Shown: piece after piece, positions 1 through 64,000 of the stretch
Position numbering within the stretch: the stretch's first letter is position 1
How the letters are laid out: each line of letters starts with the position of its first letter
Source: Basidiobolus meristosporus CBS 931.73
Lineage: Eukaryota > Basidiobolomycota > Basidiobolomycetes > Basidiobolales > Basidiobolaceae
Length of the DNA stretch: 64,000 bases
Direction of reading: 5' to 3'
NCBI GenBank assembly: GCA_002104905.1
Contig: MCFE01000254.1
Span: 49,552-113,551 of the forward strand
The notes under the pieces: generated by a model
Databases searched by the model: none
Seen by the model: only the letters and a program-made list of their open reading frames with translations
Told to the model about the DNA's origin: nothing
Program-made: the position numbers and the translations under genes

Positions 1-565
1 AAATATTCAAGCAGTAGATCATATATTCTCCCTTACTAAAGTTGAGAGGGTTCTCCTGAATCTCTTTTCTTGCAATACAATATCTTGATGGTTCAGTATT
101 ATCAGCAAGTCTTGCAAGCTTAAGTCTGTTCCTATACACTAAGTCTTCCCAGATATTGCCTTGTTTGTCCACTAGTTGGTAAGTTGTAAATGGACATTCT
201 CTAATGATCTTGAGTGGTCCTGTCCATTGTGGCTCAAGCTTCTTCCAAGTGTTATATCTTAGCAATACAAAGTTCCCAACTGTCAATTCTTCTGGTGCTA
301 TAGTCTTATCAAATCCCTGCTTCATCTTTTCTGCACTTTGAGATACTTTGGTCTGTACCTCTTGATGTCTTTGTTCCAGTTGCTGGTGTATACTTGGCTG
401 ACTGAGCTCATCATGTAAGGTGTCTGTAATCTTGGGTTGTGTGAGATCTCCTGGAATCCTTGGTTCACATCCATAAACTGAGTAAGATGACAATTGTTGA
501 GGGAGGCCTCTTCTTTCTTCAGGAGGGATGTTTCTGATTATTGCTGCTACCAATGCTACAAGTCT
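1..565 (-). pseudogene. Ty3/gypsy integrase C-terminal fragment
   Basis: Conceptual translation of the minus strand gives the tail of a Ty3/gypsy integrase: a stretch reading VGNFVLLRY, then WTGPLKIIR and TYQLVD, the usual order of the GPF/chromodomain-like C-terminal module that binds DNA during integration. It continues about 45 residues past this module and runs off the left edge of the window. On the other side (about 565) the reading stops abruptly at unrelated LTR-like DNA. The catalytic core is absent, so this is a 5'-truncated fragment. It may belong to the same element as the gag-protease piece at 1490-3154, but the reverse transcriptase between them is gone. Confidence 0.7.
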
Positions 566-894
566 TGGTATAAGAGTTTTAGAGGAATAGGGAGTTTAGC
601 TAGTATTGTATTCATTAAAACTTGAACTGATCTTTATTGAGATTCCAGCAGCTGCTTATATACATTTTGCCAGATCAACTACTGACTAATTGTATTTCCC
701 AATGTTGGCTGTGGCTGATGACACATTTGATTGCATCATCATCACCCAATAAGATCCTACTTAGTATAACTATTTCTGTCTGATAAAGATATGCTGATTC
801 ATTTGCTGAGTAATGCTACTGATTTGATAGGTAACACTGATACACTGATAACCTAAACATATAAATAACTGATTTGGCTAAAAACTGATCTAAC
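566..894 (-). repeat. LTR-like promoter region
   Basis: Non-coding, AT-rich stretch between two retroelement fragments. On the minus strand it carries a TATATAAG box (near 655-662) followed by AATAAAG, the layout of an LTR with its promoter and polyadenylation signal. Neither exact TG/CA ends nor a partner copy could be found in the window, so LTR identity and limits are inferred. Confidence 0.4.
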
Positions 895-1464
895 TTAAGC
901 ATTTAAGTGGCAGATCATAACATTGTAAATACATGTTGTTTCATCCATATTAAAGCCTAAGTCTTTGAATAATTTCTGTAGCCATATAGCCTCCTTAGTT
1001 ACTTGGCAAGTAGCCATGTATTCAGCTTCATTTGTAGAAAGGGCCACAGTTGGTTGTTTCTGGCAATTCCAAGCAATTGCTGCACCAGCATAAAGAGATA
1101 TATACCCAGTTGTAGAGCATCTGTCAATCAGATCTCTACCCTGATCTGAGTTACTGTAACCATCAACTTTCTGCCTATTAGCTGCTCCAGAGTACACTAG
1201 TACCATATTTATGGTACCTTATAGATATCTGAAAATCCGCTTAACTGCTGTAATTTGACCTGATCCATAATTCTGCATGAATTGACTAACTATTCCAACT
1301 GCCACTGCAGTATCTTGCTTTGTAGACACCATCAAGTACATCAGGTTACCAGCCATTGATTGATAGGAAACGTTTTGGTCCATATTTGAGCTGTTTTCAC
1401 CAGAAACTGGCTGAGATTTGCTCAATTTCAAATTATTGTCCATTGGGTAGCTGCAGGCTTGCAA
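895..1464 (-). pseudogene. Ty1/copia RT-RNase H fragment (second copia family)
   Basis: Two minus-strand reading frames (1219-1464 and 895-1206) together give the end of a copia reverse transcriptase and the start of RNase H. Recognisable pieces are YQSMAGNLMYLMVSTKQD, AVKRIFRYL, then STTGYISLYAGAAIAWN and ALSTNEAEYMA, the well-conserved copia RNase H block. The two parts are in different frames and the gag, integrase and most of RT are missing. Residues differ clearly from the abundant copia family further right (for example CSTTGYISLYAG against RSTTGYTFLYCK), so this is another copia lineage. It abuts gypsy sequence at about 1470. Confidence 0.75.
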
Positions 1465-1489
1465 TTTTCCATTTTAGAGCAAAATATCC

Positions 1490-3154
1490 TTATGAACCTA
1501 TATTTTGTACTGGAATTGAGTCTGCATTTCCTGGATTATTCTCTTCTGCTGCACAAAAAGTTGTCCTTCTTTTTTGATTGTCAGAAGTGATTGTCAGCCA
1601 TAAGCTTCCATCAGGTCTGTTATCAGCTTGTAGAAGACATTTTCTCTCATAAGGTTGTCCTAACAATACCTCAATAGTGGGTCCATTGGCAACAATGAAA
1701 AAGGGAGAAGTAACCCTGATTCCTCCAGCTTCAATTGTCACAGAGTGACAAAGTCCAAGCATCTTCTCTGTTGCACCTGTAGCAGTTCTCATATTCCAGT
1801 CAACTTCTGTCAATGGTAATTTGATTTTTCAATAGTCATTGCAGTTATAGCATTGATTTCTGATCCAGAATCAAAAACACATTCCACTGATAACTTTCTG
1901 TGTGATTGCAGTAGTGTCATTCTTATATTAAGATTGCAAGTGTTCTTTTTGGATTTTTGATGTTTTTGGCTGTACTGGTATTTCAACAACTGGCTGATTT
2001 CTCTTGGTGGTAAATACTCATCTAGGATCGCTCTTGGAAGAGATATATTTTCTCTTATCAATAAGGCAGTCAAATTCTTCAACTTCCTCTTTTTCCTTTA
2101 GATATTCTTGGACCTGCCCTGATGGGTCTGATATTGTGAGTATGTAACATTCATTGCTTGGAATTTCTGCAGTCTTTTGGATTTGTATAAAATTTAATGT
2201 TGTGGTGCTTTTACTTGATTCTTCTTGAGCAAGTATATAGGACCTCATTCCACCGTAACCTTGGTTGATAGGCAAGGGGTTTCCTGCAATATCACAGATC
2301 TTCCCATAGCAATTAGTCATAACTTTATGACTGTCAATAATGATATTCAATATTTGACAACCATAACAACTATGTTCAGCAGATTCACAGTACACACAAT
2401 ATTTGGTTTGCTGTGGATAATTACTGGCTGTTTTGGGATTTTATGTTCTTGCCTTGTTGATGCTTGATGATGGTACACCTTGAGAGTCTAACTTAAGCGC
2501 CAGTTTTCCTGATGCATCAACTAACTCATTAACCTGATTACTTTGTGGGCTATTTGTACAATGAAGAATTTGTTTAGCTGGGGTGGGAATCCTCATTTGA
2601 GTATTGAGGGAATCCATGACTTGTCTCCCTAATTGATAGTTTAACACCATTTGTTTAACACTGTTGTAGGAGCTAGTAGCCTGAACTTGCTGGCTAATGG
2701 CATTATGTATCTCAGGAGGCATATTCATCAGAAAATAGTTTCTTTGATAAAATCTTGGAATTCCAATAGCCACTTCAACATGCCTTGCTTTTGACTAAAA
2801 CTTTTGAATGCACTTTTGCAAGGTTTGGGTCATGTTGTAAGGCATTTGTAGCTCATTTAGTGTAACAAACTGTGCTTCCTTTTGGTACTCAGCTAAAATA
2901 GCTTGTTGAGCAGTGTCCAAGTTATAGTCAGTGCCAACAGATACCTCAAATGGATTGAAACTTTGTAAGAATCTTGATACTTCAACTTTGCAGAGAAACA
3001 GAAAGAACTGAATTTTGTTCTTGTGTGATAGCGCAAATGCTGCAACTTTATTGTTAAACTCTTCTAGAAACTCAGCAACATTCTCTCCTGAGAATTTTAC
3101 TGGGATGGCACCCTTGAAAGTGGCTATTATTGCTGGGAGTGGTGTGTTGGTCAT
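1490..3154 (-). pseudogene. Ty3/gypsy gag-protease remnant
   Basis: Read on the minus strand from 3154. Frames 2795-3154 and 2441-2773 give a gypsy-type Gag capsid (opening MTNTPLPAIIATFKGAIPVK). Frame 2018-2395 carries a CCHC zinc knuckle, CVYCESAEHSCYGC (C-x2-C-x4-H-x4-C). Frames 1810-2082 and 1490-1813 carry an aspartic-protease active site reading FDSGSEINAIT and a later LLGQPYERK. The domain order Gag, knuckle, protease is correct for Ty3/gypsy, but the reading frame changes at least three times. Reverse transcriptase is lost where the copia fragment begins. The element is dead. Confidence 0.75.
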
Positions 3155-3239
3155 TCTTGTAATGTTTGTTGATGCTTGTAAAGTGAAAGGTTCAAACTAC
3201 CCAGGTCCTCCACCAAATTCTTGTTGTATTGTATTATGA

Positions 3240-3607
3240 CATAGGCACAGCACCTGTGAGAATATCACATGATATGATGGGCTGGCTCAAAAGTTACACG
3301 CAATCAAAGTCACAATAGTAATCCTAGCAATAGTGGCCTAGTATATGTAATAATTGGGCTCTTTTGGTCATAAATTCTTAAGTACTGCTTCAAATGAGCT
3401 GTAACTTGAAACATGTGTTGGCTACTGCATGTTCTGTATGACATAATATTCTTGGGTGGATTGCCTGTCAGAGTCTGGAGTATTTGTCATTTAAAGTTGG
3501 ATTTTCTTGATCTTTGACTTGTATATTACAATAGCAAAAAGCAAAATAAGGAAATGGGTGCAATATTGGTTTTGATATATTGTAGTAATGGAATACTTTC
3601 CATTACC
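3240..3607. other. Unassigned AT-rich spacer between retroelements
   Basis: No reading frame, LTR match or repeat could be recognised here. Its position just upstream (minus sense) of the gypsy Gag start makes it a candidate for that element's leader or LTR, but no TG/CA ends or second copy are visible. Confidence 0.3.
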
Positions 3608-3729
3608 ACAGATCTAAGTGACTAAGTTAGGTGAATGTTAAGGTGGAATTACAGATTTTTGCAACACTCCCACTCAGCCAAATGCTCATACCAACTAGTC
3701 CCAATTTTGACCTAAGATATTTAAACTTG

Positions 3730-6666
3730 TTTCTTGCTAATGGTTTGGTAAATATGTCTGCAATCATTTCATCTGAAGGATAGTAAGTTAAGCTAACTAA
3801 GTTATTCTCTATAGCTTCATGTATGAAATGATGTCTAATATCTATGTGCTCAGCTCTAGCATGAAAAGCTGGATTTCCACTTAATTGTATACACCCTGAA
3901 TATCTTAAAAAAAGTAATAGGCCTTTTTTGATATATGTTTAAATCTGTAAAAAGCTTTCTTAGCTGCATTGCTTCTTTTGTAGATTCACATGCTGACATA
4001 TACTCTGCCTCTGTGGTAGAAAGTGCTATGGTTGGTTGCATCCTTGAATTACATGAAAGATGTATCCTATGGTGGATCTTCTGTCTGCCAGGTTTTGTCC
4101 CCAGTCAGCATCAGTTTATCCCACAAGATCCAGTTCTTAATCCTTATAAGTGTATCTTAAGCGGATATCAGTAGTTCCTTTTAGGTATCTAAAAATCCGC
4201 TCAACTGCTGCAATATGATCAGATCCATAGTTCTGATTATGCTGCCTGACAACTCCCACTGAATGTGAGATGACTGGACATGTTCCAAGCATGATGTATA
4301 TCAGACTTCCAACTGTAGATTGATAAGAAAAGTCAGGGCTTTCAGATGGCATCACGCTATCTTGATTTGGTTGAGTTTTACCAAGTTAAGGTTTGTCTCC
4401 ATTGGGGTAGCTGCCAGCTTAAAGTCTTTTGTTTTGAGCTTCTTCAGTATATCTTCAATATACTTGGATTGGCTTAGGGTAATGGTCTGGGTACCTCTGC
4501 CTATGGAAAGCTTAATCCCTGGGTAGTAACTGAGTTCTCCTAGATTGGACATCTTGAACTCCTTAGAAAGGCTGGATTTAGTCTCTTGCAATGTTGCTAG
4601 GTTATTGGAGGCTGTAATAAGATCATCTACATTTAAAGCTAATAGAACTGGACTTGCTCTATCTGGCTTATAGTATGTACCATAGTCAGTTTTACTCCTT
4701 TTGAAACTCAGAGACTCCAAAGAAGGATCTATCTTACAATTCCAGGCTCTTGGTGATTGCTTAAGACCATATAGAGACTTTTTAAGCTTGCAGACCAAAT
4801 GGGGTCTATCTTGGTCAACAAACCCATCAGGCTGGTCCATATACATATCCTTATCAAGTTCTCCACTGAAAAATGCAGTTCTTGCATCCATTTGATGAAT
4901 AAATGACTTATATTTGGCTGCAATAGCCAATAGTAATCTGATGGAATTAAACTTGGCTACCTGTGCAAAGGTCTCAGTCTAGTCAACTCCTTTTGTTTGA
5001 GAGTATCCTTTGGTCGCAAGTCTTGCTTTGTATCTTTCAATTGTACCATCAGCCTTGTATTTTGTCTTGAAGACCCATCTGCATCCAATTGATTTTTGGT
5101 TGATTGGTAATTTGACCAAGTCCCAAGTTTGTTGTTCCATTAGGGCCTGAAATTCCTCAGTCATTGCAGATCTCCAAAGCTTTGTCTGAGGGCTATTTAG
5201 GGCTGCTTTTACAGCCTGGGGTTCATCAATATGAACTGAATAGGCAGAGGCTATGCTTTACCCTCACTGATATAGTAATTTGGGCTCTCTCTGGTCTGAT
5301 TGGATCTCCAGGCAATTGATACTGAAGTGATCACTTCTGAGATATTCCTGGGCACTGCTTCAGGCAGAACCATGGTTTTAGAGTCATCTGGAGTGAAAAG
5401 ATCTTCATTGTTTTGCTCTGATTCAATCCTGACAGTTGGTGGACTTGAGATCAGATTTTTGTCATCATCTGATGTTGTTTTTTGTAAATATTTTGAATAT
5501 TCCTCAAACAGCACTTGCCTGGACTTGATTGACTTCTTTGCTTTGGTACTGTAGAGTCTGTGTGTATTACTCTCATTGCAGTAGCCCAAAAATATGCATT
5601 TTACATGTTTTGGCTCACATTTGGCTGATTTCCAGGCAGCTTCTTGGCATATACTCTACACCCAAATATTCTTAGATATTCTGCACATGGTCTGTATCCA
5701 TACCATGCCTCATATGGTGTGGAACTAGAAAATATTCACTTATAACTCCTATTTTTAAGGTATCCAGCTGTGGCAACTGATTCCACCCAAAAATCAGAGG
5801 GAAATTTTTGATCATAGATATTGCCATATTAATTATTGCTCTGTTTGCACGTTCTGCTATTCCATTTGGCTGTGGGGAGTAGAGTACAGTAGTCACTTGC
5901 TTTATCCCAAGAATCTTGCAGAAGTGGATGAAGAGTTTTGAAATATATTCTCCACCATTGTCAGAGAATATTTTCTTGATTTTTTACTAGTTACTCTCTC
6001 CACCATGGCTTTAAGCTCCCTGAACTTGGACAGAGCTTTTTCCTTTTTCTCCATGAAGTAGTCCCATGTGCTTCTTGTATAATCATCAATAAAAGTGATT
6101 AAATACTTCATCTTACCTAAGGATTAATTTTGCATAGGTTCACACAGATGTGTGTGAATTAGATCTAATTTTTTGTTAGGTTTGATTAAGCCAGAGCTCT
6201 TGAACGGTTGTCTGGCATGTTTCCTATATATGCAGGCCTCACAGTGCCCCTAATCAGCTGAGGGATCATTTTATACTCCAGAAATTAGCTGATCTTTGAT
6301 CATTTTGCGCAAATAATCAAAATTGATTTGCCCAAATCTCCTGTGCCAAAGCATTGGTGTTTCTTCATTTAAGTTACTTATATTGGCTTCTAGATATGCT
6401 GGAATATAAGTCAACTTGTATAGATTCTGATATCTGATACCCAAAGCAATATGGGCACCATTTTGATCAGTGATTTTGCATCCAGAACTGTCAAAGTTGA
6501 AACTGAGTCCTTCTGCATTGGCCTTGCTTACATATAGATGGTTCTTGGCTATTCCTGGTACATAGAGTACTTCTTTGAAAGTCAGAGTATGGCTTCCTTC
6601 ACTATTTCTAAGGTTTACTTGGGCAATTCCTTCTCCCACTGCATCAAGTGTTCTATTGTCACCCAC
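3730..6666 (-). pseudogene. copia pol remnant of element 1
   Basis: Frames at 6271-6666 (GAG-pre-integrase, with WHRRFGQINFDYLRK), 5902-6111 and 5672-5896 (integrase core), 5251-5589 (linker), 4979-5164 and 4352-4930 (reverse transcriptase) and 4137-4355, 3856-4041 (RT end and RNase H) line up in normal copia order against the better-preserved element 2. The RT active-site region reads NVDD instead of YVDD, and at least seven frame changes separate the blocks. Clearly non-functional. Confidence 0.85.
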
Positions 6667-6675
6667 TAAAACCTT

Positions 6676-7615
6676 CTAAATTGGAATTTCTTGATATTGG
6701 GTAAAATGTTCTTTTTGGTGTGAGAAGTGTTGAGATGCTTCAGAGTCAATATACCATGTCTGAGAATCCTTGTTTGTGCTTGTATTTAGTGCAGATATGA
6801 AGAGCCCATCATCAGTTGTTGCAGCATTTCCACATTCAGGCTTCTTTTGTTGATTATCTCTCTTTTTGAGACACCAGTCTGATGTGTGTCCTTTCCTTTT
6901 GCAGTAGTTGCAAAACAGGCTGCTGCTGCCTTTGTAGGGTTTTGGGTACCTCCTTTGTTGGTTATCATTGCTTATTAAAGCATTTTCTTCTTCCTTCTCA
7001 TTGGTGCTTGATTTTCTTAATTCTTCATCCAGAAGCCTTCCAAATCTGTAACTTAAGTTCAAATCTTCAGTTTGGGACTCTAGAGCTGATACAAGGCCCT
7101 GGAACTTGTCTGTCAGGCTATTCAGGATGGCAACTATCATATCCTCATCAGTTGTTGTTACACCCACAGATTCCATCTCATTTACCAGCAGGGTAACTCT
7201 GTAAATTAGATTTTTCATTTGTTCTCCTGGCTGCATTTTTGTAGTAAAGAATTTTTGACTCAGATATATTTTCTTAGCAGCTGAGCATGACTGATAGGTG
7301 TCTTTTAATGCCTTCCAGGCATTCTTTACTGTTTTTTGCTCTTGAGCATTGAATTTACAATTTGTCTTTAACATTATTGCACATGCAGTTAAAGGCACTT
7401 TTTTCGTTCTTCTGGTACTTTGAGGCTGTCTTTCCCATGTTTTTGGGAGGGCATTCTTCCCCCATGACAATATCCCAAAGGCCTCTTTCTTGTAGCAGCA
7501 TTTTCATCTTCACCTTCCACACTTGGTAGTTAGATCCATGCAACTTTTCAGCCAAGGGAAAAATTCTAGTAATAGCAGTAGTAGACATTGCAGAGAGTGA
7601 CAGCTTGGGGCTCAT
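6676..7615 (-). pseudogene. copia gag-protease remnant of element 1
   Basis: Begins MSPKLSLSAMSTTAIT at 7615, five bases inside the LTR boundary, then the copia Gag (UBN2-like) domain with NYQVWKVKMKMLLQERGLWD. A frameshift near 7360-7380 separates the first 80 residues from the rest. The CCHC knuckle reads CNYCKRKGHTSDWC. The protease motif reads DSEAS where intact copies have DSGAS, so the active-site glycine is lost. The frame ends at 6676. Confidence 0.85.
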
Positions 7616-7619
7616 AACC

Positions 7620-7834
7620 TGTTAACAGAGTCTTAGAGATGTTGAAAGTGATTGGGAGGACAAGTAGATTATGTGGTTTTCACTTAATAGGTTATTGAAT
7701 GTAAAAGTTGTATTTATACTTTTACATTGTCTTGGCATTAAAAACATGTATAATAGGTTAAGATAGGTCCCAAGAGCATGTGTGCAAAGTTTGGGGATGT
7801 TTGGATAACTTGAGAATTTTCATGTTCTAGGTAC
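7620..7834 (-). repeat. Shared copia LTR, left part
   Basis: Minus-oriented LTR part (plus strand starts TGTTAACAGAG). It is cut at 7834 by element 2. Together with 15723-15855 and the 5-bp duplication counted once it makes 348 bp, the same length as element 2's own 5' LTR. It serves as 5' LTR of element 1 and 3' LTR of element 3. Confidence 0.85.
7830..7834. other. Target-site duplication GGTAC, left copy
   Basis: GGTAC directly precedes the TGTTG start of element 2 and recurs directly after its 3' LTR at 15718-15722. Five bases is the usual duplication for Ty1/copia integrases. Confidence 0.9.
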
Positions 7835-8182
7835 TGTTGTAAAAATTTGTAATTCCACCTAAATATTCACCTAACTTAGTCACTTAGATCATTACACTCA
7901 AATCCTAGAGAATACTGACCAAATTCCTTGTCAGGATTTACTTGGAATATTTTCACCAAAATACCAGGTACCCAGAACATGAAAATTCTCAAAGTTGTCC
8001 AAACAGCCCCAAACTTTGCACACATGTTCTTGGGACCTTTCTTAACCTATTCTACATGTTTGTAATGCCAAGACCAGGTAAAAGTATAAATACTACTTTA
8101 AATTCAATAAATCATTAAGTGAAAACCACATAATCTACTTGTCCTCCCAATCACTTCCAATATCTCCAAGACTCTTACAACA
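7835..8182 (+). repeat. 5' LTR of copia element 2
   Basis: TGTTGTAAAA to CTTACAACA, 348 bp. A TATAAATAC box lies near 8085-8093, with the presumed R/U5 region (cattaagtgaaaacc) downstream. The same LTR occurs at 15384, 48622, 51416 and, inverted, at 7620/15723, 16483, 17834 and 53220. Confidence 0.9.
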
Positions 8183-8188
8183 AGTTTT

Positions 8189-9052
8189 GAGCCCCAAGCT
8201 GTCACTCTCTGCAAGGTCTACTACTGCTATTGCTGGAATTTTACCCTCTTCCAAGGAATTGAATGGATCTAACTACCAAGTGTGGAAGGTGAAGATGAAG
8301 ATGCTGCTACAAGAAAGAGGCCTTTGGGATATTGTCATGGGGGAAGAATGCCCTCCTAGAAATGTGGGAGAGGAAGCCTTAAAGTACCAGAAGAAAGAAC
8401 AAAGTGCCTTCAACTGCATTTGCCTTAATGTTAAAGACAAATTGCTAATTCAATGCTCAAGAGCAAAAACGGCAAAGAATGCCTAGAAGGCATTAGAAGA
8501 CACCTACCAGTCATGTTCAGCTGCAATGAAAATGTATCTGAGACAAAAATTCTTTACTACAAAGATGCTGTCAGGAGAAGAAATGAAAAATCCAATTAAC
8601 AGAATTACCCTGCTGGTAGATGAGATGGAATCTGTGGGCATACCAACTACTGATGAGGAAGTGATAGTTACTATCCTGAATAGCCTGACAGACAAGTTTC
8701 AGGGCCTTGTATCAGCCCTAGAGTCCAGAACTGAAGATTTGACCTTATATTACATATATGGAGGACTCCTGGATGAAGAATTAAGAAAATCAAGCGCCAA
8801 TAAGAAGGAAGAAGAAAATGCATTAATAAGCAATGATAACCAACAAAGGAAGTACCCAAGACCCACAAAGACAACAGCAACCTGTTTTGCAACTACTTCA
8901 AAGGGAAAGGACACACATCAGACCGGTGTCTCAAAAAGAGAGATTATCAGCAAAAGAAGACTGAATATGGAAATGCTGCAACAACTGAAGATAGACTATT
9001 CATATCTGCACTAAATATGACTACAAACAAGGATTCTCAGACGTGGTATATT
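8189..9052 (+). pseudogene. copia gag of element 2 (interrupted)
   Basis: Frame 8139-8486 continues into 8526-9014. The usual start MSPKLSLS reads TTG here. A TAG at about 8484 replaces the tryptophan codon of the family sequence NAWKALE. The Gag domain and IYGGLLDEELRKSS follow, then a frameshift in the CCHC knuckle region leaves only part of it in frame. The reading ends where the Harbinger element is inserted, inside the protease motif (TWYID|SGAS), and resumes at 12265. Confidence 0.85.
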
Positions 9053-9601
9053 AGACTTGTTCTATTGTACCATGCCAGGGCGCACGGCACAATCCGTGGT
9101 TGTAAAGAACAATTGGGCACAATATTGTAGCTACCGGAAGGCAGGATTGTTCTTGGACAATTTTGCACCATGCAGGACAATCTTGCACACTATGGCACAA
9201 TCCAACACAATGAGGTTGGCACAGATGATTGCACCAACTTGTAATGTTTGCCCCCAATTGGCTCATTGACTACTAAAAAAGCTACCTGATTTGCCATCAA
9301 ATATCCCATTTTGCCCATAGAGCAAGTAAATCCCTGATCCTAGTGATTGGACAAGGTGTCATAGGTAGCACTCAAGCGATTGTGTAGGTGCAAAACAGAT
9401 CCAATAGCTGCACTGGTATTACAGATGATGTATATATATGCAGGTGTTTATTTATAGGGGTTCTGTCTCAAATGTGAGACGACCTCGATATTACTTATAT
9501 CAAAAATTTGATGATCACTGATTTGCAATGGCTTGATTTGGATTGCAAAAAAAATGGGTTGTTGGGATCATTACAAATGTGAGCAATTCAAAGCAATCTC
9601 A

Positions 9602-10834
9602 TCATCTTCTCCTGGGTTTTTTTCTCACAGGGATGACTACTGAAGCATTTGGTAGTGACTCACTTTGCACACCTATACTACTTCCTGGCTGACTATCATC
9701 TTGGCTACTTGTGTATTTGTAGTCAGTATTTTGCCTCCTAGTTGATGAGTGCAATGCTGCAGCTTGGCCGCACTGAATTGCTGCAACTGAACCAACTGAA
9801 CTGGCCTGTAGTGCCATGCGCTGACGCGTTCTTTTACTTGCCAAGGGCTCCGGTAGTTGAGGCACTTCATGTTGGTCATCATCAGTCAGTTCACCAGAAG
9901 TAACTCGCTGATGGTCAGGCAAAACAGCACGCACAGGCGCGCCTTGATGCATTGAGATGGCCCTTGGCTGAGTTCAATGTGATGCTGCATGTTGACACGA
10001 CTTGGTCCGCTCCAATGTACTCGTGTCTAAATGAGCAGTTTGGCAAGTTCTTGTAGTTTTACTCTGAAGCACACGCATTGACTTGATGCGGGGCGTTCTG
10101 GTAAAGGGTGTTGGCATCGACTGAACTGACGTGTGCCAGCACGCTGTGATTGCAAGAGATGGTAGGGAATCCAGCAAGGTGTGCTGGCGCAATCTGGACA
10201 ATGTTGCTTGCGGTCTGTATTCCTCCTCCTGAAGCTCACCATCTGATTCCTCAAGGTATTCACTTACCCTCTGTCTGATACTTTGGGGCTGTTGCCTGTA
10301 TGAGTCCTGTGTATATTGCTCTTGGAAGCCACTTAGCTCTACTAATATATCATGTAGTACATTAGTCATTTGAGGCAAAAACTCATTCAAAATCTCTTTG
10401 GTTCCCAAAGTTGAGGCACAAACGGATGCGTCCAGTCTGTACTGTGCAAATTGCGTGCAAAATCATTCCCGTGCGGCTGCTTTGTCAAATTCCCTCACTC
10501 TCAGCTCATTCTGGATTTCAATACTTGTCTTGTTATATATCTTTGTACATACATTGGCTGGCATCTTGATGTAGAACTCATGCCACAGCTTTCTACCCAA
10601 ATTCTTCCATCTTTGTCAACTCTCTGAGGTATCTAGTTCTGCTAGATTAATCAGTAGAGCCCAAATATTTGTATGAAGGCTCATCATAGACTCTTGGGCC
10701 GTACTAAAATCATTTGGCAAGTACTTGAATGGATCCAACATTGACTTTTCCAGTCTAGACCGCGCTTGTGAGCTGGGGGATGGGTTTTGTCTGGGTTGTA
10801 CTAAAGATGAGTTGAGGCTTGGTGTGGGGACCAT
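9602..10834 (-). pseudogene. Harbinger accessory ORF (DNA-binding partner candidate)
   Basis: Minus-strand frames 10616-10834, 9974-10408 and 9602-9952 belong to one protein by position. The first begins MVPTPSLNSSLVQ and contains NDFSTAQESMMSLHTN; the later parts are rich in Q, S and charged residues and end with a basic PVRKKPRRR tail. PIF/Harbinger elements carry a second gene, often Myb/SANT-like, that works with the transposase; position and strand fit, but I do not recognise a clear Myb motif. The frames are separated by a stop or frame change near 10408-10616 and another near 9960, so either introns are present or the gene is broken. Confidence 0.5.
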
Positions 10835-11195
10835 AGCAACGGATTTGGATACTTATACAGCAGTATATTGGCATCAACCTGGTCTTATATGAAATATATA
10901 TGAAAACTAATGTGATTGTTGAATTTTCCATATATTATGCATGATGCATCTTGGATTGCGTTGACACGGATCAGATCACATCAATTGCAGATTTCCTATT
11001 TGATTATAGACCTATGATTAAAGCATCAGTAAAAGTACCAAGGCATTGTTTGCGGATGCATTTTTTGCGACATAATGATGGGATACATGGCAATTGATGG
11101 AGATTTAACCATAATGTATTAAAAATCAGATAAATAACGCAGATCGTGCCAAATCAATTCAAACCGCCTCCATACAATCATCCACCAATTTTAAT

Positions 11196-12081
11196 ATGAC
11201 TTACTCATCTGAATGGTCTTTTCTCATCAATCCCATCACCACCACTGGATTTCCTTTTGACACACTAGAGGAGATCTATTCCAAGTACTGTGGACCATCA
11301 ACCCCAATCAACTCAAGGAGATCCCTTGTTAAGCTTCTCTGCTATTACAAGAACTATTGCCCTACAAGGTTTCATCCCACCATCCATGGCAACAAAAGTC
11401 CTAGAAGCTTTCATTCCCAGCTGACAGCTATGGAGAACCACCTTGCAGAGGGTATGAATGACTTATAGCAAGCTTGGAATACTAGGCTCAGAAGCTCCAA
11501 TAGACTTGCATATCCCAGAGTGTTCAGCAACAGGTTCCATATCAGGAGTATTTTGGATACCTTCCCAGTGAGTATTAACAGACCTTCTAGTGGGCAGAGG
11601 CACTTTTATTCTGGCATGTACAAGGCACACTGTGTGAAGTTTCAAGCACTGTCTGACATTGAGGGTAACATCATCTGGTTTAGTGGGCCATTTGCTGGAA
11701 GTAGGCATGACAAAGCACTCTGGGTAGAGAATCATCCTGAATTTGGTAGAGGGGAGAAATGTATCGGCAGACTTAGCCTATATAGGAGAGGATTGTCAGA
11801 GATTAGGATGTATTACAGCTTATAGGAAGCCAAGGAATGGTGTGCTTAGCAGGAAGCAGAAGCTCTACAATGAGATATTTAATCATTTCAGAGTGAGGGT
11901 AGAGTGCACATTTGGATATCTGAAGAGATTCAGCATATTGGCAGGTAAATACAGAGGAAAGTCATATATAGGAGAAAACAGCAGAATAGGTAAAATAGTT
12001 AAGATACTTATTAATGCACAGTATGTTCATACAAGAAGACATCCACTGAGAGAAATGTGTCTGGAGCATTATGAAGAGTAA
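11196..12081 (+). pseudogene. Harbinger-type DDE transposase (DDE_Tnp_4-like), frameshifted
   Basis: Starts MTYSSEWSFLINPITTTGFP. The catalytic part is in frame from about 11470: ILDTFPVSINRPS (first Asp candidate), HFYSGMYKAHCVKFQALSD, WFSGPFAGSRHDKALW, then after a one-base shift near 11750 SADLAYIGEDCQRLGCITAY (second Asp), and RVRVECTFGYLKRFSIL (Glu). This is the order of DDE superfamily nucleases of the HARBI1 type. A TAG at about 11466 separates the N-terminal 90 residues from the rest. With one stop and one frame change this copy is probably inactive unless they are sequencing errors. Confidence 0.75.
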
Positions 12082-12264
12082 ATAAAGCAAGGAAAGCACT
12101 ATTCTGAGCAACATAAGTAAGATTGAGTAAAATTACCAGTAACTGTATCATACCACTGGCATCATGGTAGAAATTATAGTGCCAGATAGTGCTGTAGAGT
12201 GCCAGATCAATCCGGCACCATAAACAGGCTGGCACTATGTGGCACTATCCAACAGAACAAGTCT

Positions 12265-15200
12265 ATTGACTCTGGAGCTTCTCAACACTTTACACACCAA
12301 AAAGAACTTTTTACCCAATATCAAGAAATTCCAATTTATAAGGTTTTCATGGGTGACAATAGAACACTTGATGCAGTGGGAGAAGGAACTATCCAAGTAA
12401 ACCTTAGAAGCAGTGAAGGAAGCCATACACTGACCTTTAAAGAAGTACTCTATGTACCAGAAATAGCCAAGAACCTACTATCTGTAAGCAAGGCCACTGC
12501 AGAAGGACTCAGTTTCAGTTTTGACAATTCTGGATGCAGGATCACTGATCAAAATGGTGCCCATATTGCTTTGGGCATCAGAGATCAGAATCTATACAAG
12601 TTGACCTATATTCCATCATATCTGGAAGCCAATATAAGTAACTTAAATGAAGAAAAACCAATGCTTTGGCATAGGAGATTTGGACACATCAATTTTGATT
12701 ACTTGCGTAAAATGATCAAAGATCAGCTAATTTCTGGAGTGAAAATTGATCCCCCAGCTAATTTGGAGCACTGTGAAGCCTGCATATATGGGAAACAAGC
12801 CAGACAACCGTTCAAGAGCTCTGGGTTAATCAAAACTAAGAAAAAATTAGATCTAATTCACTCAGATCTGTGTGGACCTATGCAAAATTTATCCTTAGGC
12901 AGGATGAAGTATTTAATCACTTTTATTGATGATTATACAAGATACACATGGGTCTACTTCATGGAGAGAAAGGAAGAAGCTCTGTCTAAGTTCAGGGAGT
13001 TTAAAGCCATGGTGAAGAGAGAAACTGGTGAAAAAATCAAGAAAATACCCTCTGACAATGGTGGAGAATATACCTCAAAACTCTTCATCCACTTCTGCAA
13101 AATTCATGGGATAAAGCAAGAGACTACTGTACCATACTTCCCACAACAAAATGGAGTAGCAGAACAGGCTAACAGATCAATAATTGATATGGCAAGATCT
13201 ATGATCCTTGATCAAAAATTATCCTATGATTTTTGGGAGGAATCGGTTGCCACTGCTGTATATCTTAAAAATAGGAGTTATAACAGAATACTTTGTGATT
13301 CTACTCCACTTGAAGCATGGTATGGATACAGACCAAGTGCAGAACATCTAAGAATATTTGGGTGTACAGCATATGCCAAAAAACTGGCCAGAAATCAGTC
13401 AAAATTTGAGCCAAACAGTGTAAAATGCATATTTTTGGGCTACTGCAATGAGATAAGGCATACAGACTCTACAATTCCAAAGCAAAGAAGCTGATCAAGT
13501 CCAGGGATGTGTTGTTTGATGAAAATTCAAAATTTTCACAAAAAATAACATAAGATGATGATGAAAATTTGATCTCAAGTCCACCAATTGTCAGGATTGA
13601 ATCAGAGCAAAACAATGAAGATTTTTTCACTCCAGAGGACTCTACAACTGTGGTTCAGCCAGAATCAGTGCCCAGGAATATCCCAGAAGTGATTGTTCCA
13701 GTATCAAATGCCTGGAGATCCAATCAGACAAGAAATAGCCCAAACTACTAAATCAATGAGGGTACAAACTTAGCCTATGCCTATTCAGTCCATATTGATG
13801 AACTCCAGACTGTAAAAGAGGCCCTAAATAGCCCTCAGACAAAGTTTTGGAGATCTGCAATGACTGAGGAATATCAGGCCCTGATGGAAAATCAAACTTG
13901 GGACTTAGTCAAATTACCAATCAACCAAAAATCAATTGGATGCAGATGGGTCTTCAAGACAAAATACAAGGCTGATGGTACAGTTGAAAGATACAAAGCA
14001 AGACTTGTAGCCAAAGGATACTCTCAAACAAAAGGACTTGACTATACTGAGACCTTTGCACCGGTAGCCAAGTTTAATTCCATCAGATTAATATTGGCTA
14101 TTGCAGCCAAATATAAGTTTTTTATTCATCAAATGGATGTAAAAACTGCATTCTTGAATGGAGAACTTGATGAGGACATGTATATGGACCAGCCTGATGG
14201 GTTTGTTTACCAAGATAAACCCCATTTGGTCTGCAAGCTTAAAAAGTCACTATATGGTCTCAAACAATCACCAAGAGCCTGGAATTGCAAGATAGATTCT
14301 TATTTGGAATCTTTGAGTTTCAAAAGAAGTAATGCTGACTATAGTATATACTATAAGTCAGATAGAGCAAATCCAGTTCTATTAGCTCTATATGTGGATG
14401 ATCTTGTTATAGCTGCCAATAACCTAGAAACATTGGAAGAGGCTAAATCCAGCCTATCTAAGGAGTTCAAGATGTCCAATCTAGGAGAACTTAGTTACTA
14501 CTTAGGGATTAAGTTCTCCATAGACAGAAGTACCCAGACTATCACCCTAAGCCAATCCAAGTATATCCAAGATATGCTAAAGAAGTACCAAATGGAAGAC
14601 TGTAAACCAGCAGCTACCCCAATGGAGACAAACCTTAACTTGGTCAAAGCTCAACCAAATCAAGAGAGCTTGGTGCCATCTGAAAGCCCTGACTTTCCTT
14701 ATCAATCTATGGTTGGCAGTCTGATGTATATCATGCTTGGAACACGTCCAGATATCTCATATTCAGTGGGAGTTGTCAGCCAACATAATCAGAACTATGG
14801 ATCTGATCATATTGCAGCAGTTAAGCAGATTTTTAGATACCTAAAAGGAACTGCTGATATCTGCTTAAGATACACTTATAAGGATTCAGAACAGGATCTT
14901 GTGGGATACTCTGATGCTGATTGGGGATGAAATTTAGAAGACAGAAGATCTACCACAGGATACACCTTTCTTTACTGTAAAGGAGCAATTTCATGGAATT
15001 CAAGAAAGCAACCAACCATAGCACTTTCCACCACAGAGGCAGAGTATATGGCAGCCTGTGAAGCTACAAAAGAAGCAATGTGGTTAAGAAAACTTTTTAC
15101 AGATTTAGGCCTATGTCAAAAAACGCCTATTACTTTATTTCAAGATAATCAAGGATGTATACAATTAGGTAGAAATCCAACTTTTCATGCTAGAACCAAG

Positions 15201-15365
15201 CACATAGATATTAGACATCATTTCATATGTGAAGCTATAGAGAATAACTTAGTTAGCTTAGTTTACTATCCTTACAGATGAAATGATTGCAGACATATTT
15301 ACCAAACCATTAGCTAGAGACAAGTTTGAATATCTTAAGTCAAAATTAGGACTAGTCAGTATGAA
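12265..15365 (+). pseudogene. copia pol of element 2 (protease-integrase-RT-RNase H)
   Basis: Resumes at SIDSGASQHFTHQ (protease). Then GAG-pre-integrase with HHCC (WHRRFGHINFDYLRK, EHCEACIYGKQ), integrase core with HSDLCGP, SDNGGEY and NGVAEQANRS (D,D,E), to 13494 where a frameshift falls. Linker 13569-13751. Reverse transcriptase 13860-14930 is intact, with GCRWVFKTKYKADGT, MDVKTAFLNGELDE, SLYGLKQSPRAWN and YVDDLVIA (YVDD at 14391-14402). A TGA at about 14928 precedes RNase H (RSTTGYTFLYCKGAISWN, ALSTTEAEYMAACEATKE), which ends near 15281. Best-preserved pol in the window, yet still broken at about three places. Confidence 0.88.
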
Positions 15366-15383
15366 CATTCAGCTGAGTGGGAG

Positions 15384-15717
15384 TGTTGTAAAAGTTTGTA
15401 TTTCCACCTAAATATTCACCTAACTTAGTCACTTAGATCATTACCTTCAAATCCTAGAGAATACTGACCAAATTCCTTGTTGGGATTTACTTAGAATATT
15501 TACCCAGAACATGAAAATTAGATAAGTTGTCCAAACAGCTCCTAAACTTTGCACACATGTTCTTGGGACCTTCCTTAACCTATTCTACAGTGTTTGTAAT
15601 GCCAAGACCAGGTAAAAGTATAAATACTACTTTTACATTCAATAAATCATTAAGTGAAAACCACATAATCTACTTGTCCTCCCAATCACTTCCAATATCT
15701 CCAAGACTCTTACAGCA
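15384..15717 (+). repeat. 3' LTR of copia element 2
   Basis: TGTTGTAAAAG to CTTACAGCA, 334 bp, followed by GGTAC. It lacks a short segment present in the 5' LTR around the ..CCAAAATACCAGGTAC.. part. Confidence 0.9.
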
Positions 15718-15855
15718 GGTACCTGGTACTTTGTTGAATACATTCTAAGTAAATCCCAACAAGAAATTTGGTCAGTATTCTCTAGGATTTGGAGGTAATG
15801 ATCTAAGTGGCTAAGTTAGGTGAGTATTTAGGAGGAATTACAAATTTTTACAACA
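15718..15855 (-). repeat. Shared copia LTR, right part
   Basis: Begins with the GGTAC duplication (15718-15722), then continues the minus-oriented LTR broken at 7834, ending ..TTTTTACAACA at 15855. It is directly followed, in element 3 sense, by the polypurine tract and RNase H end of element 3. Confidence 0.85.
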
Positions 15856-16948
15856 CTCCCACTCAGCTAAATGTTCATACTGACTAGTCCTAATTTTGAC
15901 CTAAGATATTTAAACTTGTCCCTAGCTAATGGTTTTGAAAAATATGTCTGCAATCATTTCATCTGAAGGACAGTAAGCTAAGCTAACTAAGTTATTCTCT
16001 ATAGCTTCATGTATGAAATGATGTCTAATATCTATGTGCTTGGTTCTAGCATGAAAAGTTGGATTTCTACCTAATTGTATACATCCTTGATTATCTTGAA
16101 ATAAAGTAATAGGCATTTTTGACATAAGCCTAAATTTGTAAAAAGCATTCTTAGCCACATTGCTTCTTTTGTAGCTTCACATGCTGACATATACTCTGCC
16201 TCTGTGATAGAAAGTGCTACGGTTGGCCTTTAACATTACAGCACATGCAGTTAAAGGCACATTGTTCTTTCTTCTGGTACTTTCAAGGCTATGTCTCCCA
16301 CATTTTTAGGAGGGCATTCTTCTTCTATGACAGTATCACAAAGGCCTCTTTCTTGTAGCTGTATCCTCATCTTCACCTTCCACACTTGGTAGTTAGATCC
16401 ATCCACCTTTTCAACAGAGGGAAAATTTGAGTAATAGCAGTAGTAGACATTGCAGAGTATGACAGCTTGTGGCTCATAAGCCTGTTGTAAGAGTCTTGGA
16501 GATATTGGAAGTGATTGGGAGGACAAGTAGATTATGTGGCTTTCACTTAATGATTTATTGGATGTAGATGTAGTATTTATACTTTTACATGGTCTTGGCA
16601 TAACAAACATATAGAATAGGTTTTGGAAGGTCTCAAGTGTTGTAATTATTATGTTGTCATCTAAATATTCATGCTAACTTAGTTACATAGAGCTTATTCT
16701 TTGATTAGCATTCTGTCCTGACAAAACTTCTTGTTGGGATTTACTTATAATATTCTCACCAGATTATCAGGTACTCAGATTATGATCTTTCTCAAAGTTG
16801 GACCACTTTGAGAATTTTCATGTTCTGGGTAAATATTCTAATTAAATCCTGACAAGGAATTTGGTCAGTATTCTCTAGGATTTGAAGGTAATGATCTAAG
16901 TTACTAAGTTAGGTGAATATTTAGGTGGAATTCCAAATTTTTACAACA
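15856..16948 (-). mobile_element. Ty1/copia element 3, internally deleted
   Basis: Minus-strand copy in tandem with element 1. From the shared LTR it runs through the RNase H tail (15856-16227, with ITLFQDNQGCIQLGRNPTFH and HIDIRHHF) and jumps at about 16228 directly to the first 80 codons of gag (16228-16480, NYQVWKVKMRIQLQERGL), so most of gag, integrase and RT are deleted. Its 5' LTR spans 16483-16948 but is interrupted by about 160 bp of the same LTR in opposite orientation (16638-16800). Confidence 0.8.
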
Positions 16949-17300
16949 TTTGTAATGTTTGCCATCAAATATATTGGAAATATTTGGGCTTGATTGATAC
17001 CAAGTGCAGCACTTTATAGCTTCACAATATTTTTGTACTGCATGGGGTTCTGTAGATAGGATGGTACTGGAATATATCCAGAATGTGAGCAATTTTTCCC
17101 CTATGGTGGTGGATTCACAACAAGGGGGACAACTTGCAATGGTGACATTTTCTGATGTGAATGCCATGCAACTTTTAACACATGCTGGTATCAGGACAGT
17201 CTTGGGCCATGTTGCAAGCTGCAAGATAGTTGCCCATATGCACCATGTACATGATAAGTTGCATCCTGGATTGATCTTGGCAAGAAGCTAGAGCAATTCC
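16949..17300. other. Spacer with unassigned 95-residue frame
   Basis: A plus-strand open frame (17004-17291) exists but starts without clear context, has no recognisable motif and lies among dead retroelements. Probably remnant DNA. Confidence 0.3.
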
Positions 17301-18060
17301 TCAAAGCCCCCATTACTGATATAAGTGGACACACACTACTTCTCTAGCCAATACATTACATCCACTCCCACTGATTCCATCCCATCAGCCTATTGGATAT
17401 TTCTGTGGAACAGATACTTAATTTTTTCCCCTAGAGACATCTTTGTAGTCAAGCATCTTATCTCAAATGCATTTTCTTTGCAGCTGAGCATGACAGATGG
17501 GGGCCATTTAAGACCTTGCAGATGTTCTTTGCTGCTTTATCTTGTGCTCAGTGAGGTTACAACTTGTCTTTCCTATTTAGGCAGGTGGACTTAAGGAGGC
17601 CTTGTTTTCATTTGTACATTTGATTTTTCTCACTTTAGGTGCACTGTTCCCCCACAACAGTATCCCAAACACCTCTTTCCTGTAGCATTATTTTCATTTT
17701 AACCTTACAAACTTAGTTGTTAGAGCCATCCAACTTTTGGGAAGTGGAAGATACTCTAGTAATAGCAGAGGGAGATATTCTAGTAATACCAGTGGTAGGC
17801 ATTCTAGAGAGTAAAAGCTTGGGGCACATGGCCTGTTGTAAGAATCCAGGTGATATTGAAGTGACATTGGCAAACATGCAGTCTTTATAGTTTTTGCTTG
17901 ATGATATATTGTATGTAGAAGTGGTATTTATACCTTTACATTGCCAGGTTGAGCAAGCATGTGAAGTATGCTTAGGAAGGCCCCAAAAGCATGTGCACTA
18001 AGTCTGGGGCTGTTTAGACAACTTTGAGACTTTGAATGTCCTGGGTGCATGACATTTGGT
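17301..18060 (-). mobile_element. Degraded copia gag plus 5' LTR remnant
   Basis: The minus strand still shows pieces of the same copia gag: the region matching DEMESVGVPTTDED (about 17340-17400), the NYQVWKVK region (near 17690-17730) and the gag start next to an LTR beginning TGTTGTAAGAATCC at 17834. The LTR keeps its TATAAATAC-like box (GGTATAAATACC near 17918-17929) and fades out near 18060. Divergence is much higher than in elements 1-4, so this is an older insertion. Confidence 0.65.
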
Positions 18061-18567
18061 TAGAGTATTTTGCGCAAATGCATGTTTATAAATACAGAAT
18101 CTACAACAACCAAGACCATGGGGGAAAACGCGCCTTTATGTTGAACTCACTCCAACTCACCTGGTACAACAGTTTCGCAAAATTCAGCTTGATACATGAA
18201 TAATCTCAATCCAATGAGCCAACCAAGAAACTATGCTTTCTTCTCCAATTCCTCATGGATCAATTTAGGTAACAAGAGAGCCAGCACCGTATCCTGTTGG
18301 GAATTCAATAGACCTTGGAAGCACACCCGAAGCACACCCGAAGCATACCCAGTAACTTATTGCTCTATACAGGACAGGGTTGCGATCCAATTATTCACGG
18401 ACCAGAAATGGAATTCAATCAGTCAATGGGGTTAACTTGAAAAGGTCATGGGAAACTGATTGGTGTAGCTGGTTTAAGGGACGACACATCTCCCCATCCA
18501 TGGTGCCACGAGCGAATCTTATCGCAACCACTATAAATGATGCCCTCCCATTCGAGACTACCGTAAT
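18061..18567. other. Upstream region of nitroreductase gene
   Basis: Boundary between repeat block and gene core. It holds a short tandem repeat of about 11 bp (GAAGCACACCC, 18317-18350, about three units). No gene was recognised; an in-frame run 18196-18435 has no coding features. The promoter of the nitroreductase should lie here, but I see no clear TATA box. Confidence 0.35.
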
Positions 18568-19278
18568 ATGACCCTGCCACCCGTTTTATCACTTATCTCC
18601 GAGCGTCATTGCACCCGGTCCTTTGATAGGAACAAGCCCGTGCCCACCACCATCCTGCAGGACATACTGAATGCTGCGAAGCAAGCGCCTTCCTCACAGA
18701 ACAGCCAACCGTGGTCAGTCACCGTGGTTCAGGGGGCGAAGCGAGACGAGCTTTCTTCGGTGTTGCTGGAGGTCTATGACCGACAAGAGGACGGGGTTCA
18801 CCGTAAACCCGACTACAAGAATCGACCCGACCAGCTCTCAGACCGGTTGAAGAAGGAGGTGGATGCCTACGGCAAGGCCCTCTACGAGACACACCTGGGA
18901 CTGGATAGAGGGGATTTGGCGACCAGACGTCTGGAGTATCGACCGAACTATCAGTTTTGGAACGCGCCCGTCCACATGATCCTGCACCTCCCTCCGGAGT
19001 CGGCGCAGGGCACTTTCCTGGATGCCGGCTGCTTCCTGCAAAACATCCTGCTGGGCTGTGCCGCCTACGGTCTGGAGGCCATCCCCCAATTCTCGGTCGC
19101 CGCATACTCCCCGGTAGTGAAGAAAACGCTGGGATTGGACCCGGAGAGGATCATCGTGTGTGGTATCAGCGTCGGGTGGCCAGGGAAGGCAGACCCGGGT
19201 AGCTCGTTGGTCATGAGCGCCGGGCCTTGGCATCCACGACGACTGGAATTGGAGGAATTCGTTGATTGGCAAGAGTAA
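18568..19278 (+). CDS. FMN-dependent nitroreductase family protein
   Basis: A 236-residue single-exon protein, full length for the family. The N-terminus carries the FMN-binding signature ERHCTRSFDRNKPVP and AAKQAPSSQNSQPW. The middle has APVHMILHLPP, and the C-terminal half DAGCFLQNILLGCAAYGLEA and ERIIVCGISVGWPGKADP, the blocks that line the flavin in the nitroreductase/oxidoreductase fold. Such enzymes reduce nitro groups, quinones or enones with NAD(P)H; the physiological substrate cannot be told. The start ATG at 18568 fits the family N-terminus. Odd points: no intron although neighbours to the right have many, noticeably higher GC than the flanks, and a location at the edge of the transposon block. 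Bacterial origin by transfer is possible but fungi also have vertically inherited members. Confidence 0.85.
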   Translation: MTLPPVLSLISERHCTRSFDRNKPVPTTILQDILNAAKQAPSSQNSQPWSVTVVQGAKRDELSSVLLEVYDRQEDGVHRKPDYKNRPDQLSDRLKKEVDAYGKALYETHLGLDRGDLATRRLEYRPNYQFWNAPVHMILHLPPESAQGTFLDAGCFLQNILLGCAAYGLEAIPQFSVAAYSPVVKKTLGLDPERIIVCGISVGWPGKADPGSSLVMSAGPWHPRRLELEEFVDWQE

Positions 19279-19325
19279 CATTTGTAATTGGAGGATTCGT
19301 TGATTGGCAAGAGTAGCATTTCATG
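19246..19325 (+). repeat. Imperfect tandem duplication of the nitroreductase 3' end
   Basis: The stretch TTGGAGGAATTCGTTGATTG, followed by gcaagagtaacattt, at the end of the coding sequence is repeated about 38 bp downstream as TTGGAGGATTCGTTGATTGG with cAAGAGTAGCATTTC. The second copy lies in the 3' UTR and lacks one base that would keep the frame. Confidence 0.8.
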
Positions 19326-19362
19326 AATAAACGAGATTTATTAGCAAACAACAAGCGGCATT

Positions 19363-21613
19363 CTATTCGTAGGACGGTGGCTCGTGGGAATATCCCCTAG
19401 CAATGCCAGCCCGCCCCTCCTCCGCCTTCTCCACCTTGCTCTCGCCGAGGTCTTGCTGAAGCCCGCGGAACGAGCGAGTGCTCAGGTATTCGCCGGCAGC
19501 ACTGCCCAGAAGGGTGGAGATCTGGTTGTTTTGATCACGTAGCGTCAGGTCCTTCACGGCGTCGGTGATGCTGTCATTGTCGGCTACGGACCACAAGTCA
19601 ATCAATCCAACCTCAAACAAACAAATCAACCTCGAATGAACCTACCCTGCTTCCCGTATTTCCGGGATTGCTTGAATTGACCGGTCACCAGCGAAAAGTG
19701 TGGCTCGTCGTCGCTCTCACTGGCATCCTCCTGATCGAGTAAAATCGGTTAATACGCGGTAGCTCCAGTCGACCTGATGCCTGGTTCACTCACTGCTGCT
19801 GCTTCTCCTTCGTTAGCTTCATCTGAAGGGATGGTTAGAAGGATCTTCGGGGTCAGCCAACCGAGAGACACTCACCTCTGATTAGTTCTTGGAACTCAGT
19901 CACGTAATCTCCGGTCCACTCCTTAGTTCTAGGATGCCGGTTATTCCAGAGGGCCATGATGTCACCGGGGCAAAAACTTACTTGGACAGGGCGATCTCCA
20001 GCTCGAAAGGAGTGACCACAGGCCGGTAGAATTCCTGCAGATCGCCATGTGAGCAACGCCTCACAAACAGCACTCAGAACGGGTGTGGCCTACCTTTGAA
20101 TCGATCAGGGAATTTTCTGGACAGGCCACCAGGACGTAGATATCGATCTCCATGAAGTTGGCCATCTTCGCAACATTCAGCTTGCCCATCACGAAGACGT
20201 ACGGCTTCTTGCCGGCCTTTTGGATGAGGCTCTTGAGATGCTCGATCATACTCATGTATGATGCTAAAGAGAGCCAAGCGTTAGATGCACTCTGCTTTCT
20301 CTCGATACTCCACACCGATTCTCCTTACAAACGCCGAGAGTTCCAACCACAATCCCAACCACGTCGGCATCCTTGGCCTTTTGCACCAGGAAATATCTAC
20401 AGGATTGATCGATGAGCGAACGCTACAAGAGGGCATGGCAGACAGGTGGGAAGGACCTTTTCATGAGCGATCTATTTACCTGAGCGCTTTCTTTCCGGGT
20501 CTCTTTTGTTTCTGGTTGATAGCTGAATACCTGAAGAGCGGTTAGAGAAGATCACGTCGCTAGGCTTGCCGGGTGGGAAGGGACGTACGGTGCATTTGTT
20601 CTTCGTCATCAGGATGTTGGTCAATGTGAGGCTTTCGGTACCGATATAAAAGAGCGTGTAATCGTTGATATCTTTTCCTTCGGGGATGTTATAATTGCGA
20701 CCATTCTCCTCGGTTCCCCTGTCGCCACGGAAGGGTCAGTAAACGGGGGAGACTCAACTGGGTTGGTGTTGAAGGAACGTACTCGATCGATTCCAATCTA
20801 ACGGTGGAGACGGCCACGTTGTCGTAACCTCTCTCGCGTATCTTTGCTGCGAACTCATCTAAATCGTGGCAAGACTAAGTACAGCCCTCAGGTCACGACG
20901 TAGTGCCGAACCTTACCTATACAGTGAGCATAGATCACGTCATACACGACCCCAATCGGCTGGCTACGGTCTTGCTGAAAGAGCTCCTCAAATTTCTCCA
21001 CGCAATCCTCGGTGTCTATAGGATGTCTTCCGAACACATACAGAACAGGCATGCGAGCAGTTCTGAGGTTGAGGAGAGGATTAGACAAAGCGAGTAAGGG
21101 GCTAGATAAAACAGGCATGCTAACGGGCTGAGGCAAGAACGGCCATAGTGTATGATCAAGTCGGCTTCTGATGTGCTGGGCGGCAACCTCGTCTACACAA
21201 CAACTACCGTTTTCTCGATGAGACATTTTTTCACACGGTTTCTACCGAACCAAAACGGGACATACTTTCCGTAGGAAGTGTCGGCCAGGATGAAAATCTC
21301 CTGACCGGTGAGCTTTCGTAGGGTAGAGGCGACGTCGGCAGCGTCCGACAGCAGGTCGTCGGAAAACTGTAGCGCGACCTGACAAAGGGGGAGAACGATG
21401 AATTTCCACTCGTCCCGAACACTCCGATACTCTTTGGCTTACTCTGTGATATCCCCCCTCCAGTATAACCTTGACGCACCGCTGAACCTCATATACTTCC
21501 TGGAGCTCTTGTTGGCCAGAAACCAAGGATTTACTATGCACTTCTAGCGTACGCTCGATAACTGAGCTACCATCGTCAGCAAAGGTAGCTGGGCCTGATA
21601 AAGTAGTGGACAT
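19363..21613 (-). CDS. DPH2: Diphthamide biosynthesis protein 2 (DPH2), multi-exon
   Basis: Minus strand, start ATG at 21611-21613 ([20 protein letters not shown]), stop at 19363. Visible exons give [33 protein letters not shown] and [21 protein letters not shown] and [29 protein letters not shown]; later [20 protein letters not shown]; and at the end [20 protein letters not shown] and [14 protein letters not shown]. These match DPH2, partner of DPH1 in the iron-sulfur complex that makes the first carbon-carbon bond of diphthamide on elongation factor 2. About ten short introns; for example exon 1 ends at the GT of gtaagcc near 21448. One oddity: between [10 protein letters not shown] and DLIIHYG (about 21165-21185) the frame shifts by one base with no plausible intron, which may be a sequencing error or a real lesion. 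Confidence 0.85.
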
Positions 21614-21811
21614 GAGGACCGAAAGGTAAACACAGCCTCGACTGAGCTACATCACTTGGTTATCTGGAGCAAGTGGTCGGAATTTTTTTTGGGTTTCTGT
21701 CTAAGCCGCCAGATCATTGGCTGCAGATTGGAAATCAAAAATGACTATTTCAGTTGACTTTAATATACAAGCCATCAAGGTTTGGCTCCAGTCTACATTT
21801 ATCAAGGGGAA

Positions 21812-21872
21812 TAAAGGAGAGAGTGGGAGTGGGGGGAGTGGGGTGGGAGTGGGAGTGGGAGTGGGAGTGAGA
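21812..21872 (+). repeat. GGGAGT microsatellite
   Basis: Run of GGGAGT/GGGGAGT units just downstream of the golgin stop codon. G-rich on the plus strand and possibly able to form a quadruplex. It lies in the 3' UTR of the minus-strand gene. Confidence 0.85.
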
Positions 21873-21894
21873 GTAGGAAGTTTAGGTGTGGGAA

Positions 21895-24800
21895 TCATTT
21901 GCGCATTAATCTTTCAATTTTGTTGACTAGCTCGGCGATTTGCACACGGTACATCTCCTTCATGTCGGAGATGTCGGATTTGAGTTCTTCCACCAACTCG
22001 GACTTTTCGGCTAGCTCGCGGCGCACTGAGGCGTACCTGAGATGGTGCGAGGTCAGACTGGGTAGTGGATTGAGGTTAGGGTTGGGGTGATAGAGGCAAA
22101 CCTTTCTTCCAGATCGTCATCGCCTCTGGCTGTCTTCGATGTGTCTAGGCTAAAAATGAGCAGCGGTTAGGCACGGGAGTAAGCAGATCTGGCGGATTGT
22201 ACTACATACGTTTCCTTGTGCTCCAGAGTCATCTGGACTAGCTCGTTGGAGATCTCATCTAAAAGAACATTACGAATTGAGTACAACTCCTTGAACACCC
22301 GCAAAGTGCAAACTCACCGCGGTCTTTGATTGTCAGCTGTAGTTGCGCCTGTAGGGAGGTGATCTGGCTCTCAAGGTTTTTGATCTGGGCTCGAAGGACC
22401 TCGTTCGACGAAGATGAGATCATCGGCGATAGAGGGAATGCTAAGCTATCGAAACTCATGCGAGTTGGGCTGAGTATATCACTATCGGGACCTCTCTGGA
22501 CAATTCATAACATGAGCATGCCGCTAACAAGTATGAACTGATTATCCGCTACCTTCTGGTCGTCGCTGGGCGAGCTTACGCTGTCAGTATCCTTGATCGA
22601 CTCGAGGGAGGCTTGAGTTAACTCTTCCTTCTGCCTAAGCAGCTGCTCCTATCGAAGTGAGCAAATCTTTGAATAAAACGCCACGTCAATCGGCTTACGC
22701 TCCAACACCCACCTCATAATCTTGCTTGATCCGCTCTATCTTTTCCTCATTGGCCTTCTGCACACCCTCGAGTTTGTCGGTTAGCTCTTGGATACGCAAA
22801 TGGGCTTTTGTGCTCTCGTCTTTCTCGGTCTAGATTGAGTCTCTATCAATAGAAGTCCCAAGATCTGTAACACGTCGGGCGGAAACCAACCTGCAGGTGT
22901 CCCTGTGCCTCGATAACCTGCTTTTCATAGGACTGCAGCCGAGCCTCAAGCTCTTGTTTGGATTGATTCTGGTGAACGATGTCAGATGCAAAGAAGCTCG
23001 GCTCCGGAAAATCAAAGTGTCCATACCAACTCCTCCACACGTCCATGATATTCCTTGAACTTGGCCTCGCTCGACTCGAATTGCTTCTTGGCCTCAGACA
23101 GCTCCTTGGTCAGCCTAGGAAACTAGTCAGCTCGTCTGCACAGCACAGTATTCGAGACGCCCTACGTACCTCTCCTCTATCTTCTCCCAGTGCTTTTGCG
23201 CAGTGCTGTGACGACCCTCAAGGGTTTCGATTTGCTTGAGCAATGGTTGAGTGCTGTTCATATAGCTTGCGTTGAGATCCTGGAAGCGTCGCTCAGATGA
23301 CTGAAGCCGCATTTGCAGAAGCTACTCAAGGATGGTTAGATCTTCGTCGGGGCCGTAGAGGCAACTAGCTTTCTACCGAAATCTCCTTGCGTAGCTCGTC
23401 CTCGTTGTCCCCTGCATCGTCGTTCAAGCTGGTGATTGTGTTTTGCAGCTCGGCGACCTATTGGAGTGGGGATCAGTCCATTTGTTCATAAATACCTTTG
23501 GATCGGCCATACCTCTTGCTTGTAATTCTCGACCGTCTGCTCGTACGTGGTTGTGGTTTCTTGCAAACGCTTCTGAAGCTCTTCGCGGATCTTATCCTTG
23601 AAGGCAGGGATGTTAGGTTCTGGCTTGCGCTTGCATCACGTAGAAAAAGCTAACCTCGTTTTCTTGGCTTTGTTTTTTGAGATCCGCCAAGGAGTCGCTG
23701 AGAGTTTTGCGGGACTTGTTAAGGTCATCCCAAGCTCTCTCTAACGCCACCTACAACCAAATGGTTACGCTTGTGTAACATGGACAACGCCGGCTTTGGC
23801 TTACCTGCAAATCAATCTGTGCCTCCTTGGATTCCTGTAGCTGAGATTCCAATTTGCTGATTTTGACATTTTGCTCGTCGTTCGATTTTCGGAGAGACTT
23901 GCAGGCATCTACAACAATAGCAATCGGTTAGAATTGGATTTGGGCACCGAACCCGACCGTCCCTAACCGTTCAACTTTCTCTCGCTTTCCGCGTATTTGG
24001 CGTTTCGGCTCTTAAGGGCAGCTATCTCCTTTTGTGAATCGCTGCACTGTCTCTTCAGCTCAGCAATGGTCTTTTCATTCTCAACTCCCTTCGCCCGTAG
24101 CTGCTTTACCATGTTGGTAAGCTTGAGCTCTTGCTTGGACGATCTCTCACCTATCCAAAACACCCAAATGGTCAGTAGATGCACTTCACCCTTTGTGCAC
24201 GGTTAGCGGTACCTTCAGCAAATAGTTGCGAAATCTTTTCGTCTTTTTGAGAAAGAGTCTGTTGCATCTCTTTTTGCAGGCTAGCCAACCTCTCTCGAGC
24301 TTGGTCACGTTCCTGATTTGAAACACGCTCAGCATCCCTGCCGGTACTTCCAGATATCAAGGACTAAATAAAAACCTTTGTAGCGTTCTCGAGGCGCTTT
24401 TCTAGAACGCCGTTTCCTGAGGAGCTTGCTTTGAGAGCATTCCGATTCTCCTCTTGTATACTCTTGATACGGTCACTAAGTTTAGCGATGGTTGCATTCA
24501 AAGTGGCATTCTCTTTAATTCTATTCGCCAACTCTTTCTCCTGCTGCTTTAATCTATCTTGGACCGATGGGTCAGGTTTGTGAATAGCAGCATCCTTCTT
24601 CTCTGCCTCTTCAGAGTGCTCTTCATCAGCCACCTTTGCCTCCCCAAGATTCTCCTATATAAACGGTTGGTATTGGTGAACTTCGAAGTACTCGTTGAAT
24701 TTCAGCGATATTTACTTGGTTACTGACGGTATCTGGTACTTCGGCAGGCGGATCTTCAGGCTCTTCACGTGCTACGTCGGACGCCGTTTCTTTGGAATCA

Positions 24801-25766
24801 TCCTTGGCATTAACATCATCACCCACATCGATGCTTTCTTCCACTGCCGAAGTAGCGGGATCGAGTACGTCGCTGTCGGGGATTGGTGTTTCGACGCCTG
24901 GTACGTTTTGGCCCTCCTCTATATCTTCTTTTGCCGCGTCTGAACTAGGATCGTTCCCAATACTCGTGGGGGCATCAGTTTCCAGAGCAACGCCTATTTC
25001 CTCTGGCTCATTTGGGGGACTCGTTGGTTGAATGGGTGTGCTCTCCTCTGGTGTGTTTTCAGGAGGTGATATCTTTTCGTTGGTTGTGGTTTCTGCTGAT
25101 TCCGGTGGCTCAACTTTATCATTGGGTTCATCCGATTCGCTTTGTGGGAGTGGCACTTCCATAGCAATATCAGGTGTGCCCAGGGGACTTACCTGGTCCT
25201 TGCTCGTAGTGTCTTCAGGTGCCACAGGAGTGTCGCAGGTTCGTTCAGAAGCCCTGTCAGGCTCTGAAACAGTGTCACTGGCACCCTCAGCACCTTGAAG
25301 CGGATCCCATGTCACCTCTGTGGATGATCGGGTTGATACGCTTTTGATAGATAGCGCATCCTGTTTGTTAATATCAAGATTCGGGCTAGATGACGGTTCC
25401 TCAAGAGACTTTGCTTCACTCAAAGGCTTTTTTTTCGCACCAGCTTTACTTTTCTTTCCTTTGGTAGCTTTCTTAGGCGCGCCAGCGCCAGAAACTGCTG
25501 CTGCCAACCTGGCAGCTAAACGATCCTGGTCCAAAGAAGGCTTTGCACCTGCGGTGGGAGGTTTAGCTAAGAAGAGAAGAAGCTCATCGATCAGCCCACT
25601 GACAGGTCCGCGTATACCTATTCATCACACTTACTCACACTTAGTTAAAGACTCTTGCTCCCTCAGTTTATCTTGGGCAGCCTTCTCCAAGCTAGTCTCT
25701 ACCGAGTTTATGGCCTGTTTCAAAAACCCGCCCCACGAAGCACGATTGTTTTGCGAACCCTCCATC
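21895..25766 (-). CDS. TMF1-like golgin (coiled-coil Golgi tether), multi-exon
   Basis: Start ATG at 25764-25766 (MEGSQNNRASWGGFLKQAIN), stop at 21895. The first exon gives an N-terminal WGGFLKQAINSVETSLEKAA, like the start of TMF/ARA160 proteins. Next comes a long acidic, Ser/Pro/Glu-rich disordered region with a basic KKATKGKKSKAGAKKK patch (24626-25534). Then come many exons of coiled coil (for example RLKQQEKELANRIKENATLN, KQLRAKGVENEKTIAELKRQ). The end, ERYASVRRELAEKSELVEEL and DISDMKEMYRVQIAELVNKI, fits the TMF TATA-binding-domain/Rab6-binding C-terminus. Known family members sit on Golgi membranes and bind Rab6-type GTPases. About 13 short introns. Assignment rests on overall architecture and both ends; other golgins are the alternative. 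Confidence 0.75.
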
Positions 25767-27069
25767 TGGCCGTTCTTGTTTGGAAAGCTCGTGAACTTGC
25801 TAAGGAAGAAACGTATTCCTCACCAACCAAAGTTAAATGTGTTTAGGAGATTGGTATAATTGATTAGGTTTCCATGATTAGAGATTAACTTAACCAAATC
25901 CAACATCAGGAACTCGATTTGAGTGGAATTTCTGGCTGAATCCCCTCCTGCGTGTTCCATGGAGTATCAAGATGGATTGGTTGTAACCTGCCTTCTACAG
26001 TTACTGAATAATTCTGAGCTGGACCTTATATAGCGAGCGCAATAGAAGCACATGTGTCGAAGCTAATGTCAACCCAGGCGCAACCCAGCAATCACACAGC
26101 CCACCAATCCCCCATGTCGCCCTATGGACCGCGCGATACCACGCTCAACTGACATCTCGACGTCAAGCATGTCTCGGAGCACAGAGTATATGGCAACAGA
26201 GCTTCAAGTACAGCCAGCAATTGGAGGGCAGTTCGACTCGATAATCATGAATTACCCCTTCTGGCTTACAGTGGACTAGAACGCACCTTGACGATTTAGT
26301 AATTCGAACATACAGTCACTCCAGTAATGGTGAATGATGGATAATGTTATAGAATACTATAATGAGGCCCTTCGAATATGCAGGTTAAACGTAGCCATGA
26401 TGTAGAATGACTTCACACTGACCATTGGCCAGCATCGCCAAGGAGGGAGAAGGAGCCCTGATTTGGAGCGAATGGACCAGCTATTCTAGATTCATGGGGT
26501 GGGGTGCTCCTTGAATTTGAGTTGTATTGGTGGGTATTACAGAGATGGTCCTCGCAGAGACCGTCCAACTAATTAGATAATCAGCTATGATCCTGAGAGG
26601 GGGTACAATCTGTTGATCATTTAGAGCTGTCCCATTTGAGGCGTATTCCTGCACCGAAGCGGCGCTTTTTCCAAAGAAATCCGTGTCTTAGCTAAGAATT
26701 ATGCCTTTTCCAATGGGATTCGGATGCTCGATATTTACGCTCTCCACTTGACCGAACCCTTCTCGGATCGTCCTGGTAGATCCACGAAGGGATCTGTATA
26801 TTTCAATGCATCGCCAGTCTTGAGCACGGGATACTGATTCATACTTGCTTTTCCGGTTTCGACCAACAGAGTTACACATGCCATTTTTGGAAAGATAATT
26901 TTTACCAATCATGGCCAGATTTGAGTATAACCAATTAGGTCCGAGTGAGATATCCTCGGGGCTTTGTATAAAAGGTGTTTCGTCAGAACCCTGAACAAGC
27001 CAACCTGCGCCTTATTGCGTTGATCTCCAGTGCTATTTATCTTTCTCGCGTTACAGTACATTCCTCATC
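25767..27069. other. Divergent intergenic region, golgin / SFP1-like
   Basis: About 1.3 kb between two divergent genes. A short minus-strand frame (26688-26912) shows no coding signs. The right part holds the TATA box of the SFP1-like gene. No RNA gene or repeat was seen. Confidence 0.5.
26967..26974 (+). promoter_or_regulatory. TATA box of SFP1-like gene
   Basis: TATAAAAG, about 96 bp upstream of the ATG at 27070. Spacing fits a TATA-directed start with a 60-70-nt leader. Confidence 0.6.
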
Positions 27070-28089
27070 ATGCCCGCGCCTATTGACTATACCGCACAAT
27101 GTACTCCAACATTCCAAAAAACTCCTAGGGCTGAACCCGCTGAAATAGCGAACTTTGAGTAAGCATCTCAACGAACTGACTTCTTCGTCCGCTCGGATAT
27201 TAATGATTCTCTGTTTTTCAGAAGCTTCGATTTTCAGTTCCCCAATGTGTATGAGCCCCAGCCCACTGAGGAGGACTTCCTCCAGCCCAGAGACTTGGAG
27301 GGCTCATTTTGTAGAGATTTCTCATGCTGTGGCCTTATCTTAGAAGACCTCCATGACTTACTTCAACACTTCGAGGAGTGTCACGTTCGCTTCGAAACCG
27401 ACGATGCCCAGGGTTTATACCAAGAGGATGACTGGTCAACCTCTAGTGACTCGGGTGTTACCACCCCCTCCTCTCCCGTCTCCGACCCCTCCCTTGCCGG
27501 GGATTTCAGACATGAGGTCATCTCTCTCAACGATGTGTACTCCGAGGAGTCTCTCTTGCAAAACGAGACCTTCGCTTCTGCCTTTGACAATTCGATCCTT
27601 AGAGCCGGCCAACCTACAAAGAAGCGTATGGCCGCAGAAACCCTGGTCACTCCTGCCAAGAAGATCGCTCCCTCATACGTTTTTGATGTGAGCACTCTCC
27701 CCCAGACCTTCTCCGAGGAGGAGCTCTTCACTGGAATCCCATCCATATACTCCCCAGATTTTGTCGCCGGTGTGGATGATCTTCTGCAAGCCGCTGCTGG
27801 TGTGGTTCCGGTCGAGAACGTCGAGGTCAAGACTGCCCCCGCCGAGAAGCCATACAAATGTCCGGTTCCAGGATGCGAGAAATCCTACAAGAATGCCAAC
27901 GGATTGAAATACCACAAGCTCCACGGACACTGCTCCAACGGAGATGGCTCCAAACCCGTCATCAAGCCATACAAGTGCTCATACCCCGATTGCGGCAAAA
28001 GCTACAAGAACCTCAACGGATTGAAGTACCACATCGAACATACCCATGTCTTGACGTTAGCCCAGACCGCCACCTCCATCGCCATCTAA
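27070..28089 (+). CDS. C2H2 zinc-finger transcription factor, SFP1-like
   Basis: Two exons: 27070-27158 (MPAPIDYTAQCTPTFQKTP) and 27222-28089; the junction GA|A restores a Glu codon. An incomplete finger-like motif near residues 48-75 (CRDFSCCGLILEDLHDLLQH, then FEECH) resembles the degenerate first finger of Sfp1/JAZF-type proteins. Two C-terminal fingers follow: KCPVPGCEKSYKNANGLKYH and KCSYPDCGKSYKNLNGLKYH, with the NGLKYH helix typical of Sfp1 and its relatives. The middle is acidic and Ser/Thr-rich, likely an activation region, with a basic TKKRMAAET patch. In yeast Sfp1 drives ribosome-biogenesis genes; the same role here is inference from the finger sequence. Confidence 0.8.
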
Positions 28090-29515
28090 GTTCGCCCAGA
28101 CCCAGCTGGCGGAAGCATTTCTCCGCAGACGCATTTATATATAGCATTTTATTTCCCACTTGCTGTGGAACAAGAACACGTACCATATAGATTGGGATTA
28201 CTTCGTATACTTCTCAGCATATGCGGGAGTGAGGCACTCTGCGCAGTATTTACCATCATTCACACCCCGCCAGTTTCAGAATGTATATAGCCTGCCCTCC
28301 AAGTCATTCACAACTATCATAGAAACCATCCATCATCATAGCAAGATTGTCCTGAATAAATCGTCTTGACACACAATAGCGTCCACTGATTGTACCACGC
28401 ATTTCATTAATCGGCCCAATCAGGAGGGTCCATGCCCTAGGCTACACACAGGGAATACCATGGGGGATGAATGCAGAGAAAGGGAACACTGGGTGGCCGT
28501 TGTGCGACGAAACCCTTGTTAGGCAATGGATCTTGGACCCTACTCGGGTTTCTTGTACTGATCATCTGGCAGGGGATTTGTTCGGAGCATCCAAGTCCTA
28601 GTCATTGCTGATCTGGTAACGCTCTGTGATCTGTAGCACTTCCGCGCAGATAAACTCAAGGTATTGCTTTACTCGGTGCATATGTATATACTGCGCGACG
28701 TATGATAAGGTGAGCGAGCACAGCACGAACCATTTAGACGGATATGGAAATTCGCTTGTTTCTCCACCTGCTTCGATACATATAAACGACCGATCCGGTC
28801 GTTTGAACACAGGCCTCCTAATGCAGCACCATCGCGAGCTTGTACCTCATTGAGTTGCTAAATCCTTGAGAAACCCACCCATTTCCCACAGTCCTCTCGT
28901 TGGGATCCAATTATCGGGTAAATGAGCGGGCCAGGGACACGAGTAATTGTCAAATCCGCGTAGGTGCAGGTGTCACAACCACACTTGATGGCCGCTTGTT
29001 TCTACACTTGGTCGTAGCTGGGGTTGAGTGGATGGCCAGGTTGAGGGTTGGGGATCACTCGATTCCAGAATAGTCAATTTATACATTTGGAGTATCATTG
29101 ACCAAGCCAAACGTTGATCCACAGTAGCGTGGTTTGTCTTTCAATGGAGGCTGAAATCGAGAGTACGCTTCAGGGTAGGTTACTCACACACCGGGTGTAT
29201 GCAATCCCCAGGGCCGTTGAAGGATTTGTACCTCACGCACCAATATCACATCCACGCTACGTCTTTATGCGTTATTCAATATTGGCAGGATTCTGGCTTA
29301 TATATGGCTGCGACCATAGTGGATTTGGATAGCCTCGCAGCATTGATTCAATCCACCCATCGGCCCAATCAGATGCCGAATGGGACTCAAGCTAATTTCC
29401 TAAACAGAAAATGGTGGTTGTTGTATACAAGTTTGCTCTTTGGTTGATTTAGAGGTTACTGTCGACGATACCACTCCCATCTTAGTTATTCGAGATAAAC
29501 CGTTTCCTTTCACCC
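28090..29515. other. Gene-poor interval, 1.4 kb
   Basis: Nothing convincing on either strand. Short frames (28598-28810, 29114-29447) lack codon bias, domains or splice-supported extension. It should hold the 3' end of the SFP1-like transcript and the promoter of the PP4 gene. Confidence 0.4.
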
Positions 29516-30965
29516 ATGACTCAAAGTGACCTCGATCGGTAATATTTCCAACTCACATTTCTCATCTGCCAAGTCCCATCTTCTCACTTCTGGAAATCCC
29601 CCTCGTAACAGCCAGATTGAACAACTAAGACGTTGTGAGATCATCACCGAAAACGAAGTGAAGCAGCTATGTAACAAAGCTCGCGAGATCCTCATCGAGG
29701 AAAGCAACGTCCAGCGAGTAGATGCGCCCGTCACGGTATACCCTTTGTTCACTATCCATTGCTTTTGACTGGCTTACCGTAAGGGTGCCCAACCATGGAA
29801 TGATAGTAACTCCTCGCGTCTCTAGATCTGCGGAGACATTCACGGACAGTTCTACGACCTTAAAGAGCTCTTCAAAGTCGGAGGCAAATGCCCCGACACC
29901 AACTATCTGTTTATGGGTAAATTGCTACCAATCTCTTCACCATCTGTTCCATGCTGACCCAGTTGTCGACGTAGGGGATTTCGTGGATCGAGGTTTTTAC
30001 AGCGTCGAGACTTTTCTCCTGCTACTCGCCCTTAAAGTAAGCCACGCATCCGTGTTGTCTTGAACGCAGTGTATTGATGTGCTGAATTTGACCAGGTCCG
30101 CTACCCCGATCGGATTACTTTGATTCGTGGCAATCACGAGAGTCGCCAGATCACCCAAGTATACGGCTTCTACGAAGAGTGCCTTCGAAAATACGGCTCC
30201 CCTAATGTTTGGCGCTACTGTTGTGAAATATTCGATTATCTCAGTCTCTCCGCCATCATAGACGATAAGATATTTTGTGTTCATGGCGGACTCTCTCCCT
30301 CAATCACAACTGTTGATCAGGTATCACCTATTTGTCACAGGAATTGTATGCGTCTCCCCGACATCGTACCTAATGCCACATCTCCAATAGATCCGTACAA
30401 TCGATAGAAAACAGGAGGTGCCTCATGACGGTGGAATGTGTGATCTTTTGTGGTCGGATCCAGATGGTACACTTGATGCTATCACCTAGATGTTTGTGCG
30501 CTTGATTAACACTGTTGGCAACTAGAAATCGAAGGGTGGGGGCTGAGTCCGCGTGGTGCTGGCTATCTATTCGGTGGGAATATAGTGAAATCGGTAAGTG
30601 TCGCTCGGGAGGGCATTGTATATGGAAGGATACTCATGCTGCGTATCTTGTAGTTCTTGCATGCCAACAACCTAGACCTGATCGCCAGAGCGCATCAGCT
30701 TGTCATGGAGGGGTATAAGCTAATGTTCGACGACACCATTGTCACTGTCTGGTCCGCGCCAAACTATTGTTACAGGTAAGCTATCTAGAGTCGACCCGTC
30801 AACGTTTCATGGGCTGATCCCAATCATGATCCAAGGTGCGGCAACGTAGCAGCGATTCTGGAGTTGGATGAGAATCTGAATAAGAACTACAAGATTTTCG
30901 AGGCGGCGCCGCAAGAGGTTCGAAACGTCCCTGCCAAGAAGCCTGCCCCGGATTACTTTTTGTAG
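29516..30965 (+). CDS. PPH3: Serine/threonine protein phosphatase 4 catalytic subunit
   Basis: Nine exons can be read with clean GT..AG borders: 29516-29538, 29612-29735, 29826-29916, 29975-30036, 30096-30320, 30391-30466, 30526-30593, 30654-30775, 30836-30965. The product is PP2A-like, about 307 residues, full length. It has all metal-binding blocks: [40 protein letters not shown] and the HGGLSPSI and APNYCYRCGNV motifs. Residues such as [30 protein letters not shown] and the end KKPAPDYFL point to PP4 rather than PP2A or PP6; the C-terminal DYFL allows carboxymethylation as in PP2A-type enzymes. PP4 reverses DNA-damage phosphorylation (gamma-H2A, Rad53) with a Psy2/Psy4-type partner in yeast. 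It converges with RIB3. Confidence 0.93.
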
Positions 30966-31207
30966 ACGGGATGTCCCCCAAGGTGGACACCCTTCGTCGA
31001 ACCTATTCATTATGTCAATAGCACTTCCCACGATCAGAATCATGTATATTTATTGGATCTACGCAACGTTCTCAATAGCTTTCATACTTCCACCCTGGTG
31101 TTCCATTCGATTCGACCCCTCCCTTCCGCTCCAACCACCTTCCCATTCCCCACCTCCTGTTGATTTCGACGCCCTCGAGGTTTGGTTGTCCTTTGGTCGT
31201 ATGATTA

Positions 31208-32279
31208 TCACTTGACCTTTGATGTTGTTCCCGGGTACACCGTATGGGATTGTGCAAGCAAGCCATTTATTTCCACAGTAAAAGGTGAACAGGGGAGGGG
31301 ATCGAACCCTATTGGAACTCCAGAAGAGTACTTGAGAAATAAAGAGAAAGAAAAATCTAAGGAAACCCCGAGCAAACCGCGTGAGAACCACAGCCCATTA
31401 TGTGTGCGGTATCTCAGAAGATCGGTGATGGTGATCATCTTGATATCATGGCTGAGAGCAAACGCCTTGCAGTCATCTCGACGTGCCATGGTACCATCGT
31501 CATTGATCAACTCACAGACCACTGATACGGGGCTTAGGCCAGCTAATCTACATCGATCTAGAATGGAGCGTTGAGCGTGTGGCTTGTGCCGTACGATGGC
31601 ATATTCCATTTACCCACTCCAGCTTCTGTGTGTCCTATCCGAGTGAGTATACCGCCGTCCCGTGCACACAGAGGAAGAATGTGCCCGGGTCGGTTGAATT
31701 CGGATGGCTCAACGAGGGAGAAGTCGGCCAAGCTTCGAGCGGTCAAGGCCCTATCATGAGCCGAGATTCCTGTGGTGGTGTCTAAAGATTCGCGTTATGT
31801 CGATGCACTTGCGGTTGTGACAGACAATTGGAGAGGGGCGTACTATGACGATAGTCCACGCTAATGGTGTAGGCGGTCTTCTGAGGGTCGCTGCTTATGC
31901 GGACCGTGAGTGGGAGCTGAGGTTGGTCCGCCCGCTCGTTGGTTAAAGGAACGCAAACATAGCCACTAGGGGAAAGTAGTGCGTTTATTGGGTAGACTGT
32001 ATGCAGAAGATGGGCTTAGGAAAAACCTCGTGTGGCGTATCATAAATGCCAGCGATTCGGTGGTGGCCTTTTCGGTCGCCAAGATAAGATCCCCTTCGTT
32101 CTCCCGAACCTCGTTATCCACTACGATCAGGAATCGGCCTGAAGCTAGAGAATACCAATTGAGACGGGCTGGACGAGCGACCACACGTAACCTTTAACAC
32201 TCCACTCACCAAAATCCTTCAGGGCGGAAGGGATGTCGTCGAACTCGCATATCACCTGGCGCGGTGAAGGGGTGGTCAT
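31208..32279 (-). CDS. RIB3: 3,4-dihydroxy-2-butanone 4-phosphate synthase (riboflavin synthesis)
   Basis: Start ATG at 32277-32279 ([20 protein letters not shown]), then an intron (phase 1) and exon 2, [20 protein letters not shown] with [11 protein letters not shown] and AFMIRHT. This contains the acidic loop [11 protein letters not shown] that binds Mg2+ and ribulose 5-phosphate. Later exons give [35 protein letters not shown] and GHTEA, then [20 protein letters not shown] and [20 protein letters not shown], all conserved RibB/Rib3 blocks. The enzyme makes the four-carbon unit of riboflavin from ribulose 5-phosphate. After TDLLRYR, where most homologues end, this frame continues about 60 codons to 31208; either a C-terminal extension or an intron I cannot place. 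Confidence 0.88.
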
Positions 32280-32465
32280 GCTTAGCTGGGTCGCAGCAAG
32301 CTTGGGAAGTAAGCAGACGTTCAAGACAGGTGGGCATAGGCGGTCACGTTTATTTGTCATGTTGAGGGGGATTATGGATGGGATGGGTTGGGTTGGGAGG
32401 GAGAGGGGGACGTAAATGATTACAAGCGTAGTGTGGAAAAAATACATTTAAATAGAATATACACT

Positions 32466-33627
32466 CTAGAATCGGGGCTTACGCTTTCTGGCGGTGTACT
32501 TGGAGTCGCGCGGGACATTCTCCTTACCACGGGTTCTTGATAGCTCCTTCTTACGGAGGACCCAATTCTTATCCTTGATGGGGCGTCTGCTTCCCCTGTT
32601 GCTACGACGCTCGATAACCCTAAGTTGAGCAAAGTTAGTACGGGTGGTCCACCTATCGGCCGTCTCCCAGAGGCGTACCTTTTGTTTGCGTAGGTGACTC
32701 CGTTGGATTCGTCCTCCTCACCAAGCGCCTTGGGAAGGTCTTGTGGGGCGGACTGACCGGCGAAAAGACAGAGATAGAATTTCTTGGCCTTGTTGCTGTT
32801 GGGGTAGTCGATGACCAAGCCACCGGTGAAACCGGACTTCATGGCAGCGTTCATGATCATCTCGATTTGATCGTCGTTTTCCGGGTAGAATTGGAAGACC
32901 GCGCGGGCCCCTCGCTTCAACGCCATAAACAGGGTGGAGAAGAAACGGGCCAGTCTGGCCTTGGGATTGTGGATCTGCTTATCCGCATTGCAAAGCCATT
33001 GAAGTACAGAAATACTGAATTGATGGCGAGCGGGGGTTAGCGGGATGTGGGGTTGACACACGAACCGGTTGAAAACACAAACCTCATGGCTCCGTCGAAG
33101 GTACCTGGCCTGAAGCCCATCCCCTCACCAGCATCCTGAAGGAACAAATCCCCCTCGACCTCACGTTCCAACGCGATGTCTATCAAGAACAAGTAAGTAT
33201 GGGCGCGCATATACACCGCAGCGAACGAAACGGATGCATACCGAGCATGGCCGGGGCGATATCGAAACCAATCCAAATGTGCCCTTCCTCGTCTAAAATC
33301 TCCCCACTAAGGCCGGAGCCACAGCCGATATCCAACAAGAAGCAGGACTGATCCTCGGGAAGGTTGAGCAGCTCCAGGGCACGAAACGCCATCTCAGCCT
33401 GAATGGCCGCGATACGGGTGCTTTGAAAACGGGGAAGCAGAACTTAGCGTTGGTTGTCCGAGAGAAAGCAAACGGGGCAAACCTTTGGTACGTACTTGGA
33501 GGTGTATTTGGCTGCCTCGACGTCGTTGTAAACCTGGTCAACAAGCGAGTGAGAAGGGGACCGGGGGTATCGTTTGACACCGGGCACTTACGAATTCCGG
33601 GGGACCTTGATGCTCGGGACGTGACAT
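32466..33627 (-). CDS. BUD23: 18S rRNA (guanine-N7) methyltransferase Bud23/WBSCR22
   Basis: Start ATG at 33625-33627 ([12 protein letters not shown]), stop TAG at 32466. About six exons. The SAM-binding motif I is in [20 protein letters not shown], followed by [44 protein letters not shown] and [12 protein letters not shown]. Next comes [20 protein letters not shown]. The C-terminal basic tail ([20 protein letters not shown], then [12 protein letters not shown]) is the Bud23-specific domain that binds Trm112 and targets the nucleolus. The enzyme methylates one guanine in 18S rRNA and helps 40S export. N-terminus and tail are both complete, so the gene looks functional. It is read in the same direction as RIB3 and the ENTH gene, with 190- and 160-bp gaps. 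Confidence 0.9.
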
Positions 33628-33789
33628 GGTCGATAGAATTTCAATAGAACGTACTTCCTCTACGGTGCACTCGATGCTTGCCCGAAGTGGCCGATTTTTC
33701 TACGGAAAAAAAATGGAAAAAAAAGAAATAGGTTTGGTGTGGGCAACTGGAGTTTAATCAGGATCTGGGATTCGTGCATAGGAATCTTC

Positions 33790-35766
33790 CTAAACTTCGC
33801 GGAAATCACCCACAATTAGGCATTTCGGAATTTTACTAATTATCAATAGGTTAGGTGGAGGGAGGGGCGGGGAAGGGGGTCTACACTTTGAACTTAAGAT
33901 GAGACTATCCAAATCATCTTTGTTTAACGGGGTGAACTTCTGGTTCCCCTTAGTGGTGCTGTTCCAGATGGGCGCGTTGGTGGAAGCAAGTGTATTCATG
34001 GAAGGTCCATTGCTACGCTTAGGCTGCTCCTTCTGGCCCAGATTGTCAAGTGATACAAGGCTTCCATGCTTGCCCCAGATGTCGTCTATGTTCAAGTTGG
34101 AGAATTGCTTATTTAAGTCAGGCTAGAAACGCAAAGTTAGACTTCGAGTCGGTGGGAGGGAGCTCTTTGGCGAGTACCTTGTTAGTCTGTGGTGGAGATT
34201 GCTGAGAGGCGGCGTGGCCCATGGGTGATAGGGGTTTAGATGTGGAGGTGGGGGACAAAGTATTGATCGAGTTGGTGGGCTTGTTGTTGCTCGCTGGGAG
34301 ATCGCTGGAGAAGAGGTCAAAGTCCAACAAATTGGTAGTCGTACTAGTACCATTCTGCTTGCCTGAAGTCTGTGGTGCAGACAGTGGCATTACGGGGGCG
34401 CTAGAAGTCAACACAGGTGCGGGGGCCTGGGAGCTTTGAGGCGTAGTTTGGAAATCGCCAAAATCATCATCTAATCATAGCAAGCATAGGTTAATGCAAG
34501 AAACACCCAAAAGGTATGGCACAGCAGTCTACCATCAGCAGTAGCTTGGAATGTTCCCCACTCATCTTCCACTGCGGCGGTTGGTTGACTAGGCTCGTCA
34601 AAGCTGAAGAGATCCATGGTGGGGGCTGGTTCCTTTTTGGTGGCCTTCGTGTTGGTGTCTGAAGTTGCCTTGGGTGTGAAATCACGTTTGGTGGCTTTGG
34701 AGGTGTAGCTGCTACCATTACCAAAGCCATTGCTCACATTGTCGTCGTCGTCGTCATCATCATCATCAAACGCACCTAACAAAAGGGTTAATAACTTGGC
34801 AGGTGTGAAGTGCAGCACATCCCCATTTACCCGATTGAGAGTCGTAGTTGCTATTGCTGTTGGAGTATGAATCGCTGCCGAAACCCTGGTATCGTGAGCG
34901 GCTCCCGCTTCCACTGCTGCTTCCAAATCCACTATCGCTCCCAAATCCTCTGTAACGTGACCCTGAATCCCCGCCAAAGCCAGCTGCTTCCGAGCTCACA
35001 CCAGTGTATTTGTTCCGATTGGCCTTGGCCTTCTTACGCTCCTCTTTGATGTCCTCGGAGTTGCTTAGCAGGTCGACGATTAGCTTCGCGCGTGTACGAA
35101 CTACCAGACGGTGTGTGGTTAGGGACGTAGGACTCCGTCATACGCAAGTACAGATAACAAATACCATTGACTCCTTGGTCCTTGTTCTTTTCGTCAATGT
35201 AATGGAAGCTGCGGAACATCTTGATCATGGATAAATGGCCGCGAGCATCGTCTATCACCTTCTCAGACCCATTCTTGATCAGATACTCGAGAAGCGTAAG
35301 AGCCTGGCAAAAAGCAATCAGTACCATAGGTCTACCCGGCCTATATATCCAAGTATTCTGGAAAGGCGCCAACCTTGTAGATTTGTCTCCAATCTTTGGC
35401 CTCCTTCTCGGTAAACCGCTTGTATATCGTTCCCATAATCTCGTTGAAGTATTGGCTGTTCATAAAGGGAACTTGTGTGAATGGAGATGGCCCCGTTGAG
35501 AATAAACAAGGAAGCAGCTTACAAGTTGTAGGTCCCTTGGGCGATTTCTTGCATCAACGTGCTGGAAGCCCCCCACGGATCGTTGTTGGTGGCTTCTCTA
35601 ACCTTCGCCTCCATCTCAGTGTAATTGTAGACGACATTCTTCCTAAAAATCAGGCGAAAGAAATCAGATGGGCCGCTGCCTTGGTTGTCTGGGGAGAGCG
35701 TACTCACACTTTGGTGATCACCTCTTTGATGTCCCAGAGCGAGTTGATGGAGTTGAACGAGTTCAT
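33790..35766 (-). CDS. ENTH-domain protein, epsin-R/Ent3 type
   Basis: Start ATG at 35764-35766 (MNSFNSINSLWDIKEVITKV). The ENTH domain is split over several exons: NVVYNYTEMEAKVREATNND, PWGASSTLMQEIAQGTY, ALTLLEYLIKNGSEKVIDDA, FHYIDEKNKDQGVN, and after it KLIVDLLSNSEDIKEERKKA with NRNKYTGVSSE. That ending matches CLINT1/Ent3 proteins better than classical epsins. The tail is low-complexity: Gly/Ser/Arg repeats, a poly-Asp run (AFDDDDDDDDDN), and acidic-phenylalanine motifs such as DDFGDFQ that in this family bind the ear of AP-1/GGA adaptors. Role: clathrin-coated transport between Golgi and endosomes. No UIM motif was seen. The last exon start (after an intron ending ttctag at about 34134) and the 3' end at 33790 are less certain. 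Confidence 0.85.
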
Positions 35767-36098
35767 TGCTGATATTCACTTCTCTAGAACAAAGTGACCT
35801 GCGAATACCAAAATTCCTCACGTTTATCACACTCCCAGCATGAAAGGACGATTGTAGCTTTGTAGAGAGTTGATTGGACAGAAACACGCATTCATTTCCA
35901 CAAATCCAATATGATGGCCATGTTAGTCGACTCACTGATCGATCCCCCACCCGTTCTGGCATAAACTGCAACACAAGCCAACGATTTCATATCATTCAAC
36001 TCACATACACACTCTCAATACTCTTTATGGAACATCATACATGCGTAATATACTACGTTGTGCGCAGGGTTTTATTGGAATGCTTTTAATATAGTAAT

Positions 36099-36593
36099 TT
36101 ACAATTGACCACAGGCATCAACGGTGATCTTCTTGACAGTTCTACCGCTGGAGGTACCGAACTTCTCAACAGCTCTGATAACATCCATTCCCTCAACGAC
36201 GGAACCGAAGACGACGTGCTTACCATCCAACCAGGCGGTCTTCTCGGTACAGATGAAGAATTGGGAGCCGTTGGTGTTGGGTCCAGCGTTGGCCATGGAG
36301 AGGATACCGGGTCCGGTGTGCTTCAAGGTGAAGTTCTCATCGGGGAATCTCTCGCCGTAGATGGACTTACCACCGGTACCGTTGTGGCGGGTGAAGTCAC
36401 CACCTTGGCACATGAATTGGGGAATGACACGGTGGAAGATGCTGCCAGCATAACCGTATCCCTTCTCACCAGTGCAGAGAGCACGGAAGTTCTCGGCGGT
36501 CTTGGGGACAACATCGGCACGGAGTTCCATGACGACACGACCAAGGGGTTGGGCATCAGCAGAGATATCGAAGTAGACACGGGGGTTGGACAT
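36099..36593 (-). CDS. CPR1: Cyclophilin A-type peptidyl-prolyl isomerase
   Basis: A 164-residue, intronless, cytosolic cyclophilin of standard length. It begins [20 protein letters not shown]. Catalytic and cyclosporin-binding residues are present: [16 protein letters not shown] (active Arg, Phe, Gln), the [15 protein letters not shown] block, and [10 protein letters not shown] (the Trp that governs cyclosporin binding). It ends [11 protein letters not shown]. It catalyses cis-trans isomerisation of Xaa-Pro bonds and in fungi is the cytosolic cyclosporin A target. Its codon use is strongly biased (mostly C-ending), as for a highly expressed gene. No signal or targeting peptide. Confidence 0.95.
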
Positions 36594-36648
36594 GGTGAAG
36601 AAAGTCTGAAGGAAAGACTGGTTGGGTTACCCAATAGGGATCTGCAAG

Positions 36649-36660
36649 ATTTATATATCA
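36649..36660 (-). promoter_or_regulatory. TATA-like element of cyclophilin gene
   Basis: The minus strand reads TGATATATAAAT about 55-65 bp upstream of the cyclophilin ATG. AT-rich box in the right place for a strongly expressed gene. Confidence 0.45.
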
Positions 36661-36706
36661 AGCCCGATCGTTCCTGAGGAAAAAAAACAAAGCAATAAAC
36701 CAACAA

Positions 36707-37229
36707 TGCTTGGCCGGGTCTCCCATTGGTCTACCGGAGATGACGCGTCATGGTATTTGCACTGGTAAATGTTGAGCATCAATTTTGTGCAAGCCAAAAG
36801 AATCCTGTCGAAACTTCATGATTCGCCTCGAATGTTCACCTGCCATCTGCCTGATTGCTAGATTGCCTGATTGCCTGATTTACTATGATTCACCTATCCT
36901 TTGCTATTACCAGACATCCGTTTGCTTCGCGAATTATTTGTTGCGGAATAGCAGAGGCTGTATGATATTGGTGAATCCTTGTTTTGTCAGGATGTGGCTT
37001 GGGTGTAGATGCGTCATGAAAGATAAGATCATTTCCCTGAGGATGGCAATATCAGCTCAGTGTGGTCTTTATTTGGCTGCTTTGGTTCTCAGCAATGGAA
37101 GCATTGCTGTTATTGGCAATTCGAGGATGGCGGGTGGTGGGTGGTGGGTGGTAGATAGTAATTAACATTATGTACATGGAGGAGATTGCCAGTGGGTTGG
37201 GTTAGGGTTGGGTGTGTCGTTCACACGCT
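36707..37229. other. Intergenic stretch with a GGTGGGTGG repeat
   Basis: No gene recognised. A G-rich run, cgggtggtgggtggtgggtg (about 37132-37155), lies on the plus strand and could form a G-quadruplex. The interval separates the cyclophilin promoter from the CDC23 3' end. Confidence 0.4.
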
Positions 37230-39570
37230 CTAATATACAGTTCTCGAGTGGATCGGTGTCTCCAATGCATTGGATGCCTTCGTGCAATTTCTTAGCTCTC
37301 GAAGTAAAGCCTTGGCTTCCTCCTTTTCCTATTCAGTCTAATTGTTAGCCTTCTTATGTGAGCCATGGCTCGGCTTTTAAGGACTTACCGGCCCATTGTA
37401 CTTGAGCACTTCAGTGACATATTCTTCTGCCTCTTTGAAGTTCCCTCTTTTCTTTTCGTAGTAAGCAAGGAACAGGCATGTCTCGACCAGATCAATGCTA
37501 TGGTTCTGGAAGACGGGTTAGCACGGATACGAGGGGTCCGGGATATACGAGTGCAACTCACATCTTGGATCTTGGTTTGCTTCAAGCTCAAGTGATAATA
37601 ATATGCGGCCGTATCTTGCTGATCCAGTTTCTTGTAGAGATTTCCCAACTTGTTCAGAGCAATCACCTCATTCTCTGAGCCCAATAAGGCTCGTTTGTAG
37701 CATTTGATTGCTTCTACGTCTTGATTTAGGATTTCGTAGCAACCAGCAAGGGCACACCACATTCGTGCGTCGTATGGTCTATTCAAAGCAGAGGTTAGTT
37801 TGGTGAGTGGGGCAAGACTCGCCCTTGGTGCCCTTACCTCAATGCGGTGGCTCTCTGATAGTAATACAAGCTATAATATGGCATCCGCAAAACCTCGTAC
37901 GTTTGACCAAGACCGTACCAGGCACGGTAGTCCTTGGTATTGATATCTATAACAACGATTGTTGTTAGCTGGTGGATGCCAGAAGGAATCCAATGACTGA
38001 AGCTTACCAACGGCTCGGCGATACGCTTCAATAGCAGCATGCGTATTCTTCATCTCAACATACTCGTGACCCATCAAAGTCCAAGCAGAAAGATACTTTC
38101 GGTTCAGCTTCAGAGCTCGTTTAAAGTGAATGACCGCCTTTTCGTGCTCTCCTTTGAGACTAAAGTAATTTCCTATGTGAAAGATGAGCAACCACAGTCT
38201 AGCGCATGAACGGTTTAGAACTCCAAATTCACCTATGATACAGCACGTCTCGGGGCGATATTTGTCCACACAAGCGCTATTGTGAGCCAAGAAGCTTAGC
38301 TTGGCCTTCTTTTCCATGACGTAAAGCACATTAGAGTAGGTGTCTAGATTGTCCAGGCGGAAGGGGTCTTTCTCAATCAGCTCATCGAAAATGGCCTCTG
38401 CTTCATCAAATTCTGCAACGACGTTTGTTAGACGCACTCTCGTACCGTGGGTGGCGTAACTTACTTACCCCGTGTATTGTAGAAATGCATGGCTTTTTGA
38501 GTTTTCAAATAATCACTCCCCGGGAATAGGCATAGCAGCAACTCCAGGTCTTGCTGTATCAACTCGGTGTTGAAATGTAGCTCGTTCGCCGTATGTGTGA
38601 CGAAGAATTTCGCCATGAAATGGTTGTTCAGCTCCGGGAGGATTTTCTCGAGCTGGGGGAAAGGAATCAGACATGTTCACTTCTACCGAGCGAAATGAAG
38701 CATACATACAGTATCTTGATTGCTAATACATCCGGAGAGCTCAAGCCAAGCACTCCAGTTGTACGGGTACTTGTTGAGTGACTTCACCAGAGCATCCACC
38801 GCCTTCTGCTCCATGTTCTTCTTCAAAAGGATCAAAGCATACCTGGTCGCGACGGTTTAGCGAATCTACACGGTGCTTGCCAAGTGAAAATAAAGTTGAC
38901 GTACAGATACAAACAAAAAGAGTCCAACTCGTCTACAAGATACAACGGCTCCAAGTCTTCCAATATTTCCGAAACATTCTCGTTCAGAATTCGCTTTTCG
39001 TCGGCCAAGCCTAGGAATGTTTAAGCTATTCAACGGAAGGATAACTTGACCAATAGCCGCGATCACCAACATACCCATGATGTCTTGGTTTTTCTCCTCC
39101 TTTTTCTTTTCGCCCGACTAAATCCAATTCAACCGCATCAGCACGTGCGCTATCCAACCAGCCATACCGCTCTTTCTTACCAGATATTTCGCATACAACT
39201 TGAGGAATCTCGATTTGTTGTCCGAGGCGTCTCTAAGGGTGTAGCTGCATCTGTCGAATTCCCTCAAGTCAAAATACGACTTGGCCAACTGGTATCTATC
39301 TGCCACCTGTGGCTCTTGGAAGACCTCGCTCTCGGCTAGCTCTAGAGTATTTAAATCAAGAAAAGGAAAATCACCAATATTAATAGGCTCCGTCTCTTCA
39401 AGACCACTCAACGTCTCTGAAAGCCTGTATGTTTGGACGCATGAGTATCGGTCCCCGCTTGCAACTTGACTGAAGAACAGCAAATACCATTTTGTGCTGT
39501 GGAATAGCCCTCGCTCGCCACAACGTCTTACTCCCTCACGTAATTGATTTCGAATGATGGCTTGGGGCAT
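37230..39570 (-). CDS. CDC23: Anaphase-promoting complex subunit 8 (Cdc23)
   Basis: Start ATG at 39568-39570 ([20 protein letters not shown]), stop at 37230 (ends PIHSRTVY). About 12 exons. The N-terminal part has [20 protein letters not shown] and [10 protein letters not shown]. The TPR array follows: [100 protein letters not shown] and [20 protein letters not shown]. The [20 protein letters not shown] and [11 protein letters not shown] blocks are hallmarks of APC8. The protein is a scaffold of the APC/C ubiquitin ligase that triggers anaphase. Divergent from MRE11 with 300 bp between start codons. Confidence 0.92.
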
Positions 39571-39869
39571 GTTTGATTACGATGACACTATATCTTCTAT
39601 AGGAAAATGCAAGTTCAAGTATTTTTCCCTTCAAGCAAGCTGCTCAGTGTATTTACAGTAGTAAGTATACCAAACAGAGTGGAGTCAAGCTAATGTTTAT
39701 GCTTCCACAAAAACCCGCTCCATGCACGTGACCTGAAGGGTCAAAATAAACAAAGCTTTTTTATGGTATTTCCAGTGAATGGCCGAACGATTCGGCCATT
39801 GGGCAGATTCGGATGAAGCTATCTCGTTCGAATCATTTACGTTCCGAGTGCACTTGAGACACGTCGAGT
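39571..39869. promoter_or_regulatory. Divergent promoter CDC23 / MRE11
   Basis: The whole 299 bp between two start codons on opposite strands must carry both promoters. It includes the palindrome CGAACGATTCGG near 39783-39794. No TATA box clearly assigned. Confidence 0.5.
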
Positions 39870-42728
39870 ATGTTGCCACCGGAAGATACTTTTCGTATAT
39901 TGATTGCCACAGACAATCACTTGGGGTATTTGGAGAAGGATCCCATACGCGGGAAAGATTCTTTCACCGCATTTGAAGAGATATTGAAGTTGGCTCGAAG
40001 GGAGCAGGTTGGATATACACTTCTATTTTTATGACTGTGGTTTGAGGTGATGATGGTCGCCGGGTGTGTCACCAAGTACGAAACACTGATCCCTTTCTAT
40101 CTCCTTTCGAAAAGGTGGACTTTATTTTACTGGGTGGCGACTTGTTTCATGAGAACAAACCATCAAGAAAAACCTTGTACCAAACCATGGCCTTACTCCG
40201 TGAATATTGCATGGGAGATAAGCCATGCAAAATGGAATACCTCAGTGATCAGTCAGTCAACTTCCCTGACAGGTTTGTGGTGATAAGTAGACGCTCCATC
40301 AACTGTAACAAAGAGTAACGTCCGATTCGACCTCGAATAATTCAGGTTTGCCACCGTGAATTATCAGGATCCCAACTACAATGTTAGCATACCAGTGTTT
40401 TCGATCCATGGAAACCACGATGATCCTTCTGGTGTAAGTCTATAGTACCCTTCAAGCAGTGTTGATTGTTCTACTCAAACGGTTTTTCCATCAGGACGGC
40501 AACTTGGCAGCCTTGGACCTTCTCTCGGTATCAGGGCTAGTGAATTATTTTGGGAGAGCGAAGGAGGTAGATGAGATCACCATCAGCCCAATCCTGCTAC
40601 GCAAAGGAAACTCTAGGTTGGCCTTGTATGGCCTAGGAAACATACGAGACGAGCGTCTCCATCGCACCTTCATTCAGAAGAAAGTAAAAATACTGCGCCC
40701 GCGGAAATCATCGGACGTCTGGTTCAACTTGATGGTTTTGCATCAAAACAGGTATTAAGGCAAGAGTCTTCGCGGCATCGATGATCTTTCAATCTAACCA
40801 AGGCTTGTGGCCTCATCCAGGATTGCACACGGCGCAACCAACTACATCCCAGAGTCATTTTTGGACGAGTTTCTCGACCTTGTGCTTTGGGGCCATGAGC
40901 ATGAATGTCTGATCGATCCTGTCATGAACCAGCAGCAGCAATTTTACATCACGCAACCTGGCTCCTCAGTCGCGACATCCCTTTGCGAAGGAGAGTCCCA
41001 GCTCAAGTAAGTAGGAAATGAACACCACCCGAGGACAAAGGCAGAAAGAGCTAACCTTCGGCCCAAGACACATAGCCATCCTGAATATTTGCAATAACGA
41101 GTTTGAAATGGAGAAATATCCATTGAGAAGCGTCCGACCCTTTATTATTGAGGATGTGGTTCTCTCCGAGGTTGATGGACTGAGGCCCACCGACTCCAAA
41201 GGGGTGATCAAGCACCTCAATGAGAAAATCACCGACCTCATCGGCCAGGCCAAGGAGAGCTGGGAGCAGAGAATGGCCGAGACCGGGGAGGCAATCGACG
41301 AGAACACCGAATTCCCAAAGCCACTTATCAGACTGAGGGTACTTGATTTCCCTTTGCATCCCATGCGCCTCGTTTTCTCACCTCACTTTAGGTCGAGTAC
41401 AGTGGTGGGTTCAACTCCTTCAACCCACAAAGATTCGGTCAGCAATTTGTGGAGCAAGTCGCTAACCCCAAAGACATTATTCACTTCTACCGACGCCGCA
41501 GCTACACAGGTACGTGGGTTTCACAATGCCTTGACGGGTCGGCATTCTAACCGAAGTCAAGACAATAAGAAGATAGCGAAGATCACGCCCGAGCAGCTTG
41601 CAGGGATTATACCAGAGCGGCTGGACCATTTCAAGGTGGAAGATCTGATAGAAGAGTTTCTAAATGCCCAGAAGTTGGACGTGTTGCCCGAAACCGAGCT
41701 TATCGACGCTGTCCGGATATTTGTAGAAAAGGACGATCGAGACGCGATCAAAGAGTATGTTGCATATGCCGGTCGGATCTTGTATGCAAAGGCTTCTAAC
41801 ATGAATTGGAAAGGTTTGTCTCCGGCTCGTTGGATAAGACCAGGGGATACCTTCATAATGAGGCCACCTCCATTGATGACTCTGAGCTGAAGAGAGAGGT
41901 AGACACAAGCACTGTACGCGGGTGTAATCCTTATTAACCCTCACATGATCACCAGGCCGCAAAGGAAAAAAAGCAAAGACTTGAGCGATACCTTCAAACC
42001 CATTCGAACAGAGACGCAGTCATCATTGATCATAAGGCACCCCTTCACCGAAACCAAAAACTCCACCTTATCATGAATACTAACCTGGGTCAATGTAGCC
42101 ATCCAAAGAACGAAGCGAAGCAACATCGGATCAGCAATCCAGTTCCGAAGAGGAGCTCTCTGCGCCGACGAAGATTCGAAAAACCACGGCCACCAAAAGA
42201 GGGGGCAAAAAGGCTGCTACCACGAGTCGAGCCGCTGCACCCGCGAGAAAGCCACGAGCAACACGAGGTCGCGCCAAGATAGTACCATCCGAATCGGTAA
42301 AACCCCATTCAACAGCAAAGCTCGAAAAACACTGACTGATCTTTGCAAACTCAATCTACAGGAGATCAGCGAGGATGACCTACTAGTCGAAGCCACCCCA
42401 ATGGAGACCGATGAAATCGAGGATGTGGCGCCCAAGTCGTCCACCCAAAGGAATAAACCCAGAGCAGCTCCGTATGAATCTTCTCCCCATCGCTTATCAA
42501 CACTAGGAATGCTAACCACGATGCCAGTACTCTTTCTAGGGGCACTCGACAATCAAAGCTGAATTTCCTAAGCTCCCAGAATGATCATGTATGCAGCGTT
42601 TTTCTTGGATTGGCCTATTCATATGTACTAACCGAAGAAAACAGAATGCCGGTGAGGAAGACACATTCGCCAGCTTCACCTCTGCTGCGGGCACTGGCCG
42701 TAGAAACCTCCGACGAAACAGAGGATGA
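39870..42728 (+). CDS. MRE11: Double-strand break repair nuclease Mre11
   Basis: The start ATG at 39870 gives [20 protein letters not shown]. An upstream ATG at 39779 is in another frame and was not used. All phosphoesterase motifs are present: ATDNHLG (I), [14 protein letters not shown] (II), [12 protein letters not shown] (III), MVLHQNR (IV) and [12 protein letters not shown] (V). Downstream come [20 protein letters not shown], the capping domain with [16 protein letters not shown] and FYRRRSYT, and the region around [20 protein letters not shown]. The tail is basic, with [20 protein letters not shown] (a GAR/KA-like DNA-binding stretch), and ends [10 protein letters not shown] with TGA at 42726-42728. 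About nine introns. Works with Rad50 and Nbs1/Xrs2 in end resection, checkpoint signalling and telomere upkeep. Confidence 0.92.
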
Positions 42729-43116
42729 TGTGCACAAGAACCTTTGCTTGCTTCTCGCATAAGCTAACAGTAACAAATACATCGATTTCAACATGCATCT
42801 ATCCCGGCTTGATTGAAATGGCATAAAATACCTAGTGTTGCTAGACGATATTCAAGGATCCCAAGTATAGCCAGGACCTTGATACGCGAAATAGCAATCA
42901 ATCTACAAATGCAATTTACACATAATTCCGGAATTTCGCGATAGCATTACATGGATCTGGTTGTCAATGATTTAATTAAATGGGATTTATTTTCGTGTAA
43001 AGAGAAATTTGACGTTTCAAGTTCAAACAGATACTACAAAAGGTTTGATTATATCTAATGACAACGAAACGCATTCGTGTGGGTTGTATAGGGGAAGAGA
43101 GGCCATGAATACTCGT
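42729..43116. other. Convergent intergenic region MRE11 / COX
   Basis: Short AT-rich region holding both 3' ends. No gene or repeat seen. Confidence 0.4.
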
Positions 43117-43684
43117 TTAATAGTTGGGGTTAACGACGTTAACGTGCTCGTACTTGTAGACACAACCGCACTCGGGGCAACGATCAATATCATGACCCTT
43201 CTCGACGGTGATCCAGATGTTTTCGTGTGAGTCAGATGGGAAACCGGTGCATCCAATGTAACGGAAATCATCACAAGTCTTCACCAAGATAGGGTTTTGC
43301 TTGGTTCCGTGGTGGGTCAAGGTCAAAGGCTCCATATCGAAGAACTCCTTGCCTTCCATCTTGGCCAAAATTTCCATACGCTCTAAACCGGTAGATTGCT
43401 CAAGATCAGTGGGAATGGTACCGGCTTTAGCTCCAGGACCAAGGAGAGGCTCGACTTCCTTGTGGTGATCGTCATGGCCGTGAGCTAAAGAAAGAGGTTA
43501 GGCTCGGACTTCAAAGGCTTCAATGGAATGGCAGAACGGGTAAAGGTAACGCAAAGGGTGAGAAAAGGTATTTACCGCCAAAACGAGCAGGAAGAACGGA
43601 GAAGGCCTTGACTTGAGTTCTGGACAAAGCGTTGGCTCTGACGACAGAGGAAACAGCAGCACGACGGAGAACAGCGAATGACAT
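43117..43684 (-). CDS. COX4: Cytochrome c oxidase subunit Vb family (yeast Cox4)
   Basis: Start ATG at 43682-43684, two exons. Exon 1 encodes a mitochondrial presequence, MSFAVLRRAAVSSVVRANAL with SRTQVKAFSVLPARFG (Arg/Ala/Ser-rich, no acidic residues). Exon 2 encodes the mature part: AHGHDDHHKEVEPLLGPGAK, LERMEILAKMEGKEFFDMEP, and the zinc-binding segment with CTGFPSDSHENIWI and RCPECGCVYKY (Cys residues of the COX5B zinc site). It ends VNPNY. It is a nuclear-coded, zinc-binding structural subunit of complex IV in the inner mitochondrial membrane. The symbol follows yeast; the mammalian name is COX5B. Highly biased codon use suggests strong expression. Confidence 0.93.
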
Positions 43685-44658
43685 TTGGTTTACGACTGTA
43701 TCAGGGTAAAGGAGTACTTAAAAGAGGACAGAACGAGGTTCTCGAGGACAAAAAACTGATGGAGTAGAACAAATGGACTTGTTTAGTGTAAGTAATCTTA
43801 ACCACGATCGAAAAAATTTGGGGTAAAGTGCAGGGGTTAGCTTCTCTTGGGGAATTATCCTGACTCCTTCATTGACCAAATCCTGATAATATTAAGCATT
43901 TGTATGGCGTCCAAAAGAATCAAACAAATGTTGGTGAGGATTTAGTTGGAGTTGCTTGCAATAGCACCATACCCCACACTCAATCCCCCCACAATGAACC
44001 CAGCCTTCGCGAAGTCTGGATGGAATCTGAATCACCTTCCATTCGTTCTAGACTCTTGATACCCAGGTACTTGATGAAATTTTATCCCTATTTCCGCTAA
44101 CGATCTACAATTAGCCAAAACCTGTTTAAACGGATCAATTGGGTTAGATTTGTGTTTAGTGGTGCTAAGCTGTTTAGTCGGGCAGAAACCATTGGAGTGT
44201 CCTATTTGGATGTACGATAAAATCGAACTCGTGGCCACTGCTGCATAGCCAATCAACGCTACTGATTGAATTTAAGCGAACTGGCCGAGTTAATCATCAT
44301 TGGATCGGCGGACAAAACTCACTTGAATAAATCTCTGAAAGTCAACAGTGGTGCAAGCAGATCCATTAGGTCCTTGCTTTTTCCCTTTAAGCTTAGCATA
44401 CACGCTTCGTATGGATTCCCAAGATTTTTCCTTACCATCGATGCCCGCCCAACTGACTGTATCAATTTTTTATCTGGAACTCACGGGAACATGGATAAAA
44501 ATTTCCAAACGTTAAATAAACCTGGACGTCCCCTACTCGTCAATTTTTCCTTGCTGTTCTCCATCTCCCTTAACTTTCCAGTTGACCCTTCATCCAAGTT
44601 CTTCCCTAATAGAAAGCCCTACTTTATTACCCAAGTCAGCTTACCTATACATAAAACA
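43685..44658. other. Intergenic, COX promoter and C2H2 upstream region
   Basis: No gene. A frame open from 44266 runs into the downstream zinc-finger gene, but its first codon is TTG and its composition is non-coding-like before the ATG at 44659. Confidence 0.4.
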
Positions 44659-45502
44659 ATGACTAGCGTATTGTCTTCCACTTCAACGCCCCCCAACGGC
44701 CTTAATGTAAAATTGCGACTTTCACAATCAGAGGTGTCATCTGTCCCTCAGACAGATTCTTCTCCTGACACGACAGAACCAGACTCAACTATCTTTACTC
44801 AAGAGAAGCCAAAGGAGACTTCAGATTCTACCTCCAGTGTTGATACGACCCCTAGCAAGAGGCCACTTTCTAGGTATCTTTGATATTTCACCCAAATCTG
44901 TGCCCTATCGAGTGCTAATCTTTTGTTAGCCCCGACAGTATTAATCGTAACGGCGCACCCATTCATGAGGGTAAGTCAATCTGTACAGATGATCATAGAG
45001 TAATACCAAAACCAGTGCACAACGAGAGTGTTAAACCTTCGCTTTTTTCACAGACTCAATTGCCAATAATGCTCAAGTAGACACTAAACTCGCGGGAGTA
45101 GAGCGCCCAAGAAAATGGCAGAAACGTGCCTTAGTCATTCGAACTCTAACAGGGGAGGTATCTTTTTCTTCATGGCGCCCAGGTACACACCTCTGTAGAT
45201 ATATCGATTGATTAAACATAAGACTGACTTCTTTAACTCATCCACTAGATGGCCCACCTTTGGTTAAACGACCTGTCGTGGTCGAGAAGTTCAACTCACC
45301 CCACCCTGTTGTTGACTCTACCAGGCCTGTACCATGCACCTACCCAGGGTGTAATCGTAACTTTGCAGACCAGAATGGTCTCACTAAGCATATGGTTGTT
45401 CATGGGCCGAAAACATTCTTTTGTGGTTTGGATGGGTGTGTGAAAAGCTTTGCAGATCGCACGCGCTTGAGAAGACATCAGCGAGGTGTTCATGGGCAAT
45501 AA
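44659..45502 (+). CDS. C2H2 zinc-finger protein, two C-terminal fingers
   Basis: Four exons: 44659-44873, 44930-44970, 45054-45182, 45249-45502. The start MTSVLSSTSTPPNGLNVK has a good AAAACA context. The first half is Ser/Thr/Pro-rich and probably disordered. The fingers are CTYPGCNRNFADQNGLTKH with VVH, and CGLDGCVKSFADRTRLRRHQ with RGVH, immediately before the stop at 45502. About 212 residues. A transcription factor is likely; I do not recognise the target or a named orthologue. The finger spacing and the FADQNGLTKH helix differ from the SFP1-like protein at 27070, so these are not recent duplicates. Confidence 0.75.
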
Positions 45503-45977
45503 GATGATTACGGAGTTGCCATTCAATGATATCCTTGGCATATAGTATGTAGTATGGTGCCACACGGAGCTGCACCTTCTTTGTACAATTTTTATGAGAT
45601 ATAGATGATTGTCCACTTACGCCGCTTTTATTACCGGAGATTTTTGTCTGTAGATAGTCATAACCACATCCAAACTTAACACTTCAACTAGGGCATTTTA
45701 ATTGTGAATTGTGAGAGCTTCGGATTACTAGCAGTATTATTAATATCAATAAATCCATGAACCAGATTATTTTACATTTGAAACGTATTTGATCAGAATG
45801 TATATATGAACGATGATTCCTTCCATATTGCTGAATCGCAATTAGCTATCTTTCAGCAACGCTGATCGTCGCGTAACAAGGTAATCGTTTAGAGATAGAC
45901 CCATGTCATTGAAAATCTGTGATCATGTTGCCAGCACTTTTGTTGGCTCCTTAAAGTTCATGGTTCGAAAAGATGTC
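45503..45977. other. AT-rich intergenic region
   Basis: No coding feature; it holds the 3' end of the C2H2 gene and the flank of an LTR. Confidence 0.35.
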
Positions 45978-46511
45978 TGTTGTTTGTAATTGAGGGAATT
46001 CTCAGGTCAGCAGTCGATACAACCCGGGTTGCAATCCGAGTGTACCTGGGTTTTGTTAATCACAATTTAGTAATAACACCCATTTACATCATAAAGAAAA
46101 CTATTGTTATTATTAAAATAACAGGTAAAAGTTTCCTACTGAGAATTGATTTCACCCACTCCAGAATCAATACTTTTAAATCTGACCATCTCATTAGGGA
46201 TATTGTGGGATTTTATATATTGAAGATTCCTAATTTTCTTGATTCGAACCAAACCTCCCTGCATCGTTCACAACTGCTGGTTGACACAGGCGATGGGATC
46301 TTATACCCTTACAAAGGGTACCTTTCAAGTGGTGAGACGCATAAAATCTGCCAACCGCATGTAGGAAACACTTTTTTATCTCTAATTCATAACTTGGTAC
46401 CTACATGGATCACTTCAAATTAGCCAAGTATCGTATATTTTGGTGATGTTTCTTAGTTGTGGAAATGTCTAAAATATGGGCCTTTTCTCAAAATTTACAT
46501 CATATATCACA
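45978..46511 (-). repeat. LTR of another retroelement family, with adjoining polypurine tract
   Basis: Minus-oriented. It starts TGTGATATATGATG at 46511 and ends ..ACAAACAACA at 45978. A TATA-like GGGTATAAGATCCC lies near 46300. Just upstream in element sense is GATGGGGGAG (46512-46521), a fitting polypurine tract, so this is a 3' LTR and the sequence 46512-46680 would be the end of the element's interior, truncated. No second LTR or coding domain was found; the family is unrelated to the main copia LTR. Confidence 0.5.
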
Positions 46512-46706
46512 CTCCCCCATCTTCAGTTACCCTTGACGGTAAACGACTATCATGTGTTTATTCAAAATAACCGCACTCATATTATTCCAGACCAACAATT
46601 CTCGAATGCTTACAAAATTTTCGACATGGGACATAGCTAGATATTGCACAGCATCGATTAGTTACCCGTTGGACGAGTAAAATATATATATTCAATATCA
46701 ACCGAA

Positions 46707-46779
46707 GGCCTCGTAGCTCAGTGGATAGAGCGTCCGCCTCCTAAGCGGAAGGTCCCAGGTTCGACCCCTGGCTTGGTTG
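46707..46779 (+). tRNA. tRNA-Arg (anticodon CCT), acceptor stem imperfect
   Basis: Clear box A (TAGCTCAGTGG, 46714-46724) and box B (GGTTCGACCCC). The D-arm is GCTC..GAGC, the anticodon stem TCCGC/GCGGA with loop CTCCTAA (anticodon CCT at 46740-46742), and the T-arm CCAGG/CCTGG. No intron. The 5' acceptor half GGCCTCG pairs poorly with the 3' half CTTGGTT (two G-T wobbles, two mismatches). So it is either a decayed gene or one with an altered end. The usual partner would be CGAGGTC. Confidence 0.75.
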
Positions 46780-47794
46780 TGTTTATTTTACGTAGGTAAT
46801 TATACAGCGTTCAATATAAATCATTTTGGGAATGTTCTACAAGTAATCTCATGTTAGCAGCATGTATATCCATGTTGCGTTCATATGTAAGCCATATGCA
46901 CTTACTGCACCTTGGGTCAAAGAACGAAGGTAAAATGCGTATGATCCTTGGTTACCAAAGGCGAGAAGAGTTCACTGTGCTCCAGTGGCCAAAAGGCAGG
47001 GGGATCTTATTAAATTTCACGCTAGAAACCTCCACTCAGGTTTGCACCACATATATATTCACTATACGCTTTAGTAGCATACCTATGTGTCTTGAAGATC
47101 GGTAGGCTGTACAAGCATCAACCATATTGCAATAGCTATCCTTGTAATTCCTGAATAATGTGAGAAGTCCTTCGATGGGTAATCAGTCCGTATACTTACG
47201 TGTTGGTCTGGAACGCACGCAAATTCAGGACGTGAAACATGTGTATATTGGTAGTAGTTCCCTCTTCCTAGCCAAAAACCCTCAGAATTCATGTGCTTCA
47301 AAGGGGGCAACAATTTTTTAGTGTAAGGATACGACCAATTTTGCTCCATTCAGCGATTTGCTTCTCATGTCAAAATTCGGCCACAACAGTATCATTGATG
47401 ATTCAAACCCATGTCATATACGCAACCCTCCACATTGGTTTTATGGAATCAAAGAAGACTCGGAATCTACTAACCATTTAGGAACAACAGGGAAAGTGAA
47501 GTATCGTCAATTGTTTTGTAACATATTCAATACTCTATGCATGGAATCAAATGATATTTGGCCTACATCTACTCCACGAATAGAAACTCTGGATTGTTTT
47601 TTCAGGTCGTTTGGGCCAAAATTTGTTCGGAGTTTTTGACTTCTCTCGCTGCTTGTGCTCAAGGTTATTCTTCCCATTTTTCTACAAACAACATTCCTTT
47701 TAAAACTCGCTCTCCATCAACATTTGTAAGCTCTTCCACCTTATTTAAAATACCCTTTCAACCTCATAAAGTAAAGTGCAGCGAGTAAATAGTC
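46780..47794. other. AT-rich interval, no gene recognised
   Basis: Frames at 46851-47105 and 47358-47639 show neither domain nor splice-supported structure. Possibly old retroelement DNA. Confidence 0.35.
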
Positions 47795-48370
47795 ATGCCA
47801 AACTATCTCCCTGTCCCACCAATATCCCAAATCCGCCCCTCGACAGCGGTTTCAATAATCTTAAAACAAGACCAAAGAACTGGCCGCCAAGTTACTGGTT
47901 ATGTTGGCCAAATCCTCACCCGCGGAGACCACCCACGCGGCGTTAAAGTCCGCCTACAGGATGGTCGAGTAGGCCGAGTCCAAGCCATTATCTCGCCTGA
48001 TTTAGTCAAGGACCCTTCCTTTTCAGCCACTGCTGGCGAAGGCGGCTCCTCACAGCAAATTGCAGTTGATGGTGGTAATGGAGGGGCTAGATGGGCGAAC
48101 AGAAGATCTGGAATGGAAAGACGGTCAAAAGGTGGCGATAGACACGCAATTTTAGAACTACCGGCTGAGCCGCAGCGGGAGTATGATTTATCTGCTTTCA
48201 TAAAGGAGAAGAAGGGAAAGTCTAGGGGTCGAAAGGGTGACGAGATTGCGAGGGACGAAGTATCGGAGACTAGGAAGGAGGAGAATATTCTTTGTTGTCC
48301 CGTTTGTGGGTTATTCACAGGAGATGAGAGGGCTGTGGAATGGCATGTTGGAACTCATTTCGATGCTTGA
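47795..48370 (+). CDS. YwbE-domain protein with C-terminal zinc finger
   Basis: A 191-residue, single-exon protein. Residues 17-67 form the small YwbE-type domain (DUF2196), with TAVSIILKQDQRTGRQVTGY, VGQILTRGDHPRGVKVRLQD and GRVGRVQAI. In bacteria this domain is a stand-alone protein of about 65 residues and unknown function. A linker rich in Gly, Arg and Lys follows (SRGRKGDEIARDEV). The last 30 residues form a single CPVCGLFTGDERAVEWHVGT zinc finger plus HF, of the UBZ4/C2H2-like form C-x2-C..H-x3-H. Function unknown; nucleic-acid or ubiquitin binding are guesses. Confidence 0.75.
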   Translation: MPNYLPVPPISQIRPSTAVSIILKQDQRTGRQVTGYVGQILTRGDHPRGVKVRLQDGRVGRVQAIISPDLVKDPSFSATAGEGGSSQQIAVDGGNGGARWANRRSGMERRSKGGDRHAILELPAEPQREYDLSAFIKEKKGKSRGRKGDEIARDEVSETRKEENILCCPVCGLFTGDERAVEWHVGTHFDA

Positions 48371-48621
48371 GGAGGCTAGGTGTTGGCTCAAACTGCCCTT
48401 GATAGACGAGCTTCATGTATATACTTCAGCATTGTATATATCAGATCATGTGTTCTTCACATTTCGCCATTCCCAGCAGCTTTTTGATCGGTTGAATAAA
48501 TATTTAATTTCACAGCAAAAATACCAAATATACTGGGCTACTATCTTTGTATATGTTTGACCTGGGCTGCTAACAAATCATACTGTAAATATTTCAAATT
48601 CTGAATTTTCTTGGTGCTTTC
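48371..48621. other. 3' flank of YwbE gene, up to the copia insertion
   Basis: No features; ends at the TGTTG of the next LTR. Confidence 0.35.
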
Positions 48622-48954
48622 TGTTGTAAAAATTCGTAATTTCCACCTAAATATTCACCTAACTTAGTCACTTAGATCATTACCTTCAAAGCCTAGAGAA
48701 TACTGACCAAATTCCTTGTTGGGATTTACTTAGAATATTTACCCAGAACATGAAAATTAGATAAGTTGTCCAAACAGCTCCAAACTTTGCACACATGTTC
48801 TTGGGATCTTCCTTAACCTATTCTACATGTTTGTAATGCCAAGACCATGTAAAAGTATAAATACTACTTTTACATCCAATAAATCATTAAGTGAAAACCA
48901 CATAATCTACTTGTTCTCCAAATCACTTTCAATATCTCCAAGACTCTTACAACA
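48622..48954 (+). repeat. Left LTR of element 4
   Basis: TGTTGTAAAAATTCG to CTTACAACA, 333 bp. It shares the short form of the internal indel with the 3' LTR of element 2 (15384). Confidence 0.88.
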
Positions 48955-49053
48955 GATACTGGGTAATAAGTTCTTCTTGGTGTGTAAAGTGTTGAGATGG
49001 CCCAGAGTCAATAAACCATATCTGAGAATCCTTGCTTGTAGTCATATTCAGCA

Positions 49054-49479
49054 CTAATATATTCTGCTATAACTCCTATTTTTAAGGTATACAGCAGTGG
49101 CAACTGATTCCGCCCAAAAATCATAGGATGATTTTTGATCATGGATCATAGATCTTGCCATATCAATTATTGATCTGTTAGCTTGTTCTGCTACTCCATT
49201 TTGCTGTGGGGAGTATGCTACAGTAGTCTCTTGCTTTATCCCATGAATTTTGCAGAAGTGGATGAAGAGTTTTGAGGTATATTCTCCACCATTGTCAGAG
49301 TGTATTTTCTTGATTTTTTCACCAGTTTCTCTCTCCACCATGGCTTTGAACTGCCTGAACTTAGACAGAGCTTCTTCCTTTCTCTCCATGAAGTAGACCC
49401 ATGTGTATCTTGTATAATCATCAATGAAAGTGATCAAGTACTCATCCTGCCTAAGGATAAATTTTGCATAGGTCCACAC
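49054..49479 (-). pseudogene. copia integrase core fragment (element 4)
   Basis: Contains YLITFIDDYTRYTWVYFMER, IHSDNGGEYTSKLF (Asp) and GVAEQANRSIID (Glu). It is cut at VYLKNRSY by the internal junction near 49054, beyond which a displaced 95-bp protease-region piece abuts the LTR. Confidence 0.8.
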
Positions 49480-50948
49480 AGATCTGAGTGAATTAGATCT
49501 AATTTTATCTTAGTTTTGACTAACCCAGAGCTCTTGAACAGTTGTCTGGCTTGTTTCCCATATATGCAGGCTTCACAGTGCTCCAAATTAGCTGAGGGAT
49601 CAACTTTCACTCCAGAAATTAGCTGATCTCTGATCATTTTACACAAATAATCAAAATTGATGTGTCCAAATCTCCTGTGCCAAAGCATTGGTGTTTCTTC
49701 ATTTAAGTTACTTATATTGGTTTCCAAATATGATGGAATATAAGTCAACCTGTATAGATTCTGATCTCTGATGCCCAAAGCAATATGGGCACCATTTTGA
49801 TCAGTGATCCTGCATCCAGAATTGTCAAAACTGAAACTGAGTCCTTCTGCTGTGGCCTTGCTTACAGAGAGTAGATTGTTGGCTATTTCTGGTACATAAA
49901 GTACTTCTTCAAAGGTCAGTGTATGGCTTCCTTCACTGATTCTAAGGTTTACTTGGAGAGTTCCTTCTCCCACTGCATCAAGTGTTCTATTGTCACCCAT
50001 GAAAACCTTCTTAATTGGAATTTCTTGATAGTGGGTAAAAAGTTCTTTTTGGTGTGTAAAGTGTTGAGATGCTCCAGAGTCAATGTACCACGTCTGAGAA
50101 TCCTTGTTTGTGGTTGTATTTAGTGCAGATATGAATAGTCTATCTTCAGTTGTTGCAGCATTTCCATATTCAGGCTTCTTTTGCTGATTATCTTTCTTTT
50201 TAACACACCGGTCTGATGTGTGTCCTTTCCTTTTGCAGTAGTTGCAAAATAGGTTGCTGTTGCCTTTGTAGGGTCTTAGGTACCTCCTTTGTTGGTTATG
50301 ATTGCTTATTAGAGCATTTTCTTCTTCCTTCTTATTGGCGCTTGATTTTCTTAATTCTTCACTCAGGAGCCTTCCATACACGTAATTTAAGGTCAAATCT
50401 TCAGTTCTGGACTCTAGGGCTGATACAAGGCCCTGAAACTTGTCTGTCAGGCCATTCAGGATGGTGACTATCACATCCTCATCAGTAGTTGGTACACCCA
50501 CAGATTCCATCTCATCTACCAGCAGGGTAATTCTGTTAATTAGATTTTTCATTTCTTCTCCTGGTAGCATCTTTGTAGTAAGGAATTTTTGTCTCAGATA
50601 CATCTTCTTGGCAGCTGAACATGGCTGGTAGGTGTCTTCTAATGCTTTCCAGGCATTCTTTGCAGTTTTTGCTCTTGAGCATTGAATTAACAATTTGTCC
50701 TTGACATTAAGGCAAATGCAGTTAAAGGCACTTTGTTCTTTCTTCTGGTACTTTAAGGCTTCCTCTCCCACGTTTTTAGTAGGGCATTCTTCTCCCGTGA
50801 CAATATCCCAAAGGCCTCTTTCTTGTAGCAGCATCTTCATCTTCACCTTCCACACTTGGTAGTTAGATCCATCCAACTTTTCAGCAGAGGGAAAAATTCC
50901 AGTAATAGCAGTAGTAGACATTGCAGAGAGTGACAGCTTGGGGCTCAT
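49434..50948 (-). CDS. copia Gag-protease-preintegrase, uninterrupted 504-codon frame (element 4)
   Basis: The longest intact copia frame in the window. It begins MSPKLSLSAMSTTAITGIFP, five codons or fewer from the LTR end. Gag (NYQVWKVKMKMLLQERGLWD, SALESRTEDLTLNYVYGRLL), CCHC knuckle CNYCKRKGHTSDRC, protease DSGASQHFTH, then HHCC region WHRRFGHINFDYLCK and EHCEACIYGKQARQLF. It ends at the start of the integrase core (HSDLCGPMQNLS) through a frameshift at about 49440; the integrase continues in another frame (49054-49479) with HSDNGGEYT and NGVAEQANRS. Gag and protease could still be made; pol could not, as RT is missing. Confidence 0.8.
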   Translation of the reverse strand: MSPKLSLSAMSTTAITGIFPSAEKLDGSNYQVWKVKMKMLLQERGLWDIVTGEECPTKNVGEEALKYQKKEQSAFNCICLNVKDKLLIQCSRAKTAKNAWKALEDTYQPCSAAKKMYLRQKFLTTKMLPGEEMKNLINRITLLVDEMESVGVPTTDEDVIVTILNGLTDKFQGLVSALESRTEDLTLNYVYGRLLSEELRKSSANKKEEENALISNHNQQRRYLRPYKGNSNLFCNYCKRKGHTSDRCVKKKDNQQKKPEYGNAATTEDRLFISALNTTTNKDSQTWYIDSGASQHFTHQKELFTHYQEIPIKKVFMGDNRTLDAVGEGTLQVNLRISEGSHTLTFEEVLYVPEIANNLLSVSKATAEGLSFSFDNSGCRITDQNGAHIALGIRDQNLYRLTYIPSYLETNISNLNEETPMLWHRRFGHINFDYLCKMIRDQLISGVKVDPSANLEHCEACIYGKQARQLFKSSGLVKTKIKLDLIHSDLCGPMQNLSLGRMST

Positions 50949-50984
50949 AACCTGTTGTAAGAGTCTTGGAGATATTGAAGATCC

Positions 50985-51404
50985 ACCACAGGATACACCT
51001 TTCTTTACTGTAAAGGAGCAATATCATGGAATTCAAGAAAGCAACCAACCATAGCACTTTCTACTACAGAGGCAGAGTATATGACAGCCTGTGAAGCTAC
51101 AAAAGAAGCAATATGGTTAAGAAAACTCTTTACAGACTTAGGCCTATGTCAAAAAATGCCTATTACTTTATTTCAAGATAATCAAGGATGTATACAATCA
51201 GGTGGAAATTTAACTTTTCACACCAGAACTAAGCATATAGGTATTAGATATCATTTCATACATGAAGCTATAGAGAATAGCTTAGCTGACTTAGTTAACA
51301 GTCCTACAGATGAAATGATTGCAGACATATTTACTAAACCAATAGCCGGAGACAAAATTAAATATCACAGGTCACAATTAGGACTAGTCAGTATGAACAT
51401 TTAG
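50985..51404 (+). pseudogene. copia RNase H fragment (element 4)
   Basis: Plus strand: STTGYTFLYCKGAISWNSRK, then MTACEATKEAIWLRKLFTDL, ITLFQDNQGCIQ and the tail DEMIADIFTKPIAGDKIKYH. The copia RNase H end is preserved but lacks everything upstream. Confidence 0.8.
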
Positions 51405-51415
51405 ATGAGTGGAAG

Positions 51416-51762
51416 TGTTGTAGAAGTTTGTAATTCCACCTAAACATTCATCTAACTTAGTCACTTGGATCATTCCTACAAATCTTGGATAACATTGACC
51501 AAATTCCTTGTTGGGATTTACTTAGAATATTTTCATCAAAATATCAGCTACCCAGAACATGAAAATTCAATAAAGTGCTCAAACAGCCCCAAACTATGCA
51601 CACATGTTCTTGGGACCTTTTTATACCTATTCTACATGTTTTTTATGCCAAGACCTTGCAAAAGTATAAATACTACTTTTACTTTCAATCAATCATTAAG
51701 TGAAACCACATAATCTGCTTGTTCTCCCAATCACTTCCAATATCTCCAGGACTCTTAGAGCA
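51416..51762 (+). repeat. Right LTR of element 4
   Basis: TGTTGTAGAAG to CTTAGAGCA, 347 bp, preceded by a purine tract (GATGAGTGGAAG). It is more diverged from the left LTR than expected for one young insertion, and has the long indel form. Confidence 0.85.
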
Positions 51763-52987
51763 GAGAGGTGGAATGGCAGCTAGGGATGAGAATCAGTGGA
51801 CTGTCAGAGCACCATATAAGAAAAGTCATGTATGCATCTGACAAGCATTAGACAACCATTGAGCTATTGTCAGAAGGCTGTTGAGTTTTATAGCATATAT
51901 GGAAAGAGCCTGTATGCACTAAGAGCTTATGATACCACTATAGTGCTGTTGAACAAACAGCATTGCAGCATTTGAGTACTATATGAATGCAATATAACAT
52001 AGTATCAAAGGCATATCATAGATTAAAAGCAGAGTAAGTGTCAAATTTTCATCTGACAATTGTTGCAGCACTGTCAAATGACTGTTGGATTATCCATCAT
52101 GTATTGAGATAGATGCAGCAGCATTAAAGATACAAAATACTGTCAGAATTCCATTGTAATTTTGGCAGGGTAGAGTTGAAATAAAGGTTTATTATCTGAT
52201 ATCAATGTCCACCAAATTGCAAAATGTAGGCTGTTGAAATTGTGGTGGAGTACTGTAGGGAATCCAAAATGCAGTTTCTCTGACAGGATTTTGGCAGGAA
52301 TTAGCCATGTTAATCCAGATCTAAGCTAACTTTGTCCCAGTAATTTTTGCTAGGGTATTGTGCTACAACATGCAATAATATATCGAATTTAGCCTAAATT
52401 TTATTCTCATAAATATGAGTTCTTGGGAATTTTTAAGTAATCCTGGTGCCACTACTGCTTTCCTAATACAACACTGGAGCAAATATCTGCAAAAACTGTG
52501 GAGTGGGTACACCTATTGCCATTAGGGAGTGTCTAGTAGGACTGCCTGCTACCACAAGTCTTCTACAGCTTTTAGATTACACCCAGTCATTTATGATACT
52601 ACCAGCATTAGAAGTGTCTGTTGCAATGTTAAGTATTTTACCCAATAACTCCTATATTATGAATTGGTACTTTGTTATTTATCATAGTAGTAATTATTAG
52701 CTTGGAAATTAGTTTTCAAGATACTTGCTAATTCTCAGAAATGGTTAAAGTCCTGATTTATATCAGAATTTTCAGATTTGCACACAAAGTCCTGGGACCT
52801 TTCTCCAAACAATCTTATTATTACTTTTACCAACTTCTGCAATAGGTATAAATACTCTGTTGCTACTCAATAAAATAACAAGTGAATGTGACAAAAAGCA
52901 TATATTTCTCCAAATTACTTCAATACTCCCCAAGTCAACTTGTAACAGTGTCTTCACTCAGATTCAGGTTAGTGAGGATCATTTATA
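51763..52987. other. AT-rich repeat-derived DNA with a second LTR-like end
   Basis: No coding sequence recognised. Around 52760-52948 there is a copia-LTR-like 3' half: a TATAAATACTC box (about 52848), a following ACTCAATAAAATAACAAGTG and an end TTGTAACA. It resembles the main LTR in layout but not in sequence, so it may be from another copia family. Confidence 0.4.
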
Positions 52988-53145
52988 ATTTATAGTTTAG
53001 ATTTTTGAAGAGATACAGTACTCTCTAAGAGATATAGAGGCAGGTCATACATTGAAAAAGGCTGCAGTTGCAAAAGGTGGTGAGAATATTGTCCAGTATG
53101 AGGTATATGGACATCCAGACACCACCAAAGTGAGAGCTTGATGTC
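52988..53145 (+). pseudogene. Relic of a second Harbinger-type transposase
   Basis: In shifting frames the plus strand still reads FLKRYSTL, YRGRSYIEKG and AKVVRILSSMRYMD-like words, which line up with FGYLKRFSILAGKYRGKSYI and IVKILINAQYVHTRRHP of the transposase at 11196-12081. Only the last 50 residues are visible. Confidence 0.5.
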
Positions 53146-53219
53146 ATTGTATGAAGAATGATGGATTTGAAGAAATAAGTAGGGTATCAGTGTTACAGTA
53201 TGCAACAGGGTTAAATTGC

Positions 53220-53569
53220 TGTTAGAGTCTTGGAGATATTGGAGGTGATTTGGAGAACAAGTAAAATGTGTGATTTTCACTTGGTGATCTATTGAATGTA
53301 AAAGCAGTATTTATACTTTTACATGGTCTTGGAATAACAAGCATGTAGAATACGTTTAGGAAGGTCCCAAGAATATGTGTGCAAGGTTTGTGGCTGTTTG
53401 GACACCTTATCAGATTTTCATGTATGGTTATGGGTAGCTGATATTTTGATGAAAATATTCCAAGTAAAACCCAACAATGAATATGGTCAGTATTCTCCAA
53501 GATTTGTAGACAATGATCTAAGTGACTAAGTTAGGTGAATATTTAAGTGGAATTACGAATCTTACAACA
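53220..53569 (-). repeat. Solo copia LTR
   Basis: 350 bp, minus orientation (plus strand TGTTAGAGTC to CTTACAACA), with no element interior on either side. No matching 5-bp flanks (ATTGC / TAAAT). Product of LTR-LTR recombination. Confidence 0.85.
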
Positions 53570-54591
53570 TAAATACCCTGAAGGGCAAACAGCCAAACAT
53601 GTCAGCATGTACCTTAATGCAATTAAACGTTCCAGAACACAGTACAATTGGCATGATTCAACAGAACAAGTCGTTGACAACGATTAATACTTGTACAGAT
53701 TCTTGGCAAGTAAACTCATAGAATATGTTTAGAAGGGTACTAATAGCATTTATCCAAAGTGTGGTTCTTTTAAACAGCTTTGAGAAATTTCATATTCTGG
53801 GTACCTGCCATCTTGGTGAAAATATTGCAAGTAAATCCTGACAGTAAAATTTGGTCAGGAGGTGGTAAGTTCATAGACTACTGTTTGAGTAGCGAAGTTA
53901 GTAGGATAACTAGGTGTAGTTTGATTATTATATCAGATCGATGTAGTGGCAACAAACGGGCCAGCATATTATCAGATATTTCAACGCATGATGAAAAACT
54001 TGCCAATGCCTCATTCGAGTCGTTTGTCCTATCATCATCGAAAGCCATGGTCCAATCAAAACGTCTAAACCGTGGTCCTAGATCAGGGTTTTAAAGAAAC
54101 TTCCAATATGGTTTACAATTGGTAACAGTGGCACAAGCCATCCGAGTGATTGCCCATTTGAGAAGGCATTCGAGCGATTACTCCTTTTTAGCTTACACAG
54201 AAAACCAAGAAAGCATGCAGGAGGCTGGGTCATAGATAAGAACATGCGTTACATAGCAAGTAATGCTGGTAATGACGGGCCCTACTTTAGCAGGTGTCTT
54301 AGGTTCTTTCAGGGCAAGTCACTTCTGAAAGGGCCAATCTGAGCGTATGCACGAACCAAGAAATGCACTCAGATTGGTGTAAATGGAGCCAATAAGACAA
54401 TAATGGAAAGCGGATGATATATGTAGGGCAGGCCAAGGAAACAGCCAATGATGGCTTTCAACGCGACCACTGCTAGGTTTGTTGAGGCTCTTCACACCAT
54501 ATAGTGCAAGGCCGTGATGGCAGATAGCAATGTCTGTGGTGCGATCTGATATAAATAACTTGAAACTACCTCGTGCTCAACCGTCGCAAGC
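53570..54591. other. Spacer with degraded LTR piece, promoter of secreted-protein gene
   Basis: At about 53700-53858 a minus-oriented piece of the main copia LTR is recognisable (CTTGGCAAG..GGGTACCTG..CAAGTAAATCCTGACAG). The rest up to 54591 has no gene. GATATAAATAAC near 54548 is a likely TATA box, about 45 bp before the start codon. Confidence 0.55.
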
Positions 54592-55833
54592 ATGTATTTT
54601 CCCCTACTATTTCTGTTATACCTTTACTTGGCGCAAGCGGTCGATATAGAATTGACCTTTCATAACTATAATTGGCCCTACCTCGATGCCAAGTCCCTCT
54701 ATAGCAGCGTGATAGTTCCAGAAGGATATGCGCCTGAAACATCTTATTGGGGTGTTTATATGTGGTCATTTGGCTACTTCGGCATTCAGAATATGAATGG
54801 GTCTGTCAACTACATTATGTCAATTTGGAACGACGGTAACAAAACGGCCCGAGTAGATCTTGGGCTTCTCAGAGGTGAGCCTTCTGATTGCGAGAATGCA
54901 ACCGGTTGCATTGAAGGAGCAGTTGCCCATGATCTCGTCTACTCAGAGCCCTGGAAACCGGGTGTACCGTATAACTTCATGCTTGATTGCGAAGGCGACG
55001 GGAAAACTAGGAAATTGTCAAGCTACATTTTTAAGAATGACCATTGGATATTGATTACTCAGTTTGTCCTCCCCGGTTACAACGAATGTTACTCCCCTCC
55101 GTTCTTTCAATTTTTGGAGAATCCGGCGTGGAATAGCGGTTCCTGGCCGCTGGAAAAATCTGCATCCCGCCACCAAAGGAGAGGGATTTATTACAACCAA
55201 TACATGAAACAAGTCGGCTCTGACGAGTGGCTTCCGGGCACCCAGGCTACTCCTTCTTTTAACCCGCCGGGCGATAAACCACATGACGAGTTTTACGAAG
55301 TACTTCCATGGCCAGAGCGGAATGGAGTCATGTTGGTTTCGGATGGGGCCAAGCCCGGAACGGAGGTCCCTAATCCGTATTCTGTTGTCAATTTCAACAT
55401 TTCGAAAATGGAGCCGCCAATTCCTTTGGATTATACACCCAAAGGTAAGCACACTGTGACAAGGGCCGAGACTTATATGTCCTACCAAGTGATCACCGAG
55501 TCGCCGGTAACGACCACTATCACGCACCAGAGATGGGCCACCAACTTGCAAACCGCAAAAGAATTCACCTTAACGGAGACTGAACTAACAACTGCAACCA
55601 GTACTGTCAAGACTAGTGCCACTGAAACCCAGACATATACAGTAACTCTTCCTACCTATGTGGTGACTGAGCTGACTGATGAGACCCAAGTGGTGACCGA
55701 GGTGCATACCGCAATTATATCCGTCAAGCCACGCACCTCTACAGATATTAAGGTAGATGAAAGTACAGTTACCATATATGAGACTCAAGAGTCCACCGTA
55801 TATGCTCCCGCAGTTACAGTTTATAGAGAATAG
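54592..55833 (+). CDS. Secreted/cell-surface protein, DUF3472-like head and Thr-rich tail
   Basis: 413 residues, single exon. An N-terminal signal peptide is evident: MYFPLLFLLYLYLAQAVD, cleavage likely after AQA. Residues 20-210 are Trp/Tyr/Gly-rich with YWGVYMWSFGYFGIQNM, YIMSIWNDGNKTARVDLG, GCIEGAVAHDLVYSEPWKPG and HWILITQFVLPG, which recalls secreted DUF3472-type carbohydrate-associated domains; this is a resemblance, not a firm match. N-glycosylation sequons occur (NGSV, NKTA, NATG). The C-terminal 130 residues are Thr/Val-rich (TVTLPTYVVTELTDETQVVT), like O-glycosylated stalks of fungal wall proteins, but no GPI-anchor signal or transmembrane helix is seen at the end. It is the most telomere-proximal host gene. 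Function unknown. Confidence 0.75.
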   Translation: MYFPLLFLLYLYLAQAVDIELTFHNYNWPYLDAKSLYSSVIVPEGYAPETSYWGVYMWSFGYFGIQNMNGSVNYIMSIWNDGNKTARVDLGLLRGEPSDCENATGCIEGAVAHDLVYSEPWKPGVPYNFMLDCEGDGKTRKLSSYIFKNDHWILITQFVLPGYNECYSPPFFQFLENPAWNSGSWPLEKSASRHQRRGIYYNQYMKQVGSDEWLPGTQATPSFNPPGDKPHDEFYEVLPWPERNGVMLVSDGAKPGTEVPNPYSVVNFNISKMEPPIPLDYTPKGKHTVTRAETYMSYQVITESPVTTTITHQRWATNLQTAKEFTLTETELTTATSTVKTSATETQTYTVTLPTYVVTELTDETQVVTEVHTAIISVKPRTSTDIKVDESTVTIYETQESTVYAPAVTVYRE

Positions 55834-55860
55834 CAAGTATAGAGCTGGAAGAGTCGTTTC

Positions 55861-55945
55861 ACAAGTAGAGATGAGTGTCTTTCATAGATTTTGATAAACA
55901 AGTAGAGATGAGTTTCTCTCTTTCATAGATTTCGATAAACAAGTA
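55861..55945 (+). repeat. Two-copy tandem repeat, 37-41 bp
   Basis: ACAAGTAGAGATGAGTGTCT with ttcatagattttgataa is followed by a second copy with a 4-bp CTCT insertion. It lies just downstream of the secreted-protein gene. Confidence 0.85.
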
Positions 55946-56489
55946 TCAGGATTTGATAAGTTACCATGTGATTGATTTTCTCTTCAATCATAGTAAGCAT
56001 CATGATATTAATGTACATGTATCAGTACCCAAGCAATTTATTGACAAGTGGGGTTGGATGACGTCGACTACCACGGAATGTGTCCTTTGGCTAGGGTTAA
56101 GGTTGGGTTTGAATAAATAGAAAGACTTGATGGATGCTGAACCCAATCCACACTCTCTCTATCGAACTTGGCCACGTATCTCCAAAATGGGGAAAATACC
56201 AAATATAGATCAAGCCAAATACGTTAGTTGAAGAGTTGGCTAAATTCCTCCAGATTGCATGATTAGAAGGGCAAAAAAACGTCAGCCACCAGATGAATTA
56301 TATTTTAGTGCACATATATAATTACGAAGGAACAAGTATGTACCAGGTTTGGGTAATCCGGATAATTGGCCTGTGCCAGGTTTGGGTAATCTTGATTGAT
56401 GGTATTGAGCAGATTTATTGCGCTCAAAAAACACCGTGGTTTGCTCAACCAAAATTCAGGGCCTACCATAATGCTCAATCTGACAAATA

Positions 56490-56587
56490 TCCGGTGGATG
56501 TGCCCAAATACTAACAAATACGGTGCCTCCAGTGGATGTGCCCAAATACTAACAAAATGCGGTGCCTCCAGTGGATGTGCCAAATAC
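56490..56587 (+). repeat. Tandem repeat, about 38 bp, 2.6 copies
   Basis: TCCAGTGGATGTGCCCAAAT with actaacaaaatgcggtgcc repeated, the last copy partial. A separate 33-bp direct repeat with core CCAGGTTTGGGTAATC lies at about 56342-56393. Confidence 0.85.
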
Positions 56588-56748
56588 GTTCTTTGAGTTA
56601 CCCCAGAAGTGAGCAGTAGTCACAGCCCATGTAGAAAAACCCCAGCTGGCCCAAAAGAAACCAGTTGCTTCTTTTTAGAATATTGATCTCGTTTATATAT
56701 ATATATACAGGTGAAATCTTTATTTCAGTTGAAACAAAGAAGCCAGCA

Positions 56749-59517
56749 CTAGTGTTGTAGCTTTGATACAAGAATGTGTAGCTGAGGGGAATTTGTAGGT
56801 AAGTTAATAAGAAGTGAAGACAGTTCTTCAGTGCTCAAGACACTGTTCAGTGGGATGGGGGGTAGCAAGAGAGGTAAGAATGACTTGTGAACAACATTAA
56901 TGAGGGGAATGTGATAAGGATTGATATTCATCATAAAGGGAGTGTGCTGCTGCAGATATTGCTGCCAAAGGTCTGTCAAGTACTTCAGGTAGGCCAGCTT
57001 GGGTTTTTCTGACTGCAGAATAAATTGAGCAAATATCTTGACTTCAGGATCTCCAAGTATAGTTCTCCAGCAGAAGCCAGGTGTTGTGTGGTGTGTTCTC
57101 TTCCATGCCTTAATAAGTGGGTTATTGCAGTGGTGAAGCCTGATATATAATCTGGTTCTGAGGTAGAGAAGTCTGATCTTATAGGGCATAAACCCAAAAG
57201 CACCAAGAATAGCATGTCTGTAGGGGCATTCAGGCAAATGAGGCACCAAGGAGGTAATGCACCATACTGCAAACTTGTCATGCTTAGTGCAGTCTCTAGA
57301 AGTAAGAGAGAGAAGTGGTAAGCCAAATTCCAGGACAGGGAAGACAAACTGCTTGAGTAGAAGGAGGCAGCTGGGAGCTGAGGTTGTAGGAGGAGTAACA
57401 GCCAGTAGCTTGTGGAGTGCCTGTCTTGCCAGGATGATTCTCTTCTTCAGGTGTGCTCCAGAGTCTAGTCCAGTAGGAAGGAAAGGAAAGCCAAGATATG
57501 TAGCAGAAACCTGAGCTGGTAGAGTGGAGTTCTCCAAGTTGATGGGGCAGCCCAAAGGTACTGTCTTTGCAATGGAAAGCTGGAGATTATTCTTCTGCAG
57601 ATACTGATGGATGGTCTGAGAGTCTTGTTGCACACTGGAGGAGGATATTCTGATGTCATCAGCAAAGAGAGTAACCAGGCAGTCAGCTGAGAGTCTTGGG
57701 AAATCATTCAGGAAGATGGCAAACAGTATAGGACCAAGCACGGAGCCTTGAACCACTCCATTAGGAACTGAGAACACAGCTGATTGCTCACTTGGGTGCA
57801 GAATTCTTGCTTGTGGATCCAGAAACAGAGACCTGACAAGGAGGGTGAGAGAGGTACTGGAGAAGCATTGCAACTTGGACCAAAGCAGATTTCTGTCAAC
57901 TGAATCAAAGGCCTTGGTAATATCAAACAGAACAGAGGGATACTTGCACTGGAGAGAGTGATCTTGGCTAAGTATGACTGCATATTCCAAGGAGAGGCCA
58001 GGAACAAAGCCAAACTGTGCAGGGTGAAACTTGAGGGAGTCAGAGTAGAGCTCCTGAGCAAGCAGAAGCTCAAACACCTTTCTGCAGGTGGGCAGCAGAG
58101 ATATTGGCCTGTAGGAGCTAGGATCCAGGTGCTTTCCTTTACCTTTGTACAGTGGCAGAACATTTGCAAAGGACCATTCCTCAGGAGTAGAAAGCTGGGC
58201 TGAGTATTGCTGAAACAGTGGAAGCAGAAGTGCAGACATGGCCTTGGTACTAATCTTCAGAAGCTCATAAGAGATTGTGTCCACACCTGGAGCAGTAGAG
58301 TTGGGAAGCCTCTTGAGCACATTATGGATTCTCCTTTGATCAAGTGCAAGTGGAATGGGCAGAGTCTTGAAGTCAGGATGAAAGTCAGGAGTTGAGTACT
58401 GCTTTATAGAGAAGAAGATGTTAGCCAGCTGTTCTGTTGAAGGTAACTTCCTGGAAGAGGGCCTCATTGCCCTGTAGAGTCTTGATACTGTTCTTGTTAT
58501 AGAGTTGGAAGATTGCAGAGGCAAAGAACTCATAATATGATCCCAGAGCTGAGTATGCAGAGTGTGGTGAATTGCCTTGGAGTGGTGTATGGCTGTCAGG
58601 AGGAGTTTCTCTCTTTTTGGGTTAGGGAAACTCAGGTAGCTTTGTTGCAGGGCTGAAACAATGGATTCCCATTTTCTTGAGGTAACAGCAGTAGTCTTGC
58701 ATGGCAGTGAGAGGGAGGCAGACACCAGAATCAGATGCTTCACAAAGAGCCAGGCATAGTTGAGATCATCAGGCAGAGAAAGTAGCAAACTGGCAAGCTT
58801 CAAGTAGTTCCCAAAGTCTTTCTTCTGATTCTTGGTAGCTTTGTGGGTGAGCACAGTAAGTTTTGGCAGCTTCTTCTTCACAACTGGTTGCATAGAAAGG
58901 GACCAGTCTGGGTGGTCAGAGGCTCTCAAGGATCCTAGCTCAGCTCCAGAGAATTGCTTAACTTCATTCACAAAGTAGAGGGCAGCAGCAGAAGGGCAGA
59001 TCCAGTCAACACATCTTTTCTCAGATTGAGCACCTAGTGCTAGCAGATGGCTTTCTCTCAGGAAGTTCAGTAGGAATGTAGACCTTGGCTTCATTCTTGC
59101 AGTCAGAGTAGTCTTGTTCTCAGGATGGGGAATGTTGAGATCTCCAAGCAAGATAATAGGTGTTGATATAGATTGCTGGTATTGCTGAACTTTCTGGCAT
59201 ATAACTTGCACTTCCTGAAGGGCAAGACTTGGAGGCGGATAGCAGAGCACCAGACTGATAGTTGGCAACTGGAGAGCAGCACAGTAAGGGGAGTAAAGAG
59301 GAACACAGAGCTGAGGAGTATTGATGGTAGAAGAGATAAAGCAGATAGAGGAGGTATTCTTTGTTCTAGGAGTAGAAAAGCAATATAGATTAGTCAAAAG
59401 TATAGAGGGTAGCTGGACATCAATCAAACACAGGAGGGAAAATCTTGAAAGAAGTCTCTCTAAAGTTGGTCTTGATGGCTGTATGCTGTTGCAGTTAAGC
59501 AACAGAACTTCAGGTAG
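56749..59517 (-). CDS. LINE-1T ORF2: APE endonuclease-reverse transcriptase
   Basis: 922 codons open from just after a TGA at 59518-59520. Endonuclease: LLLNCNSIQPSRPT, LVLCYPPPSLA, ILLGDLNIPHPENKT, VDWICPS and RASDHPDWSL, giving the Asn, Asp-Asn and Ser-Asp-His positions. The expected Gln-Glu-Thr near residue 30 reads VQLPS, so the catalytic Glu seems missing. Reverse transcriptase: LPLYKGKGKHLDPSSYRPIS, FDITKAFDSVDRNLLW, NGVVQGSVLGPILFAIFLND, LFADDIRISS (FADD) and AKTVPLGCP. The tail (ILGDPEVKIFAQFILQSEKP) has no RNase H and no clear zinc knuckle. No ATG precedes the endonuclease motifs; the first in-frame Met lies about 140 residues in, so translation must come from ORF1 readthrough or reinitiation. 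Confidence 0.88.
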   Translation of the reverse strand, partial: LPEVLLLNCNSIQPSRPTLERLLSRFSLLCLIDVQLPSILLTNLYCFSTPRTKNTSSICFISSTINTPQLCVPLYSPYCAALQLPTISLVLCYPPPSLALQEVQVICQKVQQYQQSISTPIILLGDLNIPHPENKTTLTARMKPRSTFLLNFLRESHLLALGAQSEKRCVDWICPSAAALYFVNEVKQFSGAELGSLRASDHPDWSLSMQPVVKKKLPKLTVLTHKATKNQKKDFGNYLKLASLLLSLPDDLNYAWLFVKHLILVSASLSLPCKTTAVTSRKWESIVSALQQSYLSFPNPKREKLLLTAIHHSKAIHHTLHTQLWDHIMSSLPLQSSNSITRTVSRLYRAMRPSSRKLPSTEQLANIFFSIKQYSTPDFHPDFKTLPIPLALDQRRIHNVLKRLPNSTAPGVDTISYELLKISTKAMSALLLPLFQQYSAQLSTPEEWSFANVLPLYKGKGKHLDPSSYRPISLLPTCRKVFELLLAQELYSDSLKFHPAQFGFVPGLSLEYAVILSQDHSLQCKYPSVLFDITKAFDSVDRNLLWSKLQCFSSTSLTLLVRSLFLDPQARILHPSEQSAVFSVPNGVVQGSVLGPILFAIFLNDFPRLSADCLVTLFADDIRISSSSVQQDSQTIHQYLQKNNLQLSIAKTVPLGCPINLENSTLPAQVSATYLGFPFLPTGLDSGAHLKKRIILARQALHKLLAVTPPTTSAPSCLLLLKQFVFPVLEFGLPLLSLTSRDCTKHDKFAVWCITSLVPHLPECPYRHAILGAFGFMPYKIRLLYLRTRLYIRLHHCNNPLIKAWKRTHHTTPGFCWRTILGDPEVKIFAQFILQSEKPKLAYLKYLTDLWQQYLQQHTPFMMNINPYHIPLINVVHKSFLPLLLPPIPLNSVLSTEELSSLLINLPTNSPQLHILVSKLQH

Positions 59518-59520
59518 TCA
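59515..59520 (-). promoter_or_regulatory. Candidate stop-codon readthrough site UGA CUA
   Basis: The minus strand reads TCT GCC TGA CTA CCT GAA. UGA followed by CUA is a well-known efficient readthrough context (alphaviruses and some mammalian mRNAs). Both sides are open in the same frame over hundreds of codons. Confidence 0.6.
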
Positions 59521-60610
59521 GGCAGAGGTTGTAGCTTCTTCAGAGGCAGCATTGACAATGTGACCTGCAGAGTCCCAGAGCTCTTCAAATGGTGCATCAC
59601 TTAAGTCAGCAAGGAGGGAAATGGCATGATTCTTGAGGAAGTATGCCACATCATAGGAGGGGGCTTGTCTCTTGATGGCAGCAAAGAATGACAGAATGGC
59701 AACATGGGCTGGAGGCTTGTTGAACAGTAGAGAGTCAGAGGATTCAGATTCTTCAGGCACTATCTTGAAGTCAGTTTTCAGCCAGTTAAGGTTCTTCTCC
59801 ACAAAGGCAACAAATGAGTCAGCAATGTTTTGGTCTAGGATAAACTCCAGAATCTTCCCTTTTCTCCAGGCCAGGTTGACAATTCTTGAGAGCTGAATAT
59901 TGCATGCCTTGAGTGCTTTCCTGATGTTGGAAATGGGAGTCCAGGGAACTTGCTTCAAGTACACCACAGTCCAGGTAGAAGCTGGTGGTAGGTTTGCTGG
60001 GGGCTTGTAAGTCCTTCTGTGTTGCAATGGAGCTGCAGTAGTCAGATTGGAGTCCACATTCTCAGTAGAGGGTTTTCTTGATGTGTTTTGCTGAATGGTA
60101 CTGGAGCTGGATGTGCTGATAATTCTTGCTAGAACCTTGCCTGCATAAGTCTGAGGAATAGCTGAGGTGACTGTAGAGGTGGTGGCAGCTGGTGGAGGTG
60201 GAGAGGCAGAAACTGAAGCAGGAACTGAGGTCACCTGGGAGAAGGCAGTAGAAGCAGGTTTTCTGGGAGGAACAGAGTTCACTATCCAGTTGTTCTGTAA
60301 AACACTGGAGTAGCTTTTCTGTGGAACAGGATCTTGCTCTTGAACAGGAACAGAAGCAGGAGGCTGGGGCTGAGCAGTAGTGGTAAGGCAGTGGCACTCC
60401 AAGGAAGCTTTTTGCAAGGCATCTCTGGCAGTTTTCAGGGCAGTATTGGCTTCATTCTTGAGCTTCTTGCATTGAGCATCCAGTCTCTTGTTTTCAATAG
60501 CCAGGGCAGTATTGGCAGCCTCTAAATCAGCAATTTTCTTCTCAATTGTAAGGAATCTCTGAAGAAATGCATCAGTAGAAGTGCTGGCATCTGGGAGAGC
60601 AGTTGCAGGA
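59518..60610 (-). CDS. LINE-1T ORF1, 5'-truncated
   Basis: Open in one frame from the telomere junction to TGA at 59518-59520. The N-terminal part is a coiled coil (ASTSTDAFLQRFLTIEKKIA, LDAQCKKLKNEANTALKTAR). The middle is Pro/Ser/Thr-rich (SPPPPAATTSTV) with QTYAGKVLARI. The C-terminal 150 residues look folded: WTVVYLKQVPWTPISNIRKA, ILEFILDQNIADSFVAFVEK, EELWDSAGHIVNAASEEATT. This is the size and plan of LINE ORF1 proteins (RNA-binding chaperones), although I see no CCHC knuckle. No ATG is available upstream; the frame runs into CCCTAA repeats as Asn-Pro codons, so the original start was lost when the element was capped. Confidence 0.75.
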
Positions 60611-60627
60611 GGGTTAGGGTTAGGGTT
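60611..60627 (+). repeat. Internal telomere block 1
   Basis: GGGTTAGGGTTAGGGTT between LINE-1T copy A and LINE-2T; almost three repeats. Confidence 0.95.
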
Positions 60628-61568
60628 CTAGTGCTTTATTGGGATAATGAGTATTGTAATGGAACATACACACTAAAGGAGCCAATACTAGCTGATGTGA
60701 AGCCTGTGTAAGCAAGAGGGATAGCTGGGAGTGTTCAGAGTGTGAAAATTATGTCAAAGTGGTTTGAACATGAAAGGGATAAGGTAATCTCATAGTAGCT
60801 GGTAATCATTTGTGTTAGTGGTACAGATATTTCAAGGCAGAAGCTCAGGTCTAATTGCAGCTATTATGCAATTTAATCTTCTGACCAAAGCTCTCTGAGT
60901 ATGAAACTGGAAGAGTGCATCAGTATCCTTGAATTCAAAGCATCTTTCAGCATGAGTATAGTAGAAGGGCTGCTTGCAGATTGGGCACTTGGAGCCCAGA
61001 CATATGGTATTCATCCTCCATCTTATAGCCTGGAGGGAATAGAAGGTGCTCTTCAGGTACAATGACACATCAGCACCACTATGTGTGTGTCTACTGTCTT
61101 TTCTGATAAGCCTAATTCTATCCCTTGATGTAGTAACTTGTGATATATTCTGAAGTCTCCTTTGATGCATTGCAACCCAAAGGGGAATCTGTCCACCAGG
61201 AGGTGCACTGCTGTTGGCTAGTACATATTGTTCGTAGCCAGCTGGGCAATGTACTCCTTTTTTGATTAAAGAGTTTGGAGTAGTGTCTATTCTTCTTCCT
61301 ACAATGGCATCTACCAAAGCCCTCAATGGGTTGTCAGGGCTAGACTTTGCAAAGTGCTGGCCAAACCTGATACTTAAAGTCTCAAATCTCTGGGATACTG
61401 ATTCAATGCCAGTCAAGCTTTGAATCAATCTATGGTACTGTTTAGTATGATACAGAAAAGAACTTACTACCCAGCCTAAGCTTTCCCTTTGTATTAGTTC
61501 AATTCTGTGCAAGATATCAGGACTGAGAGTGAAGTGCATCATTGGGGCAGAGTACTCCCAGCAAGATC
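60628..61568 (-). mobile_element. LINE-2T copy, 5'-truncated (second telomeric LINE family)
   Basis: Minus strand. It holds the C-terminal part of a different LINE ORF2 (60832-61620) plus a 3' UTR of about 200 bp ending AATAAAGCACTAG next to CCCTAA repeats. It is cut at its 5' side by TTAGGGTTAGGG (61569). No nucleotide similarity to LINE-1T was seen beyond the AATAAAG near the 3' end. Confidence 0.75.
60832..61568 (-). pseudogene. LINE-2T ORF2 C-terminal fragment
   Basis: Reads through LRSCWEYSAPMMHFTLSPDI, ESLGWVVSSFLYHTKQYHRL, MHQRRLQNISQVTTSRDRIR and a zinc-binding-like CPICKQPFYYTHAERC (C-x2-C-x7-H-x3-C) near the C-terminus. The last is typical of LINE tails after RT. The palm motifs are upstream and missing. 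The frame continues a little into the telomere block and copy C, which is accidental. Confidence 0.7.
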
Positions 61569-61580
61569 TTAGGGTTAGGG
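61569..61580 (+). repeat. Internal telomere block 2
   Basis: TTAGGGTTAGGG followed by extra G residues at the junction with LINE-1T copy C. Confidence 0.95.
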
Positions 61581-62077
61581 GGGGGAGACAGTCACCAAGA
61601 GGTGAAATCTTTATTTCAGTTGAAACAAAGAAGCCCGCGCTACTGTTGTAGCTTTGATACAAGAGTGTGTAGCTGAGGGGAATTTGTAGGTAAGTTAATA
61701 AGAAGTGATGATAGTTCTTCAGTGCTCAAGACACTGTTCAGTGGGAAGGGGGGTAGCAAGAGAGGTAAGAATGACTTGTGAACAACATTAATGAGGGGAA
61801 TGTGATAAGGATTGATATTCATCATAAAGGGAGTGTGCTGCAGCAGATATTGCTGCCAAAGGTCTGTCAAGTACTTCAGGTAGGCCAGCTTGGGTTTTTC
61901 TGACTGCAGAATATAGTGAGCAAACTTCTTGACTTCAGGATCTCCAAGTATAGTTCTCCAGCAGAAGTCAGGTGTTGTGTGGTGTGTTCTCTTCCAGGCC
62001 TTAATCAGTGGGTTGTTGCAGTTGTGAAGTCTGAGGTATAATCTGGTTCTAAGGTAGAGAAGTCTGATCTTATAGGG
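61581..62077 (-). mobile_element. LINE-1T copy C, 5'-truncated
   Basis: 3' end intact (..TTTCACCTCTTGGTGACTGTC). It matches copy A closely for about 480 bp, covering the last 140 codons of ORF2. It is cut at 62077 where an LTR-like sequence starts. Confidence 0.92.
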
Positions 62078-62695
62078 TGTTGTATCCAAGAGAAAGTGTA
62101 ATAAAACTCTTGAATGGTTTAACTGAACCAAAGGGACAATTAAGTGCAGAATCTTAGAATTGTCAGAGAGTGGCGGAAATATTAGCAGAAAGATTCTGAT
62201 CTAATATTGGTCTTGGAAATAGCTGGGTTGGCTATAAAGGCAATGATATTTGTTTGCTAGGCAGGCTAGGCTTGGTGTTCTTTGGAGTGCTAGATATACT
62301 AGGCTTGGATAGAAACTAGAACGGAATTGTTGGATTCTTATTTTTGCTGAGACAGAATCTTGATTTTGTTGAGACACACACTAAACCAAAAGGTTCAGTA
62401 CACTTTATTTATACTTTTCTGATCAAGTTGAATTAGTAAGTGCCAAGAGACTGGATTGATGGAAATCAATTTGGGTGTTCATAGGTGCATAGGATAAATG
62501 AAAATTACATCATCAATCAACTGATGTCTTGGAAGCTGCACAGTGGTTGGATAGATCTCAGATGACTAATCACCTGGGAAGGCTTGGCAGATAGGTTGAT
62601 AACGTGATGACCATTTGAAAATAGATCAGGTGTGATAGCTAAAAATAGATTCTGAGGTGGGATCAAATAAACTGTAACTGGGATTTGTTATGTTT
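62078..62695 (-). repeat. LTR-like element D within the telomeric stack
   Basis: The left end is TGTTGTATCCAAG; read on the minus strand it ends GGATACAACA. In minus sense it has AAAAGTATAAATAAAG (about 62406-62421) as a TATA/transition region and a plausible R-U5 after it. The far (U3) end has no TG and meets GGGTTAGGG at 62696, so it may be truncated. Probably a solo LTR of another copia family that landed in, or beside, LINE copy C. Confidence 0.5.
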
Positions 62696-62724
62696 GGGTT
62701 AGGGAAAATCAGTTAGGGTTAGGG
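62696..62724 (+). repeat. Internal telomere block 3 (interrupted)
   Basis: GGGTTAGGG, then AAAATCAG, then TTAGGGTTAGGG. Confidence 0.9.
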
Positions 62725-62835
62725 GGGAGACAGTCACCAACAGGTGAAATCTTTATTTCAGTTGAAACAAAGAAGCCAGCGCTACTGTTGTAGCTTTGAT
62801 ACAAGAGTGTGTAGCTGAGGGGAATTTGTAGGTAA
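62725..62835 (-). mobile_element. LINE-1T copy E, 3' end only
   Basis: About 110 bp of LINE-1T 3' end (hairpin loop TGTT), capped at the ORF2 end by GGGTTAGGG. Confidence 0.92.
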
Positions 62836-62844
62836 GGGTTAGGG
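62836..62844 (+). repeat. Internal telomere block 4
   Basis: GGGTTAGGG between LINE copy E and SINE copy F. Confidence 0.9.
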
Positions 62845-63286
62845 GGAGGAAAGTCACCAAGTGGTGAAATCTTTATTTACTTATGACAAGTATCTAAAGA
62901 AGCCAAGTTAATCTGAAGTAGTTCCTAGTTAGCTAGGTCTGAGAGAGGTTTCCTGGAAAGCCAGGCCTGAGAAGTGAGAATCTGAATAAATCTGAGCTAA
63001 GTTATACTGGTTTGCGGTAGCTGAATTGTGGCCGGAATGGCCAGTAGACTGGGGGAACTGAGATGAATTTCTGGGCAATCACTGGCCAAATTCACTAGGC
63101 AAATCTGGCCAATTAGCATTTCAAGGATTTCAGCCAATCAGAGCCTTTGCTTTGCCCGATGGTTGATCAAGCCATCTCCCAATGAGCACACATCAATTTA
63201 TTGATCAAATTTTGCTGGATCCTGGATTTGAACCCACAACCATGGGTATGGAAGGGTTAGGGATAACCACAAGGCTAAGTGTTCTT
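62845..63286 (-). mobile_element. Telomeric tRNA-derived SINE, copy F (probably full length)
   Basis: 442 bp, minus strand. The 5' head (63286 leftwards) has a pol III promoter: A box TTAGCCTTGTGG (63267-63278) and B box GGTTCAAATCC (63224-63234), 33 bp apart, as in a tRNA. The body has no coding frame. The tail, AAATAAAGATTTCACC with actt and GGTGACTTTCC, closely resembles the 3' end of LINE-1T (AAATAAAGATTTCACC, tgtt, GGTGACTGTC), so it can be expected to use the LINE's reverse transcriptase. The 3' end joins CCCTAA repeats (62836-62844) and the 5' end is followed by GGTTAGGG. Confidence 0.78.
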
Positions 63287-63294
63287 GGTTAGGG
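63287..63294 (+). repeat. Internal telomere block 5
   Basis: GGTTAGGG between SINE copies F and G. Confidence 0.85.
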
Positions 63295-63432
63295 GAGGAA
63301 AGTCACCAAGTGGTGAAATCTTTATTTACTTATGACAAGTATCTAAAGAAGCCAAGTTAATCTGAAGTTATTTCTAGAAAGCTAGGTCTGAGAGATATCT
63401 TCCTGGTAAGCCAGGTCTAAGAGTTGAGAGGC
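63295..63432 (-). mobile_element. Telomeric SINE copy G, 5'-truncated
   Basis: 138 bp matching the 3' part of copy F with several differences (for example AGTTATTTCTAGAAAGC against AGTAGTTCCTAGTTAGC). It ends at TTAGGG (63433). Confidence 0.88.
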
Positions 63433-63438
63433 TTAGGG
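63433..63438 (+). repeat. Internal telomere block 6
   Basis: One TTAGGG unit plus extra G residues at the junction of SINE copy G and LINE-1T copy H. Confidence 0.85.
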
Positions 63439-63762
63439 GGGAGACAGTCACCAACAGGTGAAATCTTTATTTCAGTTGAAACAAAGAAGCCAGCGCTACT
63501 GTTGTAGCTTTGATACAAGAGTGTGTAGCTGAGGGGAATTTGTAGGTAAGTTAATAAGAAGTGATGATAGTTCTTCAGTGCTCAAGACACTGTTCAGTGG
63601 GAAGGGGGGTAGCAAGAGAGGTAAGAATGACTTGTGAACAACATTAATGAGGGGAATGTGATAAGGATTGATATTCATCATAAAGGGAGTGTGCTGCAGC
63701 AGATATTGCTGCCAAAGGTCTGTCAAGTACTTCAGGTAGGCCAGCTTGGGTTTTTCTGACTG
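63439..63762 (-). mobile_element. LINE-1T copy H, 5'-truncated, terminal
   Basis: 324 bp, nearly identical to copy C and E where they overlap. It breaks off within ORF2 (..TTTTTCTGACTG) and is capped by the terminal telomere. Most recent event in the stack. Confidence 0.93.
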
Positions 63763-64000
63763 GGTTTAGGGTTAGGGTTAGGGTTAGGGTTAGGGTTAGG
63801 GTTAGGGTTAGGGTTAGGGTTAGGGTTAGGGTTAGGGTTAGGGTTAGGGTTAGGGTTAGGGTTAGGGTTAGGGTTAGGGTTAGGGTTAGGGTTAGGGTTA
63901 GGGTTAGGGTTAGGGTTAGGGTTAGGGTTAGGGTTAGGGTTAGGGTTAGGGTTAGGGTTAGGGTTAGGGTTAGGGTTAGGGTTAGGGTTAGGGTTAGGGT
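63763..64000 (+). repeat. Telomere, (TTAGGG)n
   Basis: About 39 repeats, reaching the window edge without interruption; the first unit is GGTTTAGGG (one extra T). G-rich strand points outward, as at a right chromosome end. Confidence 0.98.

Follow-up and report, generated by a model that had tools for sequence, protein, structure and literature searches.

The window, the whole 64-kb stretch of Basidiobolus meristosporus DNA that was analysed, ends in a terminal telomere array of 39 perfect TTAGGG repeats (63766..64000, + strand), which reaches the contig end. TTAGGGTTAGGG matched the window 41 times, with 38 of these matches inside the terminal array and 0.00 expected. Next to the array, we observed a stack of seven non-LTR pieces (A, LINE-2T, C, E, F, G and H), all on the - strand with the 5' end outward. 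Elements A, C, E and H belong to a single LINE-1T family, in which C and H are 97-98% identical to A (300 nt); F and G form one SINE-like family, and LINE-2T is a separate element. Element A (56707..60608, - strand) is 5'-truncated within ORF1. Its ORF2 (56749..59517, - strand; 922 aa) encodes an APE-type endonuclease and then a reverse transcriptase, has no internal stop and has its first Met at residue 142. ORF1 (59518..60612, - strand), which is cut on its 5' side, lies in the same frame as ORF2 and stops at a TGA followed by CTA. The 3' end of A lacks its last ~17 nt and joins TATATATA instead of TTAGGG.

Element A is capped by an interstitial TTAGGG tract (60609..60627, + strand) that adjoins the 3' end of LINE-2T, of which the 3' part is present (60628..61568, - strand); a C-terminal Cys/His motif was read in it by eye. 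A TTAGGGTTAGGGGGGGG tract (61569..61585, + strand) then lies at the 3' end of the 5'-truncated LINE-1T element C (61586..62078, - strand), whose 5' side adjoins repeat D (62079-62711). Repeat D is unrelated to the LINE/SINE pieces and was found in both orientations among the loci examined (9 matches same, 7 opposite). A further TTAGGG tract (62712..62727, + strand) lies at the 3' end of the LINE-1T element E (62728..62835, - strand), which is 5'-truncated to ~108 nt and followed by GGGTTAGGG. The GGGTTAGGGGG tract (62836..62846, + strand) separates E from the SINE-like element F (62847..63286, - strand), whose 5' end matches complete copies and whose 3' tail is common with LINE-1T; the GGTTAGGGG tract (63287..63295, + strand) separates F from the 5'-truncated SINE-like element G (63296..63432, - strand); and the TTAGGGGGG tract (63433..63441, + strand) separates G from the outermost piece, the 5'-truncated LINE-1T element H (63442..63762, - strand). 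The initial annotation, which had described a single orientation, 3' ends joined directly to TTAGGG on the centromeric side and 5' truncation followed by TTAGGG, was borne out on all three points, with A as the one exception among the seven 3' ends and C, which meets repeat D, as the one exception among the seven 5' sides. An Rfam search of 50000-64000 gave no match.

The reverse transcriptase of ORF2 was recognized by PF00078 (RVT_1; E 2.4e-25) and matched the L1 ORF2p RT (E 1.4e-12). Pfam matches to APE-type endonuclease were below the cut-off; a model of the N-terminal endonuclease (pLDDT 82) matched ExoA, APE1 and the L1 endonuclease with E values of ~1e-9 to 1e-10. The REL motifs C..C..H..C, RHD/RHN and [RK][AP]D were all absent from ORF2, and RVT_1 and APE-type matches were the only ones found by Pfam. 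The assignment to the APE type, rather than to the REL type, was thus upheld by the APE fold of the model. Residues D126, N128, D171, D201 and H202 of the catalytic constellation are kept, and Glu is replaced by Asp at the TETW position. This substitution might be read as the mark of a dead endonuclease, a reading countered by the other conserved residues and by a pN/pS of 0.26, which indicates purifying selection and hence that the predicted endonuclease does something. LINE-1T is therefore probably not endonuclease deficient, and the likeness to endonuclease-deficient telomeric elements that had been suggested did not hold. The Athena PLE is an example of such elements, from which LINE-1T differs in that a predicted endonuclease fold is present and appears constrained.

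The elements share their 3' tails. A TTTCACC..GGTGA region and a C-run are common to the ends of LINE-1T, the SINE-like family, S2 and L4 (hairpin z of -2.99, -1.00, -1.69 and -2.70, respectively), and S3 has 17 nt in common with LINE-2T. ARAGORN detected no tRNA in F or G; inspection by eye gave a box-B-like GGTTCAAATCC.

In a genome of 89 Mb, in which one subtelomeric protein is 62% identical to B. meristosporus and 52% to B. ranarum and thus points to the genus Basidiobolus, we counted 731 exact LINE-1T 3' ends, of which 676 are forward and 55 reverse; TTAGGGG lies directly inward of 564 of them (529 forward, 35 reverse). After identical junction contexts had been merged into one, and with L002-L009, L022, L059, L076 and L077 excluded as duplicates or unrelated, 62 of 66 loci retained a total of 133 different 3' junctions, which fall into five types, and no locus mixed orientations. 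A genome-wide search for LINE-1T and LINE-2T placed the copies at contig ends with the 3' end inward among the matches listed, as the initial annotation had anticipated. Among these matches, 100 were LINE-1T 3' ends, and all 36 on contigs of >50 kb lay within 18.3 kb of the end that their 5' side faces; 27 were LINE-2T-type ends, and all 22 on contigs of >25 kb lay within 12 kb of the end. Of a further 44 listed matches, 28 were on contigs of exact length >30 kb and 27 of the 28 were ≤10 kb from the end, the sole exception being an internal copy in contig C558. The contig sizes behind many of the listed matches were interpolated from 63 known ones. At least two internal inverted stacks among the matches listed, in C558 and C726, are exceptions to the end placement, and there may be more. 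Of the ends, 10 of 10 chosen by telomere repeat alone carry these LINE/SINE-like elements, and the genome encodes a telomerase RNA-binding domain.

TTAGGG directly adjoins 106 of the 133 junctions, lies within 30 nt at 120 and is absent within 30 nt at 13. Measured under one identical chain rule, the inner TTAGGG tracts of the 133 junctions had a median of 11 nt and a maximum of 36 nt, and the terminal arrays of 14 loci spanned 94-248 nt. The outermost junctions were likewise short (0-23 nt in 21 loci, strict count), with medians of 12 for outermost versus 8 for inner tracts (strict count; p 0.019) between groups that also differ in element family. LINE-1T 3' ends were precise, since the exact last 15 nt were kept in 88 of 100 copies among the matches listed. 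A T-run of ≥5, which would be the mark of poly(A) here, occurred at 0 of 133 junctions within the 25 nt immediately preceding the element. The 5' truncation points of LINE-1T were spread over 21 to 3264 nt. From a scan of forward-strand loci, 34 LINE-1T 5' junctions were scored (of 38 LINE-1T rows, two were dropped because they lay at the 5' limits of the reference copies and another two as repeats; the 18 SINE rows did not enter), and joins to TTAGGG showed an overlap of at least 1 nt in 22 of the 29 filler-free cases (expected 0.477).

We consider the best explanation, in which we place slightly better than even confidence, to be that telomere-specific LINEs from two or more lineages, together with short non-autonomous partners that have the same 3' tails, are added to short ends by G-strand priming in alternation with telomerase capping. 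The G-rich telomere strand, with its 3' end pointing outward, would prime reverse transcription. The 3' tail of the RNA would anneal to the GGG/TT of TTAGGG, by the hairpin region and then the C-run for LINE-1T and its partners and by an AACCC tail for LINE-2T. Addition would take place mostly at ends keeping only 0-4 repeats and, because so few are left at most target ends, would work as terminal addition. Synthesis of cDNA would usually stop early, or the end would erode; telomerase may then add a fresh array as a cap, and shortening would restart the cycle. Since the layers have their 3' end on a telomere stub and repeats again outside, retrotransposons and telomerase appear to alternate, and the stacked truncated elements with TTAGGG between them agree with the layered record of repeated cycles initially proposed.

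Priming by the chromosome overhang, as first suggested, fared less simply. The orientation shows that the G-rich strand primes; however, a nick in the G strand would look identical, and orientation was thus rejected as a demonstration that the overhang primes. Inner tracts as short as these speak for addition at nearly bare ends and, in a static assembly, are suggestive of HeT-A/TART-type addition to a free end. It is plausible, though somewhat less likely than not, that in this telomerase-bearing fungus a community of APE-type LINEs and short passengers directly extends nearly bare ends, where the C-run or AACCC tail at the 3' end of the RNA would base-pair to the G-rich overhang much like a telomerase template, so that retrotransposition and telomerase would alternate at the same ends.

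Alternatively, in target-primed reverse transcription, the APE-type endonuclease may nick the G-rich strand of a TTAGGG array that is already present, as has been put forward for MoTeR, FoTeR and the insect elements, and the distal array may be kept, the short inner tracts then resulting from an inner-edge preference or from loss of long interstitial tracts. We regard this as a serious candidate that falls short of an even chance. The APE fold, the conservation of the catalytic residues other than the Glu replaced by Asp and the purifying selection on the endonuclease speak for nicking, as do a near-constant junction phase and the complete in-phase TTAGGG, mostly of two or more repeats, at 25 of 27 LINE-2T-type ends. 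However, if insertion were uniform along arrays of 94-248 nt, many long inner tracts would be expected, whereas the longest of the 133 was 36 nt, and the 13 junctions without nearby TTAGGG also argue against it. The short inner tracts could be the ones that survived, and longer outermost than inner tracts are what shrinkage with age would predict. In Magnaporthe, interstitial tracts of ~3 or more repeats break, according to the portion of the account consulted (PMC7367193).

Recombination or break-induced copying between ends might instead have spread most layers after few true retrotranspositions, which we consider improbable. Some stacks are copied between ends, as in loci L013 and L034 with 3 common junctions in 3.3 kb at 98%, and 71 between-contig alignments cross at least one junction, some of which may be similar rather than copied; against this stand the widely scattered positions of the 34 LINE-1T 5' junctions and the 133 junction contexts that remained distinct after merging. 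An assembly artefact or chance association is hardly credible, since 62 loci, with copies at left contig ends among them, obey one rule and the ORF2 frame of element A is intact, even though telomere 24-mers show an odd assembly bias (7428 on the contig + strand versus 81 on the other) and misjoins could explain the two internal stacks.

Resembling the terminal addition proposed here, HeT-A, TART and TAHRE of Drosophila are added terminally with the 3' end inward and are 5'-truncated at the tip. In Drosophila telomerase is absent and joins are poly(A), in contrast to the TTAGGG capping seen here. In work by Morrish in 2007, an endonuclease-independent mutant of L1, an APE-type element, reportedly used dysfunctional mammalian telomeres as primer; that was an experimental mutant, whereas LINE-1T occurs naturally, has precise 3' ends and carries an endonuclease under constraint.

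Fungi are already known to have telomeric LINEs that lie 5' end outward, among them MoTeR and FoTeR, which are of the REL type in the material available to us and for which a nick of the G strand by their own endonuclease is presumed (PMC7367193, PMC12857005). MoTeR1/2 of Magnaporthe oryzae, in the part of the description consulted, have a reverse transcriptase resembling SLACS/CRE and a REL-type endonuclease, and resemble the present elements in being head-to-tail, 5'-outward telomere LINEs with TTAGGG between them, in tracts from half a repeat upward, and a non-autonomous partner (PMC7367193). Internalised relics are a further likeness, as far as the account used extends (PMC8381367). Unlike MoTeR as so described, whose tracts reach >20 repeats, the elements here are APE-type, of at least two LINE lineages and with several partners. 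FoTeR of Fusarium oxysporum, in the sections consulted, is likewise 5' outward, restricted to telomeres and mostly truncated, with repeats on both sides, and differs in its REL endonuclease, in typically 3-7 repeats on the 3' side versus mostly 0-4 here and in 4-55 copies per genome versus 731 exact LINE-1T 3' ends (PMC12857005). TRAS/SART of Bombyx, according to the excerpts used, are also telomere-targeting LINEs that depend on their 3' UTR, with endonuclease and reverse transcriptase in ORF2; SART1 makes a poly(A) join, needs at least 3 repeats and inserts inside arrays (PMC7265360, PMC4700185). In contrast to SART1 as portrayed there, the present junctions lack poly(A) and often retain a single repeat at most.

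We found no description of this system in the open-licence literature searched. What is unusual is that an APE-type LINE occupies chromosome ends together with a second LINE lineage and that each of the two has partners with its own 3' tail. Several hundred copies are present alongside a telomerase domain encoded by the same genome, and the 3' tails hint at a way of fitting an RNA to the end of a telomere. With this system, a shift from ends kept by telomerase alone to ends assisted by retrotransposons can be tested in a fungus.

Contig C485 (113551 bases) terminates with 39 perfect TTAGGG repeats, which form the right end of the window. Seven element pieces lie inward of this array in the same orientation, with 5' ends outward, in the order H, G, F, E, C, LINE-2T and A. 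Pieces A, C, E and H are of a single family, LINE-1T (C and H are 97 to 98% identical to A over the 300 nt compared), and F and G are of the same SINE-like family. The initial annotation had described a single-orientation stack with six 3' ends on TTAGGG, and such a stack was indeed present: TTAGGG adjoins the 3' ends of 6/7 pieces and the 5' sides of 6/7. The final ~17 nt of A are missing from its 3' end, which adjoins an AT-rich stretch, while the 5' side of C leads into the unrelated repeat D (window 62079-62711), perhaps a solo LTR. The window also contains a subtelomeric gene at 54592-55833 (+), whose 413-aa product shares 62% identity with a B. meristosporus protein carrying Pfam PF11958, and ORFs at 12349-14930 and 49434-50948 that by eye resemble Copia-type gag-pol. 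Among named fungal proteins, the top matches are to B. meristosporus and B. ranarum, which makes Basidiobolus the probable genus.

The distribution of these elements was then determined in the whole genome (89.0 Mb, 1311 contigs). We counted 731 exact copies of the 16-base LINE-1T 3' end, 676 forward and 55 reverse, and TTAGGGG precedes 564 of them at a gap of at most 8 bases. Among 100 matches listed, all 36 on contigs of >50 kb are no more than 18.3 kb from the contig end faced by the 5' side. Among 27 LINE-2T-type ends listed, all 22 on contigs of >25 kb lie <12 kb from a contig end, and 5 of these 22 are reverse copies at left contig ends. Telomere 24-mers show an odd contig orientation bias, with 7428 on the + strand of contigs versus 81 on the - strand. 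We found 133 distinct 3' junctions in 62 of the 66 loci searched; they were on the + strand only in 55 loci, on the - strand only in 7 and on both in none. Repeat D occurs in both orientations in the same loci (9 versus 7 matches). When ten chromosome ends were chosen by telomere repeat alone, the elements were present within 4 kb in all ten. The exceptions are two LINE/SINE stacks that are internal and inverted: one, arranged head-to-tail, lies at about 97-99.5 kb in the 218-kb contig C558 (L033, L079), and the other at 56-61 kb in the 69.6-kb contig C726 (L078), with 3' ends toward the nearer contig end. Because CCCTAA is retained at a 3' junction in each, they look like internalized stacks (fusion relics) or misjoins; excerpts of PMC8381367 describe MoTeR relics within Magnaporthe chromosomes.

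LINE-1T ORF2 is an uninterrupted frame of 922 aa with an L1-like reverse transcriptase (RT). In agreement with an APE-type ORF2 unlike that of MoTeR, as initially claimed, a structural model of residues 1-296 (pLDDT 82) is that of an APE-type endonuclease and is matched best by ExoA, APE1 and L1 endonuclease, and a search of ORF2 for a REL-type motif found none. D126, N128, D171, D201 and H202 are retained, the catalytic Glu of TETW aligns with Asp in LINE-1T and relatives P0001 and P0002, and a stretch containing the PT motif is absent. Between copies, pN/pS pooled over 55 non-independent loci was 0.26 for the endonuclease, 0.15 for RT and 0.41 for ORF1, and 0.23, 0.41 and 0.40, respectively, when each distinct variant was counted once, which shows that the predicted endonuclease is maintained. 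ORF1 runs into ORF2 in the same frame, interrupted only by one TGA with CTA directly after it (window 59510-59525, - strand), and ORF2 contains no Met before residue 142. The TGA is kept in all 100 copies listed (130 in total) with a pattern that let any codon stand there and required identical flanks, a bias to young copies. TGA CTA promotes readthrough in Ustilago and human cells, according to passages of PMC4207609, and ORF2 may be made in this way; alternatively, it may be made by re-initiation without ATG.

LINE-1T, the SINE-like element and families S2 and L4 have in common a TTTCACC..GGTGA region followed by a C-run (RNA sense) of 0-10 C counting the repeat's own, mostly 4-9. Compared with shuffles, folding was better for LINE-1T (z -2.99) and L4 (z -2.70) and only weakly so for the other two families (-1.00 and -1.69). 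The exact last 15 nt are intact in 88 of 100 LINE-1T copies listed, and some of the other 12 have a single-base difference. The LINE-2T tail differs, and 17 nt of it are common to S3, a non-autonomous partner of LINE-2T (L054 1501-2450, and other loci among L049-L075). S3 is ~630 nt long without its tandem 86-bp 5' repeats, which vary in number, each contain the telomere-like motif GGTTAGGGGAGATTGTTAGGG and adjoin the terminal array in L053, L054, L055, L057, L067 and L071.

At the 3' junctions, TTAGGG directly precedes the element's G-run (or TT) in 106/133 cases and lies within 30 nt in 120/133; the other 13 have no TTAGGG within 30 nt. A double G-run (GGTTAGGGGGGGGGAGGGGGGGGGAGACAG) at two LINE-1T 3' junctions on contig C512 (L031 ~1485, L045 ~404) suggests slippage during initiation. 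Of 107 tracts with a complete periodic repeat, 50 start in phase TTAGGG (expected fraction, 0.167). At 34 LINE-1T 5' junctions, truncation falls at scattered positions, 21-3264 nt from the reference copies' 3' end, and 22/29 filler-free 5' junctions overlap the repeat by at least 1 base, a modest excess over the expected 0.477.

MoTeR and Fusarium FoTeR resemble the present elements in their orientation, in their short tracts and in having non-autonomous partners and relics, but differ from LINE-1T in endonuclease type. Telomere-targeting LINEs with an endonuclease-RT ORF2 are represented in insects by TRAS and SART, but SART1 joins through poly(A), requires three repeats and goes into the interior of arrays (parts of PMC7265360 and PMC4700185). 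Listings from one open-licence library included no description of comparable elements in Basidiobolus or Zoopagomycota.

Priming by the chromosome's 3' overhang had been proposed initially. Since TTAGGG is followed by the complement of the RNA 3' end, the G-rich strand as primer stands; orientation reads alike for an overhang and a nick, and that part of the proposal does not follow from it. The best clue to the priming mode is tract length. By the chain rule also used on terminal arrays, tracts at the 133 3' junctions have a median of 11 and a maximum of 36 nt (8 and 25 by strict periodicity), compared with 94-248 nt for terminal arrays in the 14 loci reaching a contig end. The outermost junctions of 21 loci have tracts of 0-23 nt; outermost and inner medians are 12 versus 8 (strict count, p 0.019), with element families differing between the groups. 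If insertion into such arrays were random, many inner tracts would be expected to be long, and none of the 133 exceeds 36 nt. Either ends were nearly bare when extended or long inner tracts were removed; sections of PMC7367193 report that Magnaporthe tracts break from about three repeats upward, which would suggest such loss. We favor, by a little over even chances, nearly bare ends with later capping by telomerase. Insertion inside existing arrays is a less probable but serious alternative. Contig C880 encodes a telomerase RNA-binding domain in two pieces above cut-off; an in-frame TAG in one of them may belong to an intron. If ends were indeed nearly bare, retrotransposon cDNA would extend the chromosome end using the G-rich strand as primer, and telomerase would cap it afterwards.
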